Source: Hyphomonadaceae bacterium | Lineage (GTDB): Bacteria > Pseudomonadota > Alphaproteobacteria > Caulobacterales > Hyphomonadaceae | Direction: 5' to 3' | Assembly (NCBI GenBank): GCA_022760335.1 | Contig: JALEGE010000175.1 | Location: 1-42,652, forward strand | DNA length: 42,652 nt | Part shown: positions 1-42,652 of the stretch, piece by piece | How positions within the stretch are numbered: the first letter of the stretch is position 1 | Layout of the letters: every line of letters starts with the position of its first letter | Program-made: the position numbers and the translations under genes | Notes under the pieces: model-generated | What the model saw: the letters and a program-made list of their open reading frames with translations, nothing else | The model's database searches: none | What the model was told of the DNA's origin: nothing

Positions 1-191
1 CAGCCTGGACACGAATGTTCGTCTGCGGATCAATCTTGAGACATGGCATCGGGCCTTGTGGGAAGGGGCTTTCCACAGCCGGCGATCTGTGGTCACTGGC
101 CCCACCGGTGCCTGGCGCGCGCGTGGAATGTTTCTTGCTGCGTGGGGTGGCAATCATGCGGGTGCAAGGCCCGGTGCGTAAGAGGGATGGC

Positions 192-1259
192 ATGTCGAAG
201 ATTTATCCGGTGATCATGGCGGGCGGTTCTGGCACGCGGCTCTGGCCAGTTTCGCGCGCTCATCACCCCAAGCAGTTCCAAAAAATGCTGGGTGAGCGGT
301 CCATGTTTCAGGAGACGGTGCTGCGGGTGCGTGGCGCGGCTGGGCACCATGAATTTGCTGCGCCTTCGGTGATTGGGGGCGAGCGCTTTGCGGAATTGAT
401 CTCCACGCAGTTGGCCGAGATCGATGAGCGCCCGGCGAAGATCATTCTTGAGCCTTTCGGCAAGAACACTGCTGCGGTTGCCGCCATGGCGGCTGCTGTG
501 CCGGAGGAGGAGGACGCGCTTGTCCTGTTGCTGCCATCGGATCATTTCATTTCCGAACCACAGGCTTTCCGTGATGCTATCGGCGCGGCGGCCGACACCG
601 CTGAAAAAGGCTATCTGACGACGTTTGGCATCGCTGCGCGCACGCCGGAAACCGGCTATGGTTATATCCATCAGGGTGCGGAAATCGCTCCTGACACCTA
701 TGCCTTCAAGGCGTTCAAGGAAAAACCCGAGCTTGAGGTTGCCAAACAATACGTCGCTGATGGCGGCTTTACCTGGAATGCTGGCATCTTCCTGTTCCCC
801 GCCAAGACCATGGCTGCGGAGCTGGCCGAACATGCCAGCGAGATCCAGGCGCGTACGCTTGCCGCGCTCGAAGCCGGCAAACCGGTTGGTGAAGCGATTG
901 TGCTCGATCCGGAGATTTTCGACACGGTTGATGACGATTCCATCGATTATGCCGTGATGGAAAAGACAAAGTGCGGTGCGGTCTATGGCCCGCTGGAATG
1001 CGGCTGGAGCGATATCGGCTCCTGGAGTGCGATTGCAGACCTGTCCGAAACCGACACGCTGGGCGATGTCATCAGCGTGGACACCGAGGGCTGTTATATC
1101 CGCAGCGATGACGACACTCTGCTGGCCGTAATCGGCGTAAAGGACCTCCTGGTCGTGGCCCATGAGGGCGCGGTGCTGATCGCGCCCAGGGATCGGGCAC
1201 AGGATGTGAAAACCATCGTCAACACGTTGAAAAAGGCCGAGCGCAAAGACCGGCTCTAG
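192..1259 (+). CDS. manC: Mannose-1-phosphate guanylyltransferase (GDP-mannose pyrophosphorylase)
   Basis: Makes GDP-mannose from mannose-1-phosphate and GTP in the cytoplasm, the precursor for mannosyl and, through gmd/fcl further along, fucosyl residues. The N-terminus carries the nucleotidyltransferase signature GGSGTRLWPVSR (about residues 10-21), followed by FGKNTAAVAAMAA, YGYIHQG, FKEKPEL and TWNAGIFLF, all typical of this family. The 355-residue length matches the short form that lacks the C-terminal cupin (phosphomannose isomerase) domain. The reading frame is open upstream to base 15, but the ATG at 192 places the MSKIYPVIMAGG start where family members begin, so I choose it. The phosphomannomutase gene follows 86 bases downstream on the same strand, completing Man-6-P to GDP-Man. 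No phosphomannose isomerase is visible in the window. Confidence 0.93.
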   Translation: MSKIYPVIMAGGSGTRLWPVSRAHHPKQFQKMLGERSMFQETVLRVRGAAGHHEFAAPSVIGGERFAELISTQLAEIDERPAKIILEPFGKNTAAVAAMAAAVPEEEDALVLLLPSDHFISEPQAFRDAIGAAADTAEKGYLTTFGIAARTPETGYGYIHQGAEIAPDTYAFKAFKEKPELEVAKQYVADGGFTWNAGIFLFPAKTMAAELAEHASEIQARTLAALEAGKPVGEAIVLDPEIFDTVDDDSIDYAVMEKTKCGAVYGPLECGWSDIGSWSAIADLSETDTLGDVISVDTEGCYIRSDDDTLLAVIGVKDLLVVAHEGAVLIAPRDRAQDVKTIVNTLKKAERKDRL

Positions 1260-1345
1260 CCATGCCGTACCAGCTCTGGCCCATGGCTTGAAACAAGATG
1301 CAGGCTGCTGTCTTAATTGAATGATCCATAAGGGGACTTGAATCC

Positions 1346-2863
1346 ATGATGCCCAAACCGCGCGCGGATATTGCGCCCAACACGCTTGAGTTTGAAATTC
1401 TGCCGCTGGTGAAGCCGACCGGCTTTCGCGAATATGATGCGCGCTGGTGGTTCAATGGCATCGGCCATGAGAAGGCGCCGGAGCTGAATCTGGAGGGCGT
1501 GAAGGCGCTCGGCCTCGGCATGGCGACGCTGTTTCATGAGCTGGGCGTGGAGCCGAAAGTGGTGGTGGGCCATGATTTCCGCTCCATTTCCGGCGGCATC
1601 AAGAATGCGCTGATCCTGGGCCTGGTGCAGGGCGGGGCGGAAGTGCTCGATATTGGCCTGGCGCTGAGCCCGATGGTCTATTGGGCGCAATTCGAGCTGG
1701 ACGCGCCCTGCTGCGGCATGGTCACAGCCTCGCACAATGAAAATGGCTGGACCGGCGTGAAAATGGGCGCTGACAAGCCGCTCACCTTCGGCCCGGATGA
1801 GATGGGCCGGCTGAAAGAGATCGTCCTCAGTGGTGCCTTCCAGCCGCGCGATGGCGGGGGGCATTTCCGCGTCGACGGCATGATCGACCGCTATATTGAG
1901 TTCGTCGCCAAGGATGTGAAGATCGAACGTCCGCTGAAGGTGATCGCGGCCTGCGGCAATGGCACTGCTGGCGTGTTCGCGCCGAAAGCCCTGCGCGCCA
2001 TGGGCGTCGATGTCATCGAGATGGATTGCGAGCTCGACTGGACCTTCCCGAAATACAATCCGAACCCGGAAGATAGCGAAATGCTGCACGCCATGGCGGC
2101 GGCGGTGAAGGAATATGGCGCCGATGTCGCGCTCGGCTTTGACGGCGATGGCGACCGGTGCGGTGTGGTTGACAATACCGGCGAGGAAATCTTCGCTGAC
2201 AAGATCGGCCTGATGCTGGCGCGTGATCTGTCGAAGGAGTATCCCGGCGCGAAATTCGTCGTGGATGTGAAATCCACCGGCCTTTACAAGACCGACCCGG
2301 TGTTGAAGGAAAACGGCTCGACGGTGGATTATTACAAGACCGGCCACTCCTATATCAAACGCCGCACGACGGATCTCGATGCCCTGGCGGGCTTTGAGAA
2401 ATCCGGCCATTTCTTCTTCCGCCAGCCCATCGGGCTTGGCTATGATTGCGGGCTGACGGCGGCCAAGGCCGTGCTGGAAATGCTCGACCGCAATCCGGAC
2501 AAGACCATGGCCGACCTCAAAGGCGAGCTGGAAGTGGCCTACACTTCGCTCACCATGAGCCCGCATTGTGCCGATGAGATCAAATATGAGGTGCTCGATC
2601 GTATCGTCGCCGAATATCAGGCGATGGAAGGCGGGGAAATCCTCGGCCGCAAGATTGTCGACATCAATACGGTGAACGGCGTGCGCACCACTCTGGAGGA
2701 TGGCTCCTGGGTGCTGGTGCGCGCCAGCTCCAACAAGCCTGAACTCGTGGTCGTGGTCGAGAGCATGGAAAGCGAAGACGATATGCGTGCGCTGTTCCGG
2801 CAAGAAGTGAAACCCCGCCTCGCCAAATATGACGAGATCGGCGCCTACAATCAGGAAATCTGA
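1346..2863 (+). CDS. manB: Phosphomannomutase/phosphoglucomutase
   Basis: Interconverts hexose-6-phosphate and hexose-1-phosphate; here it probably feeds mannose-1-phosphate to the guanylyltransferase just upstream. The 505-residue protein has the four hallmarks of the alpha-D-phosphohexomutase superfamily in order: the phosphoserine loop TASHNENGWTGVK, the metal-binding loop FDGDGDRCGVVD, the sugar-binding loop FEKSGHFFF, and the C-terminal phosphate-binding loop RASSNKPELVV. A start at 1346 (ATG) gives MMPKPRADIAPNTLEF, somewhat longer at the N-terminus than short family members but consistent with the roughly 500-residue alphaproteobacterial form. Bifunctional phosphoglucomutase activity is common in the family, and sequence alone cannot exclude it. 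A GC-rich hairpin follows the stop codon. Confidence 0.92.
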   Translation: MMPKPRADIAPNTLEFEILPLVKPTGFREYDARWWFNGIGHEKAPELNLEGVKALGLGMATLFHELGVEPKVVVGHDFRSISGGIKNALILGLVQGGAEVLDIGLALSPMVYWAQFELDAPCCGMVTASHNENGWTGVKMGADKPLTFGPDEMGRLKEIVLSGAFQPRDGGGHFRVDGMIDRYIEFVAKDVKIERPLKVIAACGNGTAGVFAPKALRAMGVDVIEMDCELDWTFPKYNPNPEDSEMLHAMAAAVKEYGADVALGFDGDGDRCGVVDNTGEEIFADKIGLMLARDLSKEYPGAKFVVDVKSTGLYKTDPVLKENGSTVDYYKTGHSYIKRRTTDLDALAGFEKSGHFFFRQPIGLGYDCGLTAAKAVLEMLDRNPDKTMADLKGELEVAYTSLTMSPHCADEIKYEVLDRIVAEYQAMEGGEILGRKIVDINTVNGVRTTLEDGSWVLVRASSNKPELVVVVESMESEDDMRALFRQEVKPRLAKYDEIGAYNQEI

Positions 2864-2889
2864 TCCCAAGTGGGTCAGCCCATGAGCAA

Positions 2890-2915
2890 GCGCGCAGGGC
2901 AGTGGGCCTGCGCGC
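2890..2915 (+). terminator. Terminator-like hairpin after manB
   Basis: A perfect 9-bp GC-rich stem (GCGCGCAGG / CCTGCGCGC) with an 8-base loop begins 26 bases after the manB stop. It lacks a strong T-tract (CTGTTCTGG follows), so it is only terminator-like. It separates the GDP-mannose genes from the RTX gene. Confidence 0.45.
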
Positions 2916-3151
2916 CTGTTCTGGCGTGAAGTTCGGCCAATCTGCCGAGGATTCAGGCATTGTGACCCATTCCGGCAGACCTTGACGGTTTTTGCTGATC
3001 GAAAAAATTCACAGGAAATATAGTTTCGTCATCGGCGAGTGCTTAACCGGACCGGAGATTGCTATGCGCTCTCGATATCGGTGCGACTTGGCACAAGTTC
3101 GAAAGCGCTATCGATCTTGCCACCTGATCTCTGAATAGAGCGCCAAAAGCC

Positions 3152-6100
3152 ATGCCCAACTCTCTGCCGACTTTGACTGTACCTGCAAATCTGGTCCTGC
3201 CAGATGGCGCCACGAATTACCTGGTCACCGGCTTGTCGGTTGCCGATGCCGATGATGACATTCTAACGGTCAGTCTCTCGCTTTCGGGATTTCTCACACT
3301 GGGCGTCACTGATGGCCTGATCTTCCTGCTGGGCGACGGGTTTGACGACACCCATATGGTGTTCAGCGGCACCGTGGCTGACATCAATGCGGCGCTGGCC
3401 TCGCTGACATATACCGACACGGGAGCGCCCGGCGATCTGGAAATCACTGTCAGCGATGCGGGCACGGCGCCGGTCAATTTCTCGCTCGCACCCGTCCTGT
3501 ATCTGCGCCAATACGATGAAAAAACAGGATTTGTTCTTGAGGGGACGGATTCAGAAGACCTGGCCGGGCGCGATGTCGAACTGATCGGCGATGTGAATGA
3601 TGATGGCATCGCGGACATTCTGATCAGCGCCATTGGCGGCGATGACAATGGCGCCGATTCCGGCGAGGCCTATGTCGTGTTCGGCACCGCGCTGGGTTTC
3701 CCGGAGACATTCCAGCTCTCTTCGCTGGATGGTACGAACGGTTTCAAGATCCGCGGCGCCGCCACGACCGATGCGCTGGGCCGCACGATTGCCGGCATTG
3801 GCGACATCAATAATGATGGCATTGAGGATTTCGCGGTCGGGGCGCGCTTTGCCGATCCGGGCGGGCGGGCGGATGCCGGCGCAGCCTATATCATTTTCGG
3901 GACCGATGCCGGTTTCCCGAGTGCACTTGAAGTCACCGACCTTGATGGCACGAACGGCTTTGTCGTTGAGGGCGTCACGGCCGGAGACCGCACCGGGCGC
4001 AGCCTGGCCGCGGCAGGTGATGTCAATGGCGATGGCATTGACGATTTCATTGTCGGCGCTCCCTTTGCAGATCCCAATGGCGGGGATTCTGGCGCGGCCT
4101 ATGTGATTTATGGCAAGGCCACCGCCTTCAGCGCGACATTCGACCCGGCCACTCTGGATGGCACCAATGGCTTTTCGATCTTCGGTGAAAACTCCGGCGA
4201 TACGGCAGGCCTGTCTATCTCGAGCGCAAGCGACATCAATGATGACGGCTTTGCCGATATTGTGATCGGCGCGCCGGGCGGCGACCCGGCTGCGGGTCTG
4301 GAAGGCGGCGAGGCTTATGTCGTTTATGGCGGTGATCCGCTGACGCCGGCCAACGTCTTCCTCTCCAATATTTCCTCTGAAATCGAAGGCAATGTCGGCT
4401 TCAAGATGAGCGGCCTGGCGGCAGGCGATCAGCTTGGTTTCGATGTCTCAATTGCTGGGGATTTCAATGGCGATGGGATCGACGACATCGTCATCACGGC
4501 GCCGTTCGCAGAAACCCTGGGCGTTCCCAATTCCGGCAGCGCCTATGTCATTTTCGGCACCGATGCAGGTTTCCCGGATGAAACCGTGGACCTTTCGGCG
4601 TTGGACGGCACCGATGGTTTCGTCCTCATCGGGCGCAGCGGTAACGGCAATACCGGGACATCGGTCCACAATGCCGGGGACATCAATAATGACGGGATCG
4701 ATGATCTGATCATCGGGACGCCGGGCATTGATGGCGCAGAGCCCGGGGCCGGCCAGACCTATATTGTTTTCGGCTCCGCGGATGGGTTCAGCGGAACCCT
4801 GCGGTTTAGCCAGATTGATGAGACTGAGGGCTTCACCATTGCCGGCCTCAATCTTCAGGATGCCAGCGGATTTGCAGTTGGCGGCGACCGCGATGTCAAT
4901 GGCGACGGCATTGATGATATCATCATCGGTGCTGGCGGGGCTGACCCGAACGGCAGTGCGTCGGGCGAAGCCTATGTCATCTTTGGCGGCTCGGACATCC
5001 AGACCCGCTATGTTTCGGAAAGCATTTCGGTCACGCTTGAAAATTTCGCGCCTGTTGCGACAGATGACATGCTGTTTGCCGCTGAGGATGGCCCGGCCAC
5101 CACAGGCAATGTCATGGGCAATAATGGCAATGGCAATGACAGCGATGCCAATAATGACGTTCTGACGGTTGTTGAGCTGAACGGGTTTGCGGCGAATGTC
5201 GGCCAGCAGATCACGCTGGCCTCTGGCGCCCTGCTGACCGTGAATTCCGATGGCACTTTCAGCTATGATGCCAATGGTGCCTTCGAGGCGCTTGGCACTG
5301 GCCAGACCGATACGGACAGTTTCACCTATACGATCAGCGATGGGCAGGGTGAAACCGCCACAGCGACTGCCACCGTGACCATATCCGGGGCCAGCGATCC
5401 CACCACCATCACGCTGCCCGGCGATCCAGACCTGATCAGCACCGGCGTGGTCGCGATTTCCGGCTTCTCGCTTGCCGATCCGGACCAGGGCGATCTGACG
5501 GTCCTGTTCTCGGCGGCCGGCACGATCACACTGGCGCAGACAACAGGTCTTGTCTTCCTTCAGGGCGATGGCAGCGATGACACTGTGCTGGAATTCACCG
5601 GCACGCTGGCCGACATCAATGCCGCGATCGCAACGATCGATTACACGCCGCCTCTTGGTGATGTCGTAGACACGATCTCGCTGCAGTCCGGCGGAACCCA
5701 GGCCTCGATAATCTTCGGCACCGGCACGGGCGAGACCCTTACCGGCAGCGCCGATGATGCCGATATTTACGGCTTTGAGGGCGATGATGAGTTGAATGGC
5801 GGGGCTGGCGATGAATTGCTCGTCGGTGGCCTTGGCGCCGATACGCTGCTCGGCGGCGATGGCGACGATACGCTTGTCTTAGACGATGATGACATCCGCA
5901 GCGATATCAATGGCGCCATCAATCTCGGCGGTGTTGGCACCGATACGCTGGTGATGGAGGCTGGCAGCCAGTTCATCACCAATACGCTGGCCAGTTACGG
6001 TTTTGAGATCTTCCGCGGCGCCGATGGCAATGACCGCGTGCGCGGCAATCTCAATTCGGTCGACTATGATCTCGATGGCGGGGCCGGTGATGATGAACTT

Positions 6101-7324
6101 ACCGGCAATGGCGGCAATGATATCCTGCGTGGTTGCCTGGGCAGCGACCTGATGCGCGGCAATGACGGTAACGACACGATCTATCTCGACAGCGACGATA
6201 TTCGCAGCGACGAGAGTGGCGCGATCGATCTTGGCGGGGCTGGCTATGATATGCTGGTCATGGAGGCCGGCTCGCAATTCGTCACCAATGGGCTGGGTGC
6301 GTATGGTTTCGAGGCCTTTGTCGGCGCCGATGGCAATGACCGTGTGCGCGGCAATGTCGGCTCTGTGGACTATGAACTGAATGGTGGGGCTGGCGATGAC
6401 ACGCTGACAGGCAATCGTGGCCGCGACATCCTGATGGGCGGTGAGGGCAATGACCTGCTTGATGGCTCCGGCGGACGTGACACCATGTTCGGCGGTGCCG
6501 GCGACGACACCATCATTCTCAGCAATGCTGACTTTATCCGCGACAGCGAAGGCGCTGCGCTGGATATGGGGAATGAGGGGCGGGACACGCTGGTCATGGC
6601 CAATGGCAGCCGTTTCATCACGAATGGCCTCAGTGTCTATGGCTTCGAAGTCTTCATCGGCGCCAACCGTGATGATCGCGTGCGGGGTAACCTGGCGAAT
6701 GTGGAGTATGATCTCGACGGCCAGGGCGGCGATGACACGCTGACCGGAAATAATGGCGCTGATAGGCTGACCGGCGGTACTGGAAATGACACGCTGGATG
6801 GTGCCGGGGGGCTCGATCGCTTTGTGTTTGATGCCAGTCATGTCGGTACTGACACCGTTGCGTCCTTCTTCCTTGGCGAAACCGTGGAACTGACCGGCTT
6901 TGGCTATGTCAGTGCAGCAGAGGCCGCGGCGGATTTCACCCAGGATGGCGGCAATGTCGTATTCAGCAATGGCGGTGTCGTGGTGACCTTCCTCAGTGCG
7001 CTGCTATCTGATGTTGTTGCGGGCATAGAAATTGATGGTGAGCCGGTGCCGCCAGCGCCGAGCGCGAGTCTTGTGGATGCCTTGTTGGGCCCCTTGGATG
7101 CGTTGCTCGATAACCTGTTCGAGTTTGGCGGCTTGGGCGAATCTCCGAATCCAGACGGCAGTGACGCATACGACGCGATGGAGTTTCTGGCCCCGAAAGC
7201 CCAGTACAGTGATACTGTGCTACGCCAGGAACATCATGACCATATTGATCAGCCGGATCTCATGATTGATGCACAGGACTGGCTTCCCAATGACCCGACA
7301 GATGCGTTCAGCTTCATCAGCTAA
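3152..7324 (+). CDS. Large secreted RTX protein with FG-GAP beta-propeller and cadherin-like domains
   Basis: A 1390-residue acidic, glycine/aspartate-rich protein predicted to be exported by a type I system and to fold with calcium outside the cell. Domain order: a cadherin-like N-terminal domain (about 20-115); seven FG-GAP/integrin-alpha-type repeats with Ca-binding loops such as DVNGDGIDDFIVG (about 120-615), enough for one seven-bladed propeller; a VCBS/Ig-like domain beginning NFAPVATDD (about 630-750); a second copy of the N-terminal cadherin-like domain (about 765-850); RTX nonapeptides such as GGDGDDTL interleaved with three copies of a 65-residue module (910-1188); and a non-repetitive C-terminus of about 150 residues that should hold the secretion signal. 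There is no Sec signal peptide. No T1SS genes are in the window. The exact role (adhesin, surface layer or matrix protein) cannot be read from the sequence. Confidence 0.9.
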   Translation: MPNSLPTLTVPANLVLPDGATNYLVTGLSVADADDDILTVSLSLSGFLTLGVTDGLIFLLGDGFDDTHMVFSGTVADINAALASLTYTDTGAPGDLEITVSDAGTAPVNFSLAPVLYLRQYDEKTGFVLEGTDSEDLAGRDVELIGDVNDDGIADILISAIGGDDNGADSGEAYVVFGTALGFPETFQLSSLDGTNGFKIRGAATTDALGRTIAGIGDINNDGIEDFAVGARFADPGGRADAGAAYIIFGTDAGFPSALEVTDLDGTNGFVVEGVTAGDRTGRSLAAAGDVNGDGIDDFIVGAPFADPNGGDSGAAYVIYGKATAFSATFDPATLDGTNGFSIFGENSGDTAGLSISSASDINDDGFADIVIGAPGGDPAAGLEGGEAYVVYGGDPLTPANVFLSNISSEIEGNVGFKMSGLAAGDQLGFDVSIAGDFNGDGIDDIVITAPFAETLGVPNSGSAYVIFGTDAGFPDETVDLSALDGTDGFVLIGRSGNGNTGTSVHNAGDINNDGIDDLIIGTPGIDGAEPGAGQTYIVFGSADGFSGTLRFSQIDETEGFTIAGLNLQDASGFAVGGDRDVNGDGIDDIIIGAGGADPNGSASGEAYVIFGGSDIQTRYVSESISVTLENFAPVATDDMLFAAEDGPATTGNVMGNNGNGNDSDANNDVLTVVELNGFAANVGQQITLASGALLTVNSDGTFSYDANGAFEALGTGQTDTDSFTYTISDGQGETATATATVTISGASDPTTITLPGDPDLISTGVVAISGFSLADPDQGDLTVLFSAAGTITLAQTTGLVFLQGDGSDDTVLEFTGTLADINAAIATIDYTPPLGDVVDTISLQSGGTQASIIFGTGTGETLTGSADDADIYGFEGDDELNGGAGDELLVGGLGADTLLGGDGDDTLVLDDDDIRSDINGAINLGGVGTDTLVMEAGSQFITNTLASYGFEIFRGADGNDRVRGNLNSVDYDLDGGAGDDELTGNGGNDILRGCLGSDLMRGNDGNDTIYLDSDDIRSDESGAIDLGGAGYDMLVMEAGSQFVTNGLGAYGFEAFVGADGNDRVRGNVGSVDYELNGGAGDDTLTGNRGRDILMGGEGNDLLDGSGGRDTMFGGAGDDTIILSNADFIRDSEGAALDMGNEGRDTLVMANGSRFITNGLSVYGFEVFIGANRDDRVRGNLANVEYDLDGQGGDDTLTGNNGADRLTGGTGNDTLDGAGGLDRFVFDASHVGTDTVASFFLGETVELTGFGYVSAAEAAADFTQDGGNVVFSNGGVVVTFLSALLSDVVAGIEIDGEPVPPAPSASLVDALLGPLDALLDNLFEFGGLGESPNPDGSDAYDAMEFLAPKAQYSDTVLRQEHHDHIDQPDLMIDAQDWLPNDPTDAFSFIS
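5879..6073 (+). repeat. RTX-interrupting 65-residue module, copy 1
   Basis: Encodes residues 910-974 of the RTX protein. The pattern is DDIRSD, then LGG, DTLVMEAGSQFITN, YGFE, F.GADGNDRVRGN and YDLDGG. It sits between blocks of RTX nonapeptides but is not itself a nonapeptide repeat. Confidence 0.85.
6185..6379 (+). repeat. RTX-interrupting 65-residue module, copy 2
   Basis: Encodes residues 1012-1076 of the same protein. It is colinear with copy 1 without gaps (DDIRSDESGAIDLGGAGYD, SQFVTNGLGAYGFEAF, NDRVRGNVGSVDYEL) and exactly the same length. Confidence 0.85.
6518..6715 (+). repeat. RTX-interrupting module, copy 3 (divergent)
   Basis: Encodes residues 1123-1188. It is more diverged at the start (ADFIRDSEGAALDMG) but keeps DTLVMANGSRFITNGLSVYG, FIGAN and DDRVRGN..NVEYDL. 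It is one residue longer than copies 1 and 2. Confidence 0.8.
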
Positions 7325-7346
7325 ATTCATTGGCTGAGGAAGACTT

Positions 7347-7934
7347 TCAGATCTCGTAGCCAAACACGGCGTAGTCGCGCGCATAATATCGAGCGACAAA
7401 GTCGGCGACTGTGGGGGCGATCGAGCCCAAGCTAAAGCTCGATTGGTTTTGACGTGGCAGTGGGCGGGGTGACAGGCCGATCAAGTCACAGACCTTGTCA
7501 AAGGCATCAGGAAGATCTTCATGCCGAAAGACATGATCGACCAGTTGCGTCTCGCCGCTATGGGTCCATTCACATTGCGCCATTACGCGCGCCGGGCTGC
7601 GGATCACTTCCATGTCGCCGCGCTCCACGGCCTCTGCATAGGCTTCCAGACTTTCGATAGGCGCCATTTCCGGGAATTGCCGTGGCCGTGATTTAAGATA
7701 GCGGAAATGCGAGACGAACCGCGCCAGCGGGTGGCGCACAAAGGCGAAGGAGGTGTATTCGCACGCGAGTTGCTCGCCATGGCGTTCCACGAAGGCCGGG
7801 TAAGTTTCGTGCTTGGTGGTCAGGCAGAGCGGGTGCGTCTTGCGCCCTTCCGGCGCCAGGGCAGACATGACGCTCGTGCCGGCCGTTTTCGGGATATGCA
7901 CGAAAATGAATTTTTGCGCGTCGGAAATGACCAC
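7347..7934 (-). CDS. Sulfotransferase family protein (Sulfotransferase_2-like)
   Basis: Probable PAPS-dependent carbohydrate sulfotransferase of 195 residues, acting on the cytoplasmic side on the glycan under assembly. The 5'-phosphosulfate loop FVHIPKTAGTS lies near residues 11-21, and the 3'-phosphate-binding segment FAFVRHPLARFVSHF near 63-77; both are diagnostic for the membrane-type sulfotransferase family. The start is a GTG at 7934 (MVISDAQKF); no in-frame ATG gives a better N-terminus, so the start is uncertain. It is the last gene of a minus-strand set after the AlgI- and AlgJ-like O-acetylation genes, which suggests sulfation and acetylation of the same polymer. It converges with the RTX gene, leaving only 22 bases between the two stops. 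Confidence 0.82.
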   Translation of the reverse strand: MVISDAQKFIFVHIPKTAGTSVMSALAPEGRKTHPLCLTTKHETYPAFVERHGEQLACEYTSFAFVRHPLARFVSHFRYLKSRPRQFPEMAPIESLEAYAEAVERGDMEVIRSPARVMAQCEWTHSGETQLVDHVFRHEDLPDAFDKVCDLIGLSPRPLPRQNQSSFSLGSIAPTVADFVARYYARDYAVFGYEI

Positions 7935-7996
7935 ACCACCGCCCGGGACCTGCCAATCTACATCCTGGCAGAATGGGGGCGCGATGCGCGCAGTTC

Positions 7997-8018
7997 GATC
8001 CCCTTAAATAAGGGGGTC
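7997..8018 (-). other. Hairpin at the 3' end of the AlgJ-like gene
   Basis: A ten-pair inverted repeat (GATCCCCTTA / TAAGGGGGTC, with one G-T pair) overlaps the stop codon of the AlgJ-like gene. There is no T-tract after it on the minus strand, so it may reduce read-through or stabilise the upstream mRNA rather than terminate. Confidence 0.35.
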
Positions 8019-9237
8019 AGTTGGCGGGTTCAGCTTCCAGAAGAATGCGCTCAAACGCGGTCTGGTCTCGCGCATCGGCGGCAAAGGTCCATTTCGGCTC
8101 GGTCAGCAGGATGACCAGATAGTCCGGCTCGGTCTCCTCCACGATCCGGTCGAGCATGCCGTGCTGGAGGCGCAGGAAAGAGGCGTGGAAGCGATAGGCG
8201 GTCTCGAAATGGCGAGAATAATAGGGCCAGAACTTGCTGGTGAAGGAATCTCCCACAAGTACGCCAGTGCCTGATTGTTGACCGCCCTCTGTCATCAACA
8301 GTGTGCGCAGAGCCGCGTCATTTCTGAAAATATCCTGGAAATCTTCCTGACGCTGCGGTGGCAGATCCAGGCCCGTGAGCGTGCGCTCGGGCGGTTCGCG
8401 CAGGGCATTGTCCATAACAATGATGTCCAATGGCGCAACGCCAAGATCAGAGGCATTGTCGATCTCTTCAGGACGCTCGCGCGCAGGGCCAAGCAGGGCC
8501 AATCTTCGGTCGCCTTTCAGCAGCCCGTCTTCCACCAGATAGGTCAGATAGTTGATCGCGCCGGGGCGGTGCCAGTGGAAGGCGCGAGGGTCATAGATCT
8601 CGCCAGGTTCGAACCGGCGGAACCATTCAAGATCATAGGCCACGCGCCCGACATCGCCCGCCTGGGCCAGCGCTCTCTGGAGGGTCGTTTGATCGGTATC
8701 ACAGCGTTCACGCATGGGTTGGGGCAGGTGGTCGGCATAGATGCTTGTCGTCATGGGCACGATGACGAGATAGGTTTTCACGCCAAGCGTGGCCGCCCTC
8801 TCCTCGAATGCCTTGTAGCTGCGCAGCATTTCGACGGAGCGTTGCACATCAGGCCCGGATGGTGCGGCGCAGGCAAGGCGATGGAAACTCGGAGTCGCAA
8901 GCTGGAACCAGAAATTGCCGCGTCCGATCTTGATCTCGTCATGGGTGGAGTGGGCGAATGTGTTGATCAGCACAGAATTGACCTGGCGGGTGACATCGCC
9001 GCGATAGGCCAGCTGGTCCTTGAACGCTTCGCCGAAAGCCGGGCCGGCATTGATCAGGTCCACCTCGCCGCGGGAGATGTCTCGCGACAGGGCCGAGACG
9101 GTAGCCAGGCGGCGGCGCTCTGTATCGCTGCGGTTTTCTTCCCCGCCGGTGGTGATCTTCATGACTGTGACGATGCCCGGCCCGGCAATCGCGGCGGCGA
9201 AGACAAAAAGGAAGAGAAGGCCTGAGATAATCCGCAT
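8017..9237 (-). CDS. AlgJ/AlgX-like SGNH-type polysaccharide O-acetyltransferase component
   Basis: Probable periplasmic partner of the MBOAT protein encoded just upstream, transferring acetyl groups onto an exported polysaccharide. The 406-residue protein begins with a single hydrophobic segment (ISGLLFLFVFAAAIAG, a membrane anchor or uncleaved signal). It then has the AlgJ-type region FKDQLAYRGDVTRQVN, the FHWHRPGA segment (about 220-227) and the GDSF nucleophile block (about 329-332). The frame is open to 9288, but the ATG at 9237, four bases after the MBOAT stop, places the hydrophobic segment at the N-terminus and avoids an overlap, so I choose it. In AlgX/AlgJ the acid-histidine pair reads DTHW; here the aligned residues are AFHW, so the usual aspartate seems absent. 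Confidence 0.78.
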   Translation of the reverse strand: MRIISGLLFLFVFAAAIAGPGIVTVMKITTGGEENRSDTERRRLATVSALSRDISRGEVDLINAGPAFGEAFKDQLAYRGDVTRQVNSVLINTFAHSTHDEIKIGRGNFWFQLATPSFHRLACAAPSGPDVQRSVEMLRSYKAFEERAATLGVKTYLVIVPMTTSIYADHLPQPMRERCDTDQTTLQRALAQAGDVGRVAYDLEWFRRFEPGEIYDPRAFHWHRPGAINYLTYLVEDGLLKGDRRLALLGPARERPEEIDNASDLGVAPLDIIVMDNALREPPERTLTGLDLPPQRQEDFQDIFRNDAALRTLLMTEGGQQSGTGVLVGDSFTSKFWPYYSRHFETAYRFHASFLRLQHGMLDRIVEETEPDYLVILLTEPKWTFAADARDQTAFERILLEAEPAN

Positions 9238-9241
9238 GCGC

Positions 9242-10690
9242 CTAGAACCTGAAATAAATGAAGGCTGTATAGCTGCCCGAGACGACAAGTCCCAGCGCCA
9301 CGGCCAGCAATAAGAGCGCGCCGATATTCAGCACCGCTTCGCGCGAGCCGGATTGTTCCTTGCCGAACAGGGCGGCGATCCAGCGCCCGCGCTCCGGTGA
9401 AATCAGCGACCAGATGATCGCCACGCCAAGGACAAGCAGGGTCCAGCCATCGAGATAATAGAGCGGGTGGGCCAGTACGCTGGTGGTCTCGGTCAGCGGC
9501 TTCCAGGTGAACATGGCCTGCACCACGGCGATGGCATCGGGAAACTCCTCCAGCCGGAAGAAGACCCAGCCGATCATCACCACCAGCAGCAAATAGATCC
9601 GCTGTAGCAGGAAGGGCATGGCGTCGAGCACGCCGCCAATCCGCTTTGAGCGCTCGATGACGATGAAAAAGCCATGGAACAGGCCCCAGAACACGAAATT
9701 CCAGCTCGCCCCGTGCCAGATGCCGGTGGTGAAGAAGACGATCAGCAGGTTGCGATAGGTCGCGATTTCCCCACCCCGGCTGCCGCCCAGTGGGATATAA
9801 AGATAGTCGCGAAACCAGCTGGACAGCGAGATATGCCAGCGCCGCCAGAACTCGCGGATCGAGCGCGAGATGTAAGGCTGGTCGAAGTTCAGCGGGAAAG
9901 TGAAGCCGAACACCCGCCCAAGGCCCAGCGCCATGATCGAATAACCGGCGAAATCGAAGAAGATCTGCAGCGTGTAGCAGGTGGTGAACAGCCAGGCCAT
10001 CGGCGTGGAAAAGTCCTGCACATCATTGTGCAGCACCGAATAATCAACAATGCGCGCCATGGTGTCGGCGATCACGGCTTTCTGGAAGAGGCCGACACAG
10101 AAGAGGCGCAGGCCCGAAACCATGCCCTCAAAGGTCGCCTTGCGGCCCTGGATCTCCGCCTGCACCAGCTCATAGCGCACGATCGGGCCAGCGATCAGCT
10201 GTGGGAACATGGAGATATAGAGGCCGAGATCGAACGGGTTTTTCTGCACGGGGAAATGCCCGCGTTTCAGGTCAACCAGATAGCTGATCGCCTGGAAGGT
10301 GAAGAAGGAAATCCCGATTGGCAGGTGCACCGGCGCGGCGCTCACCTCCGCGCCGAACAGGCCGGCGAGGGCATTGGCGTTTTCAACGAGGAAGCCGAAA
10401 TATTTGTAATAGGTCAGCGTCAGAATATTGGCCGCCACGCCAAGGCCCAGCATCAGGGCCTGCATCCGCCCGCGCGTGGCGCCTATGGCCAGCCCGAACA
10501 GATAATTGCCCAGGATCGAGGCGAGCATCAGGAAGACATAATACGCCTCGCCATAGGCATAGAAAACGAGGCTGGCGAAAAGCAGGAACAGATTCTGCGG
10601 CGTACGCAGGCGCAGCGTGCCGAGAAGCCTGTCGACGCCAATACACAGCGGCAGAAACAGGAACAGAAATATACTGCTGGAAAAAACCAT
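9242..10690 (-). CDS. MBOAT family membrane O-acyltransferase, AlgI-like
   Basis: Integral membrane protein of 482 residues that would pass acetyl groups from a cytoplasmic donor across the inner membrane for O-acetylation of an exopolysaccharide. The protein is mostly hydrophobic helices beginning MVFSSSIFLFLFLPLCIG. It contains the AlgI/PatA/DltB-type conserved blocks REFWRRWHISLSSWFRDYLYIPLGG (given here as key words REFWRRWH, SSWFRDY and IPLGG) and FFTTGIWHGASWNF, whose histidine is the expected catalytic residue. Length matches the family. The start at 10690 (ATG) has GAGGGGA a few bases upstream and a promoter-like sequence just beyond. It is the first gene of the three-gene minus-strand set that continues with the AlgJ-like and sulfotransferase genes. 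Confidence 0.9.
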   Translation of the reverse strand: MVFSSSIFLFLFLPLCIGVDRLLGTLRLRTPQNLFLLFASLVFYAYGEAYYVFLMLASILGNYLFGLAIGATRGRMQALMLGLGVAANILTLTYYKYFGFLVENANALAGLFGAEVSAAPVHLPIGISFFTFQAISYLVDLKRGHFPVQKNPFDLGLYISMFPQLIAGPIVRYELVQAEIQGRKATFEGMVSGLRLFCVGLFQKAVIADTMARIVDYSVLHNDVQDFSTPMAWLFTTCYTLQIFFDFAGYSIMALGLGRVFGFTFPLNFDQPYISRSIREFWRRWHISLSSWFRDYLYIPLGGSRGGEIATYRNLLIVFFTTGIWHGASWNFVFWGLFHGFFIVIERSKRIGGVLDAMPFLLQRIYLLLVVMIGWVFFRLEEFPDAIAVVQAMFTWKPLTETTSVLAHPLYYLDGWTLLVLGVAIIWSLISPERGRWIAALFGKEQSGSREAVLNIGALLLLAVALGLVVSGSYTAFIYFRF

Positions 10691-10710
10691 ACAAAGTCCC
10701 CTCGCGCGAA

Positions 10711-10739
10711 CTTATGGAGGCTTCACGATAGGGAGACAA
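10711..10739 (-). promoter_or_regulatory. Probable promoter of the O-acetylation/sulfation operon
   Basis: On the minus strand, TTGTCT (4/6 match to the -35 box) and CATAAG (4/6 match to the -10 box) are separated by 17 bases. The -10 box lies about 20 bases upstream of the AlgI-like start codon. Confidence 0.4.
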
Positions 10740-10952
10740 TAGCCATCCGGCAGTCTGCCGCGAGAACCTGTCCGACAGGGCCTGTCTTATCACTTGGAGC
10801 CCGCACCAGATGAGACTTTGATCTCGTCCCCGAGTGAGGCAATCGGCGTTCTGAGACGATTTCCTACCCCGATTCAAGGGGATTGCTGCCGGCTGAGACC
10901 GCCGTCAGCTTTTCGGCTCGTAACCAGGGAGCACTGCTCTGGGTGTTGAGCC

Positions 10953-12029
10953 ATGCGGGTAGAGTATATTGCAGTTGTATCCGGCCTGATGGATGTTGCC
11001 AGCTTCCTGGCCGCAAGCGCGCGCCATGGCGCCGGAGTCGCGCCAGATCGTATTGTCCTGGCCCTGTTCGGGCGGGAGGTGTCTCTGCCGGAGGCCCTCC
11101 AGACCGAGTTCTCCGAGATTGTCGCACGCGCCTTCCCGCAGGCAGAACTCGTCATTGTGCCGCCCCATCGTGTCGAGCTGAAAACTTTCGTTTCGGAAGG
11201 CTATGACGTGCCGGCTCTTGCCCGCAATGCCGACAGGCGCGTGGTCTTTAGCGCGGCGTTGCAATCGCGGTTTACGCGCAGTTTCCTGTCCTGGCTCTCG
11301 CCCGACGAACTTGTTTTCTTCGACAATGGACTTTCAAGCTATGCGGACTGGCATGCTAACACGCTCGATCATGTCATCTCTGCGGGTGTGCCGCGGCCAA
11401 GCGCAGCCTATCTCAGCTTGCATCCCACCCTCGATGTGCCCGCCTATTTGCGGGACGTTCCCGTAGAGGTCTTGCGCAAGAAGGATTTCGCTCATGCTTT
11501 CAAACGCTTGCGCGCCGGCGGGACAGAGCGGCCGCCGGGCACCTGGCTGCCGGGCCAAGTCATTGTCGGCACCAGTCTGTTTCGCACTGGGCGGATCAGT
11601 TGGGAGGCTGAGCGCGCGCTCTATCTGCGCCTGATCACGCGGCTGAAGCGGTCGGGGGAAACCGATATCCTCTTCAAGGCTCATCCGCGCGCGCTAACCC
11701 AGCCGCTGATCACTCCCGAGGATGGTGTCGCGGTCTTCGCCTCTACGGTGCCGTTGGAGGCCTATGTTCGCCCGAACAGTGTCGGTACAGTCTATAGTAT
11801 TTCTTCCTCCGCGCTGATCACCATGCCGCAGTTTTATGGCTGGCAGGCCAGGCGGCTTTCCGATCCCGACACGCGCAAATTGTTTGAACAACAACGCGCC
11901 ATCAAGGGCCTGGAATGCGCGGGTGCGATGACCTGGATGAAAGATGTTTGGCTCGGGCCGGCCACCATGAAAGGCATCAGACCTATCGGTCGATCAGAAC
12001 GGGCGCAGACGGATATCTGGCATCAGTGA
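10953..12029 (+). CDS. Putative glycosyltransferase resembling the sialyl/polysialyltransferase (GT-B) superfamily
   Basis: A 358-residue protein that I read as a CMP-sugar-dependent glycosyltransferase. It lacks GT2 or GT4 signatures but has three spaced motifs in the order seen in bacterial sialyl-, polysialyl- and Kdo-type transferases: an acidic-Asn/Asp-Gly block LVFFDNGLSSY (residues 121-130; canonical is ED/EDG), FKAHPR (241-246, HP motif) and YSISSSAL (281-288, serine motif). The family assignment is therefore inferred from motif order, not overall similarity. The neighbouring minus-strand operon encodes a CMP-sugar synthetase-like enzyme, which would supply a suitable donor. The start at 10953 has no strong Shine-Dalgarno sequence. 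A GT2 gene follows 61 bases downstream. The 262-base region upstream is shared with the divergent AlgI-like gene. Confidence 0.6.
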   Translation: MRVEYIAVVSGLMDVASFLAASARHGAGVAPDRIVLALFGREVSLPEALQTEFSEIVARAFPQAELVIVPPHRVELKTFVSEGYDVPALARNADRRVVFSAALQSRFTRSFLSWLSPDELVFFDNGLSSYADWHANTLDHVISAGVPRPSAAYLSLHPTLDVPAYLRDVPVEVLRKKDFAHAFKRLRAGGTERPPGTWLPGQVIVGTSLFRTGRISWEAERALYLRLITRLKRSGETDILFKAHPRALTQPLITPEDGVAVFASTVPLEAYVRPNSVGTVYSISSSALITMPQFYGWQARRLSDPDTRKLFEQQRAIKGLECAGAMTWMKDVWLGPATMKGIRPIGRSERAQTDIWHQ

Positions 12030-12090
12030 TCTGCGGCTGACAAATGGCGCGCGCCCCGCTAAGCAGCAGCACTTCTGCCTTCGCTGCCCC

Positions 12091-13092
12091 GTGGACTTTG
12101 CCTTGCCCTTTTTCTCCGTCGTCATCGTCAATTATAATGGCGGGAGTTATCTGCAGGGGGCAGTCGACAGTCTGAAGGCGCAAACCGATCAGGATTTCGA
12201 ACTGTTCGTGGTCGACAATGCCTCCAGCGATGGCTCGGCCGAGACGCTGGACCTTTCGGGCCTGCCCGCCGCCCGCCTGATGGTGCAGGATGACAATCTC
12301 GGCTTTGCCGAAGGCAACAATGTCGCCGCGCGCATGGCCGGTGGGGACTGGCTGGTGCTGCTTAACCCGGATGCCGTAGCCGCGCCGGACTGGCTGGCGA
12401 GGCTGCGCGAAGCAACCCAGCATTATCCCGAGACCGCCATGTTCGCCTCGGCCCAGATCGCGCTGGAAGATGACGGCCTGCTGGATGGGGCGGGCGATTG
12501 CTATCTCGGCGTCGGCATTCCCTGGCGCGGGGGGTTTGGCCTGCCGGTGGCGCGTTTACCGGCCGATGAAGGCGAAGTGTTCAGTCCCTGCGGGGCGAGC
12601 GCGGCCTACCGGCTTGACTGTTTTCTTGGCGCGGGCGGGTTTGACGAGAGTTTTTTCTGCTTCTGCGAAGATGTGGACCTTGCCTTCCGCCTGCGCCTTG
12701 AGGGTCATCGCTGCATCTTCCTGCCCGGCGCGGTGGTGCACCATGCCGGCGGGGCGATTTCCGGGCGCGCGAGCGCGTTTTCGGTGCATCTCGGGGCGCG
12801 TAACCGCATCTGGACCTATGTGAAAAACACTCCGCCGCAGCTCTTATGGCTAACCCTGCCGGGCGCTGTGTTCATGAACCTCGCCATCCTCGCGCGCGGC
12901 CTGCAGACCGGGCGTTTCGGGCCGACCTGGGCCGGGTTGAGAGATGCCTTTGCCGATTTGCCGCGCGTGCTGAAGCAGCGGCGCGAAATCCAGGCCGGCC
13001 GGCGCGCAAGCTTCAGCCAGGTGACGCGCGCGATGAGCTGGAACCCGCTGAAAATGCTCCGCCGCAGGCCGCATCTGGTGCGGTTGCGTTAA
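12091..13092 (+). CDS. GT2 family glycosyltransferase, rhamnosyltransferase (WbbL)-like
   Basis: A 333-residue inverting glycosyltransferase of the GT-A fold. The N-terminus FFSVVIVNYNGGSYL, the block VVDNASSDGSAE, the DxD-like region LLNPDAVAAPDW and the late acceptor/base segment FFCFCEDVDLAFRLRLEG are typical of the rhamnosyltransferase-like GT2 group. The start is the GTG at 12091 (MDFALPFFSVV); no nearby ATG fits. The acceptor and the sugar transferred cannot be predicted. Its stop codon overlaps that of the convergent GT2 gene: the sequence TTAA at 13089-13092 ends both. Confidence 0.88.
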   Translation: MDFALPFFSVVIVNYNGGSYLQGAVDSLKAQTDQDFELFVVDNASSDGSAETLDLSGLPAARLMVQDDNLGFAEGNNVAARMAGGDWLVLLNPDAVAAPDWLARLREATQHYPETAMFASAQIALEDDGLLDGAGDCYLGVGIPWRGGFGLPVARLPADEGEVFSPCGASAAYRLDCFLGAGGFDESFFCFCEDVDLAFRLRLEGHRCIFLPGAVVHHAGGAISGRASAFSVHLGARNRIWTYVKNTPPQLLWLTLPGAVFMNLAILARGLQTGRFGPTWAGLRDAFADLPRVLKQRREIQAGRRASFSQVTRAMSWNPLKMLRRRPHLVRLR

Positions 13093-14108
13093 CAGAATAC
13101 GATCTGGCTGATCTGTGTTTCCGGGGCCAGCGGTGTCAGCTCCAGCATGCCCGCCTTGCCGCGTGGCCAGCTGAAGGGCAGGGCCATGTCCGGCGCGGCC
13201 TCGCCAAGCTCCATGCCATCGCAGGCCACGCGAACGGACGCCGTCCCGGTGATAGTGAGCGTAGTGATATCGCGATCATAAAGTATGAAAGGCGCGCGCA
13301 CCGCGGTTTCAAACGGGTGCTCTGTGTAGAAATAGCCGGTCATGGCAGGTGTGATGGCCGGCGCTTCGCCCTGGCGGCTCGCCCGGTGATAGCGCCAGAC
13401 GCCGATCAGGGATTTCAGCGCGGTAAGACTGCCCTCAGTGCGCCGCACGAGACCGGCGATTTCCAGTGCGCGGCGCGTGTTGAATTGCGCGGTCTTGGTG
13501 CCTGCATCCATGACGACGCCGGACAGCGCGGCCTCCAGGCTGGCAAAGCGCGCGCCGGCCAGATGCAGGCGCACCCAGAGGTCCCAGTCCATGGTGTAGT
13601 GTAGCCCGGTATTCAGCCAGCCCACCTCTGCCAGCGCGTCGCGGCGAACGAAAGTCGAGGGCTGGGAAATCGTGTTGCTGCGCAGGAGAAGCGCGGAGGG
13701 CGGCGCGACGCTGGGATGGGCGCCGAGATGGTGAAACTCCGGCGTGACGAGGATGCTCTGGCCGGTGACGGCAGCGCAGTCCGGGCTCGCTTCGAAGGTT
13801 GCAGCGACGCGGGCGAGTGCGTCGGGGAAGAGGAAATCATCCACGTTCAGCCAGCCATAAACCTCGCCTTCCACCGCGTCCCAGCCTTCCTGAATGGCGG
13901 CGGCCTGCCCGGCATCTGGCCCGGTGCGGTGATAGGCGGTGAGCGGCTGCAGCGGCGCGAGCGCCTCGGCCATGCGCGCATCGCCGGAGGCATCCAGCAG
14001 GGCGAGGCGGAGGTCTACATCCTGCGCCAGCAGCGAGGCCACGGCGGAGGGCAGGGCCGGGTTCCACGCCCCGATTGGGACGGAAAGGACGAAGCTCGGC
14101 CCGGCCAT
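13089..14108 (-). CDS. GT2 family glycosyltransferase
   Basis: A 339-residue GT-A enzyme: FVLSVPIGAWNPALPSAVAS at the N-terminus, then AGQAAAIQEGWDAVEGEVYG and the DxD-type WLNVDDFLFPDAL, followed by YTMDWDLWVRLHLAG. The open frame extends upstream to 14402, but that part overlaps the SMP-30 gene and reads as a low-complexity arginine/serine shadow; the ATG at 14108, four bases after the SMP-30 stop, gives a normal GT2 N-terminus. It is the last gene of the acid-sugar operon and presumably adds a residue to the same glycan. About 100 C-terminal residues after the catalytic domain form a probable beta-rich tail (YDRDITTLTITGTASVRVAC) of unknown role. Confidence 0.85.
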   Translation of the reverse strand: MAGPSFVLSVPIGAWNPALPSAVASLLAQDVDLRLALLDASGDARMAEALAPLQPLTAYHRTGPDAGQAAAIQEGWDAVEGEVYGWLNVDDFLFPDALARVAATFEASPDCAAVTGQSILVTPEFHHLGAHPSVAPPSALLLRSNTISQPSTFVRRDALAEVGWLNTGLHYTMDWDLWVRLHLAGARFASLEAALSGVVMDAGTKTAQFNTRRALEIAGLVRRTEGSLTALKSLIGVWRYHRASRQGEAPAITPAMTGYFYTEHPFETAVRAPFILYDRDITTLTITGTASVRVACDGMELGEAAPDMALPFSWPRGKAGMLELTPLAPETQISQIVFC

Positions 14109-14112
14109 GGGC

Positions 14113-15009
14113 CTAGACCTTTCCGCCCCAGAGCTGGGTCGGCTGGCCGGTATGTGCGGTCTTGTAGACGAAGAGATTGCCCGAGCGCGGGGCGGCCTGG
14201 AGCTGGTCTTCGGAGAGCTCAGCGCGCGCGGTGGTGACGGCCAGAATGTCGAGCTCCGGCCCGCCGAAGCAGGGGCAGGTGACATGCGGGGCCGGGATGT
14301 CGATCTTTCCGAGCGGCGCGCCATCCTCGGCGAAAACAGAGACGCAGGACCCGCCCCAGACCGCGCTCCAATAGAGCCCCGCCGCATCGCACACCGCGCC
14401 ATCCGGCCCGCCTGTGAGGTGCTCCTTGCCGATGAAATTCGCCGGCTCGCCTAGCACGCCGCTTGCCGCATCGAACGGATAAGCCTTCACCCGCAGTTTC
14501 GGGCTGTCGGCATGGTAGAGCCGGGTGGCATCCGGGCTCCAGCAGAGGCCATTGGAGATGTGGATGCCGGAAAAATGCTGGCGCAGGCCGCCATCCTTGT
14601 CGAGGCTGTAAAGCGCGCCCTTGTCCGTGCCGCCAGCGGCCTCGGCATCTTCCACCATGGTGCCGACCCAGAAGCGGCCATCCGGGCCGGTGCGGCCATC
14701 ATTGAAGCGCTCGCCGGGGGAAAGGTCGGGCTGGTGCAGCCAGCTCAGCGCGCCGCTCTCAATATTGTATGCGGCGATGCCCTTATCGAAGGCGGCGATG
14801 ATGATGCCCGGATCACGTGTCAGCGACAGGCTGCAGAGCCTGTGCGGCACATCCCGCGTCTCAAGGCGCGCGCCGTCCAGCGTCCAGACATGCAGGCGAC
14901 GCCCCAGAATATCGGCCCAGATGAACGCCCCGCGCCGCGCATCCCAGACAATCCCCTCGCCGAGCGTATCGCCTGTTTCAACTTCGGCTATCAGTTCGGC
15001 GGTGATCAT
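14113..15009 (-). CDS. SMP-30/gluconolactonase family protein
   Basis: A 298-residue six-bladed beta-propeller of the SMP-30/regucalcin/gluconolactonase family, which usually hydrolyses sugar-acid lactones with a divalent metal. Visible features: LGEGIVWD with the metal-binding glutamate (about residue 18), FNDGRTGPDGRFWVGTM with the Asn/Asp pair, and HISNGLCWSPDATRLYHAD with a further metal-binding Asn and Asp. The start at 15009 has a good Shine-Dalgarno (GGAGGACC). In most genomes this family serves catabolism. Here it lies between glycosyltransferase and nucleotide-sugar genes, 4 bases from the GT2 gene and 24 from the SDR gene, so a role in making an acidic sugar is more likely. The substrate is unknown. 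Confidence 0.88.
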   Translation of the reverse strand: MITAELIAEVETGDTLGEGIVWDARRGAFIWADILGRRLHVWTLDGARLETRDVPHRLCSLSLTRDPGIIIAAFDKGIAAYNIESGALSWLHQPDLSPGERFNDGRTGPDGRFWVGTMVEDAEAAGGTDKGALYSLDKDGGLRQHFSGIHISNGLCWSPDATRLYHADSPKLRVKAYPFDAASGVLGEPANFIGKEHLTGGPDGAVCDAAGLYWSAVWGGSCVSVFAEDGAPLGKIDIPAPHVTCPCFGGPELDILAVTTARAELSEDQLQAAPRSGNLFVYKTAHTGQPTQLWGGKV

Positions 15010-15033
15010 TCTGGTCCTCCCTGCGCCAGCGCG

Positions 15034-15795
15034 TCAGGTGCGCCCGGCATCGATCACGAATCCCTGGCCCGTGATCATGCGCGCAAGGGGGCTGGCAAGG
15101 AAGAGTGCGAGATGGGCGACATCTTCCGGCAGCAAATCATCCTTCAGCGCGCACATGGCCTTCCACTCGGCTTCGGCCTCGGGCGTGAGCCAGAGCTGGC
15201 GCTGTTTCTCGGTCACCACCCAGCCGGGGATGATGGCGTTCACGCGGATACGGTCAGGCCCCAGCGCCTCGGCGAGCGACTTTGTCAGGCCAATAATGCC
15301 CGCCTTGGCGGTGGTGTAGGTGATCAGATCGGCCGGGCCGAGCAGGGCGTTGAGCGAGCTGAAATTCACGATCGCCCCCCCGCCCGCCGCTTTCAGATGG
15401 GGCGTGGCGGCCTTTGAGGCGAAGATGACCGGGTCGAGATTGATGGCGAGATTGCTCCGCCAGGTCTCCGGCGTGATGTCATCTATCGTTTCGCGCTGGT
15501 CATTGGCGACATTGTTGATCAGCGCGTCGAGCCCGCCGAGTTGGCCTGCGCCATCATCCACACTGTCCTGCAGCGCGCCGGCATCGCTGGCATCGGCCTT
15601 GAGGAACAGGATGGGCGCGGCGGCGCTTTGTGAAAGTCGCGCTGCCAGGGCTTCGCCGGCGCTCTCATTGATATCGTTGAACGCCACGCCCGCACCGAGG
15701 GCGGCGAACTGGCAGACGAGTTCCGCGCCGATGCCGGTCGCGCCGCCCGTGATGAAGACGCGCTTGCCGGTGAAATCGAGCTGCGGCGCTGTCAT
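15034..15795 (-). CDS. Short-chain dehydrogenase/reductase (SDR)
   Basis: A 253-residue classical SDR. It has the cofactor loop TGGATGIG (about residues 16-23), an acidic residue after beta-2 in FNDINES that favours NAD(H), an NNVAN block, the catalytic serine in FSSLNA and the YTTAK motif (Tyr and Lys), and ends with the common SDR C-terminus MITGQGFVIDAG. It probably oxidises or reduces a sugar hydroxyl or lactol. Its pairing with the SMP-30 lactonase recalls oxidative sugar pathways in which an SDR makes a lactone and a lactonase opens it; that link is inference. The gene is 3 bases from the 2-hydroxyacid dehydrogenase stop, so the two are co-transcribed and probably translationally coupled. 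Confidence 0.9.
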   Translation of the reverse strand: MTAPQLDFTGKRVFITGGATGIGAELVCQFAALGAGVAFNDINESAGEALAARLSQSAAAPILFLKADASDAGALQDSVDDGAGQLGGLDALINNVANDQRETIDDITPETWRSNLAINLDPVIFASKAATPHLKAAGGGAIVNFSSLNALLGPADLITYTTAKAGIIGLTKSLAEALGPDRIRVNAIIPGWVVTEKQRQLWLTPEAEAEWKAMCALKDDLLPEDVAHLALFLASPLARMITGQGFVIDAGRT

Positions 15796-15798
15796 GTC

Positions 15799-16728
15799 TT
15801 ATCCGTTCAGGAAACCGGCGATTTTCTCGATGGCGAGATTGGAGACCTTGCGCACCGCATCCACCGTGTTGGAGCCATTATGGGTGCCGAAAATCGTATT
15901 GTTGAACTGGCGCAGCGGATTGTCGGGGGCGAGCGGTTCAACCTCGAACACATCCAGGCCCGCCGCGCCGACCGTGCCGTCTTGCATGGCTTTTACCAGC
16001 GCGGTCTCGTCAATGATCGGGCCGCGCGAGACATTTACCAGGCGCACGCCGGGCTTCAGGCGCGGGAGAAGCTCATGATTGAACATGTGCTTGGTCTGCG
16101 GGGTGAGCGGGCAGGTGAAGATCAGGAAATCGGCCTCTTCCAGCCGGTTCGGCCAGGTTTCCGGCTCCACATCTATGCCGTCTGCCGGTTTGAAGAAGGG
16201 ATCATAGGCGATGACCTTCATGTCCGTGGCGCGCAGGCGTTTTGCCGTCGCGCGGCCGATATCGCCGAAGCCGACCAGGGCGGCGGTCTTGTTCCAGAGC
16301 GAAATGCCCGGCGGTTTCGGCCATTTATTCTCATTTCGCACGGCGCGGTCGATCTCGAACAGGTGACGCGTCAGGCCGAGCACATAGCCCATGGCGACAT
16401 CGGCGACTTCCTGGCCGAACACACCCGGCGTGTTGGTGATCGGAATGCCGAGATCCTTGCAGGCTTCGAAGTCGACATTGTCGGTGCCGACGCCCCATTT
16501 CACCGCCGCTTTGAGTTTGCCGGCCTTGCCAGCCTCAAAGACGCGGCGTGTGGCCGGATCGTCGCCGATAATCCAGCCATCATAATCGGGCAGGACTTCG
16601 ACCAGCTCGTCCTGGGTCATCACCTGGGTGACCTGTGCGGGTACGCCTTCAAGCCCGAATTTCGGGAAGATGGGCAGGAATTCTTCGATCAGGCCCAGCA
16701 TGGGCGGGCAGGTGACCAGGACTTTCAT
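15799..16728 (-). CDS. D-isomer-specific 2-hydroxyacid dehydrogenase
   Basis: A 309-residue NAD-dependent oxidoreductase interconverting a 2-keto acid and a D-2-hydroxy acid. The nucleotide-binding loop is VGFGDIGRATAKRL; the catalytic arginine lies in VNVSRGPIIDE, the glutamate in the DVFEVEPL region and the histidine in FGTHNGSNT. The frame is open up to 16830, but the ATG at 16728 (MKVLVTCPPML) gives the expected beta-strand start and lies 25 bases after the cytidylyltransferase stop. The family includes phosphoglycerate and erythronate-4-phosphate dehydrogenases, but the operon context (CMP-sugar synthetase-like, SDR, lactonase) argues for a sugar-acid substrate, which I cannot name. Confidence 0.9.
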   Translation of the reverse strand: MKVLVTCPPMLGLIEEFLPIFPKFGLEGVPAQVTQVMTQDELVEVLPDYDGWIIGDDPATRRVFEAGKAGKLKAAVKWGVGTDNVDFEACKDLGIPITNTPGVFGQEVADVAMGYVLGLTRHLFEIDRAVRNENKWPKPPGISLWNKTAALVGFGDIGRATAKRLRATDMKVIAYDPFFKPADGIDVEPETWPNRLEEADFLIFTCPLTPQTKHMFNHELLPRLKPGVRLVNVSRGPIIDETALVKAMQDGTVGAAGLDVFEVEPLAPDNPLRQFNNTIFGTHNGSNTVDAVRKVSNLAIEKIAGFLNG

Positions 16729-16753
16729 CGGGCAGGGCCTTCTTGAAGTGGGA

Positions 16754-17470
16754 TTATTCGGGAAGGGTTTCGCCGGCGGCCACGCGCATGAGCAGCGATT
16801 CGGCCATGAACCAGTCTTCCGGCTCATCAATATCGACCGATTCCAGCGGCGGGGTGACGAAGAGCTGCGGTTTCACGCCGATGCGCGCCTCGGTCTTGGC
16901 GAAGCTGTCGGCGGAGAAGACATAGCCGACGGAATTTTCTTCCATATAGGGCGGCAGGTCCTGGGTGCGGATGAGATTGGCCGGGTCGTGATTGATCGGC
17001 GCGCCCTCGGGCGTGTAATAGCGCGTATGGTGCTTGTTGACGGTGAACACGCTGTCGGCGCTGCCGCTGGAAAGCCCGGTGAGATACGCCTCATACATGG
17101 CGCGGATGGTTTTCGGGCTGAGCAGCGGATTGGTCGTGTGCGTCATGAAATACGCGTCGGAGGCGACATTTGCGACATCATCGGCCAGCACCAGGTTCAT
17201 CGAGACGAAATCGCCGCAGATTTCCGGCTTGCGGTCGCGGATCATGACGCGGCCATCGCCATCGCCGTCATTCAGACCATTTTCGGCGAGGATCTCGCGC
17301 GCATCCGTGTTGATGACCACCTTATCGATGGCTTCGACCTCAAGCATCGTGTCGAGAATCCAGCGGAAGAGGGGCTTGCCCGCGATTTGGCGGAAATTCT
17401 TCGATTTCACCCGCGCGCTATGGGCCTTCATTGGCAGCAGCGCGACCAGTTTATAGCTGTTTTCAGGCAT
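16754..17470 (-). CDS. Acylneuraminate/CMP-sugar cytidylyltransferase family protein
   Basis: A 238-residue nucleotidyltransferase of the NeuA/KdsB family, which activates 2-keto-3-deoxy sugar acids as CMP derivatives. The CTP-binding loop is LLPMKAHSARVKSKNF (residues 11-26), a variant of the usual P-A-R-G-G-S-K. It is followed by IAGKPLFRWILDT, VVINTDAREI, the Thr/Asn-Pro block THTTNPLLSP, SVFTVNKHHTRYY and the late acidic motif ESVDIDEPEDW, which fits metal binding. The variant loop suggests a subfamily apart from sialic-acid-specific NeuA. No NeuB, NeuC, KdsA or epimerase gene is recognised in the window, so the sugar activated is unknown. It is the second gene of the six-gene operon. Confidence 0.85.
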   Translation of the reverse strand: MPENSYKLVALLPMKAHSARVKSKNFRQIAGKPLFRWILDTMLEVEAIDKVVINTDAREILAENGLNDGDGDGRVMIRDRKPEICGDFVSMNLVLADDVANVASDAYFMTHTTNPLLSPKTIRAMYEAYLTGLSSGSADSVFTVNKHHTRYYTPEGAPINHDPANLIRTQDLPPYMEENSVGYVFSADSFAKTEARIGVKPQLFVTPPLESVDIDEPEDWFMAESLLMRVAAGETLPE

Positions 17471-17607
17471 GATGAGGAACTCCAGGGGCGCAGGTGGCCA
17501 GCGCGGTGCGCCCGAAACAGGTCGAAGATGATTTCAGGTGAGCGTATGCGAAAATCTGCCTGCGCTGTCCAGCAAGCACCCCGCGACAAAGACTATCGGA
17601 AACGCGC

Positions 17608-18567
17608 TTAAGCCGCGCGGCGCTGGACCACTTCACGCTCGCGCAGCATGGCCGGCTCGGTACGTGGCCCATGCTGTTTCGGAAGCTGGGGATAGAAATA
17701 GGCTTCCTTCTGGGCGCGCGACAGGCGGCGATGCTCGTTATGGCCGCGATACGTGCCCAGATACTGCATGAAGCGGAAGCCGAAAATCTCCCGGAAACGG
17801 CGCAGGAACTGTTTCTGGCGCTTGGCCGCGAGAAGATCGAAGAAGACCCCGGCGGAGAAATAACGCACCGCATCAAACCGCGTCACATGCACTTCCGGCA
17901 TGATGTCGCGCAGCACCAGCGCTTCGCGATAATAGCGCTTCTGCGTCTGGGCGAGGGTCTCTTCGTGAATATGCGTCACGGCGGCTGAAGCGACATAGCC
18001 GACGCGCCCGCCGCCTTCCACGACCTGCCGGCCGAGCACCATGTCTTCCAGGCCGGTCACATCCTCGTCGAAACGGTATTTTTCCCAGGTCGAGCGCTCA
18101 ACGGCAGCATTGGCATTATTACAGAAGAAGCCTCTTTGCGGCACCGCATCGAATTCCGGGAAATATTTGGCGAACAGACGGTGCTCGGAGAATTTTGACA
18201 CCTCATGGCCGAGCTGGCGCCCATAGGTGTATTGTGCGGTGCCGTCGATCAGCGGCTGGATCAAGTCCTGCAGCCAACGATCATGGGTCGGCACGCAATG
18301 CGCAGAGATGAAGACCAGATACTTGCCATTGGCCGCCTCGCAGCCCCAGTTCAGGGAGCGTCCGAAGGTAAATTGTGACTTGGGAATGTGAACAATGCGG
18401 CAGTCATGGGATTCGGCAATCTCGATTGTGCGGTCTGTAGATCCGGAATCCACCAGCACAATCTCATAGTCCAGATTATCCAGTTTCTGCGAGCGGCAGG
18501 CGGTAAGAGCATCATCGAACCACTTCTCTTCGTTCAGCGCCCTGAACACTACGCTCACGTCCACCAT
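17608..18567 (-). CDS. GT2 family glycosyltransferase
   Basis: A 319-residue GT-A glycosyltransferase. The start VDVSVVFRALNEEKWFDDAL, the block VLVDSGSTDRTIEIA, FGRSLNWGCEAANGKYLVF and the acceptor-side segment TGLEDMVLGRQVVEGG are typical of rhamnosyltransferase-like GT2 members. The C-terminus is basic (the segment RGHNEHRRLSRAQKEAYFY), consistent with peripheral membrane attachment. It is the promoter-proximal gene of the acid-sugar operon. The start ATG at 18567 has GGAGA a short distance upstream. A 137-base gap to the cytidylyltransferase holds nothing I recognise. Confidence 0.88.
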   Translation of the reverse strand: MVDVSVVFRALNEEKWFDDALTACRSQKLDNLDYEIVLVDSGSTDRTIEIAESHDCRIVHIPKSQFTFGRSLNWGCEAANGKYLVFISAHCVPTHDRWLQDLIQPLIDGTAQYTYGRQLGHEVSKFSEHRLFAKYFPEFDAVPQRGFFCNNANAAVERSTWEKYRFDEDVTGLEDMVLGRQVVEGGGRVGYVASAAVTHIHEETLAQTQKRYYREALVLRDIMPEVHVTRFDAVRYFSAGVFFDLLAAKRQKQFLRRFREIFGFRFMQYLGTYRGHNEHRRLSRAQKEAYFYPQLPKQHGPRTEPAMLREREVVQRRAA

Positions 18568-18596
18568 GGGGAAGTCTCCACTTGACCTGCCGGCTG

Positions 18597-18625
18597 GTTA
18601 TCACAGCTGTGCGACCGATTTGCAA
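18597..18625 (-). promoter_or_regulatory. Probable promoter of the acid-sugar operon
   Basis: On the minus strand TTGCAA and GATAAC (each matching 4 of 6 consensus bases) are separated by exactly 17 bases. The -10 box ends 29 bases before the GT2 start codon. Confidence 0.45.
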
Positions 18626-18908
18626 ACCCTTGCTGTCCCCTAATGAGAGATTTTTAACCTCTTTGCGTCGAGACCGCCCGCAGGCGCCTTGAAATGCGGC
18701 AATCGGGTGTGGCGCAGGGGTAACACTGTGTCTTCACTTGCAGCCGGAATGCGCGATTAATCCTTGTGCGCCTTTGATTCGAGCATCGGATTTCGTCTTT
18801 GGCGCGAATTGGACATTACACAGTGCGGCCTTGTCAAAGCAGTTGATTTAGGCCGCGTGATTGACTAGGCCCGCCCCAGTCTGAGCTAGTCGAAGTGGGA
18901 CATCATTC
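18626..18908. other. Divergent intergenic region upstream of gmd
   Basis: Non-coding region (together with the promoter above, 341 bases) between the acid-sugar operon and gmd. A weak -35-like TTGACT near 18861 precedes gmd, but I see no convincing -10 box, so the gmd promoter is not assigned. No RNA gene or clear terminator was recognised. Confidence 0.6.
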
Positions 18909-19976
18909 ATGGCAAAAAAGGCGCTTATCACCGGCGTGACCGGGCAGGACGGGGCGTATCTCGCGCGCTTGTTGCTGAAAAAGGGCTATGAAGTACACGG
19001 CGTGAAGCGTCGTTCGTCGAGCTTCAATACCCAGCGCGTGGATGGCATTTACCAGGATCCGCATGAGGCAGACCCGCACTTCTTCCTGCATTATGGCGAC
19101 CTGACGGATTCGACCAATCTCATCCGGCTTGTCCAGGATGTGCAGCCCGATGAGATTTACAATCTCGGCGCGCAAAGCCATGTGCAGGTCAGCTTCGAAA
19201 CCCCTGAATATACAGCGCAGTCTGACGCGATTGGCACCTTGCGGCTGCTGGAGGCGATCCGCATTCTGGGGCTGACAGACAAGACGAAATTCTATCAGGC
19301 CTCGACCTCGGAACTTTATGGCCTGGTCCAGGAAGTGCCCCAAAGCGAAACCACGCCCTTCTATCCACGCTCGCCCTATGGCGCGGCCAAGCTTTATGGC
19401 TACTGGATCACGGTGAACTACCGGGAATCCTATAATATTTTCGCCTCCAACGGCATTCTCTTCAATCATGAAAGCCCGCTGCGCGGCGAGACTTTCGTGA
19501 CGCGCAAGATCACGCGCGCCGTGGCGGCCATCAAGCTCGGCTTCCAGGACACCCTCTATCTGGGGAATCTGGATGCCCAGCGCGACTGGGGGCATGCGCG
19601 CGATTATGTCGAGGGCATGTGGCGCATGCTGCAGCACGACAAACCGGATGATTTCGTGCTCGGCACCGGGGAAATGCACTCTGTGCGCGAGTTTACCGAA
19701 CTCGCCTTCCGCGAGATTGGCGAGGCCATTGAGTGGCAGGGCGAGGGCGTCGATGAGGTCGGCGTTTCGAAGGAAACCGGCAAGACGCTGGTGAAGATCG
19801 ACCCGCGCTATTTCCGCCCGGCCGAGGTGGAGCAGCTGCTTGCGAACCCGGCCAAGGCCAAGCGGGATCTCGGCTGGGAATTCACCACCAGCTTCCCGGA
19901 TCTGGTGAAGGAAATGGTGGCCGCAGACCTTGAGACGGTGGCGCTGGAAGAACACCGCCAGGACCGTCATGGCTGA
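18909..19976 (+). CDS. gmd: GDP-mannose 4,6-dehydratase
   Basis: Converts GDP-mannose to GDP-4-keto-6-deoxymannose with bound NADP, the first committed step to GDP-fucose (or GDP-rhamnose/perosamine). The 355-residue extended SDR has the [11 protein letters not shown] cofactor loop (about 9-19), [26 protein letters not shown], the STSELYG catalytic Thr/Glu block, [10 protein letters not shown] with the YxxxK pair, [16 protein letters not shown] and [10 protein letters not shown]. These are essentially family-invariant, so the function is secure. The ATG at 18909 gives [15 protein letters not shown]. It overlaps the GDP-fucose synthase gene by 8 bases, so the two are one operon and the product is most probably GDP-L-fucose. 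Confidence 0.97.
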
Positions 19977-20934
19977 GCTCGGCGCGCCCTATAGCCTGGA
20001 AGGCAAACGCGTCTGGGTCGCCGGCCATCGCGGCATGGTGGGGTCCGGGTGCGTGCGCCGGCTCGGCTCTGAGAATTGCGAGGCGATTCTCACCGCCACA
20101 CGCGCGGAAGTGGACCTGATGGATCAGGGCCAGGTGGCGCAGTTCTATGGTGACAACAAGATTGATGCGGTGATTGTCGCGGCGGCAAAAGTGGGCGGCA
20201 TTCTCGCCAATGACACCTATCCGGCTGACTTTCTCTACGACAATCTGATGATCGAGGCGAATGTCATCCACGCCGCTGCCAAGGCGGATGTGGAGAAGCT
20301 GATGTTCCTCGGCTCCTCCTGCATCTATCCGAAATTTGCCGAGCAGCCGATCCAGGAGGATTCCCTCCTCACCGGCCCGCTGGAGCCCACCAATGAGTGG
20401 TATGCCATCGCCAAGATTGCCGGCATCAAGCTGTGCGAGGCGTATCGCAAGCAGCATGGCCTGGATTTCATTTCCGCCATGCCGACCAATCTTTATGGCC
20501 CGAACGATAATTTCGACCTGCAGTCCAGCCATGTCCTGCCCGCGCTGATCCGCAAGGCGCATGCGGCCAAACTGGCCGGTGAGGATGGCATCGAGATCTG
20601 GGGCACGGGCACGCCGCGCCGGGAATTCCTGCATGTCGACGATCTCGCCGATGCGCTGATCCATGTCATGAAGGTCTATTCCGAGGCCCAGCATATCAAT
20701 GTTGGCTCGGGAGAGGATGTCACGATTGCCGAGCTTGCCCGCACGGTGATGGATGTGGTCGGCCTTGAAGGCGAACTGCGCCATGACCGCACCAAGCCCG
20801 ATGGCACGCCACGCAAGCTGATGGCGGCCGACAAGCTGCGCGCCCTGGGCTGGGAACCGAAAATCGGCCTGCGCGAGGGAATCGAGCAGACCTATGCCTG
20901 GTTCCTGGACTCCAAATGGATGGCAGAGGCGTAA
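19969..20934 (+). CDS. fcl: GDP-L-fucose synthase (GDP-4-keto-6-deoxymannose epimerase/reductase)
   Basis: A 321-residue extended SDR that epimerises GDP-4-keto-6-deoxymannose at C3 and C5 and reduces it with NADPH to GDP-L-fucose. Motifs: [16 protein letters not shown] (GxxGxxG), [50 protein letters not shown] (YxxxK), [12 protein letters not shown] and [19 protein letters not shown]. Together they are diagnostic. The frame opens at 19930, but the ATG at 19969 inside the gmd stop region gives a normal N-terminus. With manC, manB and gmd in the window, the route from mannose-6-phosphate to GDP-fucose is complete. Confidence 0.96.
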
Positions 20935-20984
20935 GGCGAGCTGTTTGTAAGGTTCCTTGGGGGGCGGGTCGCTGGAATGCGTAG

Positions 20985-21020
20985 AAGTGTTGGCAGTTCC
21001 CAGGCACTTGGCTAACACTT
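20985..21020 (+). other. Intra-operon hairpin between fcl and the sulfotransferase-like gene
   Basis: AAGTGTTGGC pairs with GGCTAACACTT minus its first base (ten pairs, one G-T) around a 16-base loop in the 128-base gap after fcl. No T-tract follows. It could attenuate transcription or set a processing point between the GDP-fucose genes and the export genes. Confidence 0.35.
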
Positions 21021-21062
21021 AACGCCATGCAGGGGCGTCGTAGTAAAGTTCAGGACGGCTTG

Positions 21063-21989
21063 ATGACGAATCTTCTTCAGGGCCTCACCATCCCTCCCGG
21101 ACTTCAAAAGAAGGCCGAAACTGTCTCGCGCATTACCGGCCGGTCACCAGAAGATATTCTGGAAGATGCCATTGAGCGCGCAGTCGCCGCGCATTTCCGC
21201 CCGCTTTTGCTGGTCTTGCAGATGGGCAAGGTGGCCTCCACAGCGATCGCTGAAGCACTGGATACGACCCGGCTATGGGATGTGGTCCATATTCATCATC
21301 TTGATGCAGGCCGACTGGAGACCATGGAAACTCGTAATGCCGAGCGTGGGGTCGAAAATGCGCCGAACTTGGTGCGTTCTCGCGCGGTGCTGGATTGGCT
21401 CGCCCAGGATCCGGGCCAGGTTCAGATTGTTAGCGCTGTGCGGGATCCGGTGGCGCGAAACCTGTCAGCCTTCTTTCAGAATGCAACGAGTTTTCTGTCC
21501 ATTGAAGAGGGTAAAGTTCGAAACCCCGCAGAGGAAGTGGCCGATATTTTCGTGCGCCGGTATCGCCATTCCAATTCGCTGGACTGGTTTGACCGAAACA
21601 TCCGGCGCGTGTTCCGACTGAATGTCTATACCAAGCCGTTTGATCATGAACGTAAGTGCCTTGTTGGGGAAAATCGGCAATGCCGCTTGATTGTGGTGCG
21701 CGCGGAAGATTCCGATGAGATCAAATCCCAGGCCCTTTGCCGGCATCTCGGTTTGAAATCGCTTGAGATCAGTCGCGCGAATGTGGGGCGCGAGAAGATG
21801 TATTCTGATACTTATGAAGCGGTGCGCACCATTCTGAAAATGCCCGAGGCAATCCTGGACGAGCTGTACTCCTCTCAGCTGGCGCAGCATTTTTACACTG
21901 GTGCTGAGCTGGAGCAGTTCCGCGCGGGTTGGCTGAGGGCCAGCCCGGAAGATGCAGGTTTATCGGTCGCGGGAGGCTTTGGGCAATGA
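21063..21989 (+). CDS. Sulfotransferase-like / capsular polysaccharide synthesis family protein
   Basis: A 308-residue protein related to the gene at 24978 on the other strand. Shared blocks are QMGKVAST (P-loop, residues 54-61; QMGRVGST in the relative), an RDPVARNLSAFF segment, WFDRNIRRVF, the RAEDSDE block and a late AQHFYTG. The P-loop and Arg-Asp-Pro segment fit a PAPS-dependent sulfotransferase or the NKWYS-type capsule family; I cannot separate these. The first 45 residues (PPGLQKKAETVSRI, then GRSPEDILEDAIERAV) look like a ribbon-helix-helix-type segment, absent from the relative. The frame is open from 21027, but the ATG at 21063 has AGGACGG ahead of it and is preferred. The stop overlaps the ABC permease start (ATGA). 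Confidence 0.68.
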   Translation: MTNLLQGLTIPPGLQKKAETVSRITGRSPEDILEDAIERAVAAHFRPLLLVLQMGKVASTAIAEALDTTRLWDVVHIHHLDAGRLETMETRNAERGVENAPNLVRSRAVLDWLAQDPGQVQIVSAVRDPVARNLSAFFQNATSFLSIEEGKVRNPAEEVADIFVRRYRHSNSLDWFDRNIRRVFRLNVYTKPFDHERKCLVGENRQCRLIVVRAEDSDEIKSQALCRHLGLKSLEISRANVGREKMYSDTYEAVRTILKMPEAILDELYSSQLAQHFYTGAELEQFRAGWLRASPEDAGLSVAGGFGQ

Positions 21990-22897
21990 GTGATGCAGGT
22001 GTTACGGAGGAGGTGCCTCGCAAACCCGCTGCCGTGCCTGCGCCACGTAGCAACCGGCCGACAGTTCATGCCACCCGCCATCGCGCTGGATTCATTCGTG
22101 CCAATGCCCGGTTACTGAAAGATGTCTGGGTCTTTCGGCGACAGATTTTCATGGTTTTCTGGCGCGATTTCAACGCTCCGCATATGCGCAGTGTGCTGGG
22201 TACGGCCTGGGCCTATATCATGCCGATGCTGCCGGTGAGTGCCTATCTATTGCTGCGCACAGTGATCAAGGTGCCCGATGAGGCCGACACGCAACTGATC
22301 GATCCGGTGATTTTTACAACCATGGGCGTGACGCTTTGGATGTTATTGCGCGATGGTGTGATGACCCCAAGTGCGTCGATCCGGAAGTACCGCAACCTCG
22401 TCGCTGGCGCACGTTTTCCGATGATTGGGGCCATTGTGGTCGGCTTCGGCCAGGTCGCGTTGGAGACCCTGATTCGCGCGGCGCTTTGTGCTGCCGCGAT
22501 CATTGCCCTGGGGTCTTATAGCCTTGCGGGCCTGCTTCCGGCCGCAGGTATTCTGGCTTGTGCCATGGTGTTGACCTTCTCGGTCGGTGTTATCCTGGTG
22601 CCGATCATTTCGGCCGTCCCGGATGTCCAGAACCTGCTACAGATCCTGTTTCGCTATCTGATCTTCTTCAGTGGCGCGATCTGGCCGGTGCCAACACTAT
22701 TCGGGTCTGATGCCTTGTATCGCTACAATCCGTTTTCGCTGTTCCTTGGGCAAACGCGGGAAGCGGTGGTCCTCGGTACAATGAGTGACTTCCAGCTTAT
22801 TCTGCCGTTTCTCATCGCGACCCCGATCGTGCTGTTGATTGCGGGGCGGATTTTTTACGCCCTACAGCCACAGATCAAGGAATCGGTTTCCGGGTAG
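21986..22897 (+). CDS. ABC-2 type polysaccharide export permease (Wzm/KpsM/RfbA-like)
   Basis: A 303-residue inner-membrane permease for a lipid-linked polysaccharide. A basic amphipathic N-terminal part (KDVWVFRRQIFMVFWRDF) precedes about six hydrophobic segments, among them TAWAYIMPMLPVSAYLLL, VTLWMLLRDGV, IRAALCAAAIIALGSYS, a long ACAMVLTFSVGVILVPIISAV segment (given in part), FRYLIFFSGAIWPV and PFLIATPIVLLIAGRIFYAL. The RDFNAPHMRSVLGTAWAYIMP start and YNPFSLFLGQTREAV segment are characteristic of the O-antigen/capsule exporter family. The ATG at 21986 overlaps the preceding stop. The ATPase gene starts 6 bases after the stop. Confidence 0.9.
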   Translation: MSDAGVTEEVPRKPAAVPAPRSNRPTVHATRHRAGFIRANARLLKDVWVFRRQIFMVFWRDFNAPHMRSVLGTAWAYIMPMLPVSAYLLLRTVIKVPDEADTQLIDPVIFTTMGVTLWMLLRDGVMTPSASIRKYRNLVAGARFPMIGAIVVGFGQVALETLIRAALCAAAIIALGSYSLAGLLPAAGILACAMVLTFSVGVILVPIISAVPDVQNLLQILFRYLIFFSGAIWPVPTLFGSDALYRYNPFSLFLGQTREAVVLGTMSDFQLILPFLIATPIVLLIAGRIFYALQPQIKESVSG

Positions 22898-22903
22898 ACT
22901 CAT

Positions 22904-24172
22904 ATGGCTAATCCTCCACTGCTGCATCTTGACCATGCCTGGAAGAAGTTCGGGCGCACCGTGGCATCGAACCGGCGTCGCCTGTCACGTTCGATGCTGA
23001 AGGGCAGCCTGTTCCTCAACCCTGGGCACGACACACTGCGGCGCGATGAATTCTGGTCTCTTCGAGATATGTCGCTGACCCTGCGAAAGGGCGAAGCTGT
23101 TGGCCTGATCGGGCGAAACGGCGCTGGAAAGTCGACCCTTTTGCGTCTGCTCGGCGGGCATATGTTGCCCGACAAAGGGCGGCTCTCGGTGAATGGCCGG
23201 CTTTCGGAACTGATCAATCTCACGGCCGGTTATCAGCCTCTTCTGAGCGGGCGGGAAAATATCAAGTTTGGCGCGATCATTCGCGGCCTGTCGGGCAAGC
23301 AGGCGCGCGCGATTATGGATCAGGTGATCGAGTTTTCCGAAATCGGCGATTTCATCGATGCACCCTTCGGCGCCTATAGCCAGGGCATGAAGCTGCGTCT
23401 GGCCTTTTCCGTTGCTGTACACGTTTCCCCGGAAATCCTGCTGATCGATGAAGTGATTGGCGTTGGCGATTACGGCTTCCGGCAAAAATGCATGGCGCAA
23501 CTGCAAAGTATGCGGGAGTCCTGTGGAATCGTCATGTGTACCCACAATACGGGGCATTTGGCGAAGTTTTGTGATCGTGTGATCGTCCTGGAAGCGGGCG
23601 AAGCCGTATTTGAAGGCGATCCTTCGAAGGCTGTGGCCTTCTATCTCGACAAGTTCGGCGCAGCTGCAGAACCAATCATCGATGAGGACACTGGCGAGGT
23701 CATTGACCTGACTGGCCGCGGACGGGAACTGGGCCCGGTTCATCATGATACGGCGTTACTTCCCGGCTTGGATACCGCCTGGGTGAATGCGGAAGGAGAA
23801 GCGGTAGAGAGCTTTTTGCCGCGCCAGGCGGTTTCGCTTCAGATCAGCTTGGAGTTTTCAGATCAATTATGCGGTGAGGAGGTACGTGCAATCCTCTTCC
23901 TCTATGACGAGGCAGCCCAACCGCTGGCGCGGCAAGCACATACTTTTACGGTTCCAGCAGAGGCTCGGCAAACGCTTAAGGTCTCCATGCCACCTCAAGC
24001 GCTCACGAGATCAAAATATCGCGCTGTCCTGCGCGTTGTGCATGAGCGCGGCTCGCTATTTCGCAATGCCATCCCAAACCTGGTGATCGACCAGAAATCC
24101 GATCGCTGGGGCCAGGTAAAACTGGAGATGAACTTTGAGGAGATGAAGTCTCTCGAGGGGACTGACCTCTAA
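22904..24172 (+). CDS. ABC polysaccharide exporter ATPase with Wzt-type C-terminal domain
   Basis: The 422-residue ATP-binding subunit that pairs with the permease encoded upstream. Walker A is GRNGAGKST (about residues 70-78), the signature region is FGAYSQGMKLRLAFS, Walker B is EILLIDEVIGVGD and the switch histidine lies in MCTHNTGH. After the ATPase domain, residues from about 265 on form an additional beta-rich domain, WVNAEGEAVESFLPRQAVSL onwards, matching the position of the Wzt carbohydrate-binding domain that recognises the finished polymer end. This makes an O-antigen-like, substrate-selective exporter more likely than a plain KpsT. The chain-terminating enzyme normally paired with such a domain is not recognised in the window. 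Confidence 0.9.
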   Translation: MANPPLLHLDHAWKKFGRTVASNRRRLSRSMLKGSLFLNPGHDTLRRDEFWSLRDMSLTLRKGEAVGLIGRNGAGKSTLLRLLGGHMLPDKGRLSVNGRLSELINLTAGYQPLLSGRENIKFGAIIRGLSGKQARAIMDQVIEFSEIGDFIDAPFGAYSQGMKLRLAFSVAVHVSPEILLIDEVIGVGDYGFRQKCMAQLQSMRESCGIVMCTHNTGHLAKFCDRVIVLEAGEAVFEGDPSKAVAFYLDKFGAAAEPIIDEDTGEVIDLTGRGRELGPVHHDTALLPGLDTAWVNAEGEAVESFLPRQAVSLQISLEFSDQLCGEEVRAILFLYDEAAQPLARQAHTFTVPAEARQTLKVSMPPQALTRSKYRAVLRVVHERGSLFRNAIPNLVIDQKSDRWGQVKLEMNFEEMKSLEGTDL

Positions 24173-24178
24173 GGTTGC

Positions 24179-24928
24179 TTAAGCCTCAGCATCCTCCGCG
24201 GTGGCGATATCTTCAGCAGCCTTGACTGGAACGTCTTCGGGCAGAGTGAAATCACCAAAAGCGGCCTCGGCGGCGGCTTTTTCTTCCGGCGTCGCGATTT
24301 CGTCAAACCGGCCCTTTTGACCGACATTGAAATTACCAATTTCCTTCTCGCCCTGTTGATAGGCGGCGACGATTTTCCTGACCGGCACTTTCAGTTTCAG
24401 GTGGCGGGCAATAGTGCGCACGGCCTCAAGTGGCTCCTCGCTGAGGCGGGTATAGGAAATCGGCTTCACGCGGCCTTGATTGGTCCAGGCCTCAATGCGA
24501 GGCAGGGATTTTGCCATATGCTCAACCGCCATGGTCAGGGTTTCCGCCTCGCCGAACTTGCCCTCAATACCTTTTTCGCGATTGCGCTGACCGTGTTCAT
24601 AGAGTGAGAGCGCAGCGTCGCGCGGATCGCGGAATGTGGCAAAGCCAACAGCCTGTTTCGCGCGAAACTGGGCCTTGATCTTGGGCGTGAGATTGCCATG
24701 GGTCTTGATGGCAATTGGGGCTTCATCCGCGCCGATTTTCGCAAGAAGCTGGTCGATATTTTCCGCACGCGTGGAACGCAGGCCCGTCGTCATCGCTCCA
24801 GACACGCCTTCCAGGTAGGCTGCACGGCGCTCACGCTGTTCGTATCCTGCGGCCTCCAATACATCGCAGACCAGTTGAAAGCAGAAGCTGCTTGCAGATT
24901 TTTGCTGCCCGTAAACCCATACGATCAT
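24179..24928 (-). CDS. Sulfotransferase domain protein
   Basis: A 249-residue P-loop protein with the sulfotransferase layout: 5'-phosphosulfate loop YGQQKSASSFCFQLVCDV at the N-terminus, IKTHGNL, then the 3'-phosphate-binding FATFRDPRDAALSLYEHG, and a KPISYTRLSEEPLEAVRTIA segment. It probably transfers sulfate from PAPS to a sugar. The frame extends to 25045, but the ATG at 24928 is preceded by CCAGGAGACGAAT, a good ribosome-binding site, and places the P-loop at the usual position. The C-terminal tail is acidic and alanine-rich. It converges with the exporter ATPase gene, 6 bases apart, and lies downstream of another sulfotransferase-like gene on the same strand. Confidence 0.78.
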   Translation of the reverse strand: MIVWVYGQQKSASSFCFQLVCDVLEAAGYEQRERRAAYLEGVSGAMTTGLRSTRAENIDQLLAKIGADEAPIAIKTHGNLTPKIKAQFRAKQAVGFATFRDPRDAALSLYEHGQRNREKGIEGKFGEAETLTMAVEHMAKSLPRIEAWTNQGRVKPISYTRLSEEPLEAVRTIARHLKLKVPVRKIVAAYQQGEKEIGNFNVGQKGRFDEIATPEEKAAAEAAFGDFTLPEDVPVKAAEDIATAEDAEA

Positions 24929-24977
24929 ATTCGTCTCCTGGAGATCGCCCCTCGGCGCGTGTGGTGGTTGGCCCAGC

Positions 24978-25745
24978 TTACCCGGAAGCAGGCATATCGA
25001 ATTCTTGGCTTGCCCATTTTCTGCGCATGCCCTGGATTTCCTCATCAGTGTAGAAATGCGAGACGAGGCGGCTGTTCAACACGCTGTCGACAAGTTTTTG
25101 TGATGGGTTGAACAGGTGTTTGAATTTTTCATATTCCGGGCCGAATTTGCCCGACCCCACATTATCCTCCGTGAAAGTCACCGTGTCGACTTCCAGGAAA
25201 TCGCAAATCGCGGCGCATTTCTCTTCGTCGCTGTCCTCAACGCGCAGCACCAGAACAGAGATGCCATCCTTTTGAATGACCAGGCGCTTTTTCTCATGAC
25301 TGAACGGTGTGTTGAAAATCGTGAAGCCGAACACATCGCGGATTTCTTCGGAGAACCAATGGACAGGGATCTTGTGATCATAAGCGGCAAAACGCTCAAG
25401 CAGTTCTTCAGCCTTGGCATCCTCGCGCGCCGCCTTGCTGCGGAAGCCAAAGGAATCGAGATTATTGAAAAAGGCTGAGACATTGCGCGCCATTGGTTCG
25501 CGCACCAGTGAGATGATCTTGATCTTGGGTTCCAGGCCCAGAACTGTCGAGATGACCTCGAAGCTGTCATAGACGTGGTTTGGCATCTTCAGCCGGCCAT
25601 TGCGCCGGCGTGTGACATATTGGTGTAATTTCTGACGATTCAGAATGTGCGTGTGATAGGTGCGATACTCCGGCAAATCCTTGACGGCGTTGTAAATGGA
25701 TGTCGACCCAACGCGGCCCATTTGGTGGATAAGCAGGGGTACCAT
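24978..25745 (-). CDS. Sulfotransferase-like / capsular polysaccharide synthesis family protein
   Basis: A 255-residue relative of the protein encoded at 21063: IHQMGRVGSTSIYNAV (P-loop near residues 7-22), SLVREPMARNVSAFFNN, HWFSEEIRDVFGF, VLRVEDSDEEKCA and VSHFYTDEEIQGM align with it in order. The role is inferred as transfer of a sulfate group during capsule synthesis. The ATG at 25745 follows GAGAGGAAA at good spacing; an upstream TTG gives five more residues but is less likely. It is 49 bases upstream of the second minus-strand sulfotransferase gene. The two related proteins flank the exporter genes on opposite strands, which suggests duplication followed by divergence. Confidence 0.68.
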   Translation of the reverse strand: MVPLLIHQMGRVGSTSIYNAVKDLPEYRTYHTHILNRQKLHQYVTRRRNGRLKMPNHVYDSFEVISTVLGLEPKIKIISLVREPMARNVSAFFNNLDSFGFRSKAAREDAKAEELLERFAAYDHKIPVHWFSEEIRDVFGFTIFNTPFSHEKKRLVIQKDGISVLVLRVEDSDEEKCAAICDFLEVDTVTFTEDNVGSGKFGPEYEKFKHLFNPSQKLVDSVLNSRLVSHFYTDEEIQGMRRKWASQEFDMPASG

Positions 25746-25956
25746 ACCGTTTCCTCTCAATCAGAACTCTACAGTGTTGTATTCAAGGCCAATTGAAATC
25801 AGAGCTCAAAGGGCTGTGAAATAACTTCGATGGCCTCTATTCAGCATGCTCTTACGGCATTAACCAGTTATCGTATGTTCACTGAAAATGCGAAACACTC
25901 AATCGTCATTGACACGTCTTCCGACATCGTTTTCGCGCAGCGAAACAAACAAGATT

Positions 25957-26451
25957 TTAGATGGGGCGAAGATTGATTTCGGTGATCACCGCGCGCGCAT
26001 CGGTGCGTGAGACGCATTTGAACCCAATGCGGCTAACCTCGCCCTGCGCCCGAAAGCGTGTTTCATAAAGATCAACTTCCTCGGCCGTAAGGATGGCCTG
26101 CCCGTTGGCGGTGACCTGCAATTTTCCGACAATATCGGCAACGGCGATGCCGACATAATAGAGCTGTCCGGCTTCTGTCGCGAGATCGATATACGCCAGA
26201 TCCTCTGGCCCACCGCCATTGCGTGAAATCGACAGGATCGACAGCCAGCGAGCCGCTTGTGGACCTGCAGATCCCCAATGGTCCGCCGTCACATCTCCGG
26301 CACCGATCGGCAGAAGGGTTGTGGAGCTACGATCAGGGTTGAGCGCTACAACTTTGTCGGATGGCATGTTGGCAGACGGTGCAGCACTAGGCGCAGGTGT
26401 CTCTGCCACTTTGAGATCGTCGGTTGTGTTTCCGCGTCCAAAAATTCCCAT
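25957..26451 (-). CDS. Hypothetical protein with a probable beta-sandwich (jelly-roll) domain
   Basis: A 164-residue protein not recognised as a named family. No signal peptide: it starts MGIFGRGNTTDD, then has a Pro/Ala/Ser-rich linker to about residue 50. The rest alternates beta-strand-like stretches (LYYVGIAVADIVGKLQVTA, EVSRIGFKCVS, ARAVITEINLRP). That strand pattern lines up with the last 85 residues of the 1482-residue glycosyltransferase encoded next to it. A non-catalytic glycan-binding or assembly role is a guess from this. The ATG at 26451 has GAGGGGA upstream. It follows the lipoprotein gene by 42 bases on the same strand. Confidence 0.7.
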   Translation of the reverse strand: MGIFGRGNTTDDLKVAETPAPSAAPSANMPSDKVVALNPDRSSTTLLPIGAGDVTADHWGSAGPQAARWLSILSISRNGGGPEDLAYIDLATEAGQLYYVGIAVADIVGKLQVTANGQAILTAEEVDLYETRFRAQGEVSRIGFKCVSRTDARAVITEINLRPI

Positions 26452-26493
26452 TTCAATCCCCTCATTTTGGAAGTGAAGTCCTATTGGCCCCGT

Positions 26494-27123
26494 TCAGAGC
26501 GTACTTTCGCAGTCTGCAAGTGTCGGGTCGACGCTTATCTCGCCAATCGTCAGGCCCGACGGTGTTGAGCAGGCTGCAAATGAATACACTGTACCTGCCC
26601 AAAATCTCTCACGTAACCCCTGCCCGATGGAGGCGCTGCGCAGTGGGCGCGCGCGGGGCCCGCTCCCGACCAACTCCCCATCCACAAAAAGGGCGCTGCC
26701 ATCAAGTGTTGTGACCATTTTGACATGGGTCATTTCGCTCGGCGTGCCGGCTCTAAAGTCAAGATTTTCACCCTCATTCGGTTTGATCACGAGGAGATAG
26801 GTCTCATCCTGAAGAAAAACCGCGAGGCCAGGGCTGTTGAAAGGCATGGCGGGGGAGACATCGGAAAAGGCCTCAGTCGGCTGGCCATCATCGCTCTTCA
26901 GCACGAGTTCAATCGTGTGCAAACGGATTTGAGGATCGAAATCGATCACGCGCGACTGCGTACCGTCGAAATACTCCCCTGCAGGTTCCGGATCCGGTGC
27001 GGCTGCAACGACGATATCCAGATCCTCTGCAGCTTCTTCAGCACTATCGGACGGGCCAGGCGCGCCGCATGCAGACAGCACGAGCGCGACCAAGCCAATC
27101 CATGACAGGCGAAGAGTAAGCAT
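26494..27123 (-). CDS. Putative lipoprotein with LamG/concanavalin-like C-terminal domain
   Basis: A 209-residue predicted lipoprotein. The first 19 residues form a lipoprotein signal peptide ending LVLSACG (Cys19 as the lipidated residue), followed by an acidic linker. The C-terminal part, with THVKMVTTLDGSALFVDGE, then SIGQGLRERFWAGTVYSF, has the order of strands and the VDG turn seen in LamG-like laminin-G/concanavalin folds, so it may bind a glycan on the membrane surface. The frame opens at 27177, but the ATG at 27123 has AGAGGGA at good spacing and gives the signal peptide. It lies 120 bases downstream of the giant glycosyltransferase gene on the same strand. Confidence 0.75.
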   Translation of the reverse strand: MLTLRLSWIGLVALVLSACGAPGPSDSAEEAAEDLDIVVAAAPDPEPAGEYFDGTQSRVIDFDPQIRLHTIELVLKSDDGQPTEAFSDVSPAMPFNSPGLAVFLQDETYLLVIKPNEGENLDFRAGTPSEMTHVKMVTTLDGSALFVDGELVGSGPRARPLRSASIGQGLRERFWAGTVYSFAACSTPSGLTIGEISVDPTLADCESTL

Positions 27124-27167
27124 CAAATTCCCTCTTTCGTTAACATGACCATCTATCAACAATTGCC

Positions 27168-27211
27168 ATCGGATCAATCTCCGATTCTGTTGTCAGCACT
27201 GGAACTGACAA
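27168..27211. promoter_or_regulatory. Two dyads upstream of the lipoprotein gene
   Basis: Between the giant glycosyltransferase stop and the lipoprotein start lie ATCGGA-N6-TCCGAT (27168-27185) and TTGTCA-N10-TGACAA (27190-27211). The second shares its half-sites and the 10-mer AACTGACAAA with the dyad at 31928-31942. Confidence 0.35.
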
Positions 27212-27243
27212 ATGGTTGCATTTAGCTCACAAAGTGTCGCGCT

Positions 27244-30200
27244 TTAGGCAGTCTTGAGCGCTCTTGCCAGCTCTGTGAGGCGGGCATCGGCGAGGGTGAA
27301 TTTGGCGCGGTAGGAATCAACCCCTTTCAGATCGATCCGCATCGTATTGGTCTTGGCGGTAACCTTGACCGAGACATCACGGGCTTCGCTCATATCGACA
27401 GCCACCTGTCCGTCGACGAGCACCACCAGGCGCGGATCAATTTCGTTGATTGTCAGCGCCAGTTCATATTCCGCGCCGCGCTCAACGGAAACGATCGTGA
27501 AGAACTGATCCTTGTGGCTGCCATCATTGCGGTCGATCTCATAGCCATGTTTGCCATTCTTGACCTGGACCTTGTCTCCAACACACCAGCCGCGCTTTGG
27601 ATCCGCGCTGATGCCGAGTGAGACCAGATCAATTGGCTCTGCCGGACCCCGCGAAGGCTCGCTGCGCAGGGCGGATGCACCGCGATCAAAGAACAGGCCA
27701 ATCCGACCGATCCGATCGCGCGCATGCTTGCGCACGGCCTGCGTCGCGGAGTTGGCTTCTGAAACCTTGGTGACTTTTTCAGCCTCTTTCGGCGCCTTGG
27801 CTGGGCGGGCTTCCTTGCGGGTGGACGGCGCAGCTGCAGTCAAAACGTCATTGAGAATGGCCGGGCGGTTGGATTGGCGGACGGCAAAATTCCGCACACC
27901 CAGAACATGTTCACTGTCGCCTGTGTAGCGCGCAGTCCCGCCGGCGGTTTCGCGCATGACAAGCTGCGCCATCAGGGCCTGATCGGTGTTGATCTGATCT
28001 ACCGACAGCCAGACATGATATCTTCCTGGGCCGCTTGCGGTTTCTTCCAGCGCGGCGATGCCGCCAAAGGCCTCGCCATCAATCAGGGTGGAGTTCGTTC
28101 CGGCCTTGACCGCCTTGCCCATCTCCAGATCGAAAGTTGCCTCTGCGAGCATCTTGTTCTTGCGATCCGTCAGCCAGATCGAGACATAGCGTTGGCCGGT
28201 GGCTTTCACGTCCAGTTCGGCGCATACAGGCTCGCCTACGCTGGGCTTGAACTTCAGGAAAGCGCGGTGGACGCGCAGTTCGTCGGTTTCCTTGATGGTG
28301 GTGAACTGGTCTGGCTCGATCTCGCCAGCGGCCAGGCCCGCCAATTCCCAGACCTTCCCACCCGGTGTTGCCGCGCTTGCAAGCAGGCTGGCTTTTTCGG
28401 CCGGTTCAGCCTGGGCCCATAGCCGCGCCGCAATGGCTTCGGAAGAACGCACCTCACGGTATTCAACATGTGTGCAGGCGGCGTTCAGCGCGGCTTTCAG
28501 CTCAGGAACCGGCCGAGGCTCAGCCAGGGCGATCAGCATGCAGTCCGTGCTGGGGCGTGATGGGCAATATGGCGCCAGCGTGATTCGCCGCAGCGGCTTG
28601 GTGTCACCCACCCGACGGGGGTGCCAGTATTCGGCGACCAGTACCTGATAGCCGCGCTGGGTGAACCAGTTGACCAGTTCCAGTGTTTTTTCTGCCGGGC
28701 GGTCATAGCTGTCGGTCAAGATTCCCAGACAGGAAATTGCAGGCCGGGTATATTCGATCCAGCTTGGCACTGTATCAGCCATGCCGGGCATATAGTCCCG
28801 GATAATCAGGCCAACATTGCTCTCCGGCGGAATGTGATCGAGCGTTTCGACAAGCGTGTAGACTTCGCGACGGTGATTGCGTTCACCGCTCATGCCGGCT
28901 CCCGGGCGCACATCTTCCAGTTTCCAGGCGCCTTCGGGCAGTTTCGCCACGGCATCGATCACCGCGCCATAGGCCATCGGATCGCTTTCCAGCGCCGTGC
29001 CGGTGCAATTGTCTTCAGCCGCCTCGATCAACGCCTGGGCCTTGTCGATGCCGCTGAGGACAAGCTGTTTTGTCGTGTTATCGCTCATCAGGCTACGTGC
29101 CAGGGCGATTGCATCGAGCCGCGCATCTGCCGATGGCGGGGCCTGGCCGATCAGCGGCAAGGCGGACTCGCGCAAGGTTTCAGCATATTCCTGCTGCGGC
29201 TCTGACCAGTAGACTTGGTTGTCGCTCTGCGTGCCCGAAAGGATCTGCTCGCCGAGCCCAACCCAGGAATTGCTGGCAAAATAGGATTTTGCCGCCTGGG
29301 TCATGTCAATCTCGCCGCGCTTGACCTGTAAGATCGTATCATAAACGGCGCGGGCGATATGCTCGCCTTCGGGAATGTTCACAACACGGCCGAAGCCATG
29401 CTCGGTCGCGCATTCGGCCAGCCATGTGCCGCCCAGGGCGACGACTGGCGTTCCGGCATAAAGTGCATCAATCAGGAGGCCTGATGTGCGGTCGGCAAAA
29501 TCCGGTGGCAGATAGGGCAAGACCACAACATCGGCGGTGCGCAGAACCTCGATGAAGTCGGCTTCCTCGATATGTCCGGCCAGCACCTTGTAGTCGCCGA
29601 GGGCTTCGCGCTGCTCCTCCGTGGCGTTTTCGTCCAGCGGGTCTGTCCGGAAGACCACGCGGTAATTCTCCCCGCGCAGCATGGAGGCCAGTTTCGAGGC
29701 GGTGTCGAACAAAAGCTCCGAGCCTTTTTCCACCCGGTTGGCGGAGGGGAAGAAAATGCGCACCTGGTCGACCTGTTCCGGCGCGGGCGTCGCGATGGTA
29801 GCGCGGGCCTGATCATCATTGATCAGCGGGCTGGGATGGGGCGCGACCGGCACCACATGGCCCGTGCGGGCCTGCAGCGCGCGCATCTGGTGGGGCGTCA
29901 TCGCGGTCGCAAAGATGCGCCGGTCATGCTGCAGCTCTTCCAGCAGCCAGGCATATTTAGAGGCAAAGCGCGGCGACCAGACATCGGCGGTTTTCAGCCA
30001 GAAGAAGTTCACCACAATCCGGATATCGGGCCGGTCGCGCGAGATCTGGTAAAGAATGTTCAGGTGCTCAAGGCTGCCGGTATACATATAGACAATCACC
30101 TCGCCCGGCGCGGCCGCGCGCACACGGTCAATCGCGCGCTCGAATTCGGCATGGACGGCGGCCTCGACATCCTCGAACTTGTCGGTGCGGTTGCCGATCC

Positions 30201-31692
30201 GGTTGGCGAGCGTCCAGCTATTGGTGCTCAGGCACGGATCGACCGTGATGCCGTCAATCGTGACGGTGCCATCATCGGCGATCTCGCTGATCATGTCCGA
30301 GCCAAGTTGCGAATTGGCGGCCACACGATATTCGCAGCCGCGGTCCTGGATGATCGGCGCCAGCTTGGCTTCATAGTTCCAATAGTGGCCGATCTTGTCG
30401 ACAAGGTCGGGGTTCAGCGAGAGCACCGTGACCGGCGCATCGCGCTCGGCATAGCGCGGCTGGCGCAGCGGTTCGGCCGCGCCGCGCCGCCGAAGGGCCG
30501 GGACGAAGGAGGCGGTTGCGCCCGTCACCTCGCCGCCGCGCGCCTCATATTTGCGGCACATCTCCTCCACCTGGTCGCAGTGCTTTGAATAATAATCATT
30601 ATAGCTGATATTGAAGAAGCCGGGATGGGCCACTTTGATATCGGCCATCTTGTCATTGAACTGCGAGCCCTTGTGGTGGCCCCAGAAATACTGGTCCTCG
30701 TGCAGCGGGCGGCCGTCGCAGCCGGAGATCGTCATCTTGTCATAACAGCTTGCCCCGACCGGCATCATCAGCAGGGTCAGCACATTGGGCAGCGGCGCGA
30801 CGTGGAAATCCTTCTTCAGGTCGAGATTGAACTCGCCTTTTTCATAGGGCAGCGCGATGACCCGGTGGTGAAACGCGTGCGGGATATAGTGAAGGTGCAC
30901 GAAATAATCGCGCATGGGCACGAACAGGGTGAAGTCATATTCGTGCATCCGCTTGACCAGTTCTTCGCGGAAAGCAGCGGCATAGGAAGACGGGCCGGCA
31001 TGGAAAATCGGGTCGGCCGCGCAGATCACCTTCGGGTTCAGCTTGGCCATCAGCTCTTCATTGGCCACGAAGGAATTACAGGTGATGACATCGCCATCGC
31101 TGAAATCCATCCCGTCGACCTGCGAGAGCGAGGGACCGGTGCCGAAGACATGGCATTTATCGCGTGTGATTGTTTCCGTGAAAGCGAGGAATTTCGCATG
31201 GCTGTCGGCGATCACCTGGCTGATATCGCCCACCAGGCCCAATGCCGCGCTCAGCAACAGCGAGGCCTCGGTCGCGCGCGCGGTGCGGTCAGCAAGTACC
31301 AGCTTGATCTTTTCAGGCAGGGCAGCGCGTAATTCCGGCTGGCTTGAGAATACCTCATCCGGCCCGGTTTCATCATGCTCGCCAGGAATCTTCCAGACGA
31401 TCACGATATCCGATTGCTTGAGATGTTCGGTCCAACTGGTGGTCTGAAAGTCGAAATGCGCACGGATCTCCAGCTTCTGGAAGAATGTGTCGGGCGCGTT
31501 CGATGGGGCCGAGGCAGGGTCGAGATAATAGGGCGCGGAAAGCTGTCTCAGCATGCTCAGGGGCACTGAGGAGACAATGCTGAGGGATGCGATCTGGCTT
31601 ATATAGGGTGACAGATGCCAGTTGAGTCGGCTCAGCAGATCGGCGGCGTCGGCTTCATTTGTGATAGCGGGATAGACACTAATACGCTTCAC
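27244..31692 (-). CDS. Giant multidomain glycosyltransferase: GxGPSL (GT42/DUF115-like) plus GT4-like plus beta-sandwich domains
   Basis: A 1482-residue cytoplasmic-type protein with no signal peptide. Domain reading: residues 1-175 unassigned; 175-400 a GTGPSL domain (FGTGPSLSQVDG near 183-194, ITCNSF, ISGCDG) resembling the GT42/DUF115/Maf-like group; 418-800 a GT-B domain of GT4 type with its donor half FFPSANRVEKGSELLF (646-661) and the nucleotide-binding SGLLIDALYAGTPVVALGG block (736-754); 940-1050 a stretch ending RGYQVLVAEYWHPRR that recalls the C-terminal half of FkbM methyltransferases but lacks an obvious SAM site; 1130-1270 and 1365-1480 two beta-rich domains separated by a Lys/Ala linker. 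It starts with GTG at 31692, behind GGGAG. It probably adds two different sugars. Family labels for the first and third regions are tentative. Confidence 0.8.
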   Translation of the reverse strand: MKRISVYPAITNEADAADLLSRLNWHLSPYISQIASLSIVSSVPLSMLRQLSAPYYLDPASAPSNAPDTFFQKLEIRAHFDFQTTSWTEHLKQSDIVIVWKIPGEHDETGPDEVFSSQPELRAALPEKIKLVLADRTARATEASLLLSAALGLVGDISQVIADSHAKFLAFTETITRDKCHVFGTGPSLSQVDGMDFSDGDVITCNSFVANEELMAKLNPKVICAADPIFHAGPSSYAAAFREELVKRMHEYDFTLFVPMRDYFVHLHYIPHAFHHRVIALPYEKGEFNLDLKKDFHVAPLPNVLTLLMMPVGASCYDKMTISGCDGRPLHEDQYFWGHHKGSQFNDKMADIKVAHPGFFNISYNDYYSKHCDQVEEMCRKYEARGGEVTGATASFVPALRRRGAAEPLRQPRYAERDAPVTVLSLNPDLVDKIGHYWNYEAKLAPIIQDRGCEYRVAANSQLGSDMISEIADDGTVTIDGITVDPCLSTNSWTLANRIGNRTDKFEDVEAAVHAEFERAIDRVRAAAPGEVIVYMYTGSLEHLNILYQISRDRPDIRIVVNFFWLKTADVWSPRFASKYAWLLEELQHDRRIFATAMTPHQMRALQARTGHVVPVAPHPSPLINDDQARATIATPAPEQVDQVRIFFPSANRVEKGSELLFDTASKLASMLRGENYRVVFRTDPLDENATEEQREALGDYKVLAGHIEEADFIEVLRTADVVVLPYLPPDFADRTSGLLIDALYAGTPVVALGGTWLAECATEHGFGRVVNIPEGEHIARAVYDTILQVKRGEIDMTQAAKSYFASNSWVGLGEQILSGTQSDNQVYWSEPQQEYAETLRESALPLIGQAPPSADARLDAIALARSLMSDNTTKQLVLSGIDKAQALIEAAEDNCTGTALESDPMAYGAVIDAVAKLPEGAWKLEDVRPGAGMSGERNHRREVYTLVETLDHIPPESNVGLIIRDYMPGMADTVPSWIEYTRPAISCLGILTDSYDRPAEKTLELVNWFTQRGYQVLVAEYWHPRRVGDTKPLRRITLAPYCPSRPSTDCMLIALAEPRPVPELKAALNAACTHVEYREVRSSEAIAARLWAQAEPAEKASLLASAATPGGKVWELAGLAAGEIEPDQFTTIKETDELRVHRAFLKFKPSVGEPVCAELDVKATGQRYVSIWLTDRKNKMLAEATFDLEMGKAVKAGTNSTLIDGEAFGGIAALEETASGPGRYHVWLSVDQINTDQALMAQLVMRETAGGTARYTGDSEHVLGVRNFAVRQSNRPAILNDVLTAAAPSTRKEARPAKAPKEAEKVTKVSEANSATQAVRKHARDRIGRIGLFFDRGASALRSEPSRGPAEPIDLVSLGISADPKRGWCVGDKVQVKNGKHGYEIDRNDGSHKDQFFTIVSVERGAEYELALTINEIDPRLVVLVDGQVAVDMSEARDVSVKVTAKTNTMRIDLKGVDSYRAKFTLADARLTELARALKTA

Positions 31693-32020
31693 GGGGTCTG
31701 GCTCCCTGACAACTCTAAAATCTGTCGGCGCATTCTGAAACTCTCAGCTCAGGTGAGCTGTTAACAAATTATTCGCGCGCCTTTTCGGTTATGCCACTTC
31801 ATGGACCGATCTCAAGCTTTCGAGTGCGTAACATCGCGTTTTCTTTTCTTTGCCCGCAGGCTCGATGGATGCCGTCGCATATCGAGCCCAAAAGGGCAGC
31901 AGCGGAGGCAAAACACTGCGAAACGTCTTGTCAAACTGACAAAAACTCTGGAAACACTCCCTTGAAATCGGGCACTTACGGGCTTGTGTAGAGGAACCGA
32001 GACCGGGCTATAACCGTTCT
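31693..32020. promoter_or_regulatory. Divergent regulatory region between the two giant glycosyltransferase genes
   Basis: 328 non-coding bases. They hold two perfect dyads: CAGCTCA-GG-TGAGCTG at 31745-31760 and TTGTCA-AAC-TGACAA at 31928-31942. A weak promoter-like pair TTGAAA (31962-31967) and TGTGTA (31985-31990), 17 bases apart, points at the plus-strand gene. A further TGACAA lies at 31707-31712, just before the minus-strand start. No RNA gene was recognised. Confidence 0.4.
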
Positions 32021-34579
32021 ATGGCAGATACGTATGATCACGACGCCTTGCAAAGTGCACCGCATCTGGAGGCAGATTATCGCGCGCTCCTGAAGCGTGT
32101 GCCGTGGACATCGCCGAATTATCTTCCCACCGACCGTGTGCCGCTCCAGGCCAAGGTGGCTGGCATGGGGCGGGTTGCCGATATCCACAATCAGAAGCTC
32201 GACCGGATTTATCGTCCGCAAATGCGCGCACTGCGCAAGCAATATGCTGGGCAGCGACGCTGTTTCATCATCGGCAACGGGCCGAGCCTGAACCGGACCG
32301 ACCTGTCAAAGCTGAAAGGCGAAGTGACTTTCGCGACCAATGGGTTTTACCTCAAGGGGCGCGAACTGGACTGGTCGCCGACTTTCTATGTCGTTGAGGA
32401 TCACCTGGTCGCTGAAGATCGCGCCGATGACCTTAATGCCCTGAAAAACACGACCAAGCTTTTCCCAGCCTATCTCGGTTATTGCCTGAAGGAGGATGCC
32501 AATACGATCTTCTTCAATCACCGCGCGCGGGTGAGCTATCCTCATGGCTTCGATTTCTCCACAGATGCGGAGAAGGTGACCTATACCGGCTGTACGGTGA
32601 CCTTCACCTGCATGCAGCTGGCAGCCTATCTCGGCTTTCGGGAGATCTATCTCATCGGCGTCGACGCCGATTATTCCATTCCCGATGATAGCGAGATCGA
32701 GGAAACCGGCGCCACGCGGGTCATCGACATGGCCAGCGATGACCCCAATCACTTCCATCCGGACTATTTCGGCAAAGGCTATCGCTGGCACGACCCGCAG
32801 GTCGACATGATGATAGAGGCTTATCGCGAGGCGCGCCTTGTCTGCGACCAGATCAGTCAGCCAATCTACAACGCCACCAAGGGCGGCAAGTTGGAGGTTT
32901 TCGAGCGCCGCGACTATGATGGGCTCTTCACGCCAAAATCCGCGGTAAATGGTGAGGACAGCAAGGCCGTTCTTCCCGGGGTTGAGGCACCAAGCTTGGC
33001 TGCCACACATGAAACACCTTATCCGCGTGTTTTACTGATCGACATGGTTCCCATAGGTGGGGTCTCGGCCACCGGCGCGCTGAAGCGCACGCTGTTTTCC
33101 GGCTGGCCATGGGCGCGCCTTATGGAAGTCAACACAGATGGCGCGGACGCCCTGACTGTAGATGGTGGGGCGATCCCGGAAACCCGCGTCCCGCCAATCT
33201 ATTCCGATCCCAAACCGCTGATCGATCTGTGCGCGGCCTGGGACCCGGATGTTATCGTCTATCGCCCGCTGGATGACCGGCCGGACCTGCATGCCATGGC
33301 CATGGCAGTCATCGAGCGCACCGGCGCCCCGCTGATCACCTGGATCATGGATGACTGGTTGGAGCGCCTGGCTGAACGCAACAAGCGCGAATATCGGAAA
33401 ATGCTCGCCGATACCGCGCAACTGGCACAGGGCGCGCACACAAACTTCGCCATCAGCGAGTCCTTGCGCATTGCCATGGAACAGCGCCTGGGCGCCCCCT
33501 TCCATGTCCTGGCCAATGGCATCGATCCGGATATCTGGTCGGCCATTGTGCGCGACCCGCCGGGGCAGGGTGAGGAACTGGTGATCCGATATTCCGGCGG
33601 GCTCGCGCGCGACATGTCGCGAGACACTGTGTTTGCACTTGCCCAGGCGGTGGAACAACTTGCAGAGACTCGGGCCATTCGCCTGGAAATCAATACGCGT
33701 GAGCACTGGCAGCGCGAGGCAGGTGCCCTGTTCAGTCAGTTCCGCGCCACCTCGATCTCCACAACCGAGCATGATGAGCAAGCCTATTTCGAATGGCTCG
33801 CGGATGCCGATGTGCTGGTCGTGGCCTATAATTTCGATGAAGCTTCGGCTCGCTATGTCCGTCATTCCATGGGAAACAAGATTCCCGAAGTGCTGGCGGC
33901 AGGGCGTTGTGTTCTGGCGATCGGCCCACTGGATTATGCCTCGATCAACCATCTTCACCGCAGTGGCGGGGCGGTCATCGTAAAAGAGCCAGGCGTGGAG
34001 CCGATCCTGACTGTGCTCGATCAGTTTGATCGTGCGCGCTGGCGGTTGCCGGGTGTGGCAGAGGCTGCCCGCGCCTTTGCCTTCCAGAATCACGATATTC
34101 GCGAGGAGCGTGAGAAACTCCAGGACGCCCTGCGCGAGGCTGCGCATACGCGCACTCCGCCGACCTTGCCACGCAATTTCCGCCGCCTTGCGGAACTTGT
34201 CGAGCAGGGGGATCAAACAGGGGCTTCGACAGGCGAGCGTTCAGTTGAAGGAAGGGAAGATCATATGTCCAGGGGCAGTGTAAGCCCGCCCGCCGTGACG
34301 GGTTCAGGGCGGATTGGACGGATCCTGTCCTTCTATCGCAGCTGGCGCGGCCTTCTCGCCTTGCTGGCGATCGCATTGGTTGCATCGCCGGGCGCCTTGC
34401 TGGTTTCCAGTCTTGGCATGATGGGGATCGTGCTGTCCGTTCTACCAGCTGGCGCGCTGGCGTTTTGCTTTGCCATGATTGCCTATCTGCACACGGTGAT
34501 TGTCGATCATCATAATCAGATCGAATACCGCATCCGGCGTGTCGAACGGGCTGGCCGGTCTGGTGGACGCCGGCTTTAG
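32021..34579 (+). CDS. GxGPSL (GT42/DUF115-like) and GT4-like fusion glycosyltransferase with C-terminal membrane segments
   Basis: An 852-residue bifunctional-looking glycosyltransferase. Residues 80-310 form a GxGPSL domain (FIIGNGPSLNRTDL at 82-95, FATNGFYLKG, YLIGVDADYS and the His-containing DDPNHFHPDYFGKGYRWHD). Residues 335-735 are a GT-B domain: RVLLIDMVPIGG at the start, ITWIMDDWLERL, the hinge AISESLRI-type segment, VLANGIDPDIW, and the donor-side blocks IRYSGGLARDMS and GNKIPEVLAAGRCVLAIGP. After a low-complexity linker, two hydrophobic segments (about 775-830) should anchor it in the inner membrane. It is head-to-head with the 1482-residue protein, which shares the first two domains in the same order. 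Donors and acceptors are unknown; a CMP-sugar is possible for the GxGPSL domain. Confidence 0.82.
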   Translation: MADTYDHDALQSAPHLEADYRALLKRVPWTSPNYLPTDRVPLQAKVAGMGRVADIHNQKLDRIYRPQMRALRKQYAGQRRCFIIGNGPSLNRTDLSKLKGEVTFATNGFYLKGRELDWSPTFYVVEDHLVAEDRADDLNALKNTTKLFPAYLGYCLKEDANTIFFNHRARVSYPHGFDFSTDAEKVTYTGCTVTFTCMQLAAYLGFREIYLIGVDADYSIPDDSEIEETGATRVIDMASDDPNHFHPDYFGKGYRWHDPQVDMMIEAYREARLVCDQISQPIYNATKGGKLEVFERRDYDGLFTPKSAVNGEDSKAVLPGVEAPSLAATHETPYPRVLLIDMVPIGGVSATGALKRTLFSGWPWARLMEVNTDGADALTVDGGAIPETRVPPIYSDPKPLIDLCAAWDPDVIVYRPLDDRPDLHAMAMAVIERTGAPLITWIMDDWLERLAERNKREYRKMLADTAQLAQGAHTNFAISESLRIAMEQRLGAPFHVLANGIDPDIWSAIVRDPPGQGEELVIRYSGGLARDMSRDTVFALAQAVEQLAETRAIRLEINTREHWQREAGALFSQFRATSISTTEHDEQAYFEWLADADVLVVAYNFDEASARYVRHSMGNKIPEVLAAGRCVLAIGPLDYASINHLHRSGGAVIVKEPGVEPILTVLDQFDRARWRLPGVAEAARAFAFQNHDIREEREKLQDALREAAHTRTPPTLPRNFRRLAELVEQGDQTGASTGERSVEGREDHMSRGSVSPPAVTGSGRIGRILSFYRSWRGLLALLAIALVASPGALLVSSLGMMGIVLSVLPAGALAFCFAMIAYLHTVIVDHHNQIEYRIRRVERAGRSGGRRL

Positions 34580-34638
34580 AGACTGAATCTCCGGGCATAG
34601 GCGCGGACTTATCCGACCGGGTGTGGCCCGCGCGCACT

Positions 34639-34658
34639 GTGGATCGCAAACGGTCCAC
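34639..34658 (+). other. Hairpin upstream of the DUF2793 gene
   Basis: An 8-bp stem (GTGGATCG / CGGTCCAC, one G-T pair) closed by a CAAA tetraloop ends 14 bases before the ATG at 34673, just ahead of the GGAG ribosome-binding site. It may influence translation of the following gene. Confidence 0.3.
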
Positions 34659-34672
34659 GGAGATGTCCCCAG

Positions 34673-36109
34673 ATGCCTACCGCCACGCCAAGCCTCGGCT
34701 TGCCCTATCTTGCCGCCTCCCAGGCGCAGAAACATGTCACGCTGAATGAGAGCCTGCGGGTGCTGGAGGCGCTGGTGCAGCTCAGCGTTGCCAGCGCCAC
34801 GGACGCCTTGTCGGGCGCGCCCGATGAAGGGCTTTGCCAGATCGTCCCTGTTGGCGCCACGGGCGATGGGGCAGGCCATGACAGCGAAATTGCCGCCTAT
34901 CTCGACGGCGCCTGGCAGTTCCACAGCCCGCAGGAAGGCTGGCGCGCCTGGGTGCGCGATACCGGCATTGAGATGGTCTATGACGGCGCGGCCTGGGTTG
35001 AGGTGCCGAACGCGACAACCAGTTCCCAGCTCGGCATCAATGCCAGCGCGGACGGGACCAACCGCCTTGTGGTGTCGTCCCCAGCCGCGCTGTTCAATCA
35101 TGACGGCAATGGCCACCAGCTGAAGATCAACAAGGCCAGCGCGGGTGATACGGCCAGCCTCCTCTTTCAGACCGACTTTTCCGGCCGCGCGGAATTCGGC
35201 CTCGCTGGTGATGATGCCTTTCGCGTGAAGGTCAGCCCCGATGGCAGCAGCTGGTATGACAGCCTGGCCGCCGATCCCGATAGCGGCCGCATCAGTTTCC
35301 CCGCGGGGCTCGCATCCCCGCCGCCTGCGGAAAACCTGCTTTTGAACGGCGATTTCGCGATCAATCAACGCGGCTTTGCGGGCGGATCGCTCGGCGCGAC
35401 AGTCTATGGCATGGACCGCTGGCGCGGCGGGGCGGGCGGGTGCAGTGTGACGCCGACAGCCGCCGGTGTGCAGCTCGTGTCCGGCAATTTCCAGCAGGTT
35501 CTGGAGCTTGATCTTGAGGCCGGCGCCACGCTGGTGGTGAGCTTTGAGTCCGGCGACACATCCAGCCTGACGGTCAGCTGTTTTGGTGCGACGGGCACGC
35601 TCCTGTCCACGGGCGGGCGGCACTATGCCGTCTTCACCGTGCCTGGCAGCCCGCCCGCGCGCACCGATCTGACCTTTTCCGGCAGCGGCGACATCGCGAA
35701 GGTCAAGCTGGAACACGGCGCCTGGCCGACCCCCTGGGCGCCGCGCGCGCCGGAGCTGGAATTCCTCGCCTGCGCGGCCTATTTCGAGCAGCGAAACACC
35801 GGCACGGCGGCCTCCTCGCCCTTTGCCATGGGCGTGGCGAGCGCCAGCGCGCAGTTTTCCACCTTCATTTCCTATCTGCCCAAGCGCGACTTTCCCAGCG
35901 TGACCTTCTCAGGCGCCTTTCACCTCTTGGGGCTTGGCATCACCAATGATGATATCGACACGATCAGTGCGTTTGCGCAGACACTCACAGGGATGGAAGT
36001 GCGCATCGCCCTGCTGGAAACGCTGACGGTCGGGCAGGCCGGGTTGCTGCGCTCACAAGGCGTTGCGTCGGCCTATATCGCCATCGATGCGGAGTTGCAT
36101 GGGCTTTAG
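34673..36109 (+). CDS. DUF2793 domain protein with tail-fibre-like C-terminus
   Basis: A 478-residue protein. The N-terminal 115 residues match the DUF2793 pattern (LGLPYLAASQAQKHVTLNES, then GAWQFHSPQEGWRAWV and YDGAAWVEV), found mainly in Alphaproteobacteria and their phages or gene transfer agents. From about residue 225 the sequence has the layout of phage tail-fibre/receptor-binding modules: NLLLNGDFAINQRGF, YGMDRWRGG, a beta-sandwich, then VKLEHGAWPTPWAPRAPELE and AAYFEQR. No other phage gene is near, so this is not a recognisable prophage. A glycan-binding surface or secreted role fits the locus but is inference. The ATG at 34673 has GGAG upstream. Confidence 0.78.
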   Translation: MPTATPSLGLPYLAASQAQKHVTLNESLRVLEALVQLSVASATDALSGAPDEGLCQIVPVGATGDGAGHDSEIAAYLDGAWQFHSPQEGWRAWVRDTGIEMVYDGAAWVEVPNATTSSQLGINASADGTNRLVVSSPAALFNHDGNGHQLKINKASAGDTASLLFQTDFSGRAEFGLAGDDAFRVKVSPDGSSWYDSLAADPDSGRISFPAGLASPPPAENLLLNGDFAINQRGFAGGSLGATVYGMDRWRGGAGGCSVTPTAAGVQLVSGNFQQVLELDLEAGATLVVSFESGDTSSLTVSCFGATGTLLSTGGRHYAVFTVPGSPPARTDLTFSGSGDIAKVKLEHGAWPTPWAPRAPELEFLACAAYFEQRNTGTAASSPFAMGVASASAQFSTFISYLPKRDFPSVTFSGAFHLLGLGITNDDIDTISAFAQTLTGMEVRIALLETLTVGQAGLLRSQGVASAYIAIDAELHGL

Positions 36110-36162
36110 TGAAAAGAGGATTGGGAGAGCACCGAAAACCGTCGACACCTGCGAAAGCATGT

Positions 36163-36236
36163 GTCCATGGACCACTCCCTCAATCGGGAGCGCTTGGCCG
36201 CATCTTTCGTCCATGGATGCCTGCCTGCGCAGGCAT
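36163..36236. repeat. Intergenic palindromic element
   Basis: The 165-base gap between two convergent genes carries several palindromes: GTCCATGGAC (36163-36172), CTCCC-N6-GGGAG (36175-36190), a second GTCCATGGA (36209-36217), and ATGCCTG-N6-CAGGCAT (36217-36236) whose core CCTGCGCAGG is itself a perfect palindrome. This looks like a REP/intergenic palindrome or a bidirectional terminator; copy number elsewhere cannot be judged. Confidence 0.4.
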
Positions 36237-36274
36237 TGGCGGATGTCTGGGCCGGAGCCAAAATTGACGATGCT

Positions 36275-37096
36275 TCAAGTCGCCGGCTGGAGCGCGGCAT
36301 AAGCCTCGCTGCGCTTGGGAAACACGGTGAGCTGCCCGCCGACCGTGCCGTCGACAATCTGGCGGCCAGCGGCCTCATAAGCTTTGCGGGCATTGTGATA
36401 GGCCTCTTCGGACTGTTTCAGGTCCGGCAGCTGCCAGACATCGCCTTTGGGGAAATAGTCTGAGGTGAAATGATTGGTATCGTCCGCGCGGCGCTGCACC
36501 GGCGTATGCGGGGAGAGGCGCGCCTCATGGGTTTCATAATCATAGCTGTGATCGATGCCGAGCAGGGTGACTTTCGACCAGCCGAGCCAATAGGCAAACT
36601 GCATGGCGACATAGGTCACCGTGCCGCCGGTCGCCACCGCATCCATGATGCAGGTGCGGAAATCGCGCGCATCCAGCGTGCGCAGGAAGAGCGCATTGTC
36701 TGCCCCGCCAAGCGGCGCGCGCGCGGCCCAGCTTGTGACCAGCGTACAGGGCAGCTTGCCGAGATGTTCGGCAGATTGTTCGATCATGGCCGGGTTCACG
36801 CAGGCGAGGAAATCCGGCGTGATGCCGAAGTCCTCAAAACCGAGAAACAGCCGGTTGAGGCCAATACAGGGATGCCCGCGCACCTGGGAGAAATCAGTGC
36901 CCTTCAGGCTGGGCCCTGTGCCGATGATAAAGCCATGCGCGCCGGCCTGGGAGTTGTGCAGGTCGCGCAGTGTGCGGCGGCTTGCGAGGGCACGCGGTGA
37001 GAAGGTCCAGCTTGGGTCACGCAGGGCGCGATAGGTGTGCGAGCGGGCAATACCACCTAACCCCACAGGACTCAACAAACGCTCTAACCGGCTCAT
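36275..37096 (-). CDS. Single-domain GxGPSL (GT42/DUF115-like) protein
   Basis: A protein of about 273 residues. It holds only the GxGPSL domain found at the front of the two giant glycosyltransferases: FIIGTGPSLKGTDF (about 55-68), CIGLNRLF, TYVAMQFAYWLGWSKVTLLG, IDHSYDYE and the His block DDTNHFTSDYFPKGDVW, which closely parallels the block in the protein at 32021. I infer a glycosyltransferase or glycan-modifying role like the GT42-type enzymes, but the DUF115 group also contains a pterin diphosphokinase-like lineage. The start is uncertain: ATG at 37096 (MSRLERLL), 37114 or 37213 are all in frame and none has a convincing ribosome-binding site; I prefer 37096. It converges with the DUF2793 gene. 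Confidence 0.72.
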   Translation of the reverse strand: MSRLERLLSPVGLGGIARSHTYRALRDPSWTFSPRALASRRTLRDLHNSQAGAHGFIIGTGPSLKGTDFSQVRGHPCIGLNRLFLGFEDFGITPDFLACVNPAMIEQSAEHLGKLPCTLVTSWAARAPLGGADNALFLRTLDARDFRTCIMDAVATGGTVTYVAMQFAYWLGWSKVTLLGIDHSYDYETHEARLSPHTPVQRRADDTNHFTSDYFPKGDVWQLPDLKQSEEAYHNARKAYEAAGRQIVDGTVGGQLTVFPKRSEAYAALQPAT

Positions 37097-37257
37097 CGGC
37101 ACCACTTTTCGCATTCCATTGCCACAAGACACAAGGCGTTTGGCTGGCCCGGCTGGCGAATGGTCCCCGAAGAGAAAAAGCCATGAGAGCGAGCCGGCGT
37201 AAAGCCGTGGCATGTTTTTCTGTACGCTTTGTATACCCCGTTTGGATTTCGTGATGC

Positions 37258-39225
37258 TTACTCGGCAGGTGTGATTTCACCCGCGATTGGCGCGTTGATC
37301 GGAAACCCTATTGCGATTTGCGTCCCCTGGCCGGGGGCGGAATTCAGTGTGAACGCCGCCCCGATTTTGTCGCAGCGCTGGCGCATGGAGGCCATACCCT
37401 TGCCCTGGCTGGCGGCGGGGTCCATGCCCTGGCCGTCATCGATGACCGACAGAGCGACCTGCGGCGCCTCGGCCGGGCCGGTCTCCTGCAGGCGGATGGT
37501 GAGCGTCTTGGCGCCGGAATGCTGCACAGCATTTGAGCAGGCCTGTTGCAGCACGCGCAGGATCTGCAGCGTCTTTTCCGGGCCGAAATCGAGATGCTGC
37601 ACAATCGGCGCGACATCCCATTCGAGCGCAATGCCCGCCGCGCGCAATTGCGGCTCCAGCCGGTGGCGGAAGGCGCCGAGCGCAAAGGGCAGGGTGTCCT
37701 CGGCCGTGTCGAGACTGTCGACGATGAGGTGCAGCTCCTCCAGTACGCCGGAGAGCGAGTGGCTGATCTCCGGCGGCGTCAGCTCATCGGCGCGCGATTG
37801 CACGATCAGCGAGACGAGCTGGCCGCCGATCCCGTCATGCATGTCGCGCATCAGCCGCTGGCGCTCCTCGATCAGGGCGCGCTGGCGGGCGGTTTCCTTT
37901 TCGCGCCCGAACACTTCGGCCAGCTGGGCCTCGCGCTCTGTCAGCCGTTCCTGCAGGATGGCGGTGTGATTGACCGCGATGCGCCGGGCGCGCGAAGCCT
38001 GCGTGGCGAGCAGGGCGCACAGGCCGAGCGCGAAGATGAGGCCGAACCAGGGCTGGTGATAGGCATGGGTGTAGAGACGGTCATTGAAGGGCAGGGCCTG
38101 GTCGAAAATATCCTTGTGCCCATCAATCGCGAGGGCGGTCAGCGCGGCGGCGATGGCCCCCATCTCGACCGGCCCGAACCGGCCCGGTTGGCGCAGATCG
38201 GCGACGAGCAGGGTGAAAAGCAGGCCCGCGGCCATGAGCGGCTTGAAATACATCTCCGCCGGATAGCCATAATGTGCGAGATAGTAGAGGCCCTGGCTGC
38301 CCGCGATGGCGACGATCACACAGGCCAGCGCGCCCAGCCCCCAGACCGCCATTTGCAACCTGCGGGGCGTGGAAATCCGCGCCAGCACAAAGGCGATGAA
38401 GGTGAACATCATCGCGAACTGGCAGACGAAATCCAGCGTCAGCGCGGCTTTCAGCGGCAGGTTCGGCGGCACGCCCAGCCCGACAATATTGCAGATGCTC
38501 CAGCTGATCAGCGAGACGGCGGCAATGCGCGACCAGCCGCGATCCTCCTCCGGCCAGGTGACAACGAAGAAGAGCAGGGCGACGAAGAACAGTGCAAAGG
38601 CACTGGCGGCGGCGAGGAAGATGTTGAAGACATCCGACCAGTGCACCGAACGCAGGATCGGCTCGGCCGGGCCAATGGTGGTCAGGTGCACCAGCACCGG
38701 ATTGCCGCCATCGACAATCAGGCCGATCTCATTCTCACCCTCGCGCAGCAAATCCTCCGGCAGGAGGAAGCCAACGGGGGCAAATTCCGTCACGCCGATC
38801 CAGGAGCCGAAGCTCGGCCCGGCATAAAGCGGCGTGCCATTCAGCTCGACCCCCTTGAGATATTGCCCGCTGGAAACATGCACGGCGAGCTGCTGTTCCG
38901 GCGCGCCTTCGGGCAGGTCGAAGGTCTTGATGTAAAGCCCCGTGGCGCGGTTTTCCGGGATGATCAGCCGATACCCGTCATGGGTTTCCATCTTGTCGAC
39001 GGTGAAGGGCTCCAGCGCGCCGCGCGCGACATCCTCCACGCCGAGGCCGGCGGGCGGGAGGAGCAGCTCCATGGTCGGCGCTTCATCGAGCTCTGCGGGC
39101 TGGGAAAAGTTCAGCGCCATCCAGATCAGCCCATAGGCCACCAGGATACCGGCCAGCAGTTTCGCGACGGACTTCAGGGCGACACTCACGGGAAAGCGGC
39201 GCAGATGGTCCAATACCATGTTCAT
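37258..39225 (-). CDS. Membrane sensor histidine kinase (7TM sensor, HisKA_3 type)
   Basis: A 655-residue two-component sensor. After an N-terminal membrane segment (LAGILVAYGLIWMAL) comes a periplasmic beta-rich domain of about 150 residues of jelly-roll appearance. About seven transmembrane helices follow, then a coiled coil (HTAILQERLTEREAQLAEVF) and the NarL/DesK-type kinase core: RQRLMRDMHDGIGGQLVSLI with the phosphoacceptor histidine, SNAVQHSGAK, VIDDGQGMD and GKGMASMRQRC of the ATP-binding domain. This is the 7TMR-DISM type layout; the bound ligand is unknown, possibly a carbohydrate. The ATG at 39225 overlaps the response regulator stop (ATGA), so the two are translationally coupled. 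Confidence 0.88.
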   Translation of the reverse strand: MNMVLDHLRRFPVSVALKSVAKLLAGILVAYGLIWMALNFSQPAELDEAPTMELLLPPAGLGVEDVARGALEPFTVDKMETHDGYRLIIPENRATGLYIKTFDLPEGAPEQQLAVHVSSGQYLKGVELNGTPLYAGPSFGSWIGVTEFAPVGFLLPEDLLREGENEIGLIVDGGNPVLVHLTTIGPAEPILRSVHWSDVFNIFLAAASAFALFFVALLFFVVTWPEEDRGWSRIAAVSLISWSICNIVGLGVPPNLPLKAALTLDFVCQFAMMFTFIAFVLARISTPRRLQMAVWGLGALACVIVAIAGSQGLYYLAHYGYPAEMYFKPLMAAGLLFTLLVADLRQPGRFGPVEMGAIAAALTALAIDGHKDIFDQALPFNDRLYTHAYHQPWFGLIFALGLCALLATQASRARRIAVNHTAILQERLTEREAQLAEVFGREKETARQRALIEERQRLMRDMHDGIGGQLVSLIVQSRADELTPPEISHSLSGVLEELHLIVDSLDTAEDTLPFALGAFRHRLEPQLRAAGIALEWDVAPIVQHLDFGPEKTLQILRVLQQACSNAVQHSGAKTLTIRLQETGPAEAPQVALSVIDDGQGMDPAASQGKGMASMRQRCDKIGAAFTLNSAPGQGTQIAIGFPINAPIAGEITPAE

Positions 39226-39902
39226 TCTCCCTCCCGCGCCGGATAGTCCGGCAGGCGCCCTTCCGTCAGGGCCCGGGCGACGGCGGCCGCGCGGGTCTTG
39301 ACCTCGAGTTTCCTGAACACGGTCTTGAGATAGGCCGCCACGGTGTGGGGCGAGACGCCGAGCTGTCGGGCGGTTTCCTTGTCGGTGCTGCCGGCGGCCA
39401 GGCAATAGAGCACGTCGCGCTCGCGCGGGGAGAGGCTGACTTCGGTTTCATCCACGCCGTCCTGACCGGATGGGGCCGAGAGCTGGTTGATGACATAGCG
39501 CGCCACGGACGGGCTGATCGGGATGTGCCCGTCCAGCGTTTGCAAGATCGCATCGCGCAGTTGGAAACCGGTCGCGCCCTTCAGGAGATAGCCGCTCGCC
39601 CCGGCGCGGAAGGCCGTGACGACGGCCTGTTCATCGCCCAGCACGCTGATCACGATCACTTTTGTCTGGCTTGTCTCTGTCAGCTGCGAGATCAGCGCGA
39701 AAGCATTGCCATCGGGCAGCATCAGATCGACCAGGGCCGCATCGGGCGGCTGCACGAACAGGGCCTCCGCATCGGCCAGTGTCCCGGCAGACCCGGCCAG
39801 CACAAGCTCGGGATCGCGCGCGATCATCTCGCAGAACGCCTTGCGGATGGCCGGATCATCCTCGACCACGACAATACTGCGGCCGGTCGCTGCGCTGGCC
39901 AT
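39222..39902 (-). CDS. LuxR/NarL-family response regulator
   Basis: A 226-residue DNA-binding regulator, partner of the sensor kinase encoded immediately downstream. Receiver domain (about 9-125): VVVEDDPAIRK with the acidic pair, phosphoacceptor Asp in AALVDLMLPDG, VIVISVLGDE and the Lys in GYLLKGATG. The C-terminal LuxR-type helix-turn-helix (about 155-215) includes LSPRERDVLYCLAAGSTDKE and GVSPHTVAAYLKTVFRKL. The ATG at 39902 follows AGGAGGTCCGCA, a strong ribosome-binding site; the frame is open to 40001 without a better start. It is divergent from the second RTX gene, 274 bases away, and may control it. Confidence 0.92.
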   Translation of the reverse strand: MASAATGRSIVVVEDDPAIRKAFCEMIARDPELVLAGSAGTLADAEALFVQPPDAALVDLMLPDGNAFALISQLTETSQTKVIVISVLGDEQAVVTAFRAGASGYLLKGATGFQLRDAILQTLDGHIPISPSVARYVINQLSAPSGQDGVDETEVSLSPRERDVLYCLAAGSTDKETARQLGVSPHTVAAYLKTVFRKLEVKTRAAAVARALTEGRLPDYPAREGE

Positions 39903-39986
39903 TGCGGACCTCCTCTTCCTGCGGCGCTGCACGCCGCCGTGGTCTTCCTGCCCCAGACGCCTCATGACAGCTCTAAGAGCGGGCTG

Positions 39987-40017
39987 CCCGAAATCCGTCA
40001 ATCCCCCGATTTCCGGG
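39987..40017. promoter_or_regulatory. Inverted repeat in the response regulator/RTX intergenic region
   Basis: CCCGAAATC and GATTTCCGGG form an inverted repeat with a 12-base centre (one base bulged). Further GATTT half-sites occur at 40030 and 40040 (GATTTCC), 32 bases from the copy at 40008. This is a plausible operator for the adjacent LuxR-type regulator; a TTGACC -35-like box lies at 40033-40038. Confidence 0.35.
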
Positions 40018-40176
40018 TATTGCGGACTCGATTTGACCTGATTTCCAGCGCCAATTCAAAGCCTTTTCCCTCTCGCAACACCCCCATTTGGGCAGAGTGA
40101 TCCGCCCCGCATGACCAGCGATACCTGACTGCGTTCACGCCCGCACTGGGGGGGCGTTGTCAGGAGTTGAAACGAG

Positions 40177-42652
40177 ATGCCAAACACACCCGAAACTTGG
40201 CTCGACGCCAAAATCGCCAACACCACGACTGCCGGCGCGCAATCTGGTTCATCCATCACACAGCTGGACAATGGCAATGTGCTGATCGCCTGGTATGACG
40301 CAGCCAGCGGCGACATGCTGGGTCAGATCTTCGATCCGGCTGGCCGCAAGGTCGGTGCGGAAGTCTCCGTCTTCCAGAACACCGGCGGCAGCGCGCTCTC
40401 AGATGTAGAAGTCTTTGCGACCACGAATGGCGGTTTCGGGGCCACGGCGATCGCTGATGACGGCACAAATACGCAGATCGTGAAGGCTGGCTATGATGCC
40501 AATGGTGCGCTGCAACTGGCCCAGTTTGCCTTCCTGGCTTCCGTCCCCTCCTCGACCAGCACAATCGTCCACCAGGAAGTGACGATTGCCTCCTCGACCT
40601 CCGGCCATGTCGTCTGGACCGAGTTTGACGGCACGACTTACACAACCAAGGCGAAGACCTTCGATCCCTCCTCCAACACCTTTGCAGCGGATGTGACCAT
40701 CGCGGCGGCCACCAGTGCGCCGATGGACATTGGTACGGCCACCCTGTCGGATGGCAATTTTGCTGTCGGCATTCTTGAGCCCAACGGGCCGAGCACGAAC
40801 TTCACTTCCGCCGTCGTCACCTCGGCGGGCGCGCTCCAGGCTCCAGCGAACACGATCTCTGTCGGCGCGAGTTCCGCGATTGATACCGACATGACGATGG
40901 CGGCCTCCAATCTCGGTGGATTTGCCGTGTCCTTCGCCAATGAAGTGCAGGCCGCAACCGTGTTCTTCTCCAATGCAAATGCTCAACAGCCGGGCAATTT
41001 CGCCTCGAGCGCGGGAGGTGACATTTCTCTGACCGCCCTGGCCGATGGCAGCTATGTCCTGACCTCCACCGACACTGAGACCGGCACGGCCATCCGGGTC
41101 GAGCGGTTCGATACCTCAGGCAATGCGATCGGCACGGTCGCGACCATCGAGACCGGCACGGGCTTTTCCGAACTGGACAGCGTCGCGCTGGAAGATGGCC
41201 GCTTCCAGATCAGCTGGACCGACAGTAATGGCGACATCGCAACCGAAATCCTCGATGTACGCGATACAGCCAATGTCACGACCTATGCCGGCCAGGATTA
41301 CCTGATTGCAACTGCGGGCGGTGGCACATTGGCGGCAAATGTCGATGCCGTGGTGCTGGCCGGCGATGCGGCCGATACGGTCCTGGAATCGCCCTCGACG
41401 GGCCTGACCAGCTTTTTCCTTGGCGCAGGCGACGACACCATGTCGGTCAACACCTTCGCGGCCCAGGGCAATACCTATGATGGCGGGGATGGCGTCGACA
41501 CGCTTACTTCAGCCAGCACCGCATCCATCACGGTCGATCTCGGGACGAACCTGTTCAAATATTCCTCTATTCAGTCGGACTCCAAGACCGTGCTGAATTT
41601 CGAGAATGTGACGGGTAATGCCGGCAATGACACGCTGAAAGGCGATAGTGGCGCCAATATTCTCGATGGCGGCGGCGGCAATGATACTTTCATCGCTGAC
41701 GATACCGGCGACACGCTGATCGGCGGTGACGGCATTGATACCGTCGATTTCAGCCAGATCACCAATTCGGGCGGCGTCATCTGGGATATGACGATCAATG
41801 TCATTTATGTCGGCGGTGTGAGCGGGCCGAATGACACCGCCACGGGCATCGAAAACGCGATCGGGACGGATTTCTCCGATGCCATCTCTGGCGATGCCAA
41901 TGACAATCGCTTCGAAGGCGGGCTTGGCGCAGACGCCTTGTATGGCGGCGATGGCGCTGACCTTCTTCTCGGCGGTGAGGGCAATGACAATATCTATATG
42001 GACAGCGATGACATCCGCAGCGACGTCAATGGCGTAATCGATCTCGGCGGGGCCGGGTACGACACGCTGCACATCGTGAATGGCTCGCGCTTCGTCACCA
42101 ATGGCCTGTCAGTCTATGGCTTCGAGGCTTTCCGTGGCGCGGAACTGAACGACCGGGTGCGCGGCAATGATGGTTCGGTGAATTATGATTTGCGCGGCGG
42201 CGGCGGCAATGACCGCCTGGAAGGCAATTTCGGCGATGACCTGCTGCGCGGGGATGACGGCGCGGATGAGCTGATCGGCAATGGCGGCTTTGACCAGGCG
42301 AGCTATGTCAATTCCAGCGCGGCCGTGACGGTGGACCTCTCCACGGGCACCGGCACGGGCGGGCATGCCGAGGGCGACACGCTCTCGCTCATCGAATGGG
42401 TCATCGGCTCGGCATTCGACGATACGCTGATCACATCCGGCACGGCGGTCAACCGCCTGGAAGGCGGGGATGGCAATGACACCATCCATTACAAGTCCGG
42501 CGACATCGTCACTTCGGGCGGCGCGGCGATCGATATGGGCGGGGCGGGCTATGACACGCTGGTCGTGCAGGCCGGCTCCTATTTCAATACAAATGGCCTC
42601 TCCGTGCGCGGCTTTGAAGCCTTTGTCGGCGCCGAACTTGCCGATGATGTGC
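40177..42652 (+). CDS. Second RTX protein, partial (runs off the window)
   Basis: An open frame of at least 825 codons, without a stop, cut by the window end. The ATG at 40177 has CAGGAG upstream. The first 400 residues contain beta-propeller-like repeats of the form LDNGNVLIAWYDAASGDMLG, QIFDPAGRKVG and LADGSYVLT..DTETGT, common at the N-terminus of secreted RTX proteins. From about residue 405, RTX nonapeptides (GAGDDTM, GNAGNDTLKGDSG, GGGGNDTF, GGDGADLLLGGEGND) begin, interrupted by a VDFSQITN-type spacer. One complete and one cut copy of the same 65-residue module as in the first RTX protein follow (608-672 and from 772). There is no Sec signal peptide; type I secretion is expected through a C-terminal signal beyond the window. 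Confidence 0.88.
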   Translation, partial: MPNTPETWLDAKIANTTTAGAQSGSSITQLDNGNVLIAWYDAASGDMLGQIFDPAGRKVGAEVSVFQNTGGSALSDVEVFATTNGGFGATAIADDGTNTQIVKAGYDANGALQLAQFAFLASVPSSTSTIVHQEVTIASSTSGHVVWTEFDGTTYTTKAKTFDPSSNTFAADVTIAAATSAPMDIGTATLSDGNFAVGILEPNGPSTNFTSAVVTSAGALQAPANTISVGASSAIDTDMTMAASNLGGFAVSFANEVQAATVFFSNANAQQPGNFASSAGGDISLTALADGSYVLTSTDTETGTAIRVERFDTSGNAIGTVATIETGTGFSELDSVALEDGRFQISWTDSNGDIATEILDVRDTANVTTYAGQDYLIATAGGGTLAANVDAVVLAGDAADTVLESPSTGLTSFFLGAGDDTMSVNTFAAQGNTYDGGDGVDTLTSASTASITVDLGTNLFKYSSIQSDSKTVLNFENVTGNAGNDTLKGDSGANILDGGGGNDTFIADDTGDTLIGGDGIDTVDFSQITNSGGVIWDMTINVIYVGGVSGPNDTATGIENAIGTDFSDAISGDANDNRFEGGLGADALYGGDGADLLLGGEGNDNIYMDSDDIRSDVNGVIDLGGAGYDTLHIVNGSRFVTNGLSVYGFEAFRGAELNDRVRGNDGSVNYDLRGGGGNDRLEGNFGDDLLRGDDGADELIGNGGFDQASYVNSSAAVTVDLSTGTGTGGHAEGDTLSLIEWVIGSAFDDTLITSGTAVNRLEGGDGNDTIHYKSGDIVTSGGAAIDMGGAGYDTLVVQAGSYFNTNGLSVRGFEAFVGAELADDV
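41998..42192 (+). repeat. RTX-interrupting 65-residue module, copy 4
   Basis: Encodes residues 608-672 of the second RTX protein. Exactly 65 codons, colinear with copies 1 and 2 of the first RTX protein about 36 kb away (DDIRSDVNGVIDLGGAGYD, SRFVTNGLSVYGFEAF, NDRVRGNDGSVNYDL). Confidence 0.85.
42490..42652 (+). repeat. RTX-interrupting module, copy 5 (partial)
   Basis: Begins YKSGDIVTSGGAAIDMG and continues with GYDTLVVQAGSYFNTNGLSV and GFEAFVGAELADD; it is cut by the window end before the RVRGN block. Confidence 0.75.

Follow-up and report, generated by a model that had tools for sequence, protein, structure and literature searches.

A tentative oxidative route to a CMP-activated 2-ulosonic acid encoded in a glycan locus of a Hyphomonadaceae bacterium

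An operon of a Hyphomonadaceae bacterium could plausibly, though the reading is tentative, direct synthesis of a CMP-activated 2-ulosonic acid destined for a surface polysaccharide, with no condensing enzyme involved. In the proposed pathway, an SDR would oxidize a free aldose at C1 to a lactone, an SMP-30 protein would open the lactone to an aldonate, and an NAD-dependent D-2-hydroxyacid dehydrogenase (HADH) would oxidize C2 of the aldonate to yield a 2-ketoaldonate. A NeuA-like cytidylyltransferase would then use CTP to activate the cyclic 2-ketoaldonate at its anomeric hydroxyl, and a glycosyltransferase, GT2c, would transfer the sugar from the resulting CMP-2-ketoaldonate onto the growing glycan. 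The proposal is built on gene order, gene families, intact catalytic residues, conservation of modules, a genome without NeuB, and an altered sugar pocket; from these we infer the substrates of the enzymes, which way HADH works, which aldose enters the pathway, retention of the 3-hydroxyl in the product, and the role of GT2c. More tentatively still, the product may represent a novel nucleotide-sugar class, a CMP-2-ketoaldonic acid with its 3-hydroxyl intact. It would arise through two oxidations and a hydrolysis starting from a free aldose, would involve no carbon-carbon bond formation dependent on PEP or pyruvate, and would be used by a GT2 enzyme that has lost the D-x-D motif. In the literature searched, neither the operon gene set nor a sugar of this kind was described. 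A work cited in PMC10433991 reports, by its title, a 4-deoxy-2-hexulosonic acid in the E. coli K3 capsule.

Organization of the Operon

All six operon genes are on the minus strand of the window (the whole 42,652-nucleotide stretch that was analyzed), in the order GT2c, cytidylyltransferase, HADH, SDR, SMP-30 lactonase, and GT2b, as the preliminary description had it when placing the four enzyme genes in one operon between two GT2 genes. Two plus-strand genes precede them in the coordinates:

17608..18567, minus strand: GT2c, a GT2-fold glycosyltransferase and core partner of the cytidylyltransferase, with S-x-H replacing the usual D-x-D
16754..17470, minus strand: NeuA-fold cytidylyltransferase with altered sugar-binding residues (H111, N114, R150, and T169)
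15799..16728, minus strand: HADH, a dedicated NAD-type D-2-hydroxyacid dehydrogenase retaining catalytic R235, E262, and H283
15034..15795, minus strand: XylB-like SDR of the aldose 1-dehydrogenase type (253 bits, below the model cut-off of 400)
14113..15009, minus strand: SMP-30/gluconolactonase-type sugar lactonase retaining metal and substrate residues
13089..14108, minus strand: GT2b, a family 2 glycosyltransferase and the final gene of the operon
12091..13092, plus strand: GT2a, a family 2 glycosyltransferase that converges on the operon and is present in some related loci
10953..12029, plus strand: PF07388 (alpha-2,8-polysialyltransferase-like) protein, found in only 2 of 51 loci

Two gene starts were corrected. 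HADH probably starts at the ATG at 16728 and not at the TTG further upstream at 16830, and GT2b probably starts near the ATG at 14108 and not at 14402, a start that would overlap the lactonase gene by 290 bases. With these starts, gaps are 25 bases between cytidylyltransferase and HADH, 3 between HADH and SDR, 24 between SDR and SMP-30, and 4 between SMP-30 and GT2b; GT2c is 137 bases upstream of the cytidylyltransferase. A scan for promoters and terminators yielded no more than in shuffled sequences. As also described before, no NeuB-, KdsA-, or NeuC-like gene is present among 30 ORFs scanned with Pfam, which cover the window up to its final 2.6 kb. HpcH aldolases are likewise absent from these 30 ORFs and from a direct search of the window's ORFs, and an aldolase route inside the operon was rejected.

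Conservation across Genomes

Gene context was compared across 51 loci, no two of which share at least 1 kb at 95% identity. Loci L006-L009 and L011 are outside this set and were taken as contigs of L085, L088, L061, L094, and L107. The wide-flank comparison leaves out 17 weaker matches (L025-L041), four matches without a locus, and eight other weaker places; L019-L041 have no match to GT2c, HADH, SDR, or SMP-30. HADH is directly after the cytidylyltransferase in 34 of 38 loci of the same subtype (34 of the 36 with sequence beyond the cytidylyltransferase) and in none of nine outgroup loci, a linkage beyond what chance would give; it is absent from subtype loci L085 and L096. GT2c adjoins the cytidylyltransferase in 33 of 38 subtype loci, whereas SDR is present in 24 and lactonase in 17. 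Hyphomonas sp. BRH_c22 (L010), also outside the 51 loci, has a cytidylyltransferase followed by HADH with no match to GT2c, SDR, or SMP-30, and with it included, HADH would be at 35 of 39 loci and GT2c at 33 of 39.

Distances of the cytidylyltransferase and HADH are strongly correlated (0.93 over 34 loci; none of 1,000 permutations as high), as are those of SDR and SMP-30 lactonase (0.93 over 14 loci), and the correlation between cytidylyltransferase and SDR is 0.48 (21 loci). The conserved core is GT2c, cytidylyltransferase, and HADH, with SDR and lactonase forming a separable supply module. The preliminary description had suggested searching other genomes for the four-gene set, and partners of the cytidylyltransferase are indeed conserved, but conservation as a unit extends to the core and not to SDR and lactonase. 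The latter two are lacking near the core in many loci, so the aldonate would come from elsewhere in those loci.

Named carriers include Parvularcula dongshanensis DSM 102850 and Thalassovita gelatinovora. In Thalassovita, kdsA is followed by an SDR-lactonase pair at a distance of 6 kb from the cytidylyltransferase, and this pair might serve something else there. A family of neighbors in L087 and L100 was considered as a substitute for SDR and lactonase and rejected; it is a DUF2793 protein, also encoded in the window at 34673-36109.

Properties of the Encoded Enzymes

The cytidylyltransferase (model pLDDT 93.4) best matches the fold of a CMP-Kdn synthetase (9t4z_A; Z 24.9, rmsd 2.1 over 218 residues), ahead of IspD and TarI (Z no higher than 20.0) and KdsB (Z 19.3), and is 20 to 26% identical to solved NeuA-type enzymes. 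With synthetases of CMP-Kdn and CMP-Neu5Ac it shares the fold, the CTP-site Lys-Asn, an invariant Arg80, and the catalytic Asp pair, but it has His in place of the sugar-binding Gln and Thr in place of the carboxylate-binding Arg. In all 40 subtype rows of the alignment, CTP-site residues K24 and N25 and metal-binding D213 and D215 are present, as are H111, N114, R150, and T169. The Gln and Arg with which sialic-acid CMP synthetases bind sugar (Q104 and R165 of meningococcal NeuA) are absent from all 40, replaced by H111 and T169. In the meningococcal enzyme, the positions equivalent to H111, N114, R150, and T169 are thought to bind the sugar hydroxyl and carboxylate (PMC2901514). The best curated model is PseF, at 60.9 bits against a cut-off of 205.7, and the enzyme does not resemble a standard sialic- or legionaminic-acid enzyme. 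KdsB has the same general fold and reaction type, but structural similarity is lower, a probable Kdo cytidylyltransferase is encoded on another contig of the genome, and no KdsA is among the scanned window proteins. The alignment holds 45 of 52 sequences and omits L050, L052, L053, L102, L103, L124, and the second copy in L121; the tree omits the same seven. L109 was put in the outgroup by its residues. L120, from an E. coli plasmid that also carries a NeuB-family gene, has a very long branch and is outside of the 40-row subtype.

HADH retains its catalytic Arg, Glu, and His and an NAD-type Asp in 34 of 34 loci. It has the family, catalytic triad, and NAD site in common with phosphoglycerate dehydrogenase, glyoxylate reductase, and 2-ketogluconate reductase, but is a dedicated subfamily located after the cytidylyltransferase; among solved structures, phosphoglycerate dehydrogenases are the nearest to it but do not establish what HADH acts on. 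The preliminary description had HADH adjusting the 2-keto/2-hydroxy state. As the most tightly kept partner of the cytidylyltransferase, it is now read as the likely source of the 2-keto group.

The SDRs fall into two lineages, XylB-like and PRK07231/PRK06398-like, and both score best on models of aldose or glucose 1-dehydrogenases, all below cut-off. With no curated cut-off reached, the substrate class is treated as a lead from sequence. Lactonase residues are intact in 17 of 17 loci. In pairing an aldose 1-dehydrogenase-type SDR with a neighboring SMP-30 lactonase whose residues are intact, the arrangement is that of a XylB-XylC-type module, which carries out the first oxidative steps of pentose catabolism (Weimberg/Dahms). 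However, no dehydratase relative is in the operon loci, and a cytidylyltransferase within a glycan locus seems to be the destination of the aldonate. An earlier suggestion that SDR and then lactonase lead to a sugar acid is supported by families of the aldose-oxidation type, with the amendment that the pair is separable from the core; the substrate is predicted.

GT2c is the probable transferase for the CMP-sugar. Its fold match is unspecific; the nearest solved structures include enzymes that use UDP- and GDP-sugars, and no user of CMP-sugars was recognized among the 50 structure matches listed. The PF07388 protein is possibly a second user.

Alternative Explanations

A conventional route to sialic, legionaminic, or pseudaminic acid, its remaining genes lying elsewhere, would fit the NeuA fold, the score to PseF, and the presence of NeuB in 10 of 36 carrier genomes. 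It is very improbable. The other 26 carriers, including this genome, have no NeuB; in this genome (97% complete) no match was found by a search that finds the family in 9 of 14 control genomes, and the pathway is refuted here unless NeuB is in the missing 3%. In G449, NeuB has a second, weaker cytidylyltransferase match close by (1.4 kb) and is 860 kb away from the subtype copy, and the altered sugar pocket also argues against this pathway. The outcome that the preliminary description had named as refuting, a standard sialic- or legionaminic-acid enzyme whose complete pathway is encoded elsewhere in the genome and whose three neighbors are not conserved with it, did not emerge from the searches. 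A phosphonate CMP route was rejected; the best match to PEP mutase is 25.6 bits against a cut-off of 319.55, a search in which all 14 control genomes also fall short of the cut-off, so the control is no proof of sensitivity.

Relatives with an aldolase bear on the strongest competitor, which we consider unlikely: that the product is a CMP-2-keto-3-deoxy acid, with the aldonate from SDR and lactonase passing to an unlinked dehydratase and HADH having another task. HpcH is in 4 of 51 loci, none of which has the dedicated HADH. In three (an Acuticoccus plasmid, L044, and L045), an HpcH aldolase of the 2-keto-3-deoxy-acid type is directly before a cytidylyltransferase of the same subtype as the operon's, and this could mean that the substrate of the cytidylyltransferase is a 3-deoxy acid. 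These clusters would rely on carbon-carbon bond formation, in contrast to sugar oxidation in the operon; no functional description of them was found in the literature searched. In the fourth, L046, HpcH adjoins another, TSP-bearing cytidylyltransferase-like gene at a distance of 6.8 kb from the subtype copy, and we are unsure that it is an aldolase-type locus; the idea of repeated swaps between aldolase and oxidation in the tree rested on L046 and was withdrawn. In the search for relatives, queries for L114, L115, L129, L130, and L131 consisted of the longest reading frame of each locus, which was not always the intended protein; a repeated HpcH search returned the same four loci. The genome does have three ILVD_EDD genes (contigs C123, C108, and C152), but relatives of their products are absent from the 51 loci (E 1e-8), and a 3-deoxy product leaves HADH, the most strictly kept partner, without a job.

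HADH would have a job if it supplied hydroxypyruvate or another small 2-keto acid to an aldolase elsewhere and the aldol product were activated, consistent with its likeness to phosphoglycerate dehydrogenase and to glyoxylate or hydroxypyruvate reductases, the three HpcH genes that the genome has on other contigs, and a generic HADH near HpcH in three of the four HpcH loci (directly after the cytidylyltransferase in Acuticoccus). But the mutual exclusion of HpcH relatives and dedicated HADH, together with an unexplained SDR-lactonase pair, makes this improbable. D-2-Hydroxyacid dehydrogenase chemistry is reversible, and the cytidylyltransferase might instead activate something other than an ulosonic acid, for example a 2-hydroxy acid formed by HADH reduction. 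Such a compound is compatible with the Thr found where, according to PMC2901514, meningococcal NeuA has the residue that pairs with the carboxylate of the sugar. We regard it as a slim prospect, given a closer fold match to CMP-Kdn synthetase than to IspD or TarI, retention of the metal-binding Asp pair, and an Asp in HADH that fits NAD rather than NADP.

Implications

To our knowledge, CMP-activated sugars (Kdo and sialic, legionaminic, and pseudaminic acids) all arise from condensation of PEP with a sugar. If true, the oxidative route proposed for the operon would be a second logic for making them, by stepwise oxidation of an ordinary sugar and not by joining two pieces. It would also explain orphan "acylneuraminate cytidylyltransferase" annotations in alphaproteobacteria. 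Named strains carry the gene set, allowing direct testing, and the pathway predicts that surface glycans of alphaproteobacteria would include an acidic sugar that has so far gone unrecognized.

The operon and its glycan locus

The genome (3.5 Mb, 215 contigs, 97% complete) carries the operon on contig C104, the window:

18567-17608, minus strand, GT2c, family 2 glycosyltransferase
17470-16754, minus strand, NeuA-fold CMP cytidylyltransferase
16728-15799, minus strand, D-2-hydroxyacid dehydrogenase (HADH)
15795-15034, minus strand, SDR, aldose 1-dehydrogenase-like
15009-14113, minus strand, SMP-30 lactonase
about 14108-13089, minus strand, GT2b, family 2 glycosyltransferase

Gaps between the five genes from the cytidylyltransferase to GT2b measure 3 to 25 bases, and GT2c lies 137 bases upstream of the cytidylyltransferase. 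The gene end points of the preliminary description stand; among the gene limits, only the longest-ORF starts of HADH and GT2b are placed too far upstream.

The operon sits in a surface-glycan locus, with GDP-mannose pyrophosphorylase-like and phosphomannomutase-like genes, gmd and fcl for GDP-fucose, an ABC exporter, putative sulfotransferases, NKWYS proteins, and MptE-like proteins. Two NKWYS (PF10364) proteins (21027-21989 and 24978-25760) and more sulfotransferase-like genes suggest that the polysaccharide is sulfated. MptE-like proteins (PF01973, a family that presumably includes Maf-type glycosyltransferases) are encoded at 32021-34579 and 36275-37213, and recur in 22 of 51 related loci at the match threshold used. 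Flanking the glycan locus, at 3152-7324, is a 1390-aa protein with FG-GAP, RTX calcium-binding, and cadherin-like repeats that is probably secreted to the surface.

Absence of NeuB and a changed sugar pocket

The operon was proposed to reach a CMP-activated acid without NeuB, KdsA, or NeuC; the alternative is an ordinary sialic or legionaminic acid pathway elsewhere in the genome. NeuB had no match in this 97% complete genome, and the same family was detected in 9 of 14 control genomes. Contig C211 has a stronger CTP_transf_3 match (129.2 bits), probably the Kdo enzyme KdsB. Among 36 genomes carrying the cytidylyltransferase or a relative, this one included, 10 have a NeuB match and 26 have none. 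In G449, the one NeuB-positive carrier of the 10 whose NeuB neighborhood was viewed, NeuB has a second, weaker cytidylyltransferase match as a near neighbor (1.4 kb), the subtype gene being 860 kb away.

The predicted model of the cytidylyltransferase (pLDDT 93.4) is closest to PpNeuA, a CMP-Kdn synthetase (Z 24.9). Other NeuA structures score Z 20.1 to 23.5 and IspD, KdsB, and TarI 20.0 or less, such that the last NeuA rows are tied with the first IspD row. All 40 rows of the subtype have His111, Asn114, Arg150, and Thr169, whereas outgroup loci L048, L049, L051, and L109 have Gln, Ser, Phe, and Arg at these positions. In the first three of these outgroup loci, the cytidylyltransferase directly follows a gene of one family (f20), whose L049 member was identified as NeuB. 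A cytidylyltransferase in an E. coli plasmid glycan locus (L120, 7995-8663) has His111 and Thr169 and lacks Asn114 and Arg150; a NeuB-family gene is nearby, so His and Thr alone do not establish a route free of NeuB.

By profile alignment, the positions changed in the subtype include Gln104 and Arg165 of the meningococcal enzyme. In the published account of that enzyme, docking gives a salt bridge between Arg165 and the sugar carboxylate, the Arg165 Ala mutant is inactive, and Gln104 has a role in sugar binding and catalysis (PMC2901514). With these positions changed, the subtype enzyme should act on another acid or bind its acid in a different manner. Arg150 is a candidate replacement for the lost Arg.

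Enzymes of the family 2 glycosyltransferases usually carry D-x-D. All 34 GT2c copies have S-x-H at this site, and S88 and H90 are invariant in 29 alignment rows. With its single phosphate, a CMP donor may not require a metal; S-x-H thus fits a user of a CMP-sugar, which we infer GT2c to be. Its predicted model (pLDDT 90.0) matches GT2 enzymes in general, with no pointer to CMP among the matches listed. Also in the locus is a PF07388 polysialyltransferase-like protein (10953-12029; 38.4 bits, cut-off 23.3), a possible second user of a CMP-sugar.

Gene neighborhoods and two modules

Among the named relatives of the cytidylyltransferase are members of Hyphomonadaceae and Parvularculaceae. Its distribution is patchy, with copies of at least 64% identity in 27 of 200 genomes of the order, this one included. 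Our comparison took in 51 loci (38 with the window's subtype, 4 with an HpcH gene, and 9 outgroup), using search profiles built from the loci's own members, so the counts describe these loci and are no test of independence. Within the 38 subtype loci, HADH directly follows the cytidylyltransferase in 34 (2 of the other 4 end at the cytidylyltransferase) and GT2c adjoins it in 33, with SDR (24; 22 on the same strand and within 3 kb) and lactonase (17; 15 within 3 kb) being less regular. None of the nine outgroup loci has an adjoining HADH, an adjoining GT2c, or a lactonase; they have distant HADHs in two (3.7 and 7.5 kb), one weak SDR, and one weak GT2c-like match 2.4 kb off.

In three Rhodobacterales plasmids, GT2c overlaps the cytidylyltransferase gene, which overlaps or touches HADH; in two of them, SDR and lactonase are elsewhere on the stretch. 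In one of these two, Thalassovita, they are a pair that directly follows kdsA, beside a KdsB-type gene distinct from the subtype gene. Upstream of the core in L087 (6532-8457), L100 (7652-9511), and L101 (10308-12362) is a 619-684 aa protein without a Pfam match; its gene adjoins the cytidylyltransferase in the latter two, which both lack GT2c.

Pairwise distances of the cytidylyltransferase correlate with those of HADH (0.93, 34 loci) and GT2c (0.82, 30 loci), as do those of SDR with lactonase (0.93, 14 loci). Correlations of the cytidylyltransferase with SDR (only 0.48, 21 loci) and lactonase (0.64, 17 loci) are lower; 2 of 1000 permutations reach the last value and none reach the other four, and the genomes' shared descent adds to all of them. 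Judged by these distances, cytidylyltransferase/HADH/GT2c and SDR/lactonase are two predicted modules.

SDRs fall in two lineages. The best model is D-xylose 1-dehydrogenase for those of the window, L107, L108, and L117 (250 to 289 bits, cut-off 400) and a generic glucose 1-dehydrogenase for those of L089, L122, and L043, with aldose dehydrogenase second for L089 and L043; no SDR reaches any model cut-off, so these assignments serve as leads. Recruitment of two aldose-dehydrogenase-like lineages to the side of a lactonase speaks for aldose oxidation as the requirement of the locus.

Catalytic residues, counted at the motif positions usual for each family, are largely kept: Arg, Glu, His, and the NAD-type Asp of HADH in 34 of 34, five expected lactonase residues in 17 of 17, and Tyr, Lys, and the NAD-type Asp of SDR in 21, 20, and 16 of 21.

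Proposed supply of the acid by oxidation or aldol condensation

In the proposed route, an aldose would be oxidized to a lactone, the lactone opened to an aldonate, the aldonate converted to a 2-ketoaldonate, and the latter activated to CMP-2-ketoaldonate. Counting against it are the many loci without SDR and lactonase, two loci without HADH, and aldolase relatives that may work on 3-deoxy acids. Three ILVD_EDD and three HpcH genes are on contigs other than C104, so an unlinked gene may supply a pathway step. Contig C108 has a second lactonase-like match and an ILVD_EDD dehydratase (L114 and L127; 5318-6115 and 16471-17412), perhaps a separate catabolic sugar-acid pathway. A search of open-access papers for the gene set and for short ulosonic acids in glycans yielded no account of a pathway of this kind.

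Four of the 51 loci hold an HpcH relative. In L044, L045, and L119 (an Acuticoccus plasmid), the HpcH aldolase gene directly precedes the subtype cytidylyltransferase. In L046, the neighbor of the HpcH gene is a TSP-bearing cytidylyltransferase-like gene other than the subtype copy, which lies 6.8 kb away, making L046 unsure as a locus of this type. All four have an epimerase-like gene, and L045, L046, and L119 a HAD phosphatase. None has GT2c, SDR, lactonase, or a dedicated HADH (at least 230 bits to that of the window, as in 34 loci); three have a generic HADH (L045, L046, and L119; 126 to 133 bits), directly after the cytidylyltransferase in L119. The tree groups L044, L045, and L119 as a single clade (98/90) nested within the 40-row subtype (98/95), with a weakly supported attachment point (88/55). 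We found no functional description of this arrangement in the open-access literature searched. These three loci, with L046 unsure, would represent a second NeuB-free arrangement beside the subtype cytidylyltransferase. Read most simply, both arrangements would supply one kind of activated acid, one through aldol condensation and the other through oxidation.

What the first reader, a model, noticed from the sequence alone, without database searches (positions are those of the whole stretch)
27244..37096. Three GxGPSL (GT42/DUF115-like) proteins in 10 kb, two of them giant fusions with GT4-like domains
The proteins at 27244, 32021 and 36275 all have a GTGPSL or GNGPSL loop followed by a Gly-Val/Ile-Asp block, and two share a DD(P/T)NHF histidine block. 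In the first two the domain is followed by a GT-B, GT4-like domain in the same order, and the genes are head-to-head. GT42 sialyltransferases and the Maf/DUF115 group are known for single-domain enzymes. A joined GxGPSL + GT4 architecture beside a CMP-sugar synthetase-like gene could be a two-step glycosyltransferase for an undescribed repeat unit.
Basis: partly seen in the sequence, partly recalled or inferred. Interest (0 to 1): 0.75.

Follow-up and report, generated by a model that had tools for sequence, protein, structure and literature searches.

The report
Multi-part sugar-adding enzymes in polysaccharide cluster
Two very large bacterial enzymes each join a sialyltransferase-like (CMP-sugar) domain to an ordinary sugar-transfer domain, and across many bacteria their relatives travel with the same set of genes, which looks like an uncharacterised route to a rare acidic sugar for the cell coat.

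Summary
P1 (27244-31692, -), P2 (32021-34579, +) and P3 (36275-37213, -) each carry a DUF115/MptE-like (PF01973-type) domain. By profile search this domain is related to GT42 sialyltransferases (CstII, E 1.9e-5) and Maf (5MU5, E 8e-4). P1 and P2 continue into a GT4-type GT-B domain (AlphaFold + Foldseek). The fusions are not artefacts: both have full-length co-linear relatives in Acuticoccus, 23 of 78 fetched genome loci carry the P2-type fusion, Niveispirillum encodes the two parts as overlapping neighbour genes, and two genomes fuse P1-type and P2-type halves into one protein of about 2,300 residues. The strongest new evidence is linkage to a NeuA-like CMP-sugar synthetase subfamily: in 357 alphaproteobacterial genomes, it and this DUF115 clade occur in exactly the same six. 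The synthetase sits in a conserved run: GT2, synthetase, 2-hydroxyacid dehydrogenase, aldose-1-dehydrogenase-like SDR, lactonase (window 14.1-18.6 kb). Best reading: multi-module glycosyltransferases of an ABC-exported surface polysaccharide. The DUF115 module would transfer a CMP-activated 2-ulosonic acid, and the GT4 module the neighbouring sugar. Donor, acceptor and catalysis are unproven. The individual domains are known; their combination and the linked pathway appear undescribed.

The parts
27244..31692 (-). P1, 1482 aa (GTG start): N-terminal alpha/beta domain + divergent DUF115-like domain + GT4 GT-B domain + possible degenerate FkbM-like stretch + C-terminal region
30463..31242 (-). 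P1 aa 151-410: divergent DUF115/GT42-like domain; GTGPSL at 31126-31143; GCD; FWxH block
   Evidence: hhalign to the P2-type profile prob 96, E 2.5e-9; related domains in L069, L076, L117, L084
29143..30438 (-). P1 aa 419-850: GT4-type GT-B domain
   Evidence: PF13692 2.2e-6, above cut-off; AF2 + Foldseek MshA E 9.4e-14
28363..29115 (-). P1 aa 860-1110: possible degenerate FkbM-methyltransferase-like remnant (RGYQVLVAEYWHP)
   Evidence: motif shared with the FkbM modules of relatives; hhalign prob 52 only: tentative
27247..28362 (-). P1 aa 1111-1482: C-terminal region of unknown fold, conserved only in the Acuticoccus homologue
32021..34579 (+). P2, 852 aa: DUF115 + GT4 GT-B + two C-terminal hydrophobic segments
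32192..32935 (+). P2 aa 58-305: DUF115/MptE-like (GT42/Maf-related) domain; GNGPSL 32273-32290, DDPNHF 32738-32755
   Evidence: PF01973 7.8e-13; A3 profile hits CstII 1.9e-5; Foldseek BFVD DUF115 protein TMt 0.72
32999..34192 (+). P2 aa 327-724: GT4-type GT-B domain
   Evidence: AF2 pLDDT about 95 in most of the domain; Foldseek BshA 6.2e-13, PglA, PimA
34349..34483 (+). P2 aa 777-821: two hydrophobic, probably membrane-spanning, segments
   Evidence: hydropathy
36275..37213 (-). P3, 312 aa: stand-alone DUF115/MptE-like protein; GTGPSL 36905-36922, DDTNHF 36467-36484
   Evidence: PF01973 1.1e-9 above cut-off
17608..18567 (-). GT2 glycosyltransferase, first gene of the linked module
   Evidence: PF00535 3.5e-24; 49-50% to plasmid relatives
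16754..17470 (-). NeuA/KdsB-like cytidylyltransferase (CMP-sugar synthetase subfamily)
   Evidence: PF02348 3e-15; closest solved relatives NeuA; co-occurs with DUF115
15799..16752 (-). D-2-hydroxyacid dehydrogenase (PGDH/glyoxylate reductase/2-ketogluconate reductase-like)
   Evidence: PF02826 9.3e-51
15034..15795 (-). SDR most like D-xylose/glucose/sulfoquinovose 1-dehydrogenases
14113..15009 (-). SMP-30/gluconolactonase-type lactonase
   Evidence: PF08450 3e-72; solved relatives SMP-30/Cgr1, regucalcin
21929..22897 (+). ABC-2 permease (Wzm-like) of the polysaccharide exporter
   Evidence: PF01061 4e-6
22904..24172 (+). ABC ATPase (Wzt-like) of the exporter
   Evidence: PF00005 3.3e-19

Best explanation
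P1 and P2 are multi-module cytoplasmic glycosyltransferases of an ABC-exported surface polysaccharide, and P3 is a stand-alone relative. In each, the DUF115 domain (GT42/Maf-related, CMP-binding GxGPSL loop) most likely transfers a CMP-activated 2-ulosonic acid supplied by the NeuA-like enzyme at 16754-17470. The GT4 domain transfers the adjoining sugar from an ordinary NDP-sugar, so that two consecutive linkages are made on one polypeptide. P2 is probably membrane-anchored by its C-terminus. P1 and P2 are the two halves of one larger machine, which in some bacteria is a single protein of about 2,300 aa. Inferred donor route in the window: an SDR oxidises an aldose to its lactone, the SMP-30 enzyme opens it to the aldonic acid, the 2-hydroxyacid dehydrogenase makes the 2-keto acid, and the NeuA-like enzyme charges it with CMP. 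Shown: domain identities, folds, fusion reality, gene linkage. Inferred: donor, acceptor, catalysis, pathway order.
For: DUF115 profile hits CstII (1.9e-5), CstI, 9c08 and Maf 5MU5 in PDB sequences. Maf PF01973 enzymes use CMP-nonulosonic acids and accept CMP-Kdo, and the domain resembles Cst-II (PMC11339370). GT4 domains from AF2/Foldseek. Fusion conserved: Acuticoccus co-linear homologues, 23 of 78 loci besides the window, overlapping neighbour genes in Niveispirillum/G309, L069/L076 P1D-GT4-DUF115-GT4 proteins. Linkage: CT in 36 of 51 long DUF115 loci against 1 of 20 control glycosyltransferase loci, Fisher p 3.8e-7. Phyletic identity: the same 6 of 357 genomes, four of them unseeded in the CT profile. 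GT2-CT-HADH contiguous in the same order at 28 loci plus the window, including Bacteroidota and Planctomycetota. Alternative module with an HpaI aldolase (14 loci), as in L120 with CT, HAD phosphatase and HADH, the layout expected for a Kdo-like 2-keto acid. SDR, lactonase and HADH similarities.
Against: No enzyme activity or polysaccharide structure is available. In the window the CT module is 10-15 kb from P1-P3. The module's own GT2 could be the user of the CMP-sugar. P1's DUF115 domain is divergent and below the Pfam threshold, and its Acuticoccus counterpart lacks the FWxH block, so this module may be degenerate in some members. SDR (20 of 51) and lactonase (10 of 51) are less constant than CT and HADH, so the oxidative route is weaker than the CMP-sugar link. 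The direct structural match of DUF115 to CstII could not be ranked.
Confidence: 0.6

Rival explanations
1. The DUF115 module adds a single CMP-ulosonic acid cap that terminates the chain, and the GT4 (and FkbM) modules polymerise or modify it, as in the polymerase/terminator WbbB; the ulosonic acid is not part of the repeat unit.
For: WbbB is a membrane-anchored multi-domain enzyme whose N-terminal CMP-Kdo module caps the chain, and the cap is read by the ABC transporter (PMC9587256). The relative in L069 carries methyltransferase modules, and its gene directly follows Wzm/Wzt-type genes with a Wzt C-terminal domain.
Against: Several different DUF115 genes per cluster (P1, P2, P3; three annotated in Thalassovita) suggest more than one linkage.
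Confidence: 0.25
2. The GT2 of the module, not DUF115, uses the CMP-sugar; DUF115 proteins act with another donor.
For: GT2 is the immediate neighbour of the synthetase gene at 28 loci and in the window.
Against: Aldolase-type clusters keep CT and DUF115 although the module's GT2 is absent or only weakly similar, e.g. L100, L112, L120, L121; in G187 the CT and DUF115 genes touch. From general knowledge, GT2 enzymes use NDP-sugars while GT42/Maf use CMP-sugars.
Confidence: 0.12
3. These are flagellin or other protein glycosyltransferases of the Maf type.
For: Same Pfam family as Maf; profile match to 5MU5.
Against: No flagellar gene found in the window; the setting is polysaccharide export, sulfotransferases, GDP-mannose dehydratase; fused to polysaccharide-type GTs.
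Confidence: 0.05
4. They are 6-hydroxymethylpterin diphosphokinases (MptE-like), as automatic annotation says.
For: Pfam name of PF01973 and database annotation.
Against: Profile similarity to MptE (8sd5) is insignificant (E 0.22) while GT42 is 1.9e-5; no pterin genes seen in the window; fusion to glycosyltransferases.
Confidence: 0.02
5. The NeuA-like enzyme activates something other than a 2-keto sugar acid (for example a phosphorylated polyol or a phosphonate), so the transferred group is not an ulosonic acid.
For: Other cytidylyltransferases in cell-surface clusters make CDP-polyols or CMP-phosphonates (PMC6697681, PMC10918830); a 2-hydroxyacid dehydrogenase is unusual in ulosonic acid pathways.
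Against: The phosphonate enzymes belong to PF12804/PF01467, this one to CTP_transf_3 with NeuA as closest solved relatives; alternative clusters carry an HpaI-type aldolase next to it.
Confidence: 0.15

Closest known systems
Maf flagellin glycosyltransferases (PF01973, central Maf_flag10 domain; 5MU5)
   Same: Same Pfam domain, GxGPSL loop, CMP-ulosonic acid donors reported for Maf
   Different: Maf has its own flanking domains and acts on flagellin; here the domain is joined to GT4 (and FkbM) modules in polysaccharide clusters
GT42 sialyltransferases CstI/CstII (PF06002)
   Same: Profile-level similarity over GNGPSL...GxD (E 1.9e-5)
   Different: Window proteins do not match PF06002; no sialic acid synthase seen in the window; fused to GT4
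WbbB (GT99) and KpsC (GT107) multi-module Kdo transferases
   Same: A CMP-ulosonic acid module fused to other catalytic modules in ABC-exported glycan assembly; membrane-anchored in WbbB
   Different: Kdo modules there are retaining modified GT-B enzymes (GT99/GT107); here the candidate module is GT42/DUF115-like
NeuA / KdsB / PseF cytidylyltransferases
   Same: CTP_transf_3 family; NeuA solved structures are the nearest
   Different: Separate subfamily (far below PseF and KdsB equivalog cut-offs), embedded in a GT2-CT-HADH-SDR-lactonase run and not with NeuB/KdsA
XylB/XylC-type pair (aldose 1-dehydrogenase + aldonolactonase)
   Same: SDR closest NCBIfam model is D-xylose 1-dehydrogenase; an SMP-30 lactonase is beside it
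   Different: Here linked to a CMP-sugar synthetase and polysaccharide genes, not catabolism; SDR is below the equivalog cut-off

Membership tests
PF01973 MptE-like/DUF115 | Score above Pfam gathering cut-off (34.6 bits) for P2 and P3 | tested here: met
   P2 49.0, P3 38.7 bits
PF01973 MptE-like/DUF115 | Score above Pfam gathering cut-off for P1 | tested here: not met
   No PF01973 hit for P1; related by hhalign and by HMM cross-hits
GT42 | Significant profile similarity to solved GT42 enzymes | tested here: met
   1ro8 1.9e-5, 2p2v 2.7e-4, 9c08 4.6e-4 with the P2/P3-type profile
GT42 | Match to Pfam CST-I (PF06002) | tested here: not met
   No PF06002 hit in P1-P3; one relative below cut-off (L073)
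GT42 | Catalytic residues (His base, Tyr pair) and CMP-sugar transfer | not testable with these tools
   His of DxNHF is invariant in 15 sequences and lies about 29 residues after GxD, but no residue-level structural alignment was possible
Maf flagellin glycosyltransferase | Flagellin or flagellar gene neighbourhood and Maf three-domain layout | tested here: not met
   Neighbours are polysaccharide genes; layout is DUF115-GT4
MptE pyrophosphokinase | Sequence match to solved MptE | tested here: not met
   8sd5 E 0.22
GT4 (GT-B) | Two-Rossmann GT-B fold like solved GT4 enzymes | tested here: met
   P2: BshA 6.2e-13, PglA TMt 0.71; P1: MshA 9.4e-14 (mean pLDDT only 71.6)
GT4 (GT-B) | Pfam GT4/GT1 group above cut-off | tested here: inconclusive
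   P1 PF13692 28.4 against cut-off 27 (met); P2 PF13439 25.4 against 28.5 (below)
GT99/GT107 Kdo transferases | Detectable match to a Kdo-transferase or capsule-synthesis family | tested here: not met
   No such Pfam or NCBIfam match in P1-P3
CMP-ulosonate synthetase (NeuA/KdsB/PseF) | CTP_transf_3 domain and NeuA as nearest solved structures | tested here: met
   PF02348 57.1 bits against 22.6; NeuA 8.5e-22 with the subfamily profile
CMP-ulosonate synthetase (NeuA/KdsB/PseF) | Equivalog membership in PseF or KdsB | tested here: not met
   PseF 60.9 against cut-off 205.7; KdsB-type model 31.1 against 193
WbbB-like multi-module polymerase/terminator | CMP-ulosonic acid module plus other GT modules on one chain, with ABC exporter | tested here: inconclusive
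   Architecture and ABC genes present; donor and catalytic activity untested

The most novel reading that the evidence does not exclude
A widespread, undescribed CMP-ulosonic acid pathway: sugar oxidation (aldose 1-dehydrogenase, aldonolactonase, 2-hydroxyacid dehydrogenase) instead of aldol condensation makes a 2-keto aldonic acid, a dedicated NeuA-like enzyme activates it, and a polysaccharide branch of the Maf/GT42 superfamily, often built into giant multi-GT proteins, polymerises it.
Probability: 0.3. Interest if true: 0.8.

Novelty: new variant of a known kind. Interest (0 to 1): 0.62.

Why it matters
Many proteins in databases are named 6-hydroxymethylpterin diphosphokinase (at least 570 relatives in one scan); in this clade they are very probably CMP-sugar glycosyltransferases. 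The tight pairing of a transferase clade with one NeuA-like subfamily and a fixed operon predicts a specific activated sugar that can be tested in vitro with few enzymes. If the sugar proves to be a non-canonical ulosonic acid, it adds a new building block and a new route to CMP-sugars in bacterial surface polysaccharides from several phyla, and multi-module enzymes useful for making them.

Tried and rejected
Close relatives (40 genomes of genus, family and order) almost never carry P1/P2, so no local evolutionary series was available. BLAST with P1 in the class sample found only parts outside its DUF115 domain, mainly GT4; P1's DUF115 relatives came from plasmids and from flanks of the DUF115 loci. 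NCBIfam gave nothing for P1-P3. Foldseek against PDB with whole two-domain models listed only GT-B hits, so it could not rank CstII; the viral library showed DUF115/MptE-like matches. MptE function, Maf-type flagellin modification and sequencing artefact for the fusions were considered and rejected. The FkbM remnant in P1 is weakly supported (hhalign prob 52) and kept only as a remark. Literature searches for DUF115, MptE-like, Maf_flag10 and the gene module found no description of this combination; the library holds open-licence papers only.
Full report
Observation. The three ORFs exist as stated. P2 and P3 carry Pfam MptE-like (PF01973, the former DUF115) domains above the curated cut-off; P1 does not reach it, but has the GTGPSL loop at aa 184. 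P1 and P2 are divergent neighbours with a 328-bp gap. In the genome holding the window these are the only PF01973 hits.

Is the GxGPSL domain GT42/Maf-like? An alignment of 15 DUF115 domains from this clade (A3) has invariant or nearly invariant GNGPSL, N53, GxD and DxNHF. Searched as a profile against PDB sequences it hits CstII (1ro8, E 1.9e-5), CstI (2p2v, 2.7e-4), 9c08 (4.6e-4) and Maf 5MU5 (8.4e-4), whereas MptE (8sd5) is at 0.22. The published Maf structure is described as sharing Cst-II similarity in its PF01973 domain, and Maf enzymes use CMP-nonulosonic acids and can take CMP-Kdo (PMC11339370). P1's domain belongs to a divergent sister group (relatives in Acuticoccus, in Azospirillum next to neuB, and in L069, L076, L117 and L084); hhalign joins it to the main clade (prob 96, E 2.5e-9). 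It replaces the DxNHF block by an FWxH block, missing in the Acuticoccus copy.

Second half. AlphaFold of P2 aa 1-725 with 39 sequences gives mean pLDDT 89.7, two confident domains and a low-confidence linker at 305-330. Foldseek shows the second domain is GT4-type GT-B (BshA, PimA, PglA, HepE). P1 aa 1-860 gives a moderate model (pLDDT 71.6, five sequences) whose second half is again GT4-like (MshA). Against viral models, P2 matches DUF115/MptE-like proteins. GT-B hits filled the PDB list, so a ranked match to CstII by fold was not obtained.

Are the fusions real? Yes. Acuticoccus sp. I52.16.1 encodes co-linear full-length homologues of both P1 (30%, 1474 aa) and P2 (44%, 787 aa) on one plasmid. 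A genome scan gave 78 loci; 23 of them, plus L062 with permuted order, carry DUF115 and the P2-type GT4 in one ORF. In Niveispirillum lacus (G309/L072) and L060 the same two parts are separate genes overlapping by 4 bp. In L069 and L076 single proteins of 2320 and 2302 aa read P1-type domain, GT4, DUF115, GT4, and L069 continues into FkbM methyltransferase and a second methyltransferase. P1 and P2 of the window are therefore likely two halves of one machine. P2 ends in two hydrophobic segments where relatives have the FkbM module.

Linkage to a CMP-sugar pathway. The window has a run GT2 - NeuA-like cytidylyltransferase (CT) - 2-hydroxyacid dehydrogenase (HADH) - SDR - SMP-30 lactonase at 14.1-18.6 kb. 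CT, HADH and GT2 are 49-64% identical to the genes near MptE-like proteins on plasmids of Thalassovita, Sulfitobacter and Gemmobacter. Among 51 DUF115 loci of at least 18 kb, 36 hold the CT; among 20 control loci of about 20 kb around ordinary alphaproteobacterial glycosyltransferases, 1 does (Fisher p 3.8e-7). GT2-CT-HADH are contiguous in the same order at 28 loci and in the window, and the SDR follows at 16 of these and in the window. The set spans Pseudomonadota, Bacteroidota and Planctomycetota (titles).

A test that does not rely on proximity: the CT profile and the DUF115 profile were run on the same 357 alphaproteobacterial genomes. The CT subfamily (E < 1e-80; next best 5.8e-41) is in G000, G130, G187, G263, G309 and G366; the DUF115 clade (best E < 1e-80; next best genome 4.7e-22) is in exactly the same six, in six families. 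The CT profile had been seeded from only two of them, so four agreements are independent (1 in 6.5e8 by simple combinatorics, not corrected for phylogeny or transfer). Caveat: the DUF115 profile was seeded from all six genomes, and the CT subfamily was defined from genes near DUF115.

What the donor may be. The CT belongs to CTP_transf_3 with NeuA as nearest solved relative, but is not PseF or KdsB by NCBIfam cut-offs. The SDR is most like D-xylose 1-dehydrogenase and, among solved structures, includes sulfoquinovose 1-dehydrogenase among its best relatives; the lactonase is like SMP-30/Cgr1 and regucalcin, the HADH like PGDH, glyoxylate reductase and 2-ketogluconate reductase. Read together (inference) they would oxidise an aldose to a 2-keto aldonic acid, which the CT charges with CMP. 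A second arrangement (L120 and others; also Acuticoccus) puts an HpaI-type aldolase, a HAD phosphatase and a HADH with the CT, with DUF115 in the same cluster, the layout one expects for a Kdo-like 3-deoxy-2-keto acid. NeuB and KdsA were each seen at only one of 78 loci. Both arrangements converge on a 2-keto sugar acid; this is inference from family functions and needs assay.

Mechanism. Most likely the DUF115 module transfers the CMP-activated acid and the GT4 module the neighbouring sugar, on a lipid-linked chain exported by the ABC transporter at 21.9-24.2 kb (the lipid carrier is inferred). Whether the acid is in the repeat unit or a terminal cap is open: WbbB, a membrane-anchored enzyme with a CMP-Kdo module joined to two GT modules, uses it as a cap that the ABC transporter recognises (PMC9587256), and the methyltransferase modules of relatives would also suit chain termination.

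Comparison and novelty. Each part is known; a methyltransferase+DUF115 fusion in a polysaccharide-type cluster was tabulated before (PMC4000134). I found no description of DUF115-GT4 fusions, of the P1-type/P2-type giant, or of the GT2-CT-HADH-SDR-lactonase module (open-licence papers only). Hence: new variant of a known kind (multi-module CMP-ulosonate glycosyltransferases), with a possible new CMP-sugar pathway as the more novel reading.

Noticed in passing
window 10953-12029 (+): ORF matching PF07388 alpha-2,8-polysialyltransferase (E 1.4e-9): a second candidate CMP-sugar-type transferase in the same cluster, between MBOAT/AlgX-like genes and the CT module.
   Followed up: no
window 3152-7324 (+): 1390-aa protein with FG-GAP repeats, RTX calcium-binding repeats and cadherin-like domains, likely secreted.
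   Followed up: no
window 8560-8649 (-): tRNA-Ser(CGA) predicted inside the span of the AlgX-like ORF 8017-9288, suggesting that ORF starts or ends differently or that the cluster lies at a tRNA site.
   Followed up: no
window 21027-21989 (+) and 24978-25760 (-): Two NKWYS 'putative capsular polysaccharide synthesis' proteins with sulfotransferases at 7347-7934 and 24179-25045: the polysaccharide may be sulfated; a putative capsular polysaccharide synthesis family gene is also on the Thalassovita plasmid.
   Followed up: partly
window 34673-36109 (+): DUF2793 protein lying between P2 and P3 in a polysaccharide cluster.
   Followed up: no
L102 6257-12148, L105 6269-12280, L073 1692-8087: Giant proteins with two DUF115 domains; L102 also has GT2 modules and L073 GT4 and methyltransferase modules: further multi-module glycosyltransferases.
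   Followed up: partly
NZ_CP094833.1, NZ_CP051182.1, NZ_CP020698.1, NZ_CP076366.1 (L052-L056): The DUF115/CT module sits on polysaccharide plasmids of several alphaproteobacteria, suggesting horizontal spread.
   Followed up: partly
BFVD A0A6J5L5C1, A0A5B8IGA8: MptE-like/DUF115 proteins occur in Caudovirales phages and a Mimiviridae member.
   Followed up: no
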